This document shows, one piece after another, positions 1 to 64,000 of a stretch of DNA of 64,000 nucleotides. The stretch comes from Sternotherus odoratus. Its lineage: Eukaryota; Chordata; Testudines; Kinosternidae. Position numbers and translations under genes: made by a program. Position 1 is the first letter of the stretch; each line of letters begins with the position of its first letter. The stretch spans positions 81,882,712-81,946,711 of the forward strand of contig JAVMKO010000009.1 in assembly GCA_032164245.1 (NCBI GenBank), read 5' to 3'. The notes beneath the pieces are model-generated. The model did not search any database. It saw nothing but the letters and a program-made list of their open reading frames with translations, and had not been told where the DNA came from.

Positions 1-1235
1 CTGACCAATAGACCAGCTTGGTCATACACTTGCTGTGAAACCTCTTAGACAAGTCACCTAGCTATTCTGTGCCTCAGCTTCCCATCTGTCCAGTGAGGAG
101 GATGATACCCACCCTGGGGAAGTCCATGGAGAGGTATGGATGGAAAGCGCAATATAAGTATTACATAATATTATCAAAGCTTTGTGCAGGAGGAGGGGGT
201 GAATTTCACCCTAAATGTTAACATGCAGTATTTCTCGATAGCGCCTGAAGGATGTAAGAAGAAACACAGTGCTTTTCTCTGCCTTTCTGCCCTGTCAATA
301 CTCCAAAACGTTGTTTCTGATGAATACGATCGGCAATTAAAAGCAGGCTCCTCTCTGAAAGTCTGTGTTTTCATGTACTCTTTGTAACAAAAGGACACAA
401 CTCAATTTTAGCCAAGGGCCTACTGATTGAATAGTGCGATCAGTATACTGTCGGCCATATCTTGCACTTTTGCAGATCCAGTTATATTTCTGCATGCCAG
501 CACCCAGACTGAGTGTAGCATTTTTGTGTTTATGTTGCTGTCCCTTTGCACTACTAAGTGCTGAGGAGTTATAGTTCCTTAATCTCAATTAATAGGCATG
601 GGGGGCGGGGAATCAACGTGTTGGTTTCCCTGATATCAAGGAAAAAGAGTTAGTGCCCCTTACTGCCTGCTAGAGATTAGGTAAGGGAATACATGCTTGG
701 GTAATTTGTGTGAATTAAACAGACAGCCTAAAATCTGTTTGAACTATTAGTCTTGCCATTGACCTGCGGCATGCAAAGACTAGTTCAGTAGGAAGAACAT
801 TTCAACAAGATAGGTAATCCTATTTTAAGGATGAACAGAAATGAAATTGATTTTAATTGAAGAAGCATGTGTTTAAATAAAAATGCTGTACCATATTTGG
901 ATTTATATGCTGTAGAATAATATTCACTGGCTCAATGAGGTTGTGAATTGATACATTTTCAATGCTGGCACTCACAACATAGGTGTTCAACTTTCCATTC
1001 CTCCAACTGTTATCCTATAATGGAAAGATACAGAAAATAAGAGTTTGGGTTATTCAGGCTACTGGGATTCCAACTGTTTGCTGTCTGGTTTGTTTGAAAA
1101 CTGTGTTTATTAGAATAGATGAGAGGAACACATTGGAATGCCTGATTTTAATTCAGATTCAAACTCTCGCCTAATTAGCTAAAGTGAAATATAGATGCAA
1201 CCCCATTGACTGGACCAGGAGAGTCTCACAACCAT
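1..1235. other. Presumed ADGRG4 intron sequence, nothing recognised
   Basis: AT-rich unique-looking sequence on the 3' side of the last recognised exon. No exon with acceptor, donor and matching phase 0 was found, and no clear repeat. Confidence 0.4.
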
Positions 1236-1300
1236 TTCCCTACAATCAGAGGGGTAGCCCTGTTAGTCTGGATCTGCAAAAGTGACAGTCTTGTAGCACC

Positions 1301-1829
1301 TGTGATACAGCCTGGCCAGCAGACAACAGGAGAGTGTTGGAGGGAAGCAAGTTTGCTAGAAGTGGTTGGAGCACCTGAAGCCAATTAAAGCCCCTGAAGC
1401 CAGTCACATGATAAAAAAAAAAACCCTTCAATCAGACAGTTGGAGGGAGTTGGTGGGAGAGCAGTTTGGAGGAAAGCAGAGCAGAGTTTGGAGAAGTGCT
1501 GTGGTGAGCTAAGAAGACCCAGACCCCAGGTAAAGGAACACCACCTGGCTTGTGCAGAGAGAGGGCAGGAAGCCCCCACAAGCTGAAGGGTAGGAGAGGG
1601 AAGTAGCCCAGGGGAAGGAATAGCTAATCCAAGCGGTTTACCGCTATCCTCAGGGCCCCTGGGCTGGGACCCAGAGTAGAGGGTGGGCCCGGGTCCCTCT
1701 CCCTCCCTCTCCACTTCTCCCCTCTAGAATACTAGTGGGACAGTTCAGGGGCAAGAAATAGGCTCCCTGAACCCCCCACAAGAAAAGAGAGCATGGGACC
1801 CATCAATATAGTGCTGGAAATTTGCCATA
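1301..1829. mobile_element. LTR-like insertion, 529 bp
   Basis: This segment splits the Penelope-type sequence at GCACC/TTATAG and is flanked by a 4-bp duplication CACC (1297-1300, 1830-1833). It starts TGTGATAC. The stretch near 1660-1700 (GGGACCCAGAGTAGAGGGTG) resembles 5093-5115, so it belongs to a dispersed family. Class is uncertain; the short target duplication suggests a solo LTR. Confidence 0.4.
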
Positions 1830-1910
1830 CACCTTATAGATAGGCTGACCATATTTCCTTGAGACAAAAACAGGACATTGGGATGGCAAAAACGGGACGG
1901 GGTTGGGGGG

Positions 1911-2200
1911 GGGTCTCACCAGATGAAATCGGTGCAGTGGCTGCAGAACCTGGGCTGAGGGGCGCTGGGGGGTGGTTGGGGGCTCTGGGGGCACTCTAGG
2001 GGGGCTCTGGGCAGTCTGGGGGGCTCTAGGTCCCAGGGGGGTCTCACCAGATGAAGTCGGTGCAGTGGCTGCAGAACGTGGGCTAAGGGTTGCTGGGGGG
2101 GCTCTAGGGGGGTCTCACCAGATGAAGTAGGTGCAGTGGCTGCAGAACGTGGGCTGAGGGGGGCAGGGGGGCTCTAGGGGGGTCTCACCGGATGAAGTCA
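1911..2200 (-). repeat. Minisatellite built from the captured exon-intron junction
   Basis: The junction sequence (minus strand: exon end GCACCGACTTCATCTG, then GTGAGACCCCCC) is repeated four times, with CTCACC on the plus strand at 1915, 2043, 2114 and 2184. Spacings are about 128, 71 and 70 bp. Each copy keeps the end of the PKC exon and the splice donor. Spacers are G-rich (plus strand). Confidence 0.8.
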
Positions 2201-2355
2201 TTGCAGTGGCTGCATAACGTGGGCTGCTTGCACAAGCGTGCGGTGACTTTGTGGCTCTTGACCACGTGGATCACCTTCTGGCGCAGCGCCCCCTTGCGGC
2301 AGAACAGCGGCTTGGCCAGGCACTCCAGTTCGGTGAGCGAGGTGACCAGCGCCAT
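2189..2355 (-). pseudogene. PRKCG: Captured first coding exon of a conventional protein kinase C gene (PRKCG-like)
   Basis: From an ATG at 2355 the minus strand reads 55 codons plus two bases to a donor CATCCG|GTGAGA. The product contains [14 protein letters not shown] and ends [13 protein letters not shown]. This is the PKC pseudosubstrate region (RKGALRQK) followed by the start of the C1A zinc/diacylglycerol domain with its H-x12-C-x2-C ligands. [12 protein letters not shown] is the version I know from PKC gamma rather than alpha or beta. The exon ends in the same phase and at the same residue (after DFI) as the first exon of conventional PKC genes. The first residues ([14 protein letters not shown]) differ from the known N-terminus. 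Only this exon is present, inside a transposon, so it is a fragment; whether it is transcribed is unknown. Replacement of conserved Phe residues by Val, Leu or Cys suggests decay. Confidence 0.85.
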
Positions 2356-2789
2356 GGCCCCACCTGGGCCCCCCAGCGCCAGGTGGGGGGGAGGCAGAGG
2401 AGGGGCTGGATGGAGGAATAAGCAGAACAGGGATGGGGGATGAAGAGGATGGAGGGAGAGAGAGAAGGGGGGATGAGGGATGAAGATGATGGAGGGGACG
2501 GAGGGAGAGAAGGCACGAAGGTGAGAAGGGAGAGGATGGATGGATGGATGAGAGAAGATATGGGGGTAGGGAGCAGGGGGGATGGAGGAGGCAAGGGACA
2601 GCGAGAAGGAGGGATGGAGAGAAGGGAGATGGAAGAGGAGGCAGCGGACGGAGGGAGAGAGCAGGGAGGAAGGGAGGGATGGAGAAGGGGGATGGAGAGA
2701 AGGAAGAGAGGGATGGAGGGATAGAGAGAAGGAAGAGAGGGATGGAGGGATGGAGAAGGGGATAGAGAGAAGGGATGGAGGGAGCGAGA

Positions 2790-3225
2790 GGAGGCAGCGG
2801 ACGGAGGGAGAGAGCAGGGAGGAAGGGAGGGATGGAGAAGGGGGATGGAGAGAAGGGAGGGATGGAGAGAAGGAGGGAAGAAGGAGGAATAGTGAGAAGA
2901 GGAGGCAGCGGGCGGCGGGCTGAAGCCGACGGCGGAGCGGAAATGTCCGGAGCCGCAGCCGGGGGCCGAGCGCGCCGGCGGGGGGGGCTGCCGGCCGGGT
3001 TTTATGAGACATAATCACATGTCTCATAAAACTCGGCCCCCGGCTGCGGCTCCGGACAGCTCCGCTCCGCCGTCGGCTTCAGCCCGCCGCCCGCTGCCTC
3101 CTCTTCTCACTATTCCTCCTTCTTCCCTCCTTCTCTCCATCCCTCCCTTCTCTCCATCCCCCTTCTCCATCCCTCCCTTCCTCCCTGCTCTCTCCCTCCG
3201 TCCGCTGCCTCCTCTCCCTACCTAA
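2790..3225. repeat. Long inverted repeat (fold-back) within the hAT element
   Basis: A purine-rich then GC-rich left arm (about 2790-3006) is mirrored by the right arm (about 3018-3225) around ATAATCACAT, with matching GTTTTATGAGACAT/ATGTCTCATAAAAC next to the centre. The right arm lacks about 25 bases (GCGCGCCGGCGG region). The same arms recur in the second family member at 53640-53990, where the right arm is shortened. Confidence 0.75.
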
Positions 3226-3308
3226 GGACTAGTATCAGATGTCAAAATCTCCAATGAGCGCAGTTTGCTCATCGGAGATTTTGACATCTGATACTTGTCC
3301 TTAGGTAG
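3220..3308. repeat. Short palindrome, possible nested MITE
   Basis: CTACCTAAGGACTAGTATCA is mirrored by TGATACTTGTCCTTAGGTAG around a centre near 3264. The same palindrome is present at 53559-53648 in the other family member, so it was in the element before the two dispersed. Confidence 0.7.
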
Positions 3309-3656
3309 CAAGATTCTTCACCTGAGCTCTTGCGAGTCCTGCAAAGAAAGAACCTCCCCCTAGAAAGCAGCTTGGGACCTGCCCCAAAAACGGGACAAAA
3401 TTGATATTTTTGTCAAAAAGACGGGACGGTCCAAAAATATGTAAAAAACGGGACTGTCCCGTTCAAAACGGGACGTATGGTCAGCCTACTTATAGACTAA
3501 CAGATCTTGGGGATCATGAGCTTTCGTGGGCTAAGACCCACCTCATCAGATGAATGTCCATCTGATGAAGTGGGTCTTAGCCCATGAAAGTTCATGATCC
3601 CTAAGATCTGTTAGTCTATAAGGTACTACAAGACTCTTTGTCGCAGTTCCCTACAA

Positions 3657-4480
3657 GGCAGTCAGTGGCACTTCACTTACAATGTTCAGCATGAAATCCA
3701 ACAGACTGTGAGCCCTTAAAGGCAGAGCCCAGGCCTTCTTGTATGTGCAGAGGCAACACTTTGTACTCGGAGTGCTACCATAATATAAATAAAAGAATAT
3801 CTACCGAGGCTTTCCTAGTGTGTCCAGCTTTATAGGATCTGGACTGCAACAAAATTCCAAAAAGCAACCGACCAGTCTGCAAGACTGCATATCCTTGTTG
3901 CTATTATTTTTAATGATATTTTTAATGCAGATTCTTGTAGCTAATAGATAACACTGCCAAGATCCTTTCCCTGCACGGTTTAGTAGAAGCAGTTTATCTA
4001 AATGCTATTAGGCTAGTGTTAGTTAATGACAATATTTACCACAAAGAGCGAAGTTGTTCCAAAAAAATTAAACTGAATCTTTGAATAATGTTCTGGATCT
4101 AAAGATTGGCTCCCCAAGTAGTTTCTCAGTGATTCTGGCAAAAACACAGCAGCCCAGGCCTTTTTAAAAGGTTCTTCACGTATATCAATCTGTATGAAAG
4201 AGATAAAATTCTCAGCGATGTGTCTGCCTCAGGCCTAATACACAGTAACATCCCTAGGCACTGACTCTTGTTTTTTTGGTTAGTAGCTTTTTTTTTGGGG
4301 GGGGGGGGGAATTTCCCTTTCAATTTGTTTTCTTTGTGAGCATTTTATTCAGTCTGAAAAGAAAGCATGTCCCTGCCATCAAAGATAAAGGTGAACAGCT
4401 GTTTCCTTCCTGTACCCCTAGTGGGATTGGGTCAGAGACCTAGAATGGGAATGTTTTACAAACACAGGGCCATCATGATG
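3657..4480. other. Intronic sequence, nothing recognised apart from a T/G homopolymer run
   Basis: Unique-looking AT-rich sequence. A T9-G13 run lies near 4286-4310. No exon supported. Confidence 0.4.
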
Positions 4481-5400
4481 GGGTATTTAAACCTCCCATG
4501 GGTTATCCTGGATTAACAGAAGCCTGAGCCCAATAAGGCTGCTGGCTGGCACCTGGAGGGGTGACAGGCCTGACTGATCAAACCCAGCTGGGTCTTCATA
4601 AAGGAAGGAGCATAGGGTAGGAGAGGAAGGGCAAGCTGGAGACAGGTAGGTGGGTGTCTCTTCTGGTGGGCTAAAGGCTGAAAGAAACATTAAGACAGAA
4701 CTGGAGGCCCCAAAGCTAGAAGGGAGGCTGGGGGTAGTGAAACCTTGGGCCAGGCATAAATTTTCTTGAAAGCAGTGATGCCCAAGGGTGTTTGGACTGA
4801 AATATGGGGGGGTCATAGGGAAGAGCTCTGTAGTTATTCCATGTGCACTAGAAAATGTTTTTTCCTGGAAGATGTGTAAGGGTCACCCCCAGGAGCCTGA
4901 CTTACTCCCCCAAGGGCAGGAACTAGACTTTTTGGGAGCAACCTTGAAAAGTCTTTGCTTGTTACCAAGAGCCCAGGAAGGGGCTGAGGGAAAGGCCTGA
5001 GGACAGCCTATTGGTGGGAAGGAGTCCAGGGAGGCAACAGCAGGAAGTCTGATGAAACAGACTTTGGGTGTTTGTCCAAGGTGCCTAGACTGGAACCCAG
5101 TGTAGAGGTGGGCCTGTGTTGCCCTGCCAGTTACTGGGAAGGTGGTGGGAAGCCTCTCAATGGAAGGAGGATAAGGATTATTCAGAGCCCAGAGAGAGGG
5201 TTGTAAGGACCAATTGGTCCACTTGACACAAGGTCCTGGAATTATTTGTTGGACTTACCTTTTGTTACCCTGAAAGGGGTGGAATGAAAACGTGACCTGG
5301 CTGAACTGTGAGAAGAGGTGGACCGCCACATGTCTGGAGTGACCATCCGCACCAGGTGCTAAAGATGGAGATTGTGCTGTGCCAAGAAGGGGCCTGCCTG
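4480..5400. repeat. Dispersed repeat, possibly LTR-derived
   Basis: Sequence around 5085-5130 (GAACCCAGTGTAGAGGTGGGCC) resembles 1665-1700 in the LTR-like insertion, and both lie in similar G-rich context. Ends are not clear. Low confidence. Confidence 0.25.
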
Positions 5401-6869
5401 TGGTGAGTGAAAACTTCTACAGTCCTATACTCTTAACTATGCAGGAGTGGGGAGCACAAATGCAGCAGTTCCAGGCAAAATAGGTCACCAGTGCTATGCA
5501 CGAACATGTGCATCAAGAGCAGTCTCTATTTGTCACCCTGTAAAATGATGGGTGGTTTCATCAGCCAGAGGGGAACTCCAAGCATCAGTCCTGAAAAGAC
5601 CTCCTTCATTAGGGCTTGTTTTATTATCCTCAAAACAAAAGCAAACTAACAGAAAATCACTCAGCATTAATCATCAGAAGTGTTCCCTGCTCCAGCCAGC
5701 TGTGGAGAGCATACACCCTTCTCCTTGGTTCCCCTTCCTCTTATACTCTGCCCCAAACAGCTATGTGACCAGCTGGGAGCCTCTGAACTCTTTACAGGCT
5801 GTGTAGCACCTTTACCTTGTTACATATTTCGTTACAGGACAGTTAATGATAGATCTCAAAGGGTTTAGGGTTTGAGTACATATAAGGTTTATCTGAACTA
5901 TCCTCTTTGCTCTGCTTTTTTTAAAACACAATTTCTAGCAATTCTGGTTCTATCTCTGATTGCAAGTGAAGCAAATACTCCAGGCACTTCAGAACCTCAA
6001 ATTTTCTGAGTGTGATTTTTACAAAGGCTGAAGATTCTGATGTACACAAGGTTTTAGGGTGGGGCAGTTAGTGCTTGAAATCTAATGATGAAAAGTGCTA
6101 TATAGTACAAGAGCTAGGCATTTTTAAATTATTTTCCCCAGGCCAATTTTGCCCATCACTTCCATGGACTGGAAACAAAATCCAACAGAAGTAAAACATA
6201 TATATATTTTTTAAATAATTAGTTAAAAAATTAGGTGGGACAATGGGAGGTGTTTGGATGTGAATATGGATTCAGTTTAGGCTGTAGATGAAGGTTCATG
6301 TAGAGCCAGGGCTGGTTTTGTGTTTGGAGTCACTGGTATTGAAATCTTGAAAAGTGTGTTTGTGGGTGGGTAGTTTTTTGTGTGTGTGTCCCCAAAGGAC
6401 AAAAATGTCATGATCAATTGATTAAATAAGATTCCTACAACTTAACTATGGAGATGTTGTTCTTGTAGCAGTTCTGACCTATCTCAACTGGAACCATTAA
6501 ACAAAACTCTCCCCATATGAAATCTATCCTGGGACCAAAGCCAAAGGACAGACTTAAATTTGAACTGGAAAGGGATCAGATTTGATATTCAGGTGTAGTC
6601 CCATCTCTAGATAAAACTGAACTGTTTCTCTAGTCATTACATCACATTAAGGAATGGGAGGGCAGGGCAAGAGAATGGGATTATGGCAAGACCTCTAAAC
6701 CAGTACTTTGGTCAATTCACAGAAATATGGGCTAGATCCTCAGTATGTGTTGACTTCAATAATTAAGCCAAATTACACTAGTTGAGAATTGGTGTCTGAT
6801 TGCAGGTAGGTTTACTCATGTCTCTTCATTCCCTCACCCAAAATCCATGAGCTAAAGCTTTCATCTCAC
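5400..6869. other. Intronic sequence, nothing recognised
   Basis: No supported exon or repeat. A short AT run (6196-6235) only. Confidence 0.4.
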
Positions 6870-7035
6870 CGTGAGATCAACGCCTTCCTTATATGAGGTA
6901 ACTCCAAAGGCTGCTCCTTTGAAACCACTGGGATCTGGACGCATCACAGCCATGGCCAGCGTAGCCAATACTATTGATTCATTTCTCTCAGTATAAGGCA
7001 TTTTGAAACCGATCTCTTCAGTTATCCTTAAGATT
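6870..7035 (-). CDS. ADGRG4: ADGRG4-like coding exon 11: GAIN domain, last exon recognised
   Basis: A 166-bp exon, phase 2 in and phase 0 out. Acceptor TTATACTTCATAAAG|AATCTT, donor CTCACG|GTGAGA. It encodes [14 protein letters not shown], then [17 protein letters not shown], then [15 protein letters not shown]. The last part resembles the first strands of GAIN subdomain B. The GPS cleavage motif and the seven-helix region must follow at lower coordinates; I saw no convincing continuation exon between 1 and 6869, so they are probably outside the window. Confidence 0.78.
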
Positions 7036-10000
7036 CTTTATGAAGTATAACAAGAAAAAGATATTGAAATGTTTCTATTACCATGACATTTCTGGTTGTC
7101 AGAAGTATTGACTGAACTCTGTTCTGTCCCCTTGCTGACTGTGTGGCAGGCATGAACGTTCAATGGAAAACCAGACCAAAACCTGCAGTTTCCATTGATG
7201 CAAAGTTCCCATTGAAATCCAGTGGTAGCTTTGCCGGAGTAAGGATTGTAGGCTCAGACTCATTATCAACAGCATCCCCCTATTACAGCATTGTATTGAC
7301 TATCTTTATGGTTATTGAAGACAATAAACAAAGCCAGCTCCACTTCTCACATAAATGGCATGTACTTCTGAGGCCAAAGTACATGCCATTTATCTTCCTA
7401 GCCTTGATAGAGATTATCAACCAGTTTGTAGAGTGGGGAAAATGTATGCTAAGACTGCAATAGTTATGGATGGAAACCTTAATATTTCTACTTGAGCTGG
7501 CCCTGATCTCCAAGTTACCATTGGGAGAAAACCCTTGATGTAGACTTTGTCAGGACAACAAGGAGTCCTGTGGCACCTTAAAAACTAACAGATTTATTTG
7601 GGCATAAGCTTTCGTGGGTAAAGAACCCACATCAGATGCGTGGAGTGAAAATTAGAGGCAGACATTATTGTACTGACACATGAAGAGAAGGGAGTTACCG
7701 CACAAGTGGAGAACCAGTGTTAACAGGGCCAGTACAATCAGGATGGATGTAGTTCACTCCCAATATTGAGGTCTCAATTCCAGAATAGGAAAAATTGCTT
7801 CTGTAATGAGCCAGCCACTCCCAGTCCTGCAATGAATGTTAGTTCTTAATACACGAATTTCTCTTTAACCTGGGGACCAGTCTCCTCAGCTGAAGTCTTC
7901 TGTCTTTCCAGCATTCTTGTTGCTTCTCCTGTTCTGAAGGGAGAATTCTAATGGCCAAAGCAGCTCCCAGACTGGTCCCAGGTTAAAGAGAAATCTGTCT
8001 ATTGAGAACTGTGGCAGTATAATAATGCCTGCATCTGTAACTTTCCTTCCATGCATCTGAAGAAGTGGGTTTTTACCCATGAAAGCTTATGCCCAAATAA
8101 ATATTTAAGGTGCCACCGGACTCCTTGTTGTTTTTGTGGCTAGAGACTAACACAGCTGCCCCTGGATATTTGTCAGGACAAGTGAACAAGAGTCCACAAT
8201 AGGATTCTTTCAGACTATAGACTGCCCAGAGCTGCGAAGCCTGGAGTTCCCTTTGACCTTCACCAAAACATCTCGAGCCAAGATTTCAGTCCAGGGCATC
8301 CCTGAGTTATGGGGTGATTTGGTCAGTCTAGAAGTACCTACATGGGGAACAAAACTTTAATGAGCTCTCCAATCTGGCAGACAAACCATAATGAGATCCA
8401 GTGTCTGGAAGTTGAAGCTACATAAATTCTGCCTAGAAATAAGGTTTTTTTTAAAAAAAACTGTTAGTAGGGTAACTAAACTTTGGGACAGTTTACCAAA
8501 GGTTGTGGTAAATTCTCCATCAGTGGAAACTTAAAATTAAGTGTGTCTTTGGAGGGGGGGGAGGGAAATGCTCAAAGCTACTTTGAATAGGACTTCACTG
8601 AATTAATTCCTGTGGCCTGTTACGTAGGAGGTTGTACAATGGTCCCACCTGACTTTATAATCTGTATCTGTTAACATAATACAGATTCTTAATAAACCAC
8701 TTAGAAGCAGGAGCTTCTGAGGATTCATCACAATCATCCTCTCCTTAAAGCCAGATGGATCGATGTGTCCCTGCTATGGACTCTCTGTGTTCCTTAAATA
8801 ACGAGGTTGTAACTTCTTCAATTCTTCAAAACTTAAATAGTTCTAAAATAACACATGGGAGATTCTGCCCCTAGATAATGTCTAAATTATTATCTCTGCT
8901 CGCTAGTGCAGTAGCATCTAGACTTCCCATTCAGGATCAGGGCCCCAGTGAACACCTGCAACAGATGATTGTCCCTTCCCTGATGAGCTCACACTCTGCT
9001 GAGGAGTTCAGTACAAAGTTTTCACCAGGATTTCTTTTTTTTTAATTGTAGAACACATTTTTAAAAAGCGGGGATGGTTCTGTACTGCCAGCAGGCACAC
9101 CGCCCACTGCAGCGAGAGACTCTTGTGAGTGAATATTGCAAAGAGGCTCATAATGACACTCAGAAGTGTCATCTGGCATATTATTTAAACTATTTTTGGC
9201 ATATATTTTTTTCCTGTTTAGAAAGGCCACAAACATTTGCCTACTGCAGAAAGCTGGGAAACTTTATACACTTCCTCCGAGAGAGTCACATGGGCAGACT
9301 TTAAATTGAAAGCTTCATTTTCCTTGAAAACTCTTTCAAAAACATTGGTGAAAGCAAAACATCATATGAAACTGAAAAACTTGCAAACTGTGGCAATCTG
9401 CAAAGTCAGAGCCGGAGAGAGAACTTTTTAAGTAACTGTATCTAGTGCTGATGACTGATGCTCACTTACCAGCCCTGGCAAGGGGCACGCTCTTAATTGA
9501 CACAGGGAAACACTTTTGAAATGAGAGAGAGGGTTCCCCTGGCTCCACACTTTTCAAAAGTACTGAGCAATGTGGACTTTAGTGGGAGCTGCTGCCTGCC
9601 CAGCACTCTTGAAAATCCCACTACTTATTTAGGAGCCTAAATAAGAGTTGGCAACCTAAATCTTTGTTACAATAATATAATAGAGATGGCAGGAGTGGTT
9701 CTCTTTGCCCCAAGTGGGAGTGTCTCTCTCTCTCTGCCCCAATCAGTATTTATATACAGTGGAATAGCTTCAACTGAAGGAGACCCACATCTGAGTATCC
9801 CACAGTGCAGGGGCCAGAGCATCCTCCTGCAAGATTTCTATTCAAATCCTTTCAGCCCCTTAGGCAGAGGTGGGAATTGAACCTGGGTGTCCCATCTCCC
9901 AAGGGAGTGTGCGGACCATTGGGCTATATAACATAACATGGTCAGCAACCATACTACTGCCTAGGGTGACCAGGCAGCAAGTGTGAAAAATCAGGACAGG

Positions 10001-13000
10001 GGATGGGGGTAATAGGTGCCCATATAAGAAACAAATCGTGACTGTCCTTATAAAATCGGGACATCTAGTCACCCTACCACTGCCTCCTCTGGCCAGCTTT
10101 TGAATGGTGGGTGGCTCTGAACATACCTACTGGATTGGGTCTACCAGGAAAAAGAGATGCACCACCATCCATCTTCCCCCAGTTTCTGGCTCTCACTGGG
10201 GCCTAGACAGGAGATGTGTCTGGACACCTAGAATGCAGGGTACATGCCCAAGCAGAAACATAGGCATTTTGGGAACTCGTACAGCAAATATCTTGGTACT
10301 AAGCAAGTTAAGTGGCAGTTGGGGGGGTGGGGGGGAGGTTGTAGATCAGTGGTGCCTACAACAGGACTTAAGTGCCTAAGTCCTGAGGTTTAGAGATCTA
10401 AGTATTTTTGTATGTCTGGACCTTAGTTTTTCCGCCCTACCTTCCCATAAATACCCTGTCCGGGGAATACTCCAACAGGCTGTAATATCATTACCATATA
10501 TCCTATATGTGGGAAAGTTGCAGGATGAATGCAGTAAGTCTCAATATGGCTTTTTTAACAAACAGTGTTATTCCTTAGTGATTTCTTTAACTTCTGTACA
10601 AGTGATTTACTAGATACTTTACTTACCTATTGGTCACTGTTTGCAAGTCCCACGTATTCATTGTTTTCAGCAAAACAGAGTTCAGTATTTTTAAGGTAGT
10701 CACAGCAAGTGGCCCACTTATCTCCTCACACTTTGATATAGCAGAGAGTTTGTTTACAATAACCTCAGTTTCTACCTTATCCAATGCTGTAAAGTTGATC
10801 ATCAGATTTAAAAGGTGCTCTGCAACATCCTCTGCATTTTCTAGAATAGATTAAAAAACATGGAGGTGACTTAATGTTTTGCAATATAGCAGATCTGAAA
10901 TGCTTATCTAGTGTTAAAAGAAATGCTCAGCTTGTTAAACTGATTCAGTAGATGAGAGATCTGTCCTGACTCTCTGCCTGGGGCAGTGGCTGTAGGTGGG
11001 GCTGATGATCGCTGATGAGGGTCTAGGGAAGGGGGGGTGGCCAGGGGCTCTGTGCCTCCCCCCCTCCCTCTGCCAGCGCATGCAAGCAGCGCAAACCCCC
11101 CCCCCCATACCTGGCTGTGGCTCCTCTCACCTCTTCCAGCCCCACTGCCCCAGGCAGCTTTTAAACGGCCAGGTCCCTCCCCTCGGGAGAGGTCTCTGCC
11201 GTGGAGCACGCAGCTGCATGCTGCAGAGACTGGGCTGCTTGCAGAGGGGGCAGCCCCCCCCCCCCCCACCACCCTCCCCGCAACCTGGCTCCTGCCCCAA
11301 TCCTGACGACCCCAAGAGCCAGAGGGACCTGCCTGCTGGATACTTCCTGGGACAGGAGAACAGAGCTGCCCCAGGTAAGCATCGCTGGGACTCCCTAACT
11401 CAGCCCCTGGCAGGTCCCTCTGGCTCTTGGGGAGGGGGCTTTGCATGCTTACCTGGCTGCAAGCCCCGCTCCAGGCTCCGGCAGCTCCCACTGGCACTTT
11501 TCCCAGCCCCTGAGAGCCACAGAGCTAGTCCTTTTGGCTGAAGAGTCTGGAGACCCCTTGTTGCTCTCACCCTAGGAGCCAAAGTCCTCCCAGTGGGGCT
11601 GGTGAATGTGGCCAGAGAAGGGAGCAGGGTGTGATGGGATGAGTGTCTGGGAGGTGGGGTGGGGGGGCTCGGCAATGAGGAAGATTTATATGTTTTTGGG
11701 TGCTAGCCAGTGGGGGCCCATTGGGGGGGGGTGCTGGTGAGGAAGAGCCCTTAAAACTGCCTGCCAACAAAGCCAGCACCTCTACTATCTTCCCCGCCGC
11801 GCCACAGAAAACCTCCCGCAGTTTAAAACTATGCAGGGCACAGCTGCACAAAAGCGCAATTGGAAAACGGGGGCATGGTTCTATGGTAAGCACGTGGTGT
11901 GGCCGGGACCAAAGGTCGAAGCCGGGTGCAGGAACAGGCAGCTTGGCACTGCTGTTCCCCGCGCACAAGGAAAAAAAACCGCCCTCTCCCCCCAAAGTTC
12001 GAGTCTCTCATAGGGTGCCACCCACCACCCTTTATAGACCAAGTCCTGCAGGGCCGTCAGGTCTTCCCCGCGTGTCTGGGGGAGGGGAGGGCGCAAAATA
12101 AAAACAATAACAATACAGCACTATCCGATTATTCATTTATTTTCATTAAATATATAAACTAAAGAATAGTAGATTTAACCCCTGGCCCCGTGGTTTCTAC
12201 AACCCCTTTTTCAGCTTCCTAGGGCCGTGTGCCCCCTCATGGCTCTGGTCAGGGCTGTGCACCTGTGCCTGTTGTGTCCCGCCCCTCCACTCATGCCCCG
12301 CCCCCTCATGTCCCCGCCCCCTGTCCCCCCACTCACGCCCCTCCCCTTGCACCCCCCCTCGGTTCCCCCCAATGTGTCCTTATATTTCACTCTTCAGATC
12401 TGGTCACCCTAGTGGGGCTTTATGCACAGGGATCCCTCCACATGGAACAGCTTGTCATAGAATCATCACAGAATCTCAGGGTTGTCAGGGACCTCAGGAG
12501 GTATCTAGTCCAAACCCCTGCTCAAAGCAGGACCAATCCCCAACTAAATCATCCCAGCCAGGGCTTCGTCAACCCTGACCTTAAAAACCTCTAAGGAAGG
12601 TGAGTGTCTCTAGTAGTTAGTTACATAAGCCATGTGGTATTGTTTCTGTTGGGATGGTTTACCTAATTAGTTGCCCTAGCACAAAATGCAAATATCAAGA
12701 TGTGTATACAGATTTACTATACAGTTTGATCTCAAGACAAAGAATTTTACTGAAAAAGTGTGTGAATAATTCCACAAATTCCAAGAAATTTGTTTCTAGA
12801 CAATCTGCATACAGGATAAAAAATCAAAATTCATTGAGATCATTGTGAATTATTGGTTCTAGTAATCAATGTGGATTTGAACTAGATACGAAGTCATCCA
12901 AATGACAACTTCAAAGCAGGACTCAAAACTATTTCTGTTTTTTTAAAAAGAAAAACACTTGAAGATGAACAAGTGAATATGACAAATAATTGTTAGTACT

Positions 13001-16000
13001 CCTGTTGTTCAGATACCCAAAACATACTTTTTTTTTTAACTGAAATTGATTTAATACACAGGTCATTATACTTTGACCCATGAGATTAAACTTTTTGGAA
13101 TCTTACCTTCTGTTATGGTAATGTTTTTAAGACCCATAATATTATTTGGAAGCTCTTCCAGTAATTTACATTGTGTCATATTTGGTCTTCTCCAGTAAGC
13201 TTTCCCACTCTTAATATATATCATGCTAAAAAATAAAAGCAGTATGCATTACTTTAATTGAAAGAAACAGATTTTATTCAGTGATATTCATTGCACTTGC
13301 AAATACAGAGGCTACAAACATTTAATAACTTAATTTTAGAAACAGATTAATTCAAGGGCCACATTTTTTCCTAATTCCCAGTTCTCCAATCATGGACCTT
13401 GGTTGAAACTCCAAAGAAATTTGAAGTGTTTGGTACCAGAGACATTGTCATTGTAGGGTATAGAGCCATATGTGGGGATCGGACAATACGCCACAAAGTA
13501 TCTACTACTCCTTAATGCTGGAACAGCATACTAGCTATGGTGCCAGCCTACACTTACAGTAGATGGAAGCACATGTAGATTGTGGGACCTTTTCCTAAAG
13601 ATCATGCCTCTTCTAGCCCTGGTGTGCATCCCACTCCATTAGGCCTGTGCACTGTTGTATGCTAAAGACACTCTCCAGCTGGACACCTATCACATTCAAC
13701 TGTGTTTCCCTGCTGCTCACCCTGCTACTCCCCATGCCGGCGTCTGCTGCATCAGTGCCAAAGTGGAGATGATCTCATCACTTACCAGTTCCTGGTGGCA
13801 AAGTCCTTAGAATTTTTCACACATCTTAGTTCAGTCGTGCTAGCAGGATTAGTCTCTGTCCACAGATATTTCCCTTTGTAGGTTGACCATTCTTCTGGGC
13901 AGGTTCCTGGAGCTAGGAACAAGACTCCTACAATTACTCATTTATAAAGCTTTTATGAGCCAAAAGGGAGTCTTCACCCACTATCAGCCTAATTAATAAT
14001 CTGGATATTCTCTCACTAGAGCAAAGCTATAATGTTTTGCTTCTCCTGTTTTCTTGATATAAGAAAGTTCTGCCTAAATTCTCATTTGCCTCCTGTTTCC
14101 CCTGAAACTTTTTTCTCAGGGCAGGTGCTGGGTTAAAAACAAAAGAATGGCCATACTGAGTCAGACCAAAGGTCCACCTAGCCCAGTATCCTGTTTTCTG
14201 ATGGTGGCCAATGCCAGGTGCTCCTGAAGGAATGGATAGAACAGGTAATCAATTGATCTCGGTCGCCCATTCCCAGCTTCTGGCAAACAGAGGCATCATC
14301 CCTGCCCATCCTGTCTAATAGCCATTAATGCCTCTATCCTCCATGAATTTATCTAGTTTGGGGTGGCTTTTTAACCATGTTAGTCTTGGTCTTCACAACA
14401 TCCTCTGGCAAAGAGTTCCACTGGTTGACTGCATTGTGTGAAAAAATACTTCCTTTTGTTTGTTTTTTAAACCAGCTGCTGATTGATTTCATTTGGTGAC
14501 CCCTATTTCTTGTATTATGAGAGAGTAAATACCACTTCCTTATTTACTTTCTCCACACCAGTCATGATGTTTATAGACTTTTATCGTATTGGTTGTCAGC
14601 ACTGGAAATTGTAGTCCTTTATTTAGTAGACAGAGCTAGCAGTGCTGGTGCTTTCTTCACCTTTCAAAGTGCTCTCCGCCATGTGGAGGGTGAAGCTACC
14701 ACAAGAATCAATAATAGGGTTACTTTGCTCATTACTTTTCCCTTACCTGACCCATAATCTTTTACCAAAGCAGGCAGCTGCTCATTACCCATTCAGTGCC
14801 TTTTTCAGAAGGACTGCCTTCCCTGCAACTCCTCTTGTGTATTAGTCTTGTTTATGAATGGTGTCAAATGTGCTTTTAAATACAAGTACATTATGTTCCT
14901 TGCTTATCTCTTGCCTACTTCTGTTTATTTTTTGTTTTGTTTTTTTGAGTTGGACAAGGAGTATATCCAAGTCAATAAAACAAATGAGAAATAAATGTGG
15001 GCCTATTCCATTACCCACGGACATCAATACAGTACAGTGAAATCTCGATTTAACGGACTAATTCGGGCAAGGGGGTGTCCGTTAAAGCCAAAAGTCCGTT
15101 ATTTAATAATTTTTTAAAATCATTAAATACAGGTAACAGGACTTTTGGCTTTAATGGACACCCCCTCGCCCGAATTAATCCATTAAATCGAGGTTTTACT
15201 GATCACAGCCGGGAGCCGGGTGGGGGGGGGGGTTGACAGTTCCCGCCGGGCTCCCCGCTGCGGGGAGCCGGGTTGGGGGGGTTGACAGTTCCCGCCGGGC
15301 TCCCCGCTGCGGGGAGCCGGGTTGGGGGGGTTGACAGTTCCCGCCGGGCTCCCCGCTGCGGGGAGCCGGGCGGGAGCTGTCAAACACCCCCACCCCCACC
15401 CCGCCCGGCTCCGCGCAGGGGAGCCGGGCGGGGGCGGGGGGTTTTGACAGCTCCCGCCGGGCTCCCCGCTGTGGGGAGCCAGGCGGGAGCTGTCAACTCG
15501 GCCGCCCGGCTCCCCTCTGCAGGGAGCCGGGCAGCCGGGTTGACAGCTCCCGCCCGGCTCCCCGGGGGCGGGAGGCGGCGGCCCCCCAATAACGGATTTC
15601 GGATGCATCGGAAATTTTGTCCGTTGCATCCGAAGTCCGTTAAATCGGGGTCCGTTAAATCGAGGGTTTACTGTATCTGCCCCTGGTTTCAATGGCTTTG
15701 GATCAGGTCTCTGGGGATTAAATATTATTTATTGCTTTAAACTTTCCAGAAGACTTTGGCAACACATCTACCAATAAGTTTGGCTATCATGATAAAAACT
15801 ATGACCTAGAACATGTATGCAGGAGGTGATTTATAAAGAGGGCAGTTCTAGCTGCCAAAGAGTGCATTCATTTATTTTGACAAGTTTCCTTATGATTCAA
15901 GGTGTAATAGCTGGCAAAGAGGTGCAGGTAAATTTATCACAATGAATCAGTGTCTTGCGCAAGGTCGCCTAGATAGTAACAATCAGGAATTCTGGTTCCA

Positions 16001-19000
16001 GTGCTGTGCTCTGATTGTGCTATCACCATTCCCCTCTTTTTATTTAATAAAAACAAAAAACACCACTACAACAGATATGGTCATTCAGTCATGAGTCAAG
16101 TCAAGTCACAAGTCAAGTCAGTCAAGAGTTAAGCACATCATGGAAAACTCAAATGAAATCCACAAACCAGGATTTTTAATATTGAATCATGTTGTGGTAC
16201 AACCTCCAATTCTTTCTACCTCCTAAACTGTATTTTCATGAGACACAAAATGGAATTGGGGAGAGGGGAACCTTCTCTTAGTGATACTAAGTCCTTTGCC
16301 TTCTGTGGTATGTTTTGGGGACTTGATTTTTTTTGCATCGGCCCTCAGAAGACTTATTTCTAACAAAGGACCTGCGCTGCCGTGCTTGGAGCCATACCAC
16401 ATGTGCACTTTTCCTACATTTCAGAAATGTCCAGACCCAGTTCTGTCTCCACTTGTCTGAAGTAGAGTCCACAGTCAAATATAACAGGTCAACTTCAGAC
16501 AGCGGGTAAGCAGGTGCCTTAAGTGTTGCTGAATCCCTCATACCTCATTTTCTGTAAGTAACCATTGGAACAGATTACTGAGGGCAGCGGGTGATAAATT
16601 TTCCATCTCCAGGAGTCTTTACATCAAGCCTGGATATCTTTGAGAGAATTCTCTAGTTCAGCTGTAAATTGCTGGTCTTTATGAAAGAACTGTTAGGGAA
16701 AATTCTATGGCCTGTTCCATGCATGAGGTCAGGTCTGAACACAATGGTCACTTCTGCCTTTGGAATCTGACTTATACCAACTTTGAGCCTGGGCCAACCT
16801 TCATGAAACTTGTGTTTGTTTTTTAAGTCTGGCAACACATTGGAACTTAATAAATAAAATATTACCAATTGCACTGACTGTCACATTTCCACGTTCCACA
16901 GATGCAGACAAGGGCCCCTCTTCATATTTTTCCTGCAACCGTCCTTCTATGATGTTGATCAGGCATTCTTGTGAGAGAGTGGATGTGGCTTTTATGATGG
17001 CTTTGGAGGCATAGCTACAACTATAACACACATAACACAAACAATGATACCATTGTCCTATCAGGCTGTAGCTAATCATCAACACTCAATATTATATTGA
17101 ATTGCATAATTTTATCACCTATTACTTTTGCTGAGAAGTACCTTACCATTGAAAACAAGGGCCTGATTCTGGAGTGAGGTACTCCTTATGGCATGAGAAT
17201 CTGGCCCCGAATTTCAGAGTCCCATGAAACTGATCATGAGTCTCTAACTTTATCTTACACTCATCTTTGGTAAGTCCCAGCCAGACATTTTTTTCAGCAA
17301 TCATTCAGAAGATAGAATAAGCTACCCATGTAATTACTCTAATGTCTAACTGTACACAGAATCCACAGCACTTTACATTCAGTCTTCAACATGGCTATTC
17401 CCTGTGACATTGAAATGATTTGTACGGTAGGGGTGCCAAAAGCCCTTGAACAAAACTGTAAACCCTGGATATGATGTGTGCTGCCAGGGTATACTGCTTC
17501 ACCTCTGGGCATTACCCATTTCCTTGGCACCTAGAGTCAGACCAGAACATAGCTCTGAGGCTGGCCATAGGACCAACCCTCAAAGCACTCCCAGAATTCT
17601 CTGCCTCCAAGCAGCACGGCTGGCTTCATTGCTCCTCTTAGAGTGTTGGTTTCCAAGTTTTTCTCCTCAAAACAGCTAAACTCAATAAATAAATCAACAA
17701 AATTCTTGTGACTTTGAGGATGGTTTTCAGGACAGCACCTCTCCTCCCCTCAGAAAGGGCAGACACAGTGGCTGCAGGACCCAGCTCCCAGTCAGTGTGT
17801 GGAAGAGGTCCATACTAAGAGAATCAAACAGCCCATAGTGAAACCTGGCTAGCAGGTGGTGAGTGGGTGGGGTCTGTGCTGAGGCAGCTGCACAGTCCTT
17901 TCACCATGCCAGTGCCTAGCCATCTCCATGGCTTGCAGAACAAGCAGGAAAACTTTGCAGGAACTTCCTGAATTTCCAGGAAAGACAGGGGTGGGATCTT
18001 GTAGCAACCTGGAATAAGCAATTTCTGCTCTGAACCAGCCCACAGGCAAGGTCCACCCTAAGATGGCTGAGAAAGCTGCAAACCAGCCACTCTCACAAGC
18101 TCTCCTATATGCAAGGCCTCAGCTGCCATGAAGAATGTCTGCTCGTGTGACCTCCTGCTACCAATAAACCACCAGCTTCCATCCCGGACATACCACATGA
18201 TCCATTGTCTACAGCCAAGCACTGAGGTACAATCGGATTTGCTCCAACCCCTCAGACCGAGACCAACACCTATGAGATCTTCACCAAGCTTTCTCAAAAC
18301 TACAATACCCGCACAAGGAAATAAGGACACAGATCAACAGAGTCAGACGTGTACCCAGAAGCCTGCTGCTGCAAGACAAGCCCAAGAAAGAAAACAACAG
18401 AACACCACTGGCCATCACCTACAGTCCTCAGTTAAAACCTCTGCAACGCATCATCAGTGACCTACAACCCATCCTGGACAATAATCCCTCACTTTCACAG
18501 GCCTTGGGAGGAAGGCCAGTCCTGGCACACAGACAACCTGCCAACCTTAAACAAATTCTCACCAGCAACAGCACACTGCACCACAATAACTCCAACTCAG
18601 GAACCAATCCATGCAACAAACCTCGATGCCAACTCTGCCCACATATCTACACCAGCAACACCATCACAGGACCTAACCAGATCAACCATACCATCACTGG
18701 TTCATTCACCTGCACATGAACCAATGTCATATATGCCACCAGTGTCCCTCTGCTATGTACATCGGCCAAACTGGACAGTACCTATGAAAAAGGATAAATG
18801 CACACAAATCAGATATTAGGAATGGCAATCTACAAAAACCTGTAGGAGAACACTTCAACCTGCCTGGACACACAATTACAGATTTAAAAGTCACCATACT
18901 GCAGCAAAAAAACTTCAAGTCCAGACTGCAAAGGGAAACTGCAGAGCTACAATTCATTTGCAAATTCAACACAAACAATCTCGGATTGAACAAAGACCTA

Positions 19001-22000
19001 CAATGGCTTGCTAATTACAGAAATAGTTTCTCCTCTCTCCATGTTCACACCCCCCATTCAAATGCTAGAAGAATAACCCACCCTCCCTGATCGGAGATAA
19101 CAAGCTGGTTCAGCCTAATTGGACTAACCTTTTTACCTCCCACCTGGTTCTTGCCTACTTTTCTATACCTGCCTCTGGACACTTCCACTGCTTGCATCCG
19201 ACGAAGTGGGTATTAGCCCACGAAAGCTCATGCTTCAAAACTTTATAGTTAGTCTTTAAGGTGCCACAGGACTTTGTTACCTCGTTTAGCTGCAGTGGCT
19301 CTAGCTCACTGACTTTGTGTGCTTAGTCCCCACTCAGTCCTGACCTTGCAGCAGGGACTCTGGGGTGAAGTGATTCAGATACTTTTCCTCTTCCAGTGTC
19401 TGGGTTCCTCAAGAATCAGCTGTTCTTTCCCTGACAACTATCCTCCAATCCCCTGCTAATGTGCTCTCCCCTGCAGAGGGCCCCTCTCCCTTTCTCTTGT
19501 GGGTCGGCCCAGAGGCTGGCGAAGGGTATTATGCTGCTCCTTTAAGATTGGGCAGTGAGTAAAATCTTAAAACCTCTCCTGACTCTTAAAACCTCTTCTG
19601 AGAGCATCTGCCCTCCCGCTCCTCTTACAGAGAGAAGAAATCGCTGAAGCTGGGAGTCTGAGTGAGGTACCTCAGGCCCTCAACTAAGCTTTCCAGAATT
19701 AAGTACAGATAGGATGTGACATGACAGGTGCCCATGTTTTTAGAAAATGAATCCCCAAAGTAACCATCCTCCATTCCCCCCAAAAAACCCACAAACCAAA
19801 GTGTCTCTAAGGCCTTTGGCAGAGTAACAAAGTTAAGCCTCCTGTGGCCTCTTTAGCAGAGGGCCTAGTCATACCATGCGAGGGAGTATTGCCACCAATC
19901 ATGCTAGTAGAGAATAAGAGCATCACTCAGACCAAATCTAACTATTACAGCCTCGGCTGGGAGAGTATTGCCTGCAGTCTCTTCTTCTGCAGACCCATAG
20001 TGTACAAAACATGGTACAGCATTGAAACCTCTCTTGAACAAACATTCCTTACACAGGGAGCAGAACTATTCTCAGTATGTCGGGGGATTCTTTGGGGTGT
20101 CTTATGGATGGTTTCTTGAATAGGTTCCACTGTAGAGTATGCTAGGTATCCTCATCATTCTGAAATGCCTTACTCCACTTTGTTACAAAAGTAATATAAT
20201 TTTAAGGAACTTAACCCCCTATAATTAGTAAATACCTTGGCTATCCTATTATTGAATCAGCACCAATATACTGTATAAAAGTGAAGTAGGGATTTGATTT
20301 CATTGTGTGCTTAAATCTAAATTCTACCAGCACAATTCATAAACATGTATCCTACCTTTGTGAATTCTGCTTTTCGTCCATCTTCAGTTCACAAAATAAA
20401 AAACAAGACAAGAATAAGGTTAGAATAATGCAACTGGCTTTAATGTAATTATAATGACTTTCAGTGAAAGTAAACAGTAGCTACTAACATGCTCAATGCT
20501 TTAAATGTCAGTATTTGACTATTCATGTACAGTACAAGTTTGCATTTTGCAGTAGTTTTAATGGTGATTATTAAGATTACGATAAAAACAAAGTATGGCA
20601 GGTAGTTGCTGCTGATGTCAGGATGCGAACAGGGACAGAAGACTGTGCCTCAGGTATGGATATGAGACCGAGTAGGACTGACACCTTGCAATCCTCAGCC
20701 AGAAAGAGAGAGAGGAGAGAATGGGGCTTTTGAAAAACAACATACTATGGATAAAGGTCCATGCCTGCTCCAACTAGAACTGTTACTGTTTAGAGTCCTG
20801 GTCACATGGTTTCGTTTGTGTATGCACACCACCACAGCCATGTCCTCCTCAGGTCCAGCCCTCCCACTCTGCCTACTTCTGTTGGCACCAGTATATTCTG
20901 GGAAAATCTGAGCAGCTATCCAATAGGACTTCAGCAGAGGGAAGACAAGCAGCACCAGCAACTCATAGCCCATGCACTCTGAGATGTCTTACTGCAAAGA
21001 CAGGACTCCTACCCACGTTTGGGTCCAGTCCTTCCTCCTATTAATGCAGCAGAAAAACAGTATGTTGAACCAGATGGAGGAGGACAGTGCTGTGCCAGTC
21101 TAGGCCTCTGGTGTGGCAAAATCCTGTTGTTGTCATGGTTACTACCAATAAAATAACAATGTGTGAGGTGCCACCACATGCTGTGTTTAGAGTCAAATAT
21201 CACTTACCTGTTCCAAACTCCGCTTGCTTGTCTCACTTCTAATTCCCTCCCTGGGCATTTGAACCCCTGGCCTTGATATGAAAATCAGACAGGAATACCA
21301 AAAGTGTAAAATCACACTGCAGTCTCCAGGGCTTTCCTCAGGAGGCTAGCGGGTGTTTTGAAATTCATTCCTGCGTTAATTTGTGGTGAGAAATCAATCT
21401 CACTCTATGAACTGTCAGACTAGCTGGCTGAGCAAAATGGTTGGAACTGATCTTTAGAGTTCTACCATCCCTAGGCAGAGTAGTCACACTACATTCTACT
21501 GTATAATGTCTGTGTTTCTACCTTTCAGAATGCAACTAAAATATTGTATAAGCAAAAGGTAAGAGGGAAAATTATTTCTTGATTATCCTATGAGAAGAAC
21601 TCAATACAGTTAGCGTTTGTGTCTTATAATACATACATCGGCTCTCCTCTGGACACTTCCTCCTGGAGAACTATTCCTGTATCTAAAGCAGAGCAGAATA
21701 AGTGTTTCAGAGCATGCATATATATATAAAATCTTCTAAAGAAATTGTTCCATAGCTGATAATGGGCCTGACCTTGGGCCACTGAAGTCCATAGGAACTT
21801 CACCATTGACTTCCTTGGCACAGAATCAGCCCCATTCTATCTCAGGAATATTTCATACTGTAACAAATCTGTGGTCAGTCATAAGCAATCACTGATGTCA
21901 CTGTGCTGCTCCCAGTGACCTCTCAGACTTCTGGGTTACATCATCACTAGACTTCATATGGTCCTGCCCTTACAACTGGAGTTGTTAAGAACCTATTAAA

Positions 22001-25000
22001 ATCATAGGACCCATGGCATGATTCAGCAGTTGCACACTTGAGCCAGTTCCTTACAACAGTGTCCTCCTGAGTCCCACACCAGTTTTAAATGCCCGCACAG
22101 TTGTTCATTCTAGCCATGTCACTTTTCCTGTCCGTGTCTTGCTTTTGAGGGCTAATTAGCTCAGGAGGAAAGACTACTAAGGGTACAGTATAAACTGCCA
22201 GTACCAGGTTTCTCATCTTATAGTCTAGAAGCCCTTCTATATTTCACAATCTCTATTTTTCCCCTTACGATTTTCAGAATCTGTCATGCTTCATGTAAAC
22301 AGTGCAATGTTTTGTTTTGTTGTTGCCATCTACAACCTCCATCATTCAAGTGATGATGAGGGAGGAGAAAGCAGAAAGTCAAAATGTGCGTAATGGTAAA
22401 ACTATATCTCAAAGACTGTACATGTAACATTTCCATCAATCTAGCAAATGCCAAACAACCCCACTTCTCTCACCTGCCTACAGATTAAATATAAACATAC
22501 ATGGGTTTGGCTCTAAAGATCAGTGTGGGAGTTTGATGCAGAAATACTGTTATTTTTAAATAGAGTTTTGTGCCTGTAAATCCTGCAGCAGACTCTAGGC
22601 ACTCAGACCTAGATCCTCAAAGGTATTTGATGCCTAACGTCCATTTATTTCAATGGGAGTGAGGCCTATATATCTTTCAGAGCCTGGGCCTCAAATACTG
22701 CAGTGGGGAGCCCTTTAAATACGTTGTTAGACACCTTAGATTTGACCTAGGGTGATCTGTGACCTCACACTCTGGTTCTGAATTTTCATAGGTCAAAATC
22801 CTGACCAACCTCATTTACATCCATAAAACCCCAGACGCAATGAACGCTTTCACCATCTTAAACTGGAACTTGTTCCTGTGACTCCAGTTGCATGGGTGAA
22901 AATGAGTTCACAATTTGGCTCAAAATGTTCTGCCTGCCTTGTGCAAGACACATGTGAAGTTCAAAATACAAAGTTTGGAGACTCCTAAAAGTCACGGTTG
23001 GATCTGGGGTTCTGGTTTGTCCCATTATACAGAGAGATCATTTGTGAAAGGTCAGTCAGGGTCCTGATTACAAACTCTCCCAAAGTCTAGGTTAGGTTGT
23101 GGAGTAAATAAACACACTAGTCAAGTACTTACATGCCTCCAGTTTTTACATAATAATTTGTCACAACAAATTCACCTTCACGAAATCTGGCATTAAGCTG
23201 CAAGAGAAACAAGTTTCTCATTAACTCAGGTCAATATTTTAATTAGAGATGCTTGTAAATTCAGTTTCAATGTTTTTTAAAAATGGGTAAAAAATTTAGC
23301 AAAAATGTTAGCAAAAATGTCAAAATTCATCATGTTTTTTGACCTACTCTAATTCTAACCCATGAACACTGTTTTCACAAAGAGGTCAGATATAGCTTGA
23401 TCAGTCAATTGTCCTCCTCAAAGGAAACCTGCACAACACTTTCAAAAGATGAATTTAAGCTCCCAGGCTCATAACTTTGCCAGACACTACAAATCATGGA
23501 CTGAACAGAAACACTGGGTTTACGTTTTATTACAATAATCTATGACCCACTAACCCACTCTTTTTTGTCCTATGACTGCAGAAGTGTTAACAGGCCACTC
23601 TACCTTGAATGGTCCCTTACAATATGAAGGGCTTGTCCTCACTGGGGGGCGGGGGGGGGGATCGATGGCAGATATGCAACTTCAGCTACGTGAATCACGT
23701 AGCTGAAGTTTGTGTATCTGCTGCCGACTTACCACTTGTCCCCATGGCGGCAGCAGGCAGCGGCGCGCTCCCCCGTCGACTCCAGCTTGCGCCTCCCGGC
23801 AAGCTGGAGTTCCGGAGTCGACAGGGGAGCCGCGGGCGATCGATTTATTGCATCTTAGCGAGACACGGTAAATTGATCGCCAGAAGATCGATCCCGGAGC
23901 AGCCTCGTGAAGACAAGCCCTTACTTTGCTAAATAATCTCCTCTACCTTCTATTTAGTAGCAATGCCAGGACTACTGTTCCCAGACTTGAAAAAGAGCTC
24001 TATATAGCTCAAAAGCTTGTCCCTCTCACCAACAGAAGTTGGTCCACTTAAAGATATTACCTCTCCCATTGTGTCTCTTTATGAAAAATCTTTCAAAGAA
24101 CATGACTAAGAAACTCCATAACGTTGTTTCTTTTGTTAACTGAACAATTCTCTGTGCTTTGCCCTGGGAGTTCATATTGTTCTTTTAGTTATCTCCTGAT
24201 ACTTATCCACAATTTAATCGGGGGGAATCTACTTACCCAGTTTTTAGCAAGGTTCTTTGCATCATAATAATCAGGAGTTCTCTGAGTTTCATAGAAGAGG
24301 GAAAAGTTCATTGTGATGTCATAGAAGGTAACTGTAGTAATGGAAAATAAGCAGAGCCGTATTTTGAAGCCAGCATAAAAATATGTTGGTATCCCTGTCT
24401 CCTCCCATCTCTGTCTGCCTGTCTATATTCTAGAAGTTCGCGTTTAACACAGTAATGTACTGTATTTGGGTTTGGGGTTTTGGTCTCTCTCTGCTGCTGC
24501 CTGCTTGCATATTTCCAGTTCCAAATGAGGTGTGTGGTCAGTTCTAGGGTGACCAGATGTCCCGATTTCCTAGGTAACAAAGTCCCGGGGCACCTTAAAG
24601 ACTAACTATAAAGTTTTGAAGCATGAGCTTTCGTGGGCTAATACCCACTTCGTCGGATGCAAGCTTGTGGGTATTAGCCCACGAAAGCTCATGCTTCAAA
24701 ACTTTATAGTTAGTCTTTAAGGTGCCACAGGACTTTGTTACCTCTGCTATTCCAGACTAACACAGCTACCTCTCTGATTTCCTAGGGACAGTCTGATTTT
24801 GGAGTCTTTTTCTTATATAGGCTCCTATTACCCCCCACCTTCTGTTCTGATTTTTCACATTTGCTGTCTGGTCACACTAGGTCAGTTCGTACCTCTGGTG
24901 TTCGTAACTCTGAGGTTCTGCTGTATCTCATTCAGCACGCTAAATGCCCCAATAACTATGTGGCTGAAATGAGACAATCACTACACTCTTGAATGAATTC

Positions 25001-28000
25001 ACAGAGGAAAAAATAAGACAAACGCTGTCACCTGTGGGTGAACACTTTTTGCAAAATGACTCATAGACATTAAGACTGGAAGGGATCATCACTATCTACA
25101 CTGAAGGCCACAGAGCCTCACCCCCTACCCATTCCTGTAGTAGACCCCTAACCTCTAGCTGAGTTACTGAAGTCCTCAAATCATGATTTAAAGACTTCAT
25201 GTTACAGAGAATCCACCATTTACATGCAACCTGCAAGTGACCCATGCAGCAGAGGAAGTTGAAACCCCCTCCCCAGAGTCTCCACCAATCTGACCTGGGG
25301 GAAAATTCCTTCCCGACCCCAAATATGGTGATCCGTTGGACTCTGAGCATACGACAAGACCCACCAGCCAGACCCCTGGGAAAGAATTCTCTGCAATAAC
25401 TCAGACATCCCCATCTAGTGTTTGAGCTGTTGATCCTCATCCTCGAAGGAAATGTGCATAACGCCTTCAAAAGACATGCAGTGGAGCTTACATTCAGAAC
25501 TCTGCTAAACACTTAAAATCATGGACAGAATTGATACTAGATTTATGGTTTATGACACCAATCTATAACCAATTTACCTCTCCCACAGTTTCCCCCCCCC
25601 TTTCTCCCCTATGACTGGAGAGATGTTAACAGGCTACTTCACATTGAACGGTCCCTTGAAATATGTGTTAACTACATATGCTAAACAATCTGTTCCACCT
25701 TGAATTTAGCTGTGACTCCCGTGGCCTGGCCAGGTCAGTTGATTCAGGCTCATGGGGTTCAGGCAGCAGGGCTAAAAAGTGCTGTGTAGACACTTGGGCT
25801 CAGACTGGCGCCCAAGATCTGAGACATTCAACCCTGGCAGGATCCCGCGCAGCTCAGGCATCAGCCTGATCCCAAATGTCTACACAACAATTTTTCAGCC
25901 TTGGAGCCCAAGTCCCGTGAGTCCAAGTCAGCCAACCGGGCCAGCCATGGGTTTTTTAATCCCTGTGTAGACATGCTTTCTGAGTACCTTTTCCAGACCT
26001 GACAGAGCTCTGTGTAGTTTGAAAGCTTCTCTCTCTGACCAACAGAAGTTGCTTCAATAAAAGATTATTATCTCACTCAGCTTCTCTCTCTAATAAAAAA
26101 TAATAGTCCTTTTCATTTAGAGTTACATTGTAGGGAAGATACACAATAAGAAAGATAAAAAAGCCCTCACAGAGATAAATTGTTCTGCTTTTGTCACCAT
26201 TGGAAGATATGCAATTTACATTTTCACTTCTATATATTTGATCTTAAAGACACAATCTAACTCTTAGATAGATAGCAGCTGTGAGGCTTTCTGCCTAATT
26301 TGCATCAGGAAGATGCTTAAATTGCTTTTCTAGGAAAAATAGTTAATCTCAACAAATTAGGCATACTATATGTAATCCAAATGTATAGATGTATTTGGTT
26401 GGGATTAACATATAGAGACAACTCCAGCTGCTTTTGTTTAGCCAGGAATGAACTGCAGCTGGAAGCATCACCTGTTAGCATCTAACCACCTGATTCAAAC
26501 AGACAGGTAGCTAGGCAGCTAAGGACTAACAAAGCCAAACAATCATGACTTCCTAATTTGCGCCCACAATGAATCTGCAGGGACAACAATGTGAGAGCCT
26601 GCACAAAGAGAAACTCAGTCAAACAGGTTGTCATTCTTCCATTTATTTTAAGAAAGATATAGTATACTATGGATTAAATGTGATGAGTTGTCTGAGTACC
26701 TAAGAACTATTGGGGTTCTCATCTCATTTCTTTGCTACTGGGGCTGGATCATTAGAAGGGGGGTTTCTCTTCATGGTTTAACGTAAAAACCTAGATGAAA
26801 TGTGGCATTCTGTATAGTCCACTACTCTTTACCCACAGAAAATCATGCAAATGTCTTACCTTTTTTATGTTGTTCTACTGGAGTAGATAGATCAGGTGTA
26901 GATACTAATGTGGAGTCGGAGGGTTTGGATGTGGTTTTGGTATCTGAAGATAAGGTTGTCACTGTTGGTCTGGAAACAGGCAAAATACTAGCAGGTTTAG
27001 TGGTAGATGTAGTTACAATATGTTGTGATGTAGCGTCACCAGGTTTGGAAGTAGAAACAGTCTCCTTAGGTTTGGGTGAAGCCGTGATCTCAGCAGAGAT
27101 CAATGGATGAGTCGTCCCGGGCACAGTAACTGAGGTACTGGGTGTTGGCGTTGTGGAAGAGGATGTGGGTGAAGCCGTGGTCTCAGCAGATATCAATGGA
27201 TGAGTCGTCCCGGGCACAGTAACTGAGGTACTGGGTGTTGGCGTTGTGGAAGTGGATGTGGGTGAAACAGGGGTCTCAGCAGAGATCAGTGGATGAGTCG
27301 TCCCGGGCACAGTAGCTGAGGTACTGGGTGTTGGCGTTGAGGAAGAGGATGTGGGTGAAGCTGTGGTCTCAGCAGAGATCAATGGATGAGTCGTCCCGGG
27401 CACATTAACCGAGGTACTGGGTGTTGGCGTTGTGGAAGAGGATGTGGGTGAAGTCGTGGTCCCAGCAGAGACCAATGGGTGGGTTGTCCCGGGCACAGTA
27501 ACTGAGGTACTGAGTGTTGGGGTTGTGGAAGTGGATGTGGGTGAAACAGGGGTCTCAGCTGAGATCAGTGGCTGAGTCATCCCGGGCACATTAACTGAGG
27601 TACTGGGTGTCGGCGTTGTGAAAGAGGATGTGGGTGAAGTCGTGGTCCCAGCAGAGACCAATGGATGGGTCGTCCCGGCCACAGTAACTGAGGTACTAGG
27701 TGTTTGCGTTGTGGAAGAGGATGTGGGTGAAGCTGTGGTCTCATCAGAAATCAATGGATGAGTCGTTCCGGGCACAGTAACGGAGGTACTGAGTGTTGGT
27801 GTTGTGGAAGTGGATGTGGGTGAAACAGGGGTCTCAGCAGAGATCAGTGGATGAGTCGTCCCGGGCACAGTAACTGAGGTACTAGGTGTTTGCGTTGTGG
27901 AAGAGGATGTGGGTGAAGCCGTGGGCTCAGCAGAGATCAATGGATGAGTCGTCCCGGGCACAGTAACTGAGGTACTGGTTGTTGGTGTTGTGGAAGAGGA

Positions 28001-31000
28001 TGTGGGTGAAGCCGTGGTCTCAGCAGAGATCATTGTATGGGTTGTCCCGGGCACAGTAACTGAGGTACTGGGTATTCGTGTTGAGGAAGAGGATGTGGGT
28101 GAAGTTGTGGTCTCAGCAGAGATCAATGGATGAGTCGTCCCAGGCACAGTAACTGAGGTACTGGGTGTTGGCGTTGTGGAGGAGGATGTGGGTGAAGTCG
28201 TGGTCCCAGCAGAGATCAATGGGTGGGTCGTCCCGGGCACAGTAGCTGAGGTACAGGGTGTTGGCGTTGTGGAAGAGGATGTGGGTGAAGTCGTGGTCTC
28301 ATCAGAAATCAATGGATGAGTCGTCCCGGGCACAGTAACTGAGGTACTGAGTGTTGGTGTTGTGGAAGTGGATGTGGGTGTAACAGGGGTCTCAGCAGAG
28401 ATCAGTGGATGAGTCGTCCCGGGCTCAGTAACTGAGGTACTGGGTGTTGGAGTTGTGGAAGAGGATGTGGGTGAAGCCGTGGTCTCAGCAGAGCTCAATG
28501 GGTTGGTCGTCCCAGGCACAGTAACTGAGGTACTGGGTCTTGGCGTTGTGGAAGAGGATGTGGGTGAATCCGGGGTCTCAGCAGAGATCAGTGGATGAGT
28601 CGTCCCGGGCTCAGTAACTGAGGTACTGGGTGTTGGTGTTGTGGAAGAGGATGTGGGTGAAGCCGTGGTCTCAGCAGAGCTCAATGGGTTGGTCGTCCCG
28701 GGCACAGTAACTGAGGTACTGGGTGTTGGCGTTGTGGAAGAGGATGTGGGTGAAGTCGTGGTCCCAGCAGAGATCAATGGGTGGGTCGTCCCGGGCACAG
28801 TAACTGAGGTACTGGGTGTTGGTGTTCTGGAAGAGGATGTGGGTGAAGCCGTGGTCTCAGCAGAGATCAATGGATCGGTCGTCCCGGGCACAGTAACGGA
28901 GGTAATGGGTGTTGGTGTTGTGGAAGTGGATGTGGGTGAAACAGGGGTCTCAGCAGAGATCAGTGGATGAGTCGTCCCGGGCACAGTAGCTGAAGTACTG
29001 GGTGTTGGCGTTGTGGAAGAGGATGTGGGTGAAGCTGTGGTCTCAGCAGAGATCAATGGATGAGTCGTCCCAGGCACAGTAACTGATGTACTAGGTGTTG
29101 GCTTTGTGGAAGAGGATGTTGGTGAAATCGTGGTCCCAGCAGAGACCAATGGGTGGGTCGTCCCGGGGACAGTAACTGAGGTACTGAATGTTGGTGTGGA
29201 AGTGGATGTGGGTGAAACAGGGGTCTCAGCAGAGATCAGTGGATGAGTCGTCCCGGGCACAGTAGCTGAGGTACTGGGTGTTGGCGTTGAGGAAGAGGAT
29301 GTGGGTGAAGCTGTGGTCTCAGCAGAGATCAATGGATGAGTCATCCCGGGCACATTAACCGAGGTACTGGGTGTTGGCGTTGTGGAAGAGGATGTGGGTG
29401 AAGTCGTGGTCCCAGCAGAGACCAATGGGTGGGTTGTCCCGGGCACAGTAACTGAGGTACTGAGTGTTGGGGTTGTGGAAGTGGATGTGGGTGAAACAGG
29501 GGTCTCAGCTGAGATCAGTGGCTGAGTCATCCCGGGCACATTAACTGAGGTACTGGGTGTTGGCGTTGTGAAAGAGGATGTGGGTGAAGTCGTGGTCCCA
29601 GCAGAGACCAATGGATGGGTCGTCCCGGGCACAGTAACTGAGGTACTAGGTGTTTGCGTTGTGGAAGAGGATGTGGGTGAAGCTGTGGTCTCATCAGAAA
29701 TCAATGGATGAGTCGTTCCGGGCACAGTAACGGTGGTACTGAGTGTTGGTGTTGTGGAAGTGGATGTGGGTGAAACAGGGGTCTCAGCAGAGATCAGTGG
29801 ATGAGTCGTCCCGGGCTCAGTAACTGAGGTACTGGGTGTTGGAGTTGTGGAAGAGGATGTGGGTGAAGCCGTGGTCTCAGCAGAGATCAATGGATGAGTC
29901 GTCCCGGGCACAGTAACTGAGGTACTGGTTGTTGGTGTTGTGGAAGAGGATGTGGGTGAAGCCGTGGTCTCAGCAGAGATCATTGTATGGGTTGTCCCGG
30001 GCACAGTAACTGAGGTACTGGGTATTCGTGTTGTGGAAGAGGATGTGGGTGAAGTTGTGGTCTCAGCAGAGATCAATGGATGAGTCGTCCCAGGCACAGT
30101 AACTGAGGTACTGGGTGTTTGTCTTCTGGAAGAGGATATGGGTGAAGTTGTGGTCTCAGCAGAGATCAATGGATGAGTCGTCCCGGGCACAGTAACTGAG
30201 GTACTGGGTGTTGGCGTTGTGGAAGAGGATGTGGGTGAAGCCGTGGTGTCAGCAGAGATCAATGGATGAGTCGTTCCGGGCACAGTAACTGAGGGACTGG
30301 GTATTGGTGTTGTAGAAGAGGATGTGGGTGAAGTTGTGGTGTCAGCAGAGATCAATGGATGAGTCGTCCCGGGCACAGTAACTGAGGTACTGGGTGTTGG
30401 TGTTGTGGAAGAGGAAGTGGGTGAAGTCGTGGCCTCAGCAGAGATCAATGGATGAGTAATCCCGGGCACACTACCTGAGGGACTGGGTGTTGCCGTTGTG
30501 GAAGAAGATATGGGTGAAGTCGTGGTCTCAGCAGAGATCAATGGATGCGTCATCCCGGGCACATTATGTGTAGTACTGGGCATTAGTGTTGAGGAAGAGG
30601 ATGTGGGTGAAGCCGTGGTCCCAGCAGAGATCAATGGATGAGTCATCCCGGGCACAGTAACTGAGGTACTGGGTTTTGGTGTTGTGGAAGAGGATGTGGG
30701 TAAAGTCGTGGTCTCAGTAGAGATCAATGGATGAATCGTCCCGGGCACAGTAACTGAGGTACTGGGTGTTGGCGTTGTGGAGGAGGATGTGGGTGAAGTC
30801 GTGGTCTCATCAGAAATCAATGGATGAGTCGTCCCGGGCACAGTAACTGAGGTACTGAGTGTTGGTGTTGTGGAAGTGGATGTGGGTGAAACAGGGGTCT
30901 CAGCAGAGATCAGTGGATGAGTCGTCCCGGGCTCAGTAACTGAGGTACTGGGTGTTGGAGTTGTGGAAGAGGATGTGGGTGAAGCCGTGGTCTCAGTAGA

Positions 31001-34000
31001 CATCAATGGATGAGTCGTCCCAGGCACAGTAACTGAGGGACTGGGTGTTGGCGTTGTGGAGGAGGATATGGGTGAATCCGGGGTCTCAGCAGAGATCAAT
31101 GGATGGGTTGTCCCGGGCACAGTAACTGAGGTACTGGGTGTTGGCGTTGTGGAAGAGGATGTGGGTGAAGCCGTGGTCTCAGCAGAGATCAATGGATCGG
31201 TCGTCCCGGGCACAGTAACGGAGGTACTGGGTGTTGGTGTTGTGGAAGTGGATGTGGGTGAAACAGGGGTCTCAGCAGAGATCAGTGGATGAGTTGTCCC
31301 GGGCACAGTAACTGAGGTACTGGGTGTTGGCTTTGTGGAAGAGGATGTTGGTGAAATCGTGGTCCCAGCAGAGACCAATGGGTGGGTCGTCCCGGGGACA
31401 GTAACTGAGGTACTGGGTATTCGTGTTGTGGAAGAGGATGTGGGTGAAGTTGTGGTCTCAGCAGAGATCAATGGATGAGTCGTCCCAGGCACAGTAACTG
31501 AGGTACTGGGTGTTGGCGTTGTGGAAGAGGATGTGGGTGAAGTTGTGGTTCGAGCAGAGATCAATGTGGGAATCGTCCCAGGCACAGTAACTGAGGTACT
31601 GGGTATTCGTGTTGTAGAAGAGGATGTGGGTGAAGTTGTGGTCTCAGCAGAGATCAATGGATGAGTCGTCCCAGGCACAGTAACTGAGGTACTGGGTGTT
31701 GGCGTTGTGGAAGAGGATGTGGGTGAAGTTGTGGTTCGAGCAGAGATCAATGTGGGAATCGTCCCAGGCACAGTAACTGAGGTACTGGGTGTTTGTCTTG
31801 TGGAAGAGGATATGGGTGAAGTTGTGGTCTCAGCAGAGATCAATGGATGAGTCGTCCCGGGCACAGTAACTGAGGTACTGGGTGTTGGTGTTGTGGAAGA
31901 GGAAGTGGGTGAAGTCGTGGCCTCAGCAGAGATCAATGGATGAGTAATCCCGGGCACACTACCTGAGGGACTGGGTGTTGCCGTTGTGGAAGAAGATATG
32001 GGTGAAGTCGTGGTCTCAGCAGAGATCAATGGATGCGTCATCCCGGGCACATTATGTGTAGTACTGGGCATTAGTGTTGAGGAAGAGGATGTGGGTGAAG
32101 CCGTGGTCCCAGCAGAGATCAATGGATGAGTCATCCCGGGCACAGTAACTGAGGTACTGGGTGTTGGTGTTGTGGAAGAGGATGTGGGTAAAGTCGTGGT
32201 CTCAGTAGAGATCAATGGATGAATCGTCCCGGGCACAGTAACTGAGGTACTGGGTGTCGGCGTTGTGGAGGAGGATGTGGGTGAAGTCGTGGTCTCATCA
32301 GAAATCAATGGATGAGTCGTCCCGGGCACAGTAACTGAGGTACTGAGTGTTGGTGTTGTGGAAGTGGATGTGGGTGAAACAGGGGTCTCAGCAGAGATCA
32401 GTGGATGAGTCGTCCCGGGCTCAGTAACTGAGGTACTGGGTGTTGGAGTTGTGGAAGAGGATGTGGGTGAAGCCGTGGTCTCAGTAGAGATCAATGGATG
32501 AGTCGTCCCAGGCACAGTAACTGAGGTACTGGGTGTTGGCGTTGTGGAGGAGGATGTGGGTGAAGTCGTGGTCCCAGCAGAGATCAATGGGTGGGTCGTC
32601 CCGGGCACAGTAGCTGAGGTACAGGGTGTTGGCGTTGTGGAAGAGGATGTGGGTGAAGTCGTGGTCTCATCAGAAATCAATGGATGAGTCGTCCCGGGCA
32701 CAGTAACTGAGGTACTGAGTGTTGGTGTTGTGGAAGTGGATGTGGGTGAAACAGGGGTCTCAGCAGAGATCAGTGGATGAGTCGTCCCGGGCTCAGTAAC
32801 TGAGGTACTGGGTGTTGGAGTTGTGGAAGAGGATGTGGGTGAAGCCGTGGTCTCAGCAGAGCTCAATGGGTTGGTCGTCCCGGGCACAGTAACTGAGGTA
32901 CTGGGACTTGGCGTTGTGGAAGAGGATGTGGGTGAATCCGGGGTCTCAGCAGAGATCAGTGGATGAGTCGTCCCGGGCTCAGTAACTGAGGGACTGGGTG
33001 TTGGCGTTGTGGAAGAGGATGTGGGTGAAGCCGTGGTGTCAGCAGAGATCAATGGATGGGTCGTCCCTGGCACAGTAACTGAGGGACTGGGTCTTGGTGT
33101 GGAAGAGGATGTGGGTGAAGCCATGATCTCAGCAGAGATCAATGGATAGGTCGTCCCGGGCACAGTAACTGAGGTACTGGGTGTTGGCGTTGTGGAAGAG
33201 GATGTGGGTGAATCCGGGGTCTCAGTAGAGATCAATGGATGAGTCGTCCTGGGCACACTAACTGAGGTACTGGGTGTTGGCGTTGTGGAAGAGGATGTGG
33301 GTGAAGTCGTGGTCCCAGCAGAGATCAATGGGGGGGTCGTCCCGGGCACAGTAACTGAGGTACGGGGTGTTGGCGTTGTGGAAGAGGATGTGGGTGAAGT
33401 CGTGGTCCCAGCAGAGATCAATGGGTGGGTCGTCCCGGGCACAGTAACTGAGGTACTGGGTGTTGGCGATGTGGAAGAGGATGTGGGTGAAGCGGTGGTC
33501 TCAGCAGAGATCAATGGATCGGTCGTCCCGGGCACAGTAACGGAGGTACTGGGTGTTGGTGTTGTGGAAGTGGATGAGGGTGAAACAGGGGTCTCAGCAG
33601 AGATCAGTGGATGAGTCGTCCCGGTCACAGTAGCTGAAGTACTGGGTGTTGGCGTTGTGGAAGAGTATGTGGGTGAAGCTGTGGTCTCAGCAGAGATCAA
33701 TGGATGAGTCGTCCCAGGCACAGTAACTGATGTACTAGGTGTTGGCGTTGTGGAAGAGGATGTTGGTGAAATCGTGGTCCCAGCAGAGACCAATGGGTGG
33801 GTCGTCCCGGGGACAGTAACTGAGGTACTGAATGTTGGTGTTGTGGAAGTGGATGTGGGTGAAACAGGGGTCTCAGCAGAGATCAGTGGATGAGTCGTCC
33901 CGGGCACAGTAGCTGAGGTACTGGGTGTTGGCGTTGAGGAAGAGGATGTGGGTGAAGCTGTGGTCTCAGCAGAGATCAATGGATGAGTCGTCCCGGGCAC

Positions 34001-37000
34001 ATTAACCGAGGTACTGGGTGTTGGCGTTGTGGAAGAGGATGTGGGTGAAGTCGTGGTCCCAGCAGAGACAAATGGGTTGGTCGTCCCGGGCACAGTAACT
34101 GAGGTACTGGGTGTTGGCTTTGTGGAAGAGGATGTGGGTGAAGTCGTGGTCCCAGCAGAGATCAATGGGTGGGTCGTCCCGGGCACAGTAACTGAGGTAC
34201 TGGGTGTTGGTGTTCTGGAAGAGGATGTGGGTGAAGCCGTGGTCTCAGCAGAGATCAATGGATCGGTCGTCCCGGGCACAGTAACGGAGGTAATGGGTGT
34301 TGGTGTTGTGGAAGTGGATGTGGGTGAAACAGGGGTCTCAGCAGAGATCAGTGGATGAGTCGTCCCGGGCACAGTAGCTGAAGTACTGGGTGTTGGCGTT
34401 GTGGAAGAGGATGTGGGTGAAGCTGTGGTCTCAGCAGAGATCAATGGATGAGTCGTCCCAGGCACAGTAACTGATGTACTAGGTGTTGGCTTTGTGGAAG
34501 AGGATGTTGGTGAAATCGTGGTCCCAGCAGAGACCAATGGGTGGGTCGTCCCGGGGACAGTAACTGAGGTACTGAATGTTGGTGTGGAAGTGGATGTGGG
34601 TGAAACAGGGGTCTCAGCAGAGATCAGTGGATGAGTCGTCCCGGGCACAGTAGCTGAGGTACTGGGTGTTGGCGTTGAGGAAGAGGATGTGGGTGAAGCT
34701 GTGGTCTCAGCAGAGATCAATGGATGAGTCATCCCGGGCACATTAACCGAGGTACTGGGTGTTGGCGTTGTGGAAGAGGATGTGGGTGAAGTCGTGGTCC
34801 CAGCAGAGACCAATGGGTGGGTTGTCCCGGGCACAGTAACTGAGGTACTGAGTGTTGGGGTTGTGGAAGTGGATGTGGGTGAAACAGGGGTCTCAGCTGA
34901 GATCAGTGGCTGAGTCATCCCGGGCACATTAACTGAGGTACTGGGTGTTGGCGTTGTGAAAGAGGATGTGGGTGAAGTCGTGGTCCCAGCAGAGACCAAT
35001 GGATGGGTCGTCCCGGGCACAGTAACTGAGGTACTAGGTGTTTGCGTTGTGGAAGAGGATGTGGGTGAAGCTGTGGTCTCATCAGAAATCAATGGATGAG
35101 TCGTTCCGGGCACAGTAACGGTGGTACTGAGTGTTGGTGTTGTGGAAGTGGATGTGGGTGAAACAGGGGTCTCAGCAGAGATCAGTGGATGAGTCGTCCC
35201 GGGCTCAGTAACTGAGGTACTGGGTGTTGGAGTTGTGGAAGAGGATGTGGGTGAAGCCGTGGTCTCAGCAGAGATCAATGGATGAGTCGTCCCGGGCACA
35301 GTAACTGAGGTACTGGTTGTTGGTGTTGTGGAAGAGGATGTGGGTGAAGCCGTGGTCTCAGCAGAGATCATTGTATGGGTTGTCCCGGGCACAGTAACTG
35401 AGGTACTGGGTATTCGTGTTGTGGAAGAGGATGCGGGTGAAGTTGTGGTCTCAGCAGAGATCAATGGATGAGTCGTCCCAGGCACAGTAACTGAGGTACT
35501 GGGTGTTGGCGTTGTGGAAGAGGATGTGGGTGAAGTTGTGGTTCGAGCAGAGATCAATGTGGGAATCGTCCCAGGCACAGTAACTGAGGTACTGGGTGTT
35601 TGTCTTGTGGAAGAGGATATGGGTGAAGTTGTGGTCTCAGCAGAGATCAATGGATGAGTCGTCCCGGGCACAGTAACTGAGGTACTGGGTGTTGGTGTTG
35701 TGGAAGAGGAAGTGGGTGAAGTCGTGGCCTCAGCAGAGATCAATGGATGAGTAATCCCGGGCACACTACCTGAGGGACTGGGTGTTGCCGTTGTGGAAGA
35801 AGATATGGGTGAAGTCGTGGTCTCAGCAGAGATCAATGGATGCGTCATCCCGGGCACATTATGTGTAGTACTGGGCATTAGTGTTGAGGAAGAGGATGTG
35901 GGTGAAGCCGTGGTCCCAGCAGAGATCAATGGATGAGTCATCCCGGGCACAGTAACTGAGGTACTGGGTGTTGGTGTTGTGGAAGAGGATGTGGGTAAAG
36001 TCGTGGTCTCAGTAGAGATCAATGGATGAATCGTCCCGGGCACAGTAACTGAGGTACTGGGTGTCGGCGTTGTGGAGGAGGATGTGGGTGAAGTCGTGGT
36101 CTCATCAGAAATCAATGGATGAGTCGTCCCGGGCACAGTAACTGAGGTACTGAGTGTTGGTGTTGTGGAAGTGGATGTGGGTGAAACAGGGGTCTCAGCA
36201 GAGATCAGTGGATGAGTCGTCCCGGGCTCAGTAACTGAGGTACTGGGTGTTGGAGTTGTGGAAGAGGATGTGGGTGAAGCCGTGGTCTCAGTAGAGATCA
36301 ATGGATGAGTCGTCCCAGGCACAGTAACTGAGGTACTGGGTGTTGGCGTTGTGGAGGAGGATGTGGGTGAAGTCGTGGTCCCAGCAGAGATCAATGGGTG
36401 GGTCGTCCCGGGCACAGTAGCTGAGGTACAGGGTGTTGGCGTTGTGGAGGAGGATGTGGGTGAAGTTGTGGTCTCATCAGAAATCAATGGATGAGTCGTC
36501 CCGGGCACAGTAACTGAGGTACTGAGTGTTGGTGTTGTGGAAGTGGATGTGGGTGAAACAGGGGTCTCAGCAGAGATCAGTGGATGAGTCGTCCCGGGCT
36601 CAGTAACTGAGGTACTGGGTGTTGGAGTTGTGGAAGAGGATGTGGGTGAAGCCGTGGTCTCAGCAGAGCTCAATGGGTTGGTCGTCCCGGGCACAGTAAC
36701 TGAGGTACTGGGACTTGGCGTTGTGGAAGAGGATGTGGGTGAATCCGGGGTCTCAGCAGAGATCAGTGGATGAGTCGTCCCGGGCTCAGTAACTGAGGGA
36801 CTGGGTGTTGGCGTTGTGGAAGAGGATGTGGGTGAAGCCGTGGTGTCAGCAGAGATCAATGGATGGGTCGTCCCTGGCACAGTAACTGAGGGACTGGGTC
36901 TTGGTGTGGAAGAGGATGTGGGTGAAGCCATGATCTCAGCAGAGATCAATGGATAGGTCGTCCCGGGCACAGTAACTGAGGTACTGGGTGTTGGCGTTGT

Positions 37001-40000
37001 GGAAGAGGATGTGGGTGAATCCGGGGTCTCAGTAGAGATCAATGGATGAGTCGTCCTGGGCACACTAACTGAGGTACTGGGTGTTGGCGTTGTGGAAGAG
37101 GATGTGGGTGAAGTCGTGGTCCCAGCAGAGATCAATGGGGGGGTCGTCCCGGGCACAGTAACTGAGGTACGGGGTGTTGGCGTTGTGGAAGAGGATGTGG
37201 GTGAAGTCGTGGTCCCAGCAGAGATCAATGGGTGGGTCGTCCCGGGCACAGTAACTGAGGTACTGGGTGTTGGCGATGTGGAAGAGGATGTGGGTGAAGC
37301 GGTGGTCTCAGCAGAGATCAATGGATCGGTCGTCCCGGGCACAGTAACGGAGGTATTGGGTGTTGGTGTTGTGGAAGTGGATGAGGGTGAAACAGGGGTC
37401 TCAGCAGAGATCAGTGGATGAGTCGTCCCGGTCACAGTAGCTGAAGTACTGGGTGTTGGCGTTGTGGAAGAGTATGTGGGTGAAGCTGTGGTCTCAGCAG
37501 AGATCAATGGATGAGTCGTCCCAGGCACAGTAACTGATGTACTAGGTGTTGGCGTTGTGGAAGAGGATGTTGGTGAAATCGTGGTCCCAGCAGAGACCAA
37601 TGGGTGGGTCGTCCCGGGGACAGTAACTGAGGTACTGAATGTTGGTGTTGTGGAAGTGGATGTGGGTGAAACAGGGGTCTCAGCAGAGATCAGTGGATGA
37701 GTCGTCCCGGGCACAGTAGCTGAGGTACTGGGTGTTGGCGTTGAGGAAGAGGATGTGGGTGAAGCTGTGGTCTCAGCAGAGATCAATGGATGAGTCGTCC
37801 CGGGCACATTAACCGAGGTACTGGGTGTTGGCGTTGTGGAAGAGGATGTGGGTGAAGTCGTGGTCCCAGCAGAGACAAATGGGTTGGTCGTCCCGGGCAC
37901 AGTAACTGAGGTACTGGGTGTTGGCTTTGTGGAAGAGGATGTGGGTGAAGTCGTGGTCCCAGCAGAGATCAATGGGTGGGTCGTCCCGGGCACAGTAACT
38001 GAGGTACTGGGTGTTGGTGTTCTGGAAGAGGATGTGGGTGAAGCCGTGGTCTCAGCAGAGATCAATGGATCGGTCGTCCCGGGCACAGTAACGGAGGTAA
38101 TGGGTGTTGGTGTTGTGGAAGTGGATGTGGGTGAAACAGGGGTCTCAGCAGAGATCAGTGGATGAGTCGTCCCGGGCACAGTAGCTGAAGTACTGGGTGT
38201 TGGCGTTGTGGAAGAGGATGTGGGTGAAGCTGTGGTCTCAGCAGAGATCAATGGATGAGTCGTCCCAGGCACAGTAACTGATGTACTAGGTGTTGGCTTT
38301 GTGGAAGAGGATGTTGGTGAAATCGTGGTCCCAGCAGAGACCAATGGGTGGGTCGTCCCGGGGACAGTAACTGAGGTACTGAATGTTGGTGTGGAAGTGG
38401 ATGTGGGTGAAACAGGGGTCTCAGCAGAGATCAGTGGATGAGTCGTCCCGGGCACAGTAGCTGAGGTACTGGGTGTTGGCGTTGAGGAAGAGGATGTGGG
38501 TGAAGCTGTGGTCTCAGCAGAGATCAATGGATGAGTCATCCCGGGCACATTAACCGAGGTACTGGGTGTTGGCGTTGTGGAAGAGGATGTGGGTGAAGTC
38601 GTGGTCCCAGCAGAGACCAATGGGTGGGTTGTCCCGGGCACAGTAACTGAGGTACTGAGTGTTGGGGTTGTGGAAGTGGATGTGGGTGAAACAGGGGTCT
38701 CAGCTGAGATCAGTGGCTGAGTCATCCCGGGCACATTAACTGAGGTACTGGGTGTTGGCGTTGTGAAAGAGGATGTGGGTGAAGTCGTGGTCCCAGCAGA
38801 GACCAATGGATGGGTCGTCCCGGGCACAGTAACTGAGGTACTAGGTGTTTGCGTTGTGGAAGAGGATGTGGGTGAAGCTGTGGTCTCATCAGAAATCAAT
38901 GGATGAGTCGTTCCGGGCACAGTAACGGTGGTACTGAGTGTTGGTGTTGTGGAAGTGGATGTGGGTGAAACAGGGGTCTCAGCAGAGATCAGTGGATGAG
39001 TCGTCCCGGGCTCAGTAACTGAGGTACTGGGTGTTGGAGTTGTGGAAGAGGATGTGGGTGAAGCCGTGGTCTCAGCAGAGATCAATGGATGAGTCGTCCC
39101 GGGCACAGTAACTGAGGTACTGGTTGTTGGTGTTGTGGAAGAGGATGTGGGTGAAGCCGTGGTCTCAGCAGAGATCATTGTATGGGTTGTCCCGGGCACA
39201 GTAACTGAGGTACTGGGTATTCGTGTTGTGGAAGAGGATGCGGGTGAAGTTGTGGTCTCAGCAGAGATCAATGGATGAGTCGTCCCAGGCACAGTAACTG
39301 AGGTACTGGGTGTTGGCGTTGTGGAAGAGGATGTGGGTGAAGTTGTGGTTCGAGCAGAGATCAATGTGGGAATCGTCCCAGGCACAGTAACTGAGGTACT
39401 GGGTGTTTGTCTTGTGGAAGAGGATATGGGTGAAGTTGTGGTCTCAGCAGAGATCAATGGATGAGTCGTCCCGGGCACAGTAACTGAGGTACTGGGTGTT
39501 GGTGTTGTGGAAGAGGAAGTGGGTGAAGTCGTGGCCTCAGCAGAGATCAATGGATGAGTAATCCCGGGCACACTACCTGAGGGACTGGGTGTTGCCGTTG
39601 TGGAAGAAGATATGGGTGAAGTCGTGGTCTCAGCAGAGATCAATGGATGCGTCATCCCGGGCACATTATGTGTAGTACTGGGCATTAGTGTTGAGGAAGA
39701 GGATGTGGGTGAAGCCGTGGTCCCAGCAGAGATCAATGGATGAGTCATCCCGGGCACAGTAACTGAGGTACTGGGTGTTGGTGTTGTGGAAGAGGATGTG
39801 GGTAAAGTCGTGGTCTCAGTAGAGATCAATGGATGAATCGTCCCGGGCACAGTAACTGAGGTACTGGGTGTCGGCGTTGTGGAGGAGGATGTGGGTGAAG
39901 TCGTGGTCTCATCAGAAATCAATGGATGAGTCGTCCCGGGCACAGTAACTGAGGTACTGAGTGTTGGTGTTGTGGAAGTGGATGTGGGTGAAACAGGGGT

Positions 40001-43000
40001 CTCAGCAGAGATCAGTGGATGAGTCGTCCCGGGCTCAGTAACTGAGGTACTGGGTGTTGGAGTTGTGGAAGAGGATGTGGGTGAAGCCGTGGTCTCAGTA
40101 GAGATCAATGGATGAGTCGTCCCAGGCACAGTAACTGAGGTACTGGGTGTTGGCGTTGTGGAGGAGGATGTGGGTGAAGTCGTGGTCCCAGCAGAGATCA
40201 ATGGGTGGGTCGTCCCGGGCACAGTAGCTGAGGTACAGGGTGTTGGCGTTGTGGAGGAGGATGTGGGTGAAGTTGTGGTCTCATCAGAAATCAATGGATG
40301 AGTCGTCCCGGGCACAGTAACTGAGGTACTGAGTGTTGGTGTTGTGGAAGTGGATGTGGGTGAAACAGGGGTCTCAGCAGAGATCAGTGGATGAGTCGTC
40401 CCGGGCTCAGTAACTGAGGTACTGGGTGTTGGAGTTGTGGAAGAGGATGTGGGTGAAGCCGTGGTCTCAGCAGAGCTCAATGGGTTGGTCGTCCCGGGCA
40501 CAGTAACTGAGGTACTGGGACTTGGCGTTGTGGAAGAGGATGTGGGTGAATCCGGGGTCTCAGCAGAGATCAGTGGATGAGTCGTCCCGGGCTCAGTAAC
40601 TGAGGGACTGGGTGTTGGCGTTGTGGAAGAGGATGTGGGTGAAGCCGTGGTGTCAGCAGAGATCAATGGATGGGTCGTCCCTGGCACAGTAACTGAGGGA
40701 CTGGGTCTTGGTGTGGAAGAGGATGTGGGTGAAGCCATGATCTCAGCAGAGATCAATGGATAGGTCGTCCCGGGCACAGTAACTGAGGTACTGGGTGTTG
40801 GCGTTGTGGAAGAGGATGTGGGTGAATCCGGGGTCTCAGTAGAGATCAATGGATGAGTCGTCCTGGGCACACTAACTGAGGTACTGGGTGTTGGCGTTGT
40901 GGAAGAGGATGTGGGTGAAGTCGTGGTCCCAGCAGAGATCAATGGGGGGGTCGTCCCGGGCACAGTAACTGAGGTACGGGGTGTTGGCGTTGTGGAAGAG
41001 GATGTGGGTGAAGTCGTGGTCCCAGCAGAGATCAATGGGTGGGTCGTCCCGGGCACAGTAACTGAGGTACTGGGTGTTGGCGATGTGGAAGAGGATGTGG
41101 GTGAAGCGGTGGTCTCAGCAGAGATCAATGGATCGGTCGTCCCGGGCACAGTAACGGAGGTATTGGGTGTTGGTGTTGTGGAAGTGGATGAGGGTGAAAC
41201 AGGGGTCTCAGCAGAGATCAGTGGATGAGTCGTCCCGGTCACAGTAGCTGAAGTACTGGGTGTTGGCGTTGTGGAAGAGTATGTGGGTGAAGCTGTGGTC
41301 TCAGCAGAGATCAATGGATGAGTCGTCCCGGGCACATTAACCGAGGTACTGGGTGTTGGCGTTGTGGAAGAGGATGTGGGTGAAGTCGTGGTCCCAGCAG
41401 AGACAAATGGGTGGGTCGTCCCGGGCACAGTAACTGAGGTACTGAGTGTTGGGGTTGTGGAAGTGGATGTGGGTGAAACAGGGGTCTCAGCTGAGATCAG
41501 TGGCTGAGTCATCCCGGGCACATTAACTGAGGTACTGGGTGTTGGTGTTGTGGAAGAGGATGTGGGTGAAGCCGTGGGCTCAGCAGAGATCAATGGATGA
41601 GTCGTCCCGGGCACAGTAATGGAGGTACTGAGTGTTGGTGTTGTGGAAGAGGATGTGGGTGAAACTATGGTCTCAGTAGAGATCAATGGATGAGTCGTCC
41701 CGGGCACATTAACTGAGGTATTGGGTGTTGGCGTTGTGGAAGAGGATGTGGGTGAAGTCATGGTCTCAGCAGAGATCAATGGGTTGGTCGTCCCGGGCAC
41801 AGTAACTGAGGTACTGGGTGTTGGTGTTCTGGAAGAGGATGTGGGTGAATCCGGGGTCTCAGCAGAGATCAGTGGATGAGTCGTCCCGGGCTCTGTAACT
41901 GAGGGACTGGGTGTTGGCGTTGTGGAAGAGGATGTGGGTGAAGCCGTGGTGTCAGCAGAGATCAATGGATGGGTCGTCCCGGGCACAGTAGCTGAGGTAC
42001 AGGGTGTTGGCGTTGTGGAAGAGGATATGGGTGAAGTCGTGGTCCCAGCAGAGACCAATGGATGAGTTGTCCCGGGCACAGTAACGGAGGTACTGAGTGT
42101 TGGTGTTGTGGAAGTGGATGTGGGTGAATCCGGGGTCTCAGCAGAGATCAGTGGATGAGTCGTCCCGGGCTCAGTAACTGAGGTACTGGGTGTTGGAGTT
42201 GTGGAAGAGGATGTGGGTGAAGCCGTGATCTCAGCAGAGATCAATGGGTTGGTCGTCCCGGGCACAGTAACTGAGGTACTGGGTGTTGGTGTTCTGGAAG
42301 AGGATGTGGGTGAATCCGGGGTCTCAGCAGAGATCAGTGGATGAGTCGTCCCGGGCTCAGTAACTGAGGGACTGGGTGTTGGTGTTCTGGAAGAGGATGT
42401 GGGTGAAGCCGTGGTGTCAGCAGAGATCAATGGATGGGTCGTCCCGGGCACAGTAGCTGAGGTACAGGGTGTTGGCGTTGTGGAAGAGGATATGGGTGAA
42501 GTCGTGGTCCCAGCAGAGACCAATGGATGAGTCGTCCCGGGCACAGTAACTGAGGTACTGAGTGTTGGTGTTGTGGAAGTGGATGTGGGTGAAAGAGGGG
42601 TCTCAGCAGAGATCAGTGGATGAGTCGTCCCGGGCTCAGTAACTGAGGTACTGCGTCTTGGCGTTGTGGAAGAGGATGTGGGTGAATTCGGGGTCTCAGC
42701 AGAGATCAGTGGATGAGTCGTCCCGGGCACAGTAACTGAGGTACTGGGTGTTGGTGTTCTGGAAGAGGATGTGGGTGAGGCCGTGATGTCAGCAGAGATC
42801 AATGGATGGGTCGTCCCGGGCACAGTAACTGAGGTACTGGGTGTTGGCGTTGTGGAAGAGGATGTGGGTGAATCCGGGGTCTCAGCAGAGATCAGTGGAT
42901 GAGTCGTCCCGGGCTCAGTAACTGAGGGACTGGGTGTTGGTGTTCTGGAAGAGGATGTGGGTGAGGCCGTGATGTCAGCAGAGATCAATGGATGGGTCGT

Positions 43001-46000
43001 CCCGGGCACAGTAACTGAGGTACTGGGTGTTGGCGTTGTGGAAGAGGATGTGGGTGAATCCGGGGTCTCAGCAGAGATCAGTGGATGAGTCGTCCCGGGC
43101 TCAGTAACTGAGGGACTGGGTGCTGGTGTTGTGGAAGAGGATGTGGGTGAAGCCATGGTGTCAGCAGAGATCAATGGATGGGTCGTCCCGGGCACAGTAA
43201 CTGAGGTACTGGGTGTTGGCATTGTGGAAGAGGATGTGGGTGAATCCGGGGTCTCAGCAGAGATCAGTGGATGAGTCGTCCCGGGCTCAGTAACTGAGTT
43301 ACTGGGTGTTGGAGTTGTGGAAGAGGATGTGGGTGAAGCCGTGGTCTCAGCAGAAATCAATGGATGAGTTGTCCCAGGCACAGTAACTGAGGTACTGGGT
43401 GTTGGTGTTATGTAAGAGGATGTGGGTGAAGCCGTGGCCTCAGCAGAGATCAATGGATGGGTCGTCCCGGGCATAATAACTGAGGGACTAGGTGTTGGCG
43501 TTGTGGAAGAGGATATGAGTGTAGGTTTGGTCCCACCAGGTTTAATCATTGATGTGGTCTCGGGTACTTGAGGTGTTGCGTTTGTAGTAGAGTATTCAGC
43601 TTCTGGCATCTCTGTTGCCTCAGGGACAGGTTCGGTTGTATAATGTACAGTAGTGTATCCAGGAACAGCTATGGTCGTGTCTTCAGTTGTTGTATCTCCA
43701 GTGGAAACTATGAAAGCAAAATGTTTTAAAATACATCTCAATCCAAATATAACAACCTTCATATGCAGACACTTCTTGACTGCAACCAGGAGTGCCCCGT
43801 TTTAGACTTGATCTTGCGAGGTGCTGAGCATCTTCAACCCCAGCTGAAAGCAACTCCTGGAGCTGACCAGCACCTTGCAGGATCAGCCCATTTGTACTAA
43901 TGAATCTTGTTAAGGAAAAATAACTTGTAGAAAACAAACTCATGTCATTGCAGGTAAGTAATTAACACTTAGGAATTACTTTTTAAGGCCAACAGGAATT
44001 GAAGATTTCAGGGTAGCTTTTCACACACACCAATATGTTGTAACCAAACACAGACTACATAACATACATGTAATGGCGCTGTGGAATATCAGACTCATTT
44101 GCTTAAGTTGTGTCCTCCTTGCTCTTCCGGGACATAGTTCAGTACTGTGCTAATCCAGTTCTATGCCTGTGTCACTCCATTGATTTAAATAGCATAAGAC
44201 TGGCATAAAATTAGAGTAATCCAGTGCTGAATCAGACTTCTGACCTCAGAAGACAGAGTGCTCAATCGATCTAAACTGACTTACACCAGCTGAGGAGATG
44301 GTGCTGTATGTTAAACAAGGTCTCTCTTTATGCTGAGCTTGTGTAACATTTATTGATATTAGATATATGGCCCAATTTACCACTGTTACACTCTAATTTC
44401 ACACCAGTGAAAACGAGGGCCGTCTTTCACTTTTCATTGCACGCTACCTAGAATCATATGCATTTTTACATGAAACGATAATAAATGGACATTTTTAGAA
44501 GTCTGTGTTACTATGGATGTAACGTGAATCAGGTACTTATCAGTGATGATCACTTTAACATTTACAGCCTTTGTTTCAAGAAAGGCACATACTTGGAGTG
44601 CTACCATTAGTAGATGTGGGTGGAAATAATGTAGTAGCAGCTGTTGATGATACTTCCTCTGAGCCTGTTGAGAAGATAAATAAAAGATGTAAAAATCTAT
44701 AGAGGCAAAATGAATATGCAAGAGAAAAGCTACTATAAAAGAGACTAAACTTCAGTCCTCTGTTGTACTGGTCATTGCTGTTCTTACTACGGGGACTGCT
44801 GCAAAACTACCACACCGAGGAACATACTTGTGCTCAGGTGGTGCCGATTACTCCAGGGATAACTGGATTACATAAGAGAGAAATGGGGAGTTGCAGAGTT
44901 CGGACCAAATTGGAAATCAGACTTTCTGTGGCAAAAGGATGATAAATTGGCTTCTAGTCTGGCTGCAGTAAGCCCTTTTCTTTTTCATGGCTCTGCATAC
45001 CTTTGTGCGTCCATCACCATGGTATCTGAGTCTTACTTCTTAGTGTGATCATGGCAGGTACAGAATAATAACACCTTCAATGCCTAATCTCTGGAAACCT
45101 CAGCTGGGCAAGCTCCAATCATGCCAACCACCACCATGGTGGCTGGCACTATAGAAAGGAGAATTTGCAATGACAATGAGCCAACCAACACAGAGGAATG
45201 ATAATGAAGATGTAGCAGATGGCAGGATGATAAGCAGATTCTGACTTTCTTTGAAGTGAACCAGAAGATTTGTTGTTACAAGGAGGAGGAGGAAGAATTG
45301 TTCTTAACCTCCGAGGATAGGACAAGATGCAATGGGCTTAAATTGCAGCAAGGGAGGTTTAGGTTGGAGTGGACTAACACTACAGCAACGGGAGGGATTT
45401 TCCTCTCACTGATCTACCTCCCTAAAATACCACCATGGCACAGCTAGTGAGCTCTGGTGTAGACATTACGTACGCCAATGGGAGAGCTCCCATCAATGTA
45501 GGTCATCCACCTTCCCAAGAGGTAGCTAGGTTGACGAAAGAATTCTTCCATTGACCTAGCACTGCCTACACTGGGGGTTAGGTCAGCATAGATACGCCTC
45601 TCTGGGGTGCGGCGCTGATGTAAGTTCCCAGTGTTGACCAGCCCTTATTGTTCATTTTATTTGTTAATAAAGTCAGACCTCAGCAAGAGATTAATTTTGA
45701 CTCTACACAGACTGCATGGCCTATGCCTTAGAGAAAATGGGAGGAGGGAGCGGGAGGGAATTTATAAGATTTCACAAAAGACCAGCTCGAGGGAAGAAAC
45801 AGTCACTGAAGCAGAACCATTCAATCAACATGCATCAAATTCAGTACTCACGGGCTCCAGCCCAAGCCTGAACGTCAGTACTCCAGTTTATAGCCCTGCA
45901 CCTCAGCTGTGCATGTTTTATTGCGGTGTAGACATACCCCACAATGACTCCTACGCAGAGTGAGACTGCCAGTCTCTGAATTTCCTCTGAGCGGAAAGAG

Positions 46001-49000
46001 GCATTAGAAAGTTCAAGCAGAGCAGCGCAATTGCACCAGTAAGGCAAAAAGTGTTGTGAGTGTGCTATTTTTTAAAATAATCAGTACCACCATGCAATGC
46101 ATCTACAGTGATTCAGTTCATTGCCATTTTCTGTTGAACATATGAGTTTATATGATCCATTTTGCTCGTCTGGCTGACGATGAGGCAAGTTGCATATGAA
46201 ATACAAAGACCTATCTGGTTTGACAAGGTGATTCATTTCAAGGATAATTAGCTGACTAATTCTCAGCTCTCTCCATTTGGAAAATAACATGAAAGCTTCC
46301 CAGGCGTATATAATGGGAATCCTTTATGCCATGTTATCATTAAACATTCAGAGGCCATGAATTTCACATTCTCTACTGCATTTTAGCCAGCTATCACTTT
46401 GTATTCAGAAAAGTCTCCTCCTGGAAGCTAACATTTCAGTTTAGCCAAGTCAGAAGCAAACACAGATTTCAGTCTGTGTTCTAACTGGAATTGTAAGTGT
46501 AGACATAGCCTCGGACAACATGAAGTCCAAACTCCAGTTTTCTCCCTTAGCTTGGTTGCTCCTAGAGTTCCATGCTCCAAGCTGATCAGCCGTTTCTTGG
46601 GTCCTCGTGGCCTCAGACTCAAAATCCCTCTTTCAGGAATCCCATTCTGGGGTCTCCTTGCTCCCTTTTCATATCCTTCAGCCTCTATAGCACTGGAAGG
46701 TTTTACAGGCCAGCTTCAGCCCCTGTCTTCAAGAGAGTCAGTCCTTTAACCCCTTCCTGTTCTTGTCTAGTGTGAGGGCCACTCCTCTTGGGAGTGTGTC
46801 CATGTTTTCAGTGTAATTCCAAGAATTGTTGAAAGTGGGAAACAATACTTTTAGGAATGAGATGTCTGTAATAACAGTGGAGCCACTTCACTCAGAATTG
46901 GCAAAGAACTGGATCTCCTTATTTCAATCCTCCAGTCAGTTGGTTGGAAAGACATAATGATGTACACCGCAGAGCAAGTATTACAGAATAGTCCAGCAGT
47001 CAGTCCACATCCTTGTTTCTGGCATTATCAGATGTCAGGGGAGTCAGTAGAATATTGCTCATGTAACCAAACCCCTAACCAAGAGACTGACTTCTTGTTG
47101 CTGCTCCCAGGAAGCAATAAAAAAACGAGACACCTTTTCACATAGTTCTTGATGGATCATAATATTGTGGTATAGTGAGGCATGTGCTTTGAGGGGTTGC
47201 TTTTGTTTATTCGGAGCTCTTGCTTCAGAGGGGCTAGTGCACTTCTGGAATGAAATTTGCTCTACTTCTATTTTCTCCCTTGACTCCAGGTTACTTTCTT
47301 CCAGCAGACTGCAGTAGGACAGTAACTTGAGTGACCAAAGAATTATTTGCTGCTCAGCTATTGGGAACAAATTGTCATATCCTCACTCCTCAGTCTTGAA
47401 TCAACCAACTACAAGACAACCCCAAACCTAGAAGCTCAGTATACAGGCCTTTGACCAGAGGGCATGCTTAAACCTTTCTATAAATGTGTTTGACACATAC
47501 AGCATGGGGATGAGAAACCAGAAAAATAACATAAGTAGAGGAACCCTAAGGGAAAGTGCTGTGCTTTTTTTCTCTACAGTGGCAAGACAAAACAAGGCAG
47601 TGGAAAACACATCCCCCAGTACCACAAGGGGATGTGAAATCTAGATGTTCTTAGCTATATTGTAGTCCTAAAATAAACCTGCGCTCTCTGAAATCCACAT
47701 CTTGCTAATACAAACCTCTGTCTCTGGTTTCATGTTGATTGCAGTAATGGAAGAAAAATTTTGTCTAACTATATTTCTCCCTTATAATCCTGTGGCTTGT
47801 AAAACATACACAGGAGTCAAATGGCTCCTGCCAGAGACATTATTCAACACCGTAACTCCAGGGAGTACAATAAGAATGACATCTCATAGGAAAAGCTTTT
47901 TGCTCTGCAAAACAGAATCCACATTCACCAAGGATTTTTTGTTTTAATATTTCAGAGATTTGTGAGTTTGGGTCTATGCTCTAAACAGCAACTGGCAAAC
48001 CAAAGAGCCTTACATTGAAATTTCACAAGGGGGTTCCCATAGCTTCCCCCCCACCCCTTAACTTATGCTCCAAGTCCATGGAAGCTTGGCTTAATACTCT
48101 CAGAGGGCCTGACACAGCAATGAATCATGGAATAAACATAAGATGGATGCTGCACAAAAGGTGCAGGTTCAAGCCCTAGGAGGGCCATATCAAGGCATGC
48201 ACCCAAAGCAGGGAGGATGAGTGTGTTTATAAAGGTGCAACCATATGCATAAAGTGGAAGAGGGAACCAGGAGTGAACACACATGAGTGCTGCAGTCATA
48301 TCTATAGGCTAATAAAGTGAGGAGGACTAGACACCCATCATCTGCCCCCAGTAACCGTGCCTGCACCTGTCAGGGCAAAGAGGACAACTTGCTCTCTGAG
48401 AGAGAAGGAACAGAAGAAGGTAAACTGGGTGCAAGCAAACTATGCACTTTAATTCGCCTAAATGTATAACATCTAGAAACAAAGAATATAGCCCATACTT
48501 GCGCAATTGGGGACTCTATCCTGGGACACACTGACCGGAAAAAAATTGAGGTCATGGTGGATAATCAGCTAAACATGAGCTCCAGTGGGATGCTGTGGCC
48601 AAAAAGACAAATGCGATCCTGGGGTGTGTAAAGTGGGAACATTGTGTAGCAGTAGAGAGGTTATTTTACCTCTGTATTTGGCACTACTGGAATATTGTGT
48701 CCAGTTCTGGTGCCCACAGTTCAAGAAGGATGTTGTTAAATTGGAGAGGATTCAAAGAGCCATTCAAAGAGAATGATTAAAGGATTAGTAAACATGCCTT
48801 AAAGTGATACTCAAGGTGCTCAATCTGTTTAGTTTAACAAAGAGAAGGTTAAGGGGTGGTTGATTATAGGCTAAAAGTACTGTACATGGGGAACAAATAT
48901 TTAATAACGGGCTCTTCAAGAAGAGAAAGTTATAACAAGATCCAGTAGTTGGAGGTTGAAGCTAGATAAAGCACACTGGAAATAAGGCATAAATTTATAA

Positions 49001-52000
49001 CAGAGAGTAATCAATCATTAGAACAATTTTCCAAGGGTCATGGTGAATTCTCTACCACTGACCATTTTAAAATCAAGACTAGATGCTTTTCTAAAAGATC
49101 TGTTCTAGGAAGTATTTTGGGGTAGTTCTATGGCCTGTGTTATACAGGATACTAGATGATGGTCCCTTCTGGCCTTGGAGTCTATTAATAAGGGGCCATG
49201 GATTTGAATTTTCAGACAGACCACAACATTTTAGCTAAGTTATCGTGACCTTGGTCCCATTTAGCCTTAATCCACTCCTGCTTATTACTGTGATTTAGGG
49301 AAAGTAATGAGAAACCATAAAAGTGAAATGTCACCCTACCAGGTCCTCTTAGAATAAATTTTTATTTTTTCATTTTGCTTTTTCTCCCAACTAGTTTGTA
49401 GAAACACAAAAGTGCTTTTTGAATAAGATTTATCAAGCACTAAACTAAATTGATTGTGCTTTGAGCAGAGTCTGGGTTTTAATTTGTCTTTATAGCTGAC
49501 ACATATGCTACTGATTCTTCTCCAAATAATGGAAGTTTATGACCAGAGCTTAATTGCTGTAGATTACATTTGGGTTTCCAGTGTTTATGGTGTCATATTT
49601 CAAACAGTGTTTCCTTGGGGCTATGTAGGAGGTCAATGGGGGTCAGGTATAATGATCCAGCAAAGTCTGGGGGTTGGGACAAAAAAGATATACAAATTAC
49701 TAAACAAAAATCAAACCCACTCTAATTAGAGAAGTATCTCGTGCTGCATTTTTTCATTTAGATAATGACAAATCAAGCATAATTACAATTTAATATATTC
49801 AAATCCCTCTTCCTCATTATCACCTGAAGAAGAAAATCACATGTTAGCGAGAGTTACTGTTTCACAGATGTAGGACTAGACACTTGCATCCCATAACATC
49901 AGTTGTTTTGATTAACCTGCAAAAAATTCTGCTCATAAAATGAGGGTTGAGGAGAGATGAGATGTGATCTGCAGCTAGAAAAATACCATACTACTGAAAT
50001 TATAATATCCAAATCATGAGGTTTGAATTTGGTGCTTTAGCAAATGGCATTCTCTTTGGCATTTTCCAAAATATGCATAATTCCAATAAAAGAACTGTAC
50101 AAATTAGACCAGCAAATAAGTGAGCATGTGAATTGTAATATCCAGTATGTTTTATGTATCACAGTCCATGGTCATTACCATGAGAGTCTTTTAAATTAAT
50201 ATTAAAGACTCTGCTCTTGCTCCTATTGAAATCGGTTAGGCACTTCTTTTCAGTTGCTTATAACTTTGCCAGAGTTTAACTGTTTGGGCTGACATTTTCC
50301 ATGCTGGGTATCTGGCTCAGGCTGACTTTTATTTATTTTTGGAAAATTTCAGCCAAAATGGCTCAGCTGTTTTCAAGAATGAGGTTAGAGAAAAATATGT
50401 TGTTTTGCCCATGTTTTTAAAAAATAATAATCTGGTAACCTCTTCTTTTCCTTGATACAGAGACCATCCCTGTGCTTTAGACCAGGGACTTGAAATTTAG
50501 CAGCAAGATCACCCTGGGTCCAGGAATGTGCCTTTTGCCCTCCCTGTGAAACTCCAGACAAATTTTGACCAAGTTATAAACCTTGGGAAAATTGTAATTC
50601 GCCCATCTTCAGTAGAGAGTTCTTAGATTTTAGCAGCTAAATTCCCCCATGATTTTGTTCACTGTTTTTGTTTGTGCTAGATTTTAAGATTTCGGCTTAC
50701 TAATGAACCATGTTGGACACCAGTATAATGCCACATGATGGGAGTTCGGGGGGAGGGGGGAGATTCAGTTGGTTTTAAAAAAAAACTAGATTTTGTGTGC
50801 AATGTCCTATGTTAAAAGAATATATTAGGTTGCAAAGTCAGGTCTTTAAAAGTTAGGAAATTCCAGAATTATGGTTACTTCTTCAACCTTAATTTGCCCC
50901 CCGGTGCATATGTCCTGCATAGCCTATTGGAAGGGGCTACTTCCAGGAGTGGGGCAACCATATCAGAGAATTGGGATTGGCTAACATGGTGGAGTCAGTC
51001 CTGAAAACAGTTCTTTTAAGACTCACAGAAAGGCCACTTAAGATGGTGGTCATTTGTCCCCAATATTCAAATAAATAAAATCCAGTGATACCAGTGCTAC
51101 AAACATTCTCACAGAGCCACTATAAATAACGCATAAAAATTAGTGCTCATTGAAACTTTGTAATTCTGACAAATGGCACATAAATCGTAACACATATATT
51201 TATAACACCCATTGCTATCTTAAGTGGGCCTTTTTGTTTGTTTGTTTCTATTTAGTGTCTCTAAGTACAAGAGATTGCTCAGAAATTTCAGTTGTTAAAA
51301 TGATAATAAAAAGTAAAGGAAGAAATCTATAGTGTATGCAAATGTTTCTATAAAATATATCCAAGATTTGACACAAGGCTTTCAAACATAATTAAACTTT
51401 ACAGCCCTCCTGTAAGTAGGTTTACAAAACTATCGTCTTAGTCTTTGAGCAAAACAGGGTTCCATAGCCTTTACTCTAATCTAACTAAACATTTACCCAA
51501 TATTCTGAACTTCCTAACATTATAGGTGGGGCTAGTAGCACTGCCTCTTATTAAGATTACTTGACACTGCCCATATAAAACTCTGGTTTCAGTTGCTTAT
51601 AACTTTGCCAGACTTTAAATGTTTGATCTGAAATCTTTGACGTCAGGTGTCTGTCTCAGGCTGAATTTTATTAGAAAATTTCAGCCAAAAACAGTTCAGC
51701 CATTTCCAAGAAGGAGGCTGGGGGAAAGTACCTTGTTTTACCCATGTTGGAAAATTCTGATGACATTTTCTTGGAATAAATCTAGCATCCCCATACTTTA
51801 GAGCGGGGCCTTGAAATTAGGTAGGGAGGTCACCCTGGTGTCAGGAATGTGCCTTTTGCCCTTGTTGTGAAAATCTGACCAAATATGGCCAAGTTATAAA
51901 CCTTTGAAAAAATCACAGTTGGTAGATGCTTAGTGGAGACTTAGATTTTTGCTACTAAATCCCCTGAAGATTTTATCCTCAGTGAGCATGCTCCATCCCC

Positions 52001-55000
52001 TCACAGCTCTTAGCGCTGAACAGATTCCACATGTACTGACCCCATAGAGTTCTGAACATGCTCCAGCCCAGAACTAGGGAAACTCAGATTAACTTTCCCT
52101 GTGGTTGCTGCTGCCAGCTGCTATGGGATAAGTGGGGCCAGATACCAGAACTGAGACCCCTTCTGTCATGTGCTCTCAATGACCCTGCAGCTGGCACCCA
52201 GGCAGAGTAGAGGAGGGCTGGACAAAGAGTCTGGGACTAGGAGCCAGGGGTGGGGTGAACGGACTAGAAGAGAGAGATTTGTTAAGGAGCTAGGTATATG
52301 GGCGAGGGAGAACAGCGAGTGGCTGGGCAGAGACTGGGGCAAGGAGCCAAATGGAAGACGGGGGGAGATTGAGATTGGATGAAGAGCCCAGGGAGGGAAC
52401 AATTGGGACTGGCTGGAAAGGGAGCCTGTGACTGTATGTGGCATGGGGGACAGAGTAGGAGTCAGGAAGGAGATTTGGATTTGGGCACTGAGCCCAGAGT
52501 GGGAAACTAGGACTGGCTGGGCAACGCGACTGGTACTGGGATGAGAAGCCTGAGGACTGGGACAAGAACAGCCTGGAGGAGATGGGGCAGATGGGGTCAA
52601 GTTTGGGGGAAATGGGAAGACAAGTCTTTGCCCACTACAGACCACTTCTCACTGGAGTCTGGAATGAAACTCACCATTTTTCAGCTGCTAGCAGATAGCC
52701 ATGTATCCCACTGGCAAAGTGTGTATCTCATCCCCGTCGAGTGCTGGTCCACATAGAGGATGACAACCTACTACTGCTATAAGTTACTCTCTTAGCTCAA
52801 GTGATGGGTCTGTATGGTGGATCTAGAGGTTCCAGCCCTGCTGATGACTTGTGGGTGTCAGTATGATGCCACATGATGGAATTTCTGTTTATGATTTTTC
52901 AGTTTGCTTTTTTTAAAAAACTCTAGAAAACATCCTCTCCCCCAAATCAAACTCTTAAAACAACAGTAATAAAGATGCAGAGTCAAGCATTCAAAAGTTA
53001 GGAAATGTCAAGATTAAAGTTGCCTTAATTTGGCTCCCTGGTGCATTACAGTACAGCAGAGGAAGGGAACCTATGGCAAGGGTGCCGAAGGTGGCACACG
53101 AGCTGATTTTAAGTGGCACTCACACTGCCTGGGTCCTGGCCACCAGTCTGTGGGGCTCTGCATTTTAATTTAATTTTAAATTAAGCTTCTTAAACATTTA
53201 AAAAACCTTACTTACTTTACATACAATAGTTTAGTTCTATATTATAGACTTATAGAAAGAGACCTTCTAAAAATGTTAAAATGTATGACTGGCACACAAA
53301 ACCTTAAATTAGAGTGAATAAATGAAGACTTGGCACACCACTTCTGAAAGGCTGCCGACCCCTGTGGTAGAGTCTTATTAGAAGATCATGTACTAGTTTT
53401 CCCATAGGACTAAGCTGACCATACGTCCCGTTTTGAACGAGACAGTCCCGTTTTTTTCATGTTTTTGAACCGTCCCATCTTTTTGTCAAAAATATCAATT
53501 TTGTCCCGTTTTTGGGGCAGGTGCAGGACTCCCAAGATCTTAGGTGAAGAATCTTGCTACCTAAGGACAAGTATCAGATGTCAAAATCTCCGATGAGCAA
53601 ACTGCGCTCATCGGAGACTTTGACATCTGATACTAGTCCTTAGGTAGGGAGAGGAGGTAGTGGACGGAGGGAGAGAGCAGGGAGGAAGGGAGGGATGGAG
53701 AAGGGGGATGGAGAGAAGGGAGGGATGGAGAGAAGGAGGGAAGGAGGCATAGAGAGGAGGAGGCGGCAGCGGGCGGCGGGCTGAAGCCGACGGCGGATCG
53801 GAGCTGTCCGGAGCCGCAGCCGGGGGCCGAGCGCGCCGGCGGGGGAGCTGCCGGCCGGGTTTTATGACTCATAATCACATAAATTCAGTTAGGTGATTAT
53901 GAGTCATAAAACGTCCGCTGCCCCCCCCCCTGCCGCCGCCGCCGGCACGCTCGGCCCCCCGGCTGCGGCTCCGGACAGCTCCACTCCCTACCCCCATCTC
54001 TTCTCTCATCCATCCATCCTCTCCCTTCTCACCTTCGTGCCTTCTCTCCCTCTGTCCCCTCCATCATCTTCATCCCTCATCCCCCCTTCTCTCTCTCCCT
54101 CCATCCTCTTCATCCCCCATCCCTGTTCTGCTTATTCCTCCATCCATCCCCCCGACCCCCCTCTGCCTCCTCCCCGCCCGGCACTGGGGGGCCCAGGTGG
54201 GGCCATGCCCCCCCACACCCTGTCCCGTTTTTGCCATCCCAATGTCCCGTTTTTGTCTAAAGGAAATATGGTCAGCCTACATAGGACCCCTCCCTCATTG
54301 AGTGCACAGGACTTGTTCTGGGGTGAATCAGGGTTGTATACTAAACGAGGCTGTTGTCTATAGACACCCTGATTCATTTGTTGCAGAAGCTGGAAGGTAT
54401 GTAGTGAGGGAGACAGAAGACTGGTGGAAGAGAGGTTGTTCTCAAGGTTAATGCAGTTGAATGTTGCCCTGGAGAAGTGGAGTCCATCCCTGTCTCTCTG
54501 TAGGGATAGCCTCCTTGCCCAGAGTTCTTATGTAATGCTGGGCAAGTCACTTAAACCAAAACTATCACAGAGGGTTATTAATTGTGTGTTCCTCATTTTT
54601 TGAGTGCCCAGCTTGATACCCTGGTGTCTGATTTGCAGAAGGGCTAAGCACTCTCAGCTGTCACTGAAGTCAGATTATTAGCTCTCTTCCAGTCTTCTGA
54701 AATTTCCCCAGTTCTTCAAGGCTTACTAAAAATCACCTTTTATGGTCCAGTGAGTTCCTATGCTAGTTCTTTTAAAACTCTTGGATGGAGGTTATCCGGA
54801 CCTGATGTTTTTAAAATGTCTAACTTTAGTGGCTTCTTTTAATGTCCTCCTGAGATATTAGTGGAATGGAAATAATGTCTCATCACTATATGACATTATC
54901 ATCTGTTTTTTCCATAAATATGGAACAGAAATAAGAATAGTTCTGCCTTTTCTGTATTATTATTGCTAATTCTACCATTTCCACCTAGTAATGGACCAAT

Positions 55001-58000
55001 ACCATTTTAGGATGCTTTTTTCCCCTGATATATTTTTAAAAACTCTTCTTTTCCTTAACTCTGCCTGCTATAGATTTCTTAACCGGTAACATGTTCCTTG
55101 ATTGTGCATTTTTCAGTATCTAATTAGGTGTTTGTAAAAGACTGCCAATTATCATTCAAATTTTTCTGATTAAATTATTCCTCCCAGATGACTTGGCTCA
55201 GTTGTTTTCAGCTTTGTGAAACTGGCTGTCTTAAAACACCAAGAACACATATTACCAGTCTGGACTTTATTCTGCTTGCACATTATAAGTGTGACGAAGT
55301 ATGATCACTTGTACTTTAGCAAACATTAATTTTAGTTCTCTGATCAGTTCCTCTATCAGCTAGGACCAGGTTGAATAAAGAATTCCCCCATGTTGGCTAC
55401 AACACTTTTTGAGTTAGGAAATTGTCATCTATAATGTTTAGAAATTTCAATGATGTTTTAGTACTAGCAGCATGAGCCCTCCAGTATGTCACTCGAATTG
55501 AAGGCCCACATGATCATTTAAATGAATTATAACTATTGGTTTTAACATTCCAGTTATGATGTTGCCTTCCCATCTGGTTAGAAGAAAGCGTTTCAAAATA
55601 TCTCAAGGAATTGTAATATGTACGTGCCAACAAGACAATATAAATCAATAGTCTGCAATACTGTATAGATTGAGTTTAGTCCCCACTTCTCATCCCTCCC
55701 CTTTTGCTAGCACACACACTCCTAGGATATAGCATTTATCACAGGTTAAAAGGGAAAGTGTTTTGGGGTGCTCCATGTCATGTGGGAACATGTCACTGGA
55801 CCTGTTAGGACATGATGGGTCACCTTCACTGCTGGCCTAACTCTATTCAAGTCAAAGGGGTTATGTTGCCTGAGAATTTGTCAGTCACTTTTGACTGTAT
55901 CATCACAAGGGCTCAGCTCCTGAGCTGTTGCCTAGGGTACTCAGCACAACTCAGACTGCGAGGATCCGGAAGTGTCTTTGAACTCCTTTTACTCCCTCAG
56001 TGCTTGGCCAGCTGTACACCGGGTCAATCCCTCAGCACAATTTACAGCAGCCTTGGGGTTGCTCTAAATTGTGCTAGGAATCAGGGATCACTGGCAGCTA
56101 TCTGGAGCTGTTACACCTGACAGGAATAGTCAGGATGCCAGGAAGGCCTGGCTACACCAATTTTTCCCCAACCACACCCCCTAGGGCACCCTCGGGGAGA
56201 AAGATTGGCATAGGAGCCTCTTCAGCTCTGTGCCACTGGAGGATGCTTGTATGCTGGGATGATACTCCTGTGGCCAGTTATGCCAGCAATCAAGTTGCTC
56301 TGCACCAGCAGCAGTTTGGTGTTGATGGGCCCTAATGGAGGACAGAATCTGGCCCAGGTTGTTTCTGTGGTTTGGTTTGATTGTCTGAACCTGGATAGCC
56401 ATGAAACTTAGCATCAGTACATTACATAGGAGTTGTTATTCGTAAATGCAAGTGAAAAAGCAAACCGTGTTTGTCTAGTGGTCATGCAAGGGTCCAACAT
56501 TAAGCTCTGAAGGAATTACAACTTATAGTGTAACTAAATTCAGTTATTTTCAAAGTGTCTGTGTACAGCACTGTAGCATTCTTGGCTTCAGACAGTGTAA
56601 CAGCTGAAAGCTGTGAAGCTTGTAGATTTTACTTCTTTGTCATTATATATGGCTGTGCAATGGCAGAATGCCATTTCCAGGAGATTTCTATGTTTCATGC
56701 TACATATGCCCTGTTTTTATCACCACCTATATCCTCAGGGAGAAAAAAAAGATTGCACACTACTCACCGCAGCGTAGATGAGGGTCAGCGATTGGAACTA
56801 TGTTCTCAAAGTGCCAATAATCCTCCCTCCAGCTGACGATATTTCCTGGGGAACACTCCTTTAACTCACTCTGCTCTCTTATTGTGTCCCACAGTTGAAA
56901 GTAGTACAAGCTTCCAATGAAGCTGCTGCTGCCCCAAACGATGTAGCCATTCTGGGTTTTGTGCAAATGCCCTAGCACCAAGCTCCCAGCTGGTTCCAGG
57001 CACATGGTTCCATTAATCACTTTATCAGACACTAGGTTGCCATTGTGGTAGACTTGCAGCAGTCTCTGATTACCGTCCCATATGCAGCACACACTGTGCC
57101 ATATAAAAAGAGTTAAATCAAGCTCAATGTCTATCTGTGTGCCAAAAAGATACAGTCTTAGATGTTTGTTTTCACCGCAGAGTCCGAGCTCGAGATCGTT
57201 TATGTCAGTGGAGTTGCTGTTGTTTGTATGGTATGAAAATGCTGTCCAAGAACTGACATTTGTGGTTCTGTTTAGGTCAATGCACACAGTGAATTGGCAT
57301 AGTGAGGGGATTCTGTTGTTGGCCAAGGATACATACTTATTATTCCTTCCAAATAAATCCAGTTTTTTTCCTTTCAGGAAATTTGTTTCTGTAAAAATGA
57401 GGGGAGGGGTGAAAAAGAAGAAGAAAAATCTCACTTTTCAGAGAAAGCTGCAACATGACCTCATTCAGGTACTTTTCTATTAGGATAATTGCTGCATGTA
57501 AATGGATTGTGTCCATCATATGACAGCTGGTTTCTAAATCACTCTCTTGAGCAATATCACAAGATGATCAAAAAATTAAAGGTTTATTCTATTTCTGGCT
57601 CCGTCTCTCTTTGAAATGCAGAGCTGAGGCCTCCTACACCACTGACAGAGGGAGCCTATGTGGGTCTGATTAAACAAAGAAAAGCCAGGGATTTTCAAGT
57701 TTGTTACATTGAAATGGGCACAGAATTCAGCTCTGGATTTCAAAATGACCCACCACTGAGTGCAGGTGTTTGTATCAGAGGTCTTGCTTCAGCCTACTCT
57801 GAATATAGGAGCTATTGGCAAAATTTGGATCTGGGTTTGGAATTCAGACCACACACACATTTCCATGAGACCCCATGGATGCATGTGAGGGCAGAATTTG
57901 GCCACACGGGCCTCATTCTCCATTCCGCACTGGCCCTTTTGCCCTGCTAAGCCAGCTCTGTACTAGAGGAGGTCTCCGCTACACAACGGGAACTAATGGC

Positions 58001-61000
58001 TGGCCAGGTCTCATGGCGCCCATTCCCTTTGCACCATCAGAGAGGTGCAAAGGAGCCATTACAGAATGGAGAACTGAGAGTGAGGGCCTTATATCCTTGA
58101 TTCCCATGGCTACATTCATGCAAGTGATAATAATAGGATTGGGCCCTTTGGGAGTATTCAGAAAAGTTGGAATAATTTTCTTTCTAATTTTTTTTTTACA
58201 CTTGTTAGCACATGCTGCCCTTATCGCCTTCACCCTAGTGTTGCAGTATTGTCAGCATGTCTGAAACAACCTACCTGCCCAGCCCTGGGTCAGAAAGTTC
58301 CTCATTTTGCAACCTTTAATCAGAGTAGCAAACAAATAGTCCCACTGGAGTCCTAACCTTGCTATAACCTTTCCCGAATGTGTATACATTAAAATCCCCA
58401 GTCCTACACAAACCTAGGAAAGCATGTAATGTTCACTGCAATTCAGTCATGGGTGCAAACCTGGGCACTTCCCTGACAGCTCTTTGCACCAGAGAAGCCT
58501 TGGCTGCCAGCACAATGCAGAGAACCCCTCTTCAGCTATGCTAGAAACAAGAGGCATTCATACTCTGCCATAACTTCCTAGAGCTAAAAATCAGAGAGGT
58601 AGCCGTGTTAGTCTGGAATAGCAGAGGTAAGAGAGTCCTGTGGCACCTTAAAGACTAACTAAAGTATTGAAGCATAAGCTTTCGTGGGCTAATACCCACT
58701 TCGTTGGATTGAAGCTTATGCTTCAATACTTTAGTTAGTCTTTAAGGTGTCACAGGACCCTTTCCTAGAGCTACACTCCTAAAGATGAAGTCATTTCCCA
58801 GTGTGGGTGCTTGCTGCTGCTAGCTGTTCCCAGCACCTGAATAGTCATTAAATACTATGAAGTTGGTTAGGAAGAAGGGCAGAAATATTTTGTTGCTTCT
58901 TTTGTCTTTATGATCTGTTTAGAACCTAAATAACCGCTAATGGAAAAAGAACACATCAGCTGCAGTCCAGCAATAAAACTCTCTGTTTCCCTTCCAAGAT
59001 CCCAGAGTTAAGGTGGCTGCTGCCATTAGAGAATTAAGTTAGGCTGCAAAACTGAAGTCTTTGTTCTATACAAAGCCCCGCAGAACATAGAACACCAGTA
59101 AATGACACAATAGAAGCTTCCAGTTTTCTGTCCTCACCTGAGATAGGCCATGAGCCAAATTCTCTACTGGTGTAAATGATCACTGCTCCATTTGGCCCAT
59201 TAACACCAGCAGATAATTTGGACCCATGTATGTGGCAAGACATAGGGACAACAAGGCTTATTTAGCTCCAAAGTATAAGTCAGGCTGTCCGTGGAGTGGT
59301 GATTTACAGGTTTGCCTTACTATCATCCTAACACATTTACATGGGTTTCATTAATGAAAGATTTATTCCTTTTAGGAGAGAACTGCCATGGGGCTGAAGC
59401 CTTTATTACCATATCTCAATGTTTTCTCCAACCCCTTTCTCTAGTGACATCATTTACACCAAACCTTGATTGCTAGCCATACACAGCAGGCATTGTAAAT
59501 CCCCAGAGTCAAACCAGACCTGTAAATCTCAAGTGATTGTTTGCACTTTGAATAAAGGTTACACACGTCATGAACTTGTGAAACCAGGAGGCACTTCCTC
59601 CATCTGCTACATATGCTTCAAATCAGAAGCACTGACTGATTTATAGTCTAACTCTCTGTGGCCAATTAAAACTGAAGCATTGCTTTTCTACCAAAGCCTC
59701 TTTCTCCCACAGTGTCAATAAAGTACTTTCTATGATACATTATCACAGTTTGGGCTGATAACTAATGTGTGAGGGTCCCTGAATTATAAAGTTCAGGTCA
59801 TTGTACCAACCTCATGTTCTAGTATGCAGGTCCTGATCTCATTTACACCAGTGCAATGCTACTGGTTTAAATTGAGTTACTTCTGACCTACACCAGTCCA
59901 GATTAGAACCAGGCCTGTTGGCTTGCATGTGGTGTCACCATTGACACCTGTGAGTAAGGGTGTATGGGAGTTGAAAACAGAAAACAGAAAGGCAGTATTT
60001 TACACCCATTGGGCTGAGGTGTAAATGAGTAAATAAGACTCAAGGCAAAGGAAAATCTGGGCCCTTGTATCTAAATTGGTTGGTTTACAACACAGAGCCC
60101 AACCCAGCTGTGAGAATCCCCATGAACATACTTCTGGGCATGAAGTCAGTGGGCATTTCACCTGTTAGAACTGCAGAATAAGGTCTATAGTGGAGTCATA
60201 ACAGAAAAGGACAGACAGACAGAGATCATCATTTTCAGACCAAGTAGAATGAATTCAATCCTCAAACAGCGCAAGAGAGCACAGCACAGATCTTGGTCAT
60301 CCTTTGCATAGTTATAAAAGGGCTCTGAATTCAGCTTCCTGGAATTCCCCCACTCTAGGGTACCCCCTGCATGGCATTAGGTTGGCAGAACTCTTAGACT
60401 TTAAGGGCAGAAGAACCATCATGATAATCTAATCTGACCTCTGCAGCCTTCCTTTGAGGGTGGCCAGGACACTACTGTGCTCAAGTAATCTCCAGATCAT
60501 AGAACAACCCCTTAGGAGCTACTGCAGCCAACCATAACTTACAGCAGCCCTCAGACTGCTCTAAAATGCATCTGGTGTTACTCTGATCTTTGACCAGTTC
60601 TGAGACTGGAACAGGAGTGTGGGTGAAGGTGGCATACATCCATCTCTGCCCTGCTGTGAAGAACACAGTCAGCTGCAATTGAGGCTACATCTACACTACA
60701 GCACTTATAGTGGCACAGCTGCACTGCTTGTGATGGAGACACTCTATGCCAACAGGCAAAAGCTCTTCCTTAGGCTTAATAACTTCTGCCTCCGTGAGAG
60801 GCAGTAGCTATATCCAGGTGAGAAGCTCTCCCTCCAACATAGCGATGTCTACACTCCCTGGTGCTTAGGTCGGTATAATTGACGTTGCTCATGGGTGTGG
60901 ATTATTCAGACCTCTGAGCGACATTAAGTGCTCGTCTTCACTACCGCGGTCTGGGATCGATCTTCTGGCGATCGATCTATCGTGTCTCGTTAAGACGCGA

Positions 61001-62746
61001 TAAATCGATCGCCCGCAGCTCCCCCATCGACTCTGGAAGTCCAGCGTGCCGAGAGGCGCAAGCTGGAGTCAATGGGGGAGCGCGTCACCAACTGCCGCCG
61101 CCGTGGGAACGGGAGATAAATCGGCGGCAGATACGCAAACTTCAGCAACGTGATTCACGTAGCTGAAGTTGCGTATCTGCCATTGATCCCCTCCCCCCCC
61201 GCTAGTGAGGACAAGTCCTAAGTTATACTGAAGGAACTTGTAGTGTGGTCAGAGAGATGGATCCACATTTCTTCACAAGGGTGAGGTCCAGATGGTTACC
61301 AACCCTGTGTTTTCAGAGGTGATATTACTGGGAATAAGTAGCTCAGTTTTTGTGGAGTAGGAAGTGGTTTGGTGTTGATAATTGTTCCAGCTGAATTATA
61401 TAAGTAGGATGAATTTTTAAATCTTGAATTATCATTGCCCCTGGAATTATTCTTGAGGCTATAATGTGAAAATGAAATAAGCAAAAATGGCCTGGAGACA
61501 ATTATTATGCAGATATCATATCCAGGAGTGGATGACCTGGGGTCTGGTGTGTTTATGAAACAGAACAGATAGTAACTGATTCAATGCCTGAGTTATTTCA
61601 AGGCAATTCAGTACAGACATTAGCTTTTGGCTTTTCCTTGAACATGATCAAGCTAGCAAATCAAATACATGATCTCCCTTTTTGATGAGTAAAATGACCC
61701 TGGGAAAATGTTAGCCCTTCAAGCGTGGAAGGAAAAGGAAACCTCACAGAAAAACAAACAAACAAGCAGGCACTTTACCTCCTAAGTGTGGGTAATAGCT
61801 ATGGATGAGTCAAAAACAGGCATTTACTTCCAGCTCGGTGTTGCCCCAAATTATCATCACGGTGTGTGGGAAGTGCACTGATGGCAGGATGATGTGCTAG
61901 CTGCAAACAAGGATTACTAAAATATCCTGGCAGTTGGTTTTTCTTAACCTTATGATGTGCAAAATAGCGTCACTGATTTTCAGCTGCGGCCCAGGAGTGC
62001 TTGGCCCAGCTGCGTGGGTGAAAGTGTGCCCTTACCACAGCTGAGAGGTTGGCCATGAGGGAAGAGGGAAGAAGGCTGTGAAGGTAAGAATGGCCAAGGA
62101 AGCCTAACCGCTCATAGTTTTGAGTAGAAGGAAGAGAGGAAAGCTTTGAGAAAAATATGTAGGAGTAAGGCTGCCAGCGCAAGAGGAAAGTGCATTCACA
62201 CCTAGGCACAAACCACTTACTAACATCGTCGTGGTGAGAAACAGCTCTGCAGATGCAGTTTTTGCACAACATATGGCAGCAGGGGCTAGATCCTGCCCTA
62301 GGTGGAAGCAGCCAACATAGCAAATAAGAACCAGGACGCTGGCAGATACATCCAGCTGGTATCAGGCAGGATCCCTAAGGGTGGGAAGTGCTGCCAAACT
62401 CAATTTGCCAAACTCATGTCCACCTACTGACTAGCACTTGCTGTTGACTGCAGCATATGCCAGGAGCCAGCAGGGGCAGGGTGACTGGCCAATTACCTCT
62501 CTCCCCTTGGGTGTGAGGGGTATTCTGCCCAGTTGACAGGGGTAAGGTATGAGTAGTAAAGGTTCTTCACGCCCTCCTCCCAAGCCCTCGTGCACCAGCC
62601 AGCTCAGGGGGCATCAGCTCAGAGTCAAGTGTTCGCAGATTAGAAATAACTATACCTGAGAGAAGGAAAAGACTGGCTGTGACAATCAGGCCACAAAGAA
62701 ACTTGTCAGGAAAGTGATGTTCCGGACTCCACATAGGTGTCTTCAT
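6870..62746 (-). CDS. ADGRG4: ADGRG4 (GPR112)-like adhesion G-protein-coupled receptor, 5' eleven coding exons, incomplete at 3' end
   Basis: Join on the minus strand: 62746-62656, 57388-56768, 44664-44593, 43707-26860, 24331-24237, 23197-23133, 17020-16866, 13912-13786, 13225-13107, 10840-10627, 7035-6870. Every junction has GT donor and AG acceptor, and phases chain without conflict (1,1,1,1,0,2,1,2,1,2,0), giving 6,191 codons. Predicted order: signal peptide (residues 1-30), pentraxin-like domain (31-237), Ser/Thr linker and mucin tract (238-5877), a possible SEA-like segment (5878-5982), HormR (5983-6064), start of GAIN (6065-6191). Among adhesion GPCRs this combination of N-terminal PTX, very long Ser/Thr tract and HormR/GAIN is known from ADGRG4; ADGRG6 would have a CUB domain before PTX and none is seen. 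Human ADGRG4 is about 3,080 residues, so this one would be more than twice as long. Expected at the cell surface as a long-stalked receptor. Phase-1 symmetric exons could have been missed in the long introns. GPS and 7TM exons are not in the window. Confidence 0.85.
7546..8181. mobile_element. Penelope-type insertion with inverted tails, 610 bp
   Basis: A 13-bp target duplication TTTGTCAGGACAA lies at 7546-7558 and 8169-8181. Between them, 7559-7650 (GTCCTGTGGCACCTTAAAAA, TTTCGTGGGTAAAGAACCCAC) is the inverted counterpart of 8040-8165 (GTGGGTTTTTACCCATGAAAG, GGTGCCACCGGACTCC). The 390 bp between shows no usable reading frame. Confidence 0.8.
8325..8640 (+). mobile_element. CR1 LINE 3' fragment
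   Basis: Shows the typical end of turtle/bird CR1 sequence (TCTGGAAGTTGAAGCTA then AATTCTCCATCAGTGGAAAC), truncated at both ends. It matches the same segment of the fragment at 48535-49190. Confidence 0.65.
8660..9960. other. Intronic sequence, nothing recognised
   Basis: No supported exon, RNA gene or repeat. Confidence 0.4.
9962..10076. mobile_element. hAT MITE, 115 bp
   Basis: Terminal inverted repeats TAGGGTGACCAG and CTAGTCACCCTA are flanked by near-identical 8-bp duplications (CTACTGCC, CCACTGCC). Same family as the element at 24545-24880. Confidence 0.7.
10627..10840 (-). CDS. ADGRG4: ADGRG4-like coding exon 10: GAIN subdomain A
   Basis: A 214-bp exon, phase 1 in and phase 2 out. 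Acceptor TTAATCTATTCTAG|AAAATG, donor AATAG|GTAAGT. It encodes about 71 mostly helical residues ([48 protein letters not shown]), the regular amphipathic helices expected of GAIN subdomain A in adhesion GPCRs. Position directly after HormR agrees. Confidence 0.8.
10980..12415. repeat. GC-rich composite block in the intron between GAIN and HormR exons
   Basis: A block of about 1.4 kb is much richer in G and C than the flanks, with C homopolymers at 11096-11106 and 11256-11268. The segment GGTCCCTCTGGCTCTTGGGG (11413-11432) is the inverse of CCCCAAGAGCCAGAGGGACC (11310-11329), a local inverted repeat. The far end (12395-12412, CTGGTCACCCTAG) matches the hAT MITE terminus seen at 9962. Reading frames here overlap on both strands with Pro/Gly-rich products and look like GC-rich noise. 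Probably part of an hAT element with captured or satellite-like DNA. Confidence 0.4.
12453..12602 (-). mobile_element. CR1 LINE 3' fragment
   Basis: Reads TCATAGAATCATCACAGAAT, then the TCAGGGTTGTCAGGGACCTCAGGAGG and CTGCTCAAAGCAGGACC segments characteristic of the CR1 3' end in reverse orientation. Confidence 0.75.
13107..13225 (-). CDS. ADGRG4: ADGRG4-like coding exon 9: second half of HormR domain
   Basis: A 119-bp exon, phase 2 in and phase 1 out. Acceptor TTTTATTTTTTAG|CATGA, donor CAGAAG|GTAAGA. After the split Cys codon it encodes [19 protein letters not shown], the W-x-x-P-x-x-x-x-C end of a HormR domain, then LLEELPNN and a strand-like [10 protein letters not shown]. Four cysteines in exons 8 and 9 fit two disulfides of this domain. 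The tail begins the linker to GAIN. Confidence 0.85.
13786..13912 (-). CDS. ADGRG4: ADGRG4-like coding exon 8: first half of HormR domain
   Basis: A 127-bp exon, phase 1 in and phase 2 out. Acceptor TTGTTCCTAG|CTCCAG, donor AACTG|GTAAGT. It encodes [18 protein letters not shown], then a TNPAS stretch, then [14 protein letters not shown]. The spacing Cys - Trp - Tyr-Lys-Gly - Leu-Trp - Cys is the pattern of the hormone-receptor (HRM/HormR) domain of adhesion and secretin-family GPCRs. Its end joins to exon 9 to form a Cys codon (TG|C), which supplies the third cysteine. Confidence 0.85.
14130..14600 (-). mobile_element. CR1-type LINE fragment
   Basis: The AATGGCCATACTGAGTCAGA start, the CAAAGGTCCACCTAGCCCAG stretch and the TTTCATTTGGTGACCCCTA end are the common turtle CR1-type sequence in reverse orientation. 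Confidence 0.65.
15035..15673. mobile_element. Tigger/pogo-like composite MITE, 639 bp
   Basis: Ends CAGTGAAATCTCGATTTAAC and (inverted) CAGTAAACCCTCGATTTAAC, with TA on both sides, fit the Tc1/mariner Tigger group. Positions 15035-15199 alone form a complete fold-back ending TAAATCGAGGTTTTACTG, so a smaller element abuts a GC-rich body (15205-15590). The body is tandem copies of about 50-60 bp (CCCGCCGGGCTCCCCGCTGC type) in both orientations. No transposase coding. Confidence 0.7.
15674..16600. other. Intronic sequence with a short CAAGT-type simple repeat
   Basis: A short run of AGTCAAGTCA copies lies at 16092-16125. Otherwise nothing recognised. Confidence 0.4.
16600..16795 (+). mobile_element. 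CR1 LINE 3' fragment
   Basis: Has the TTTACATCAAGCCTGGATAT, TTCTATGGCCTG and GGTCACTTCTGCCTTTGGAA segments of the CR1 3' end in forward orientation. It ends about 70 bases from exon 7 of the receptor gene. Confidence 0.65.
16866..17020 (-). CDS. ADGRG4: ADGRG4-like coding exon 7
   Basis: A 155-bp exon, phase 2 in and phase 1 out, donor CAATTG|GTAATA. It encodes about 51 residues ([15 protein letters not shown] through [10 protein letters not shown]), with an amphipathic helix-like part and a strand-like end, and one sequon (NVT). Two acceptors six bases apart are possible: TTATAG|TTGTAG, which starts the exon at 17020, and TTGTAG|CTATG, which starts it at 17014. Both keep phase 2 and differ by two residues (Cys-Ser). 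It completes the segment before HormR. Confidence 0.75.
17100..18124. other. Intronic sequence, nothing recognised
   Basis: No supported exon or repeat; ends where Penelope-like similarity begins. Confidence 0.4.
18125..19285 (+). mobile_element. Penelope-like retroelement remnant with GIY-YIG endonuclease-like end
   Basis: The plus strand encodes a degenerate product. 18504-18719 reads [18 protein letters not shown], then a cysteine cluster [11 protein letters not shown], then [10 protein letters not shown]. This is the zinc-finger-like linker of Penelope-like elements. It continues after an in-frame stop (TGA near 18717) with TNVIYA and LCYV, the start of a GIY-YIG nuclease domain, then KDKCTQIR in a shifted frame. 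The upstream part (18128-18460) resembles the end of the reverse transcriptase region but is badly frameshifted. The 3' tail (19195-19285: CGACGAAGTGGGTATTAGCC and GGTGCCACAGGACTTTGTT) is shared with the short insertions at 1236, 7546, 24575 and 58587. Inactive. Confidence 0.75.
19286..23132. other. Intron between exons 6 and 7 (low-coordinate part), no further exon supported
   Basis: Two places with good donor sites were checked (20362-20387 and 21209-21270); their phases or reading frames do not fit. No repeat family recognised. Confidence 0.4.
23133..23197 (-). CDS. ADGRG4: ADGRG4-like coding exon 6
   Basis: A 65-bp exon, phase 0 in and phase 2 out. Acceptor TTTCTCTTGCAG|CTTAATG, donor GGCAT|GTAAGT. 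It encodes [21 protein letters not shown] and two bases of the next codon. It continues the folded segment begun in exon 5. The phases fit both the preceding exon (0) and the following exon (2). Confidence 0.75.
23628..23921. mobile_element. MITE with inverted ends, copy 1 (about 294 bp)
   Basis: Ends AGGGCTTGTCCTCACTGG and GTGAAGACAAGCCCT. Inside is a 28-base palindrome around CTTCAGCTACGTGA and GATCGAT-rich sequence. An inverted relative lies at 60926-61221. Superfamily not determined because no clear target duplication was seen. Confidence 0.65.
24237..24331 (-). CDS. ADGRG4: ADGRG4-like coding exon 5: start of possible SEA-like segment
   Basis: A 95-bp exon, phase 1 in and phase 0 out. 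Acceptor TTACTACAG|TTACC, donor AACTGG|GTAAGT. It encodes about 32 residues starting [15 protein letters not shown] and ending AKNLAKNW, with alternating hydrophobic residues and one sequon (NFS). Composition changes sharply here from mucin-like to folded-domain-like. The position between the mucin tract and HormR, and the alternating strand-like pattern, suggest a SEA-like or related small domain, but no diagnostic motif is present, so the fold is tentative. Phase joins perfectly to the giant exon (G|TT). Confidence 0.75.
24545..24880. mobile_element. hAT MITE interrupted by a Penelope-type fold-back
   Basis: Ends TAGGGTGACCAGATGTCCCG and TGTCTGGTCACACTA, flanked by GTCAGTTC on both sides (24537-24544, 24881-24888), an 8-bp hAT duplication. 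The element is split by a later insertion at 24575-24775. Confidence 0.75.
24564..24786. mobile_element. Penelope-type fold-back insertion, 201 bp
   Basis: Flanked by an 11-bp duplication GATTTCCTAGG (24564-24574, 24776-24786). The insert is two tails in inverted orientation that meet at GGATGCAAGCTTGTGGG: left GGCACCTTAAAGACTAAC, right GTTAGTCTTTAAGGTGCC. Confidence 0.85.
25055..25470 (-). mobile_element. CR1-type LINE fragment
   Basis: Has the ATTAAGACTGGAAGGGATCA start and TTCCTTCCCGACCCCAAATA segment seen in turtle CR1 sequence, in reverse orientation. Confidence 0.6.
25700..25985. mobile_element. Possible MITE with inverted ends
   Basis: GCAGCAGGGCTAAAAAGTGCTG with TGTGTAGACA is mirrored by TGTCTACACAACAATTTTTCAG, and TGGGTT...TGTGTAGACA recurs at the end. 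Related sequence occurs at 45850-45950 (GTGTAGACATACCCC). Class not determined. Confidence 0.45.
25986..26859. other. Intron 3' of the giant exon, nothing recognised
   Basis: AT-rich unique-looking sequence; no supported exon. Confidence 0.4.
26860..43707 (-). CDS. ADGRG4: ADGRG4-like coding exon 4: giant mucin-like exon, 5,616 codons
   Basis: One uninterrupted reading frame of 16,848 bp, phase 1 at both ends. The acceptor is TTTTGCTTTCATAG|TTTCC and the donor is AAAAAAG|GTAAGA. It opens with about 60 non-repetitive residues rich in Thr, Pro and Glu, then about 177 tandem units of 31 residues, then about 70 non-repetitive Ser/Thr/Lys-rich residues before the donor. No cysteine-bearing domain interrupts it; a variant unit has CTSA in place of STSV. 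About half the residues are Ser or Thr, so heavy O-glycosylation and an extended stalk between the PTX domain and the membrane are expected. Known ADGRG4 proteins also have a long Ser/Thr-rich exon here, but to my knowledge human ADGRG4 is not a regular 31-residue tandem array. Copy number may be misassembled or vary between individuals. Confidence 0.9.
27078..43525 (-). repeat. Coding tandem repeat, 93-bp unit, about 177 copies
   Basis: The unit encodes 31 residues around the core [12 protein letters not shown], flanked by runs of Ser, Thr and Pro. Recognisable subtypes recur: VTVPGTT, VTEPGTT, VNVPGMT, ATVPGTT and SVPRTT at the core start, and AETTASP, AETPVSP, AGTTTSP, DETTTSP after it. 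Only in-frame length changes were seen, for example units one codon short where TSTPTF replaces TSTTPTF and SSSTPRP replaces SSSTTPRP. Copy number is an estimate: 16.4 kb divided by 93. Confidence 0.95.
31580..41329 (-). repeat. Higher-order repeat, 3,807-bp period, about 2.5 copies
   Basis: Distinctive variant units recur at exactly 3,807-bp offsets: for example those at 33285, 37092 and 40899, and at 34029 and 37836. The period equals 41 units of 93 bp minus two codons, which are the two one-codon-short units found once per copy. At the upper end similarity stops near 41329, and at the lower end near 31580. Copies differ by a few single bases in the parts compared (for example C versus T at 33550/37357). 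A partial related block lies at about 28640-30110. The pattern points to recent unequal exchange or segmental duplication of 41-unit blocks. Confidence 0.85.
43708..44592. other. Intron between exons 3 and 4, nothing recognised
   Basis: No supported exon or repeat family. Confidence 0.4.
44593..44664 (-). CDS. ADGRG4: ADGRG4-like coding exon 3: 24-codon Ser/Thr linker
   Basis: A 72-bp exon with a good acceptor (TTTATCTTCTCAACAG) and donor (CTCCAA|GTATGT), phase 1 at both ends. It encodes a Gly-Ser-Glu-Glu start followed by Ser, Thr, Ala and Pro-rich residues ending in NGSTP, with one N-glycosylation sequon. Its composition matches the start of the mucin tract, and it joins the PTX exon to the giant exon without breaking frame. 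Because it is symmetric it could be skipped in some transcripts without loss of frame. The call rests on splice sites, phase and composition only. Confidence 0.65.
45395..45645. mobile_element. Possible MITE
   Basis: GGTGTAGACATTACGTACGC, GTTGACGAAAGAATTC and CTGCCTACACTGGGGG segments resemble the sequence at 60680-60925. Ends are not precise. Confidence 0.35.
46090..48534. other. Intron between exons 2 and 3, nothing recognised
   Basis: No supported exon or RNA gene. Short reading frames on both strands look random. Confidence 0.35.
48535..49190 (+). mobile_element. CR1 LINE 3' fragment, longest in the window
   Basis: Contains the GGATAATCAGCTAAACATGA stretch, the degenerate reverse-transcriptase end (TACTGGAATATTGTGTCCAG, AAATTGGAGAGGATTCAAAG) and the 3' end ATGATGGTCCCTTCTGGCCT of CR1. 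Interrupted by stops. Confidence 0.75.
49191..50214. other. Intronic sequence, nothing recognised
   Basis: No supported exon or repeat family. Confidence 0.35.
50215..50920. repeat. Dispersed repeat, copy 1 (shorter)
   Basis: Shares CAGTTGCTTATAACTTTGCC, AAATTTCAGCCAAAA, GGAATGTGCCTTTTGCCC, ATGCCACATGATGG and AAAAGTTAGGAAAT with 51588-53050 in the same order. Family unknown to me. Confidence 0.7.
51588..53050. repeat. Dispersed repeat, copy 2 (longer, with about 850 extra bases)
   Basis: Same ordered blocks as 50215-50920. Between the blocks at about 51990 and 52840 there is extra sequence, partly a degenerate G-rich tandem repeat (52200-52600, GGGACTGGCTGG-type), absent from copy 1. Confidence 0.65.
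53077..53364. mobile_element. hAT-like non-autonomous element
   Basis: End CTGCCGACCCCTG (inverse CAGGGGTCGGCAG) pairs with start CAAGGGTGCCGAAGG. GTGGCACACGAG near the start mirrors CTTGGCACACCAC near the end. Target duplication not clear. Confidence 0.55.
53411..54279 (+). mobile_element. hAT element, second member of the PKC-capture family, 869 bp
   Basis: Ends TAAGCTGACCATA and TATGGTCAGCCTA with a perfect 8-bp target duplication CATAGGAC (53403-53410, 54280-54287). It shares, in opposite orientation to the element at 1841, the GTCCCG-rich ends, the palindrome, the fold-back arms, and the pyrimidine-rich tract up to GGCCCAGGTGGGGCCATG (54190-54207). That ATG corresponds to the start codon of the captured PKC exon, but the coding part and minisatellite are missing: the sequence passes straight to the element end. 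Confidence 0.85.
54288..56767. other. Intron between exons 2 and 3 (upper part), nothing recognised
   Basis: No supported exon. The stretch 54650-55560 could be an old degraded repeat, but I cannot name it. Confidence 0.35.
56768..57388 (-). CDS. ADGRG4: ADGRG4-like coding exon 2: pentraxin-like (PTX) domain
   Basis: The 621-bp exon is phase 1 at both ends (acceptor TTTTTACAG, donor CTGCG|GTGAGT). It encodes about 207 residues forming one complete pentraxin/laminin-G-like domain. It starts just after the signal peptide with the [11 protein letters not shown] stretch, has the central [10 protein letters not shown] motif that matches the pentraxin-type His-Cys-Trp signature, a LVLGH strand, and the closing [10 protein letters not shown] and [11 protein letters not shown] segments typical of PTX domains in adhesion GPCRs. 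Several N-glycosylation sequons are visible (NRT, NVS, NST, NGT). The domain is encoded by one exon as in the mammalian gene family. This is the strongest single piece of evidence for the ADGRG4 assignment. A secreted pentraxin is unlikely, because the exon has an open donor that joins in phase to the linker and mucin exons. Confidence 0.9.
58575..58773. mobile_element. Penelope-type fold-back insertion, 175 bp
   Basis: Flanked by a perfect 12-bp duplication TTCCTAGAGCTA (58575-58586, 58762-58773). The insert starts AAATCAGAGAGGTAGCCGTG and consists of inverted tails meeting near GTTGGATTGAAGC. Confidence 0.85.
58774..60391. other. Intron between exons 1 and 2, nothing recognised
   Basis: No supported exon or repeat family. 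Confidence 0.35.
60392..60660 (-). mobile_element. CR1-type LINE fragment
   Basis: CTTAGACTTTAAGGGCAGAA, CATCATGATAATCTAATC and GACCTCTGCAG are the reverse-oriented CR1-type 3' end. Downstream similarity fades. Confidence 0.5.
60680..61240. mobile_element. MITE with a second MITE (copy 2 of the 23628 family) inserted
   Basis: The outer element has GGCTACATCTACACTACAGC at its start, GATGTCTACACTCCCTGG inside, and TAAGTTATACTGAAGG after the insertion. The inner element 60926-61221 begins AAGTGCTCGTCTTCACTACC and ends TAGTGAGGACAAGTCCT, and is inverted relative to 23628-23921, sharing the CTTCAGC..ACGTAGCTGAAG palindrome. Confidence 0.6.
61241..62655. other. Intron after exon 1, nothing recognised
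   Basis: No supported exon or repeat family. Confidence 0.35.
62656..62746 (-). CDS. ADGRG4: ADGRG4-like coding exon 1: start codon and signal peptide
   Basis: Ninety-one coding bases encode 30 residues plus one base (phase 1). The N-terminus has a 17-residue polar stretch containing Lys and His, then a hydrophobic core ([14 protein letters not shown]), which fits a secretory signal peptide cut near the exon end. The donor reads CTCAG|GTATAG. The ATG has G at -3. A good acceptor (pyrimidine-rich, then TTTCAG) ends at 62760, so the exon probably starts at 62759 and an untranslated exon lies further upstream, in or beyond the last 1.2 kb of the window. The joined codon with exon 2 is GAA, and the reading frame runs directly into the PTX domain. 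A short overlapping upstream reading frame is described separately. Confidence 0.8.
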
Positions 62747-62756
62747 TTCTGGACAT
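62706..62756 (-). promoter_or_regulatory. Short upstream ORF overlapping the ADGRG4 start codon
   Basis: Within the same predicted exon, an ATG at 62756-62754 (A at -3) opens a 16-codon frame that stops at 62706, about 40 bases past the main ATG and in a different frame. If the transcript begins upstream as the acceptor at 62760 suggests, ribosomes would meet this ATG first, and it could lower initiation at the receptor start. This is an inference; the transcript start is not visible. Confidence 0.4.
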
Positions 62757-62997
62757 ATTCTGAAAGAGATAATAACACTTACTCATTGCACCTTAGGAAT
62801 TCAAAACCCTTTACACAGATGACTAAACTGTATAAGCCTCATATCACAGATGGGAAAAGTGAGGCATAGACAGGTGAGTGAATTGCTCAGGATCACAGAG
62901 TCAGTGGCAATCATAAAAAAATGATTTCCAGTCCCCTGCTCTGAGCTCTAGACTTGCTGCCTTATAAAGCAATACATCCCAGACTTGTGTTTTTATT

Positions 62998-64000
62998 AGA
63001 GTTGCCAATTAATCGCAGTTAACTCATGTGATTAGCTAAAAAAAATCAATCATTAAAAAAATTAATCACAATTAATTGCCGTTTTAATTGCACTAAGAGA
63101 ATACCATTTGAAATGTATTAAATATTTTTGATGTTTTTCTATATTTTCACATATAGTGTAATTGAAATCAGTGTATATAATTTTTATTACAAATATTTGC
63201 ACTGTAAAAATGATAAAAAATTAGTATTTTTCAATTCACCTCATACAAGTACTCTAGTGCTATCTCTGTCATGAAACTGCAACTTACAAATGTATAATTT
63301 TTTGTTACATAACTGCACTCAAAAACAAAACAATATAAAGCTTCAGAACCTAAAAGTCCACATGGTGCTGCTACTTGTTCATCCAATCACTAAGACAAAC
63401 AAGTTTGTTTACATTTACAGGAGATAATGCTGCCCTCTTTTTATTTACAATGTCACCTGAAAGTGAGAACAGGCATTTGCATGGCACTTTTGTAGCCGTA
63501 TTTACGTGCCAGATATGCTAAACATTCATATGCCCCTTCATGCTCTGGCCACCATTCCAGAGGACATGCTTCCATGCTCATTAAAAAAAAAATGCAGTAA
63601 TTAAATTTGTGACTGAACTCCTTGGGGGAGAACTGTATGTCTCCTGTTCTGTTTTACCCACATTCTGCCATATATTTCATATTATAGACGTCTCGGATGA
63701 TGACCCAGCACATGTTCATTTTACGAACACTTTCACGGCAGATTTCAGAAAATGCAAAGAAGGTACCATGTGACATTGTAAACAAGAAGAAGGCAACATT
63801 ATCACCTGAAAATGTAAACAAACTTGTTTGTCTGAGCGATTGGCTAAACAAGAAGTAGGACTGAGTGGACTTGCAGGCTCTAAAATTTTACATTGTTTCA
63901 TTTTTAATGCAGTTATTTCTGTATACAATTCTACATTTGTAAGTTCAACTTTCATGATAAAGAGACTATAGTACTTGTATTACGTAAACTGAAAAATACT
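62998..64000. mobile_element. hAT-like element with inverted internal arms, runs off the window
   Basis: Starts with the AGTTGCCAATTAATCGCAGT end known from abundant reptile hAT repeats. 63235-63440 and 63775-63995 are inverted copies (shared GACAAACAAGTTTGTTTACA and ATACAAGTACT). The middle (63600-63750) looks like decayed transposase coding (minus strand near 63660: MAECG), broken by stops. Confidence 0.6.

Follow-up and report, generated by a model that had tools for sequence, protein, structure and literature searches.

Does a single giant exon in the turtle Sternotherus odoratus encode the stalk of a receptor, or is it a repeat tract with one frame left open by chance? The window analyzed here is a 64,000-nucleotide stretch of contig JAVMKO010000009.1 (positions 81,882,712 to 81,946,711); coordinates below are positions within it, and all features lie on the minus strand. 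A first-pass annotation had proposed one open exon of about 16.8 kb, bounded by phase-1 splice sites and coding for a mucin-type stalk, in an ADGRG4 gene with a pentraxin (PTX) domain upstream and a GAIN domain downstream. All of these elements are found, on the same strand, and the giant exon is coding exon 4 of the gene model.

Gene model

The gene model was built with 18 kb of sequence beyond the window added. It has 20 exons and 6,622 codons with no stops, and its parts run in the order signal peptide, PTX, short Ser/Thr (S/T) exon, giant exon, SEA-like, HRM-like, GAIN, GPS with HLT, and 7TM. All 19 acceptors are AG, all 20 donors are GT and the phases are compatible; where several candidate splice sites existed, those that were GT-AG and matched in phase were taken, so those two agreements are partly built in. 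The absence of stops and the homology matches are not. When short exons were searched one by one in PDB and Pfam, PTX alone gave a firm match. We instead used tblastn with the Dasypus (armadillo) ADGRG4 protein P0030, whose matches are colinear with the turtle exons from PTX through TM7, all on a single strand.

Coding exon 1 (62656..62746; donor CAG|GTATAG, phase 1) holds the start codon and signal peptide and matches Caretta caretta protein P0029 at its N-terminus with 93% identity (tblastn E 2e-14). Exon 2 (56768..57388) encodes the PTX domain, with matches in PDB, Pfam and turtle proteins. Exon 3 (44593..44664), a short S/T-rich linker that is phase 1 on entry and exit, matches Caretta P0029 at 87.5% identity (E 8e-8). 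A search after PTX and before exon 3 for a further coding exon of mammalian type found none (best score 29, versus 33–36 for shuffled sequence), although one may exist. As a protein model, Caretta P0029 is clearly poor.

The SEA-like region follows the giant exon. It starts in exon 5 (24237..24331), called from splice phases and tblastn matches to Dasypus P0030 (E 9e-5), Caretta P0029 (E 4e-12), Gavialis P0011 (E 1e-8) and Melanerpes P0012 (E 2e-8). Its middle is exon 6 (23133..23197; Gavialis P0011, E 0.010), which has AG/GT sites of compatible phase. Its end, exon 7 (16866..17020), is the weakest call of the model: the phases fit the neighboring exons and the local alignment to Dasypus scores 51 versus 34, 36 and 38 for three shuffles, with a low-scoring donor, GTAATA. 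The HRM-like region comprises exons 8 (13786..13906; Dasypus E 8e-6) and 9 (13107..13225; E 1e-6). The GAIN region comprises exons 10 (10627..10840; Dasypus E 6e-12, Caretta P0029 E 1e-31), 11 (6870..7035; Dasypus E 1e-6), 12 (4040..4189; Dasypus E 0.002, local score 79 versus 33–36 shuffled) and 13 (892..1014; Dasypus E 3e-6), the last in the window. The Dasypus match of exon 13 extends into the upstream intron, and its donor, GTACAG, is low-scoring. Exons 14–20, encoding GPS and 7TM, lie just outside the window in the added flanking sequence. A search of 6.7 kb gave no C-terminal tail to follow TM7 (the best local score, 42, was without control and unconvincing).

Identity of the gene

Against PDB, the best match of the PTX domain is ADGRG4 chain 8b55 (E 8.6e-49, 169.6 bits), followed by neuronal pentraxin-2 (47.2 bits) and, as the next adhesion GPCR, ADGRG6 (35.2 bits). 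Pfam Pentaxin matches the exon at E 9.4e-12. Identity to turtle proteins is 85–90%. Because PTX favors ADGRG4 far over ADGRG6 and shares 90% identity with a Terrapene (box turtle) protein, the gene is, on sequence grounds, the turtle ADGRG4 ortholog.

The C-terminal piece matches Pfam GPS (1.3e-16) and 7tm_2, the secretin-type 7TM family (1.9e-43, positions 4–250 of 250), and the motif ...CNHLTHFGVLL has a cleavage-type H-L-S/T site. In PDB this piece scores 426.0 bits with ADGRG2, 425.5 with ADGRG4 (a match beginning only at query residue 40) and 409.1 with ADGRG6; with 425.5 versus 426.0 bits, 7TM cannot separate ADGRG4 from ADGRG2. The HRM-like region scores 14–15 bits with Pfam HRM, below the cut-off of 26.2 (exon 8, E 0.034). 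No Pfam GAIN family matched the GAIN region at E 0.1; a hand-joined HRM–GAIN sequence aligns with ADGRG6 6v55 (E 1.5e-6). Likewise, no Pfam SEA match to the SEA-like region was found at E 0.1. All three pre-HRM exons can be aligned to the Gavialis or Dasypus protein (two of the alignments are weak), and this region is predicted to be SEA in human ADGRG4 (PMC10687090). A long S/T-rich stalk lies between PTX and the SEA/HRM-like exons.

The giant exon

Exon 4 (26860..43707; 16,848 nt, about 5,616 residues, phase 1/1) lies in a stop-free open reading frame of 5,652 codons (43801–26846). Its acceptor is ...GCTTTCATAG|TTTCC and its donor AAAAAG|GTAAGA. The coding frame has no stops, versus 114–358 in each of the five other frames. 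In translation, Thr, Ser and Pro make up 68% of the stalk, with 6 Cys in 5,618 residues; the 2,937 Ser and Thr are candidate O-glycosylation sites only. No Pfam family matched the two 1,000-residue ends. The exon had been described as almost twice the whole human protein; this is right in scale with the armadillo protein (2,820 aa) as the yardstick in place of the human length, exon 4 alone being 1.99 times as long.

Most of the exon is a tandem array of a 93-bp (31-residue) unit (27073..43521), for which Tandem Repeats Finder gives 177.1 copies and 87% matches. We counted 170 units of 31 codons, 84 of them distinct, with departures in unit length of one codon only. Non-repeat S/T-rich sequence flanks the array on both sides and keeps the frame. 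Within the array is a higher-order repeat (31628..41329) with a period of 3,807 bp, or 41 units, present in 2.55 periods. Its blocks differ at 3 of 5,895 aligned bases, and there is an exact self-match of 3,973 bp; block edges are diverged, and partial copies occur elsewhere in the array. In this one assembly, the near-identity of the blocks suggests recent exchange. A 30-base piece of the repeat had no matches in viral_contigs.

The unbroken frame of the first-pass annotation stands, but in a period-93 array it is weak evidence of coding. For a random 93-mer of the same base composition, the chance that a given frame is open is 43%, and a long open reading frame alone is weak evidence because amplifying one open unit extends it arbitrarily. 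Parsimony on the 83 distinct units gives 199 events with 0 stops versus 3.0 expected (P = 0.044). By itself the open frame exceeds chance only weakly. Synonymous and nonsynonymous events number 70 and 129 (63.3 and 132.7 expected), and residue constraint within the array is near neutral. Gene context is the strong evidence: exon 4 joins ADGRG4 exons in frame on both sides.

Splice sites were scored with a simple matrix of approximate base frequencies. The exon 4 acceptor is the lowest of 19 (2.5; others 5.2–14.7), and 18.5% of all AGs on the strand score as high; another AG lies 12 nt downstream, is likewise in phase 1 and scores equally. The exon 4 donor is strong, with a score of 11.1 that is joint highest among the donors. 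Splicing inside the array was considered at the ten internal AGs scoring ≥8 (best 9.4) and rejected, as all are phase 2 and could not be joined to exon 3 in frame. Weaker phase-1 AGs do occur inside the array. Frame-neutral skipping of exon 4 is possible because its phase is symmetric.

Protein searches across species

A typed PTX, linker and mucin query, limited to the PTX region, matched one of 762 candidates, the 2,820-aa Dasypus protein. No sauropsid protein bearing PTX was found among these candidates of about 1,726–5,493 residues, a search whose reach is limited, as the ADGRG4 of other mammals was also missed. With the mucin exon as query, scoring was applied to the 7,966 candidates that had most words in common with it, and none passed. 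The HMMER composition correction is the probable cause; this result is uninformative rather than evidence of absence. The search that yielded turtle PTX proteins could return short proteins only. Caretta P0029, Gavialis P0011 and Melanerpes P0012, the three sauropsid models running from exon 3 to a recognizable later exon, pass from exon 3 straight to the SEA exon and omit the giant exon. Such short sauropsid ADGRG4 proteins may come from predictors skipping a giant low-complexity exon.

Weighing the explanations

We consider it likely that this is a functional turtle ADGRG4 whose stalk was lengthened by in-frame VNTR expansion, with a full-length stalk predicted. That the tract is instead an intronic, non-coding minisatellite, open by accident, would fit the 43% chance of an open 93-mer, the near-neutral substitution counts and the weak acceptor, but is highly improbable given the in-frame phase-1 junctions, the non-repeat S/T-rich flanks that share the frame, the absence of stops, unit lengths that depart by one codon only and an armadillo protein with a long S/T stretch in the matching place. 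The same armadillo stalk, the strong donor and the 199 events with 0 stops also make it unlikely that exon 4 is a rarely used cassette and that turtles and other sauropsids mainly produce a short in-frame ADGRG4. The symmetric phase, the weakest acceptor in the model and the Gavialis, Melanerpes and Caretta models would agree with such a cassette, although those models may reflect failed prediction on the exon.

The length of 5,616 residues holds as assembled, but the 3,807-bp repeat may be polymorphic or mis-assembled; without it the stalk has 3,078 residues. A real exon of wrong or atypical length, with blocks multiplied or collapsed or one of many length alleles in view, is compatible with in-frame VNTR expansion. 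We hold this to be possible but doubtful: the 2.55 periods, the near-identity of the blocks and the 3,973-bp self-match speak for it, whereas the three differing sites, diverged edges and partial copies are what stepwise unequal exchange is expected to leave, and similar variation is described in human mucin exons (PMC13345508, preprint).

Under in-frame VNTR expansion, a 93-bp coding minisatellite would first have been amplified in frame within the stalk exon, and the 3.8-kb block next, giving a VNTR like that of a membrane mucin. At least some transcripts would include exon 4. The repeats would be densely O-glycosylated and stiff, and at full extension, with 2.5 Å per residue, the PTX tip could stand as far as 1.4 µm from the membrane. 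Shear or traction acting there could pass along the rod to the GAIN domain, where force would expose the tethered (Stachel) agonist and switch on the 7TM domain. Unequal exchange would vary repeat number, and hence stalk length, between individuals.

More tentatively, turtle ADGRG4 could be the largest known GPCR polypeptide (>6,622 residues) and a true VNTR membrane mucin, its tether of up to ~1.4 µm varying between individuals by unequal crossing-over, so that a coding minisatellite sets reach or mechanical threshold. If exon 4 is used, the stalk of a proposed force-sensing receptor has been multiplied roughly threefold over that of the armadillo, by a growth mechanism that makes length heritable and variable. 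It would then offer a natural experiment on whether the activation of adhesion GPCRs is tuned by the length of the tether, and a case of a VNTR mucin growing within a signaling receptor.

Comparison with known systems

The order of parts from signal peptide to 7TM matches mammalian ADGRG4/GPR112 (human Q8IZF6, armadillo P0030). The armadillo protein has its long S/T stretch in the same location as turtle exon 4, a stalk of 1,731 residues that is 46% S/T/P and non-periodic (best autocorrelation 0.12), whereas the turtle stalk is about three times as long, 68% S/T/P and periodic at 31 residues (autocorrelation 0.75). In size the turtle protein may be set beside ADGRV1/VLGR1, whose length comes from calcium-binding (Calx-beta) repeats over many exons, unlike the single mucin exon here. 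ADGRV1, given as '6306 amino acids', is likewise a very large adhesion GPCR.

The human stalk has been scored mucin-like over residues 279–2244, its PTX dimerizes and a role as shear sensor or mechanosensor is proposed, with a reach of >0.5 µm at 2.5 Å per stalk residue (PMC10687090). The first-pass suggestion that the turtle receptor was undescribed thus applies only to the repeat array and its size, since a PTX-capped, mucin-stalked ADGRG4 and its proposed mechanosensing are already published there. A reach far beyond the glycocalyx was overstated: 1.4 µm is the value computed at full extension.

In MUC4, MUC12 and MUC1, too, a membrane protein carries its tandem PTS repeats in a single giant exon. 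Length varies in people, with MUC4 alleles of up to 27,843 bp and a predicted size of up to 23,080 residues for MUC12 (PMC13345508, preprint). Unlike these tethered mucins, turtle ADGRG4 is anchored by a seven-helix receptor with GAIN and GPS and is capped by a pentraxin. Mucinization by VNTR gain, the in-frame amplification of repeats coding for P/T/S (Pajic et al., 2022, as reviewed in PMC12776774), is exemplified in the consulted part of that review by mammalian proline-rich proteins, many of them salivary. The turtle case differs in being an expansion within a receptor whose mammalian ortholog is already S/T-rich in the stalk.

Gene identity

The minus strand of the window, together with sequence past its left edge, carries the parts of an adhesion GPCR in the order signal peptide, pentraxin (PTX) domain, short Ser/Thr-rich linker (exon 3), giant mucin-type exon (exon 4), SEA-like, HRM-like, GAIN, GPS and 7TM, joined in an intact frame. 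The PTX exon (57388-56768) matches ADGRG4 in the PDB (8b55) at 169.6 bits, and the next adhesion GPCR, ADGRG6, at 35.2 bits. In a protein search with PTX, 29 of 114 candidates passed, led by Terrapene triunguis (90% identical) and Eretmochelys imbricata (85%) and followed by bird and crocodilian proteins, which identifies the window as turtle DNA. The 7TM piece matches ADGRG2 (426.0 bits) and ADGRG4 (425.5 bits) equally in the PDB, so the name ADGRG4 rests on PTX.

The window sits at C9:81882712-81946711 in a 1.76-Gb assembly. Two of the 86 genome-wide 7TM matches lie 7.0-10.4 kb past the left edge of the window on the strand of the gene, and the gene model draws on 18 kb of sequence past that edge. 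With full-length armadillo (Dasypus) ADGRG4 as query, the exons from PTX to TM7 are colinear on the minus strand. The resulting model has 20 exons and 6,622 codons with no stops. All 19 acceptors are AG, all 20 donors are GT and phases are compatible, in part because the sites were picked among candidates for GT-AG, phase and similarity. Pfam reports 7tm_2 (1.9e-43) and GPS (1.3e-16, with HLT present); HRM fell under its cut-off and no GAIN family was called. The SEA-like exons 6 and 7 were placed by weak similarity and phase fit, and the donors of exons 7 (3.3) and 13 (2.7) score low. No C-terminal tail after TM7 was found in 6.7 kb of sequence.

The giant exon

The giant exon (43707-26860) lies in a frame that runs for 5,652 codons without a stop (43801-26846, minus strand); the exon measures 16,848 nt between its splice sites and has a phase-1 intron on either side. 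Most of it is a 93-bp tandem array of 177.1 copies (27073-43521, minus strand), flanked inside the exon by non-repeated, S/T-rich sequence of about 60 residues at the start and 70 at the end. The array has a 31-residue consensus (letters not shown). Units are 31 codons long in 169 cases and 30 codons in six, the latter being copies of two variants; 84 of 170 31-codon units are distinct in sequence. The encoded stalk is 30.6% Thr, 21.7% Ser and 16.2% Pro, with six Cys.

The open frame alone is little evidence of coding, because one open unit, once repeated, keeps the frame open, and the chance that a given frame of a random 93-mer of array composition is open is 0.43. Substitutions were inferred on a tree built from 83 of the 84 distinct 31-codon units, leaving out one diverged terminal unit and all 30-codon units. 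The 199 changes comprise 129 nonsynonymous, 70 synonymous and no stops, against means of 132.7, 63.3 and 3.0 in 5,000 random placements (P = 0.044 for no stop, 0.18 for this many synonymous changes and 0.14 for so few nonsynonymous changes at S/T codons). With all 84 units, there are 145 nonsynonymous changes, 80 synonymous and one stop (expected 151.1, 71.3 and 3.6); this stop belongs to the reconstruction, the exon itself having none. Residues in the array are thus barely constrained, as a mucin tract should be, and the coding case must rest on gene context.

Other repeats occur in the window. A GC-rich dispersed repeat is found at 2353-3343 and 53522-54207, with local purine-rich tandem repeats alongside; its two inverted matches and one direct match are 228-313 bp long at 91.7-94.9% identity. 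GC-rich tandem repeats of 48-49 bp lie at 15208-15564, one set being three identical copies; nearby, both strands carry ORFs of 167-181 codons. Another dispersed element forms an inverted pair at 60925-61219 and 23628-23923 (297 bp, 84.5% identity).

Exon inclusion and assembled length

The giant exon can be skipped without a change of frame, and may be either included or often skipped. By a simple scoring matrix, its acceptor (43707) is the lowest of 19 at 2.5 (remaining acceptors 5.2-14.7), and its donor is joint highest at 11.1, a combination compatible with regulated inclusion. An AG 12 nt downstream of the acceptor has the same phase and score; strong AGs inside the array are all in phase 2. 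Among 28 of the 29 passing PTX relatives, just three protein models run from exon 3 (44593-44664 in the turtle) to a recognizable later exon, those of Gavialis (P0011), Melanerpes (P0012) and Caretta caretta (P0029), and all three join exon 3 directly to the SEA exon (24237-24331). P0029 is a poor model, since it lacks mid-PTX and HRM and reads one GAIN exon in a different frame. The Harpia protein (P0003) stops three residues past exon 3. Bird and crocodilian ADGRG4-like proteins (P0003-P0027) have 166-361 residues and mostly end shortly after PTX, a shortness partly imposed by the search, which admitted about 124-394 residues; in birds the gene may be degraded or mis-annotated.

Shifted by 3,807 bp, or 41 units, the exon also aligns with itself. 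This higher-order repeat (31628-41329, minus strand; self-match over exon nt 2,378-8,273) spans 2.55 periods, with three differences in 5,895 bases and an exact run of 3,973 bp; further partial copies of the block lie farther along the array. Such near-identical blocks are what recent unequal exchange would give, and assembler error can produce the same pattern. Removing two periods would leave a stalk of 3,078 residues.

Proposed mechanism

According to PMC10687090, human ADGRG4 has a PTX domain that dimerizes independently of calcium, a mucin-like scoring stalk (residues 279 to 2244) and a SEA domain predicted ahead of HRM; its extension exceeds 0.5 µm at 2.5 Å per residue, and a role as a shear sensor is proposed. 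Counterparts of these parts are present in the turtle, SEA and HRM by weak similarity. If the giant exon is included and glycosylated, the 5,616-residue stalk could reach up to 1.4 µm from the cell surface, or 0.77 µm at 3,078 residues. Turtle PTX would presumably dimerize as well, and force on the stalk tip may be passed to the GAIN domain, where it would free the Stachel agonist.

Comparison with known systems

We found no paper joining ADGRG4 with 'tandem repeat' among the open-licence papers searched, and none combining at least three of GPCR, VNTR, mucin domain, extracellular stalk and giant exon. 'Tandem repeat' does not occur in PMC8584163, one of the papers that mention both ADGRG4 and turtle, and a search for adhesion GPCR, tandem repeat, mucin-like and turtle returned only papers unrelated by title. 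Growth of mucin domains through coding VNTRs is already described (PMC12776774). The giant exon is no size record as an exon: a preprint (PMC13345508) gives human MUC4 alleles of up to 27,843 bp and MUC12 proteins predicted at up to 23,080 residues. As a GPCR, turtle ADGRG4 would be longer than the 6,306 residues given for ADGRV1. The stalk of armadillo ADGRG4 (P0030) has 1,731 residues without periodicity (best autocorrelation 0.12, against 0.75 in the turtle). Judging from this one full-length ortholog, the VNTR is not a general feature of ADGRG4.
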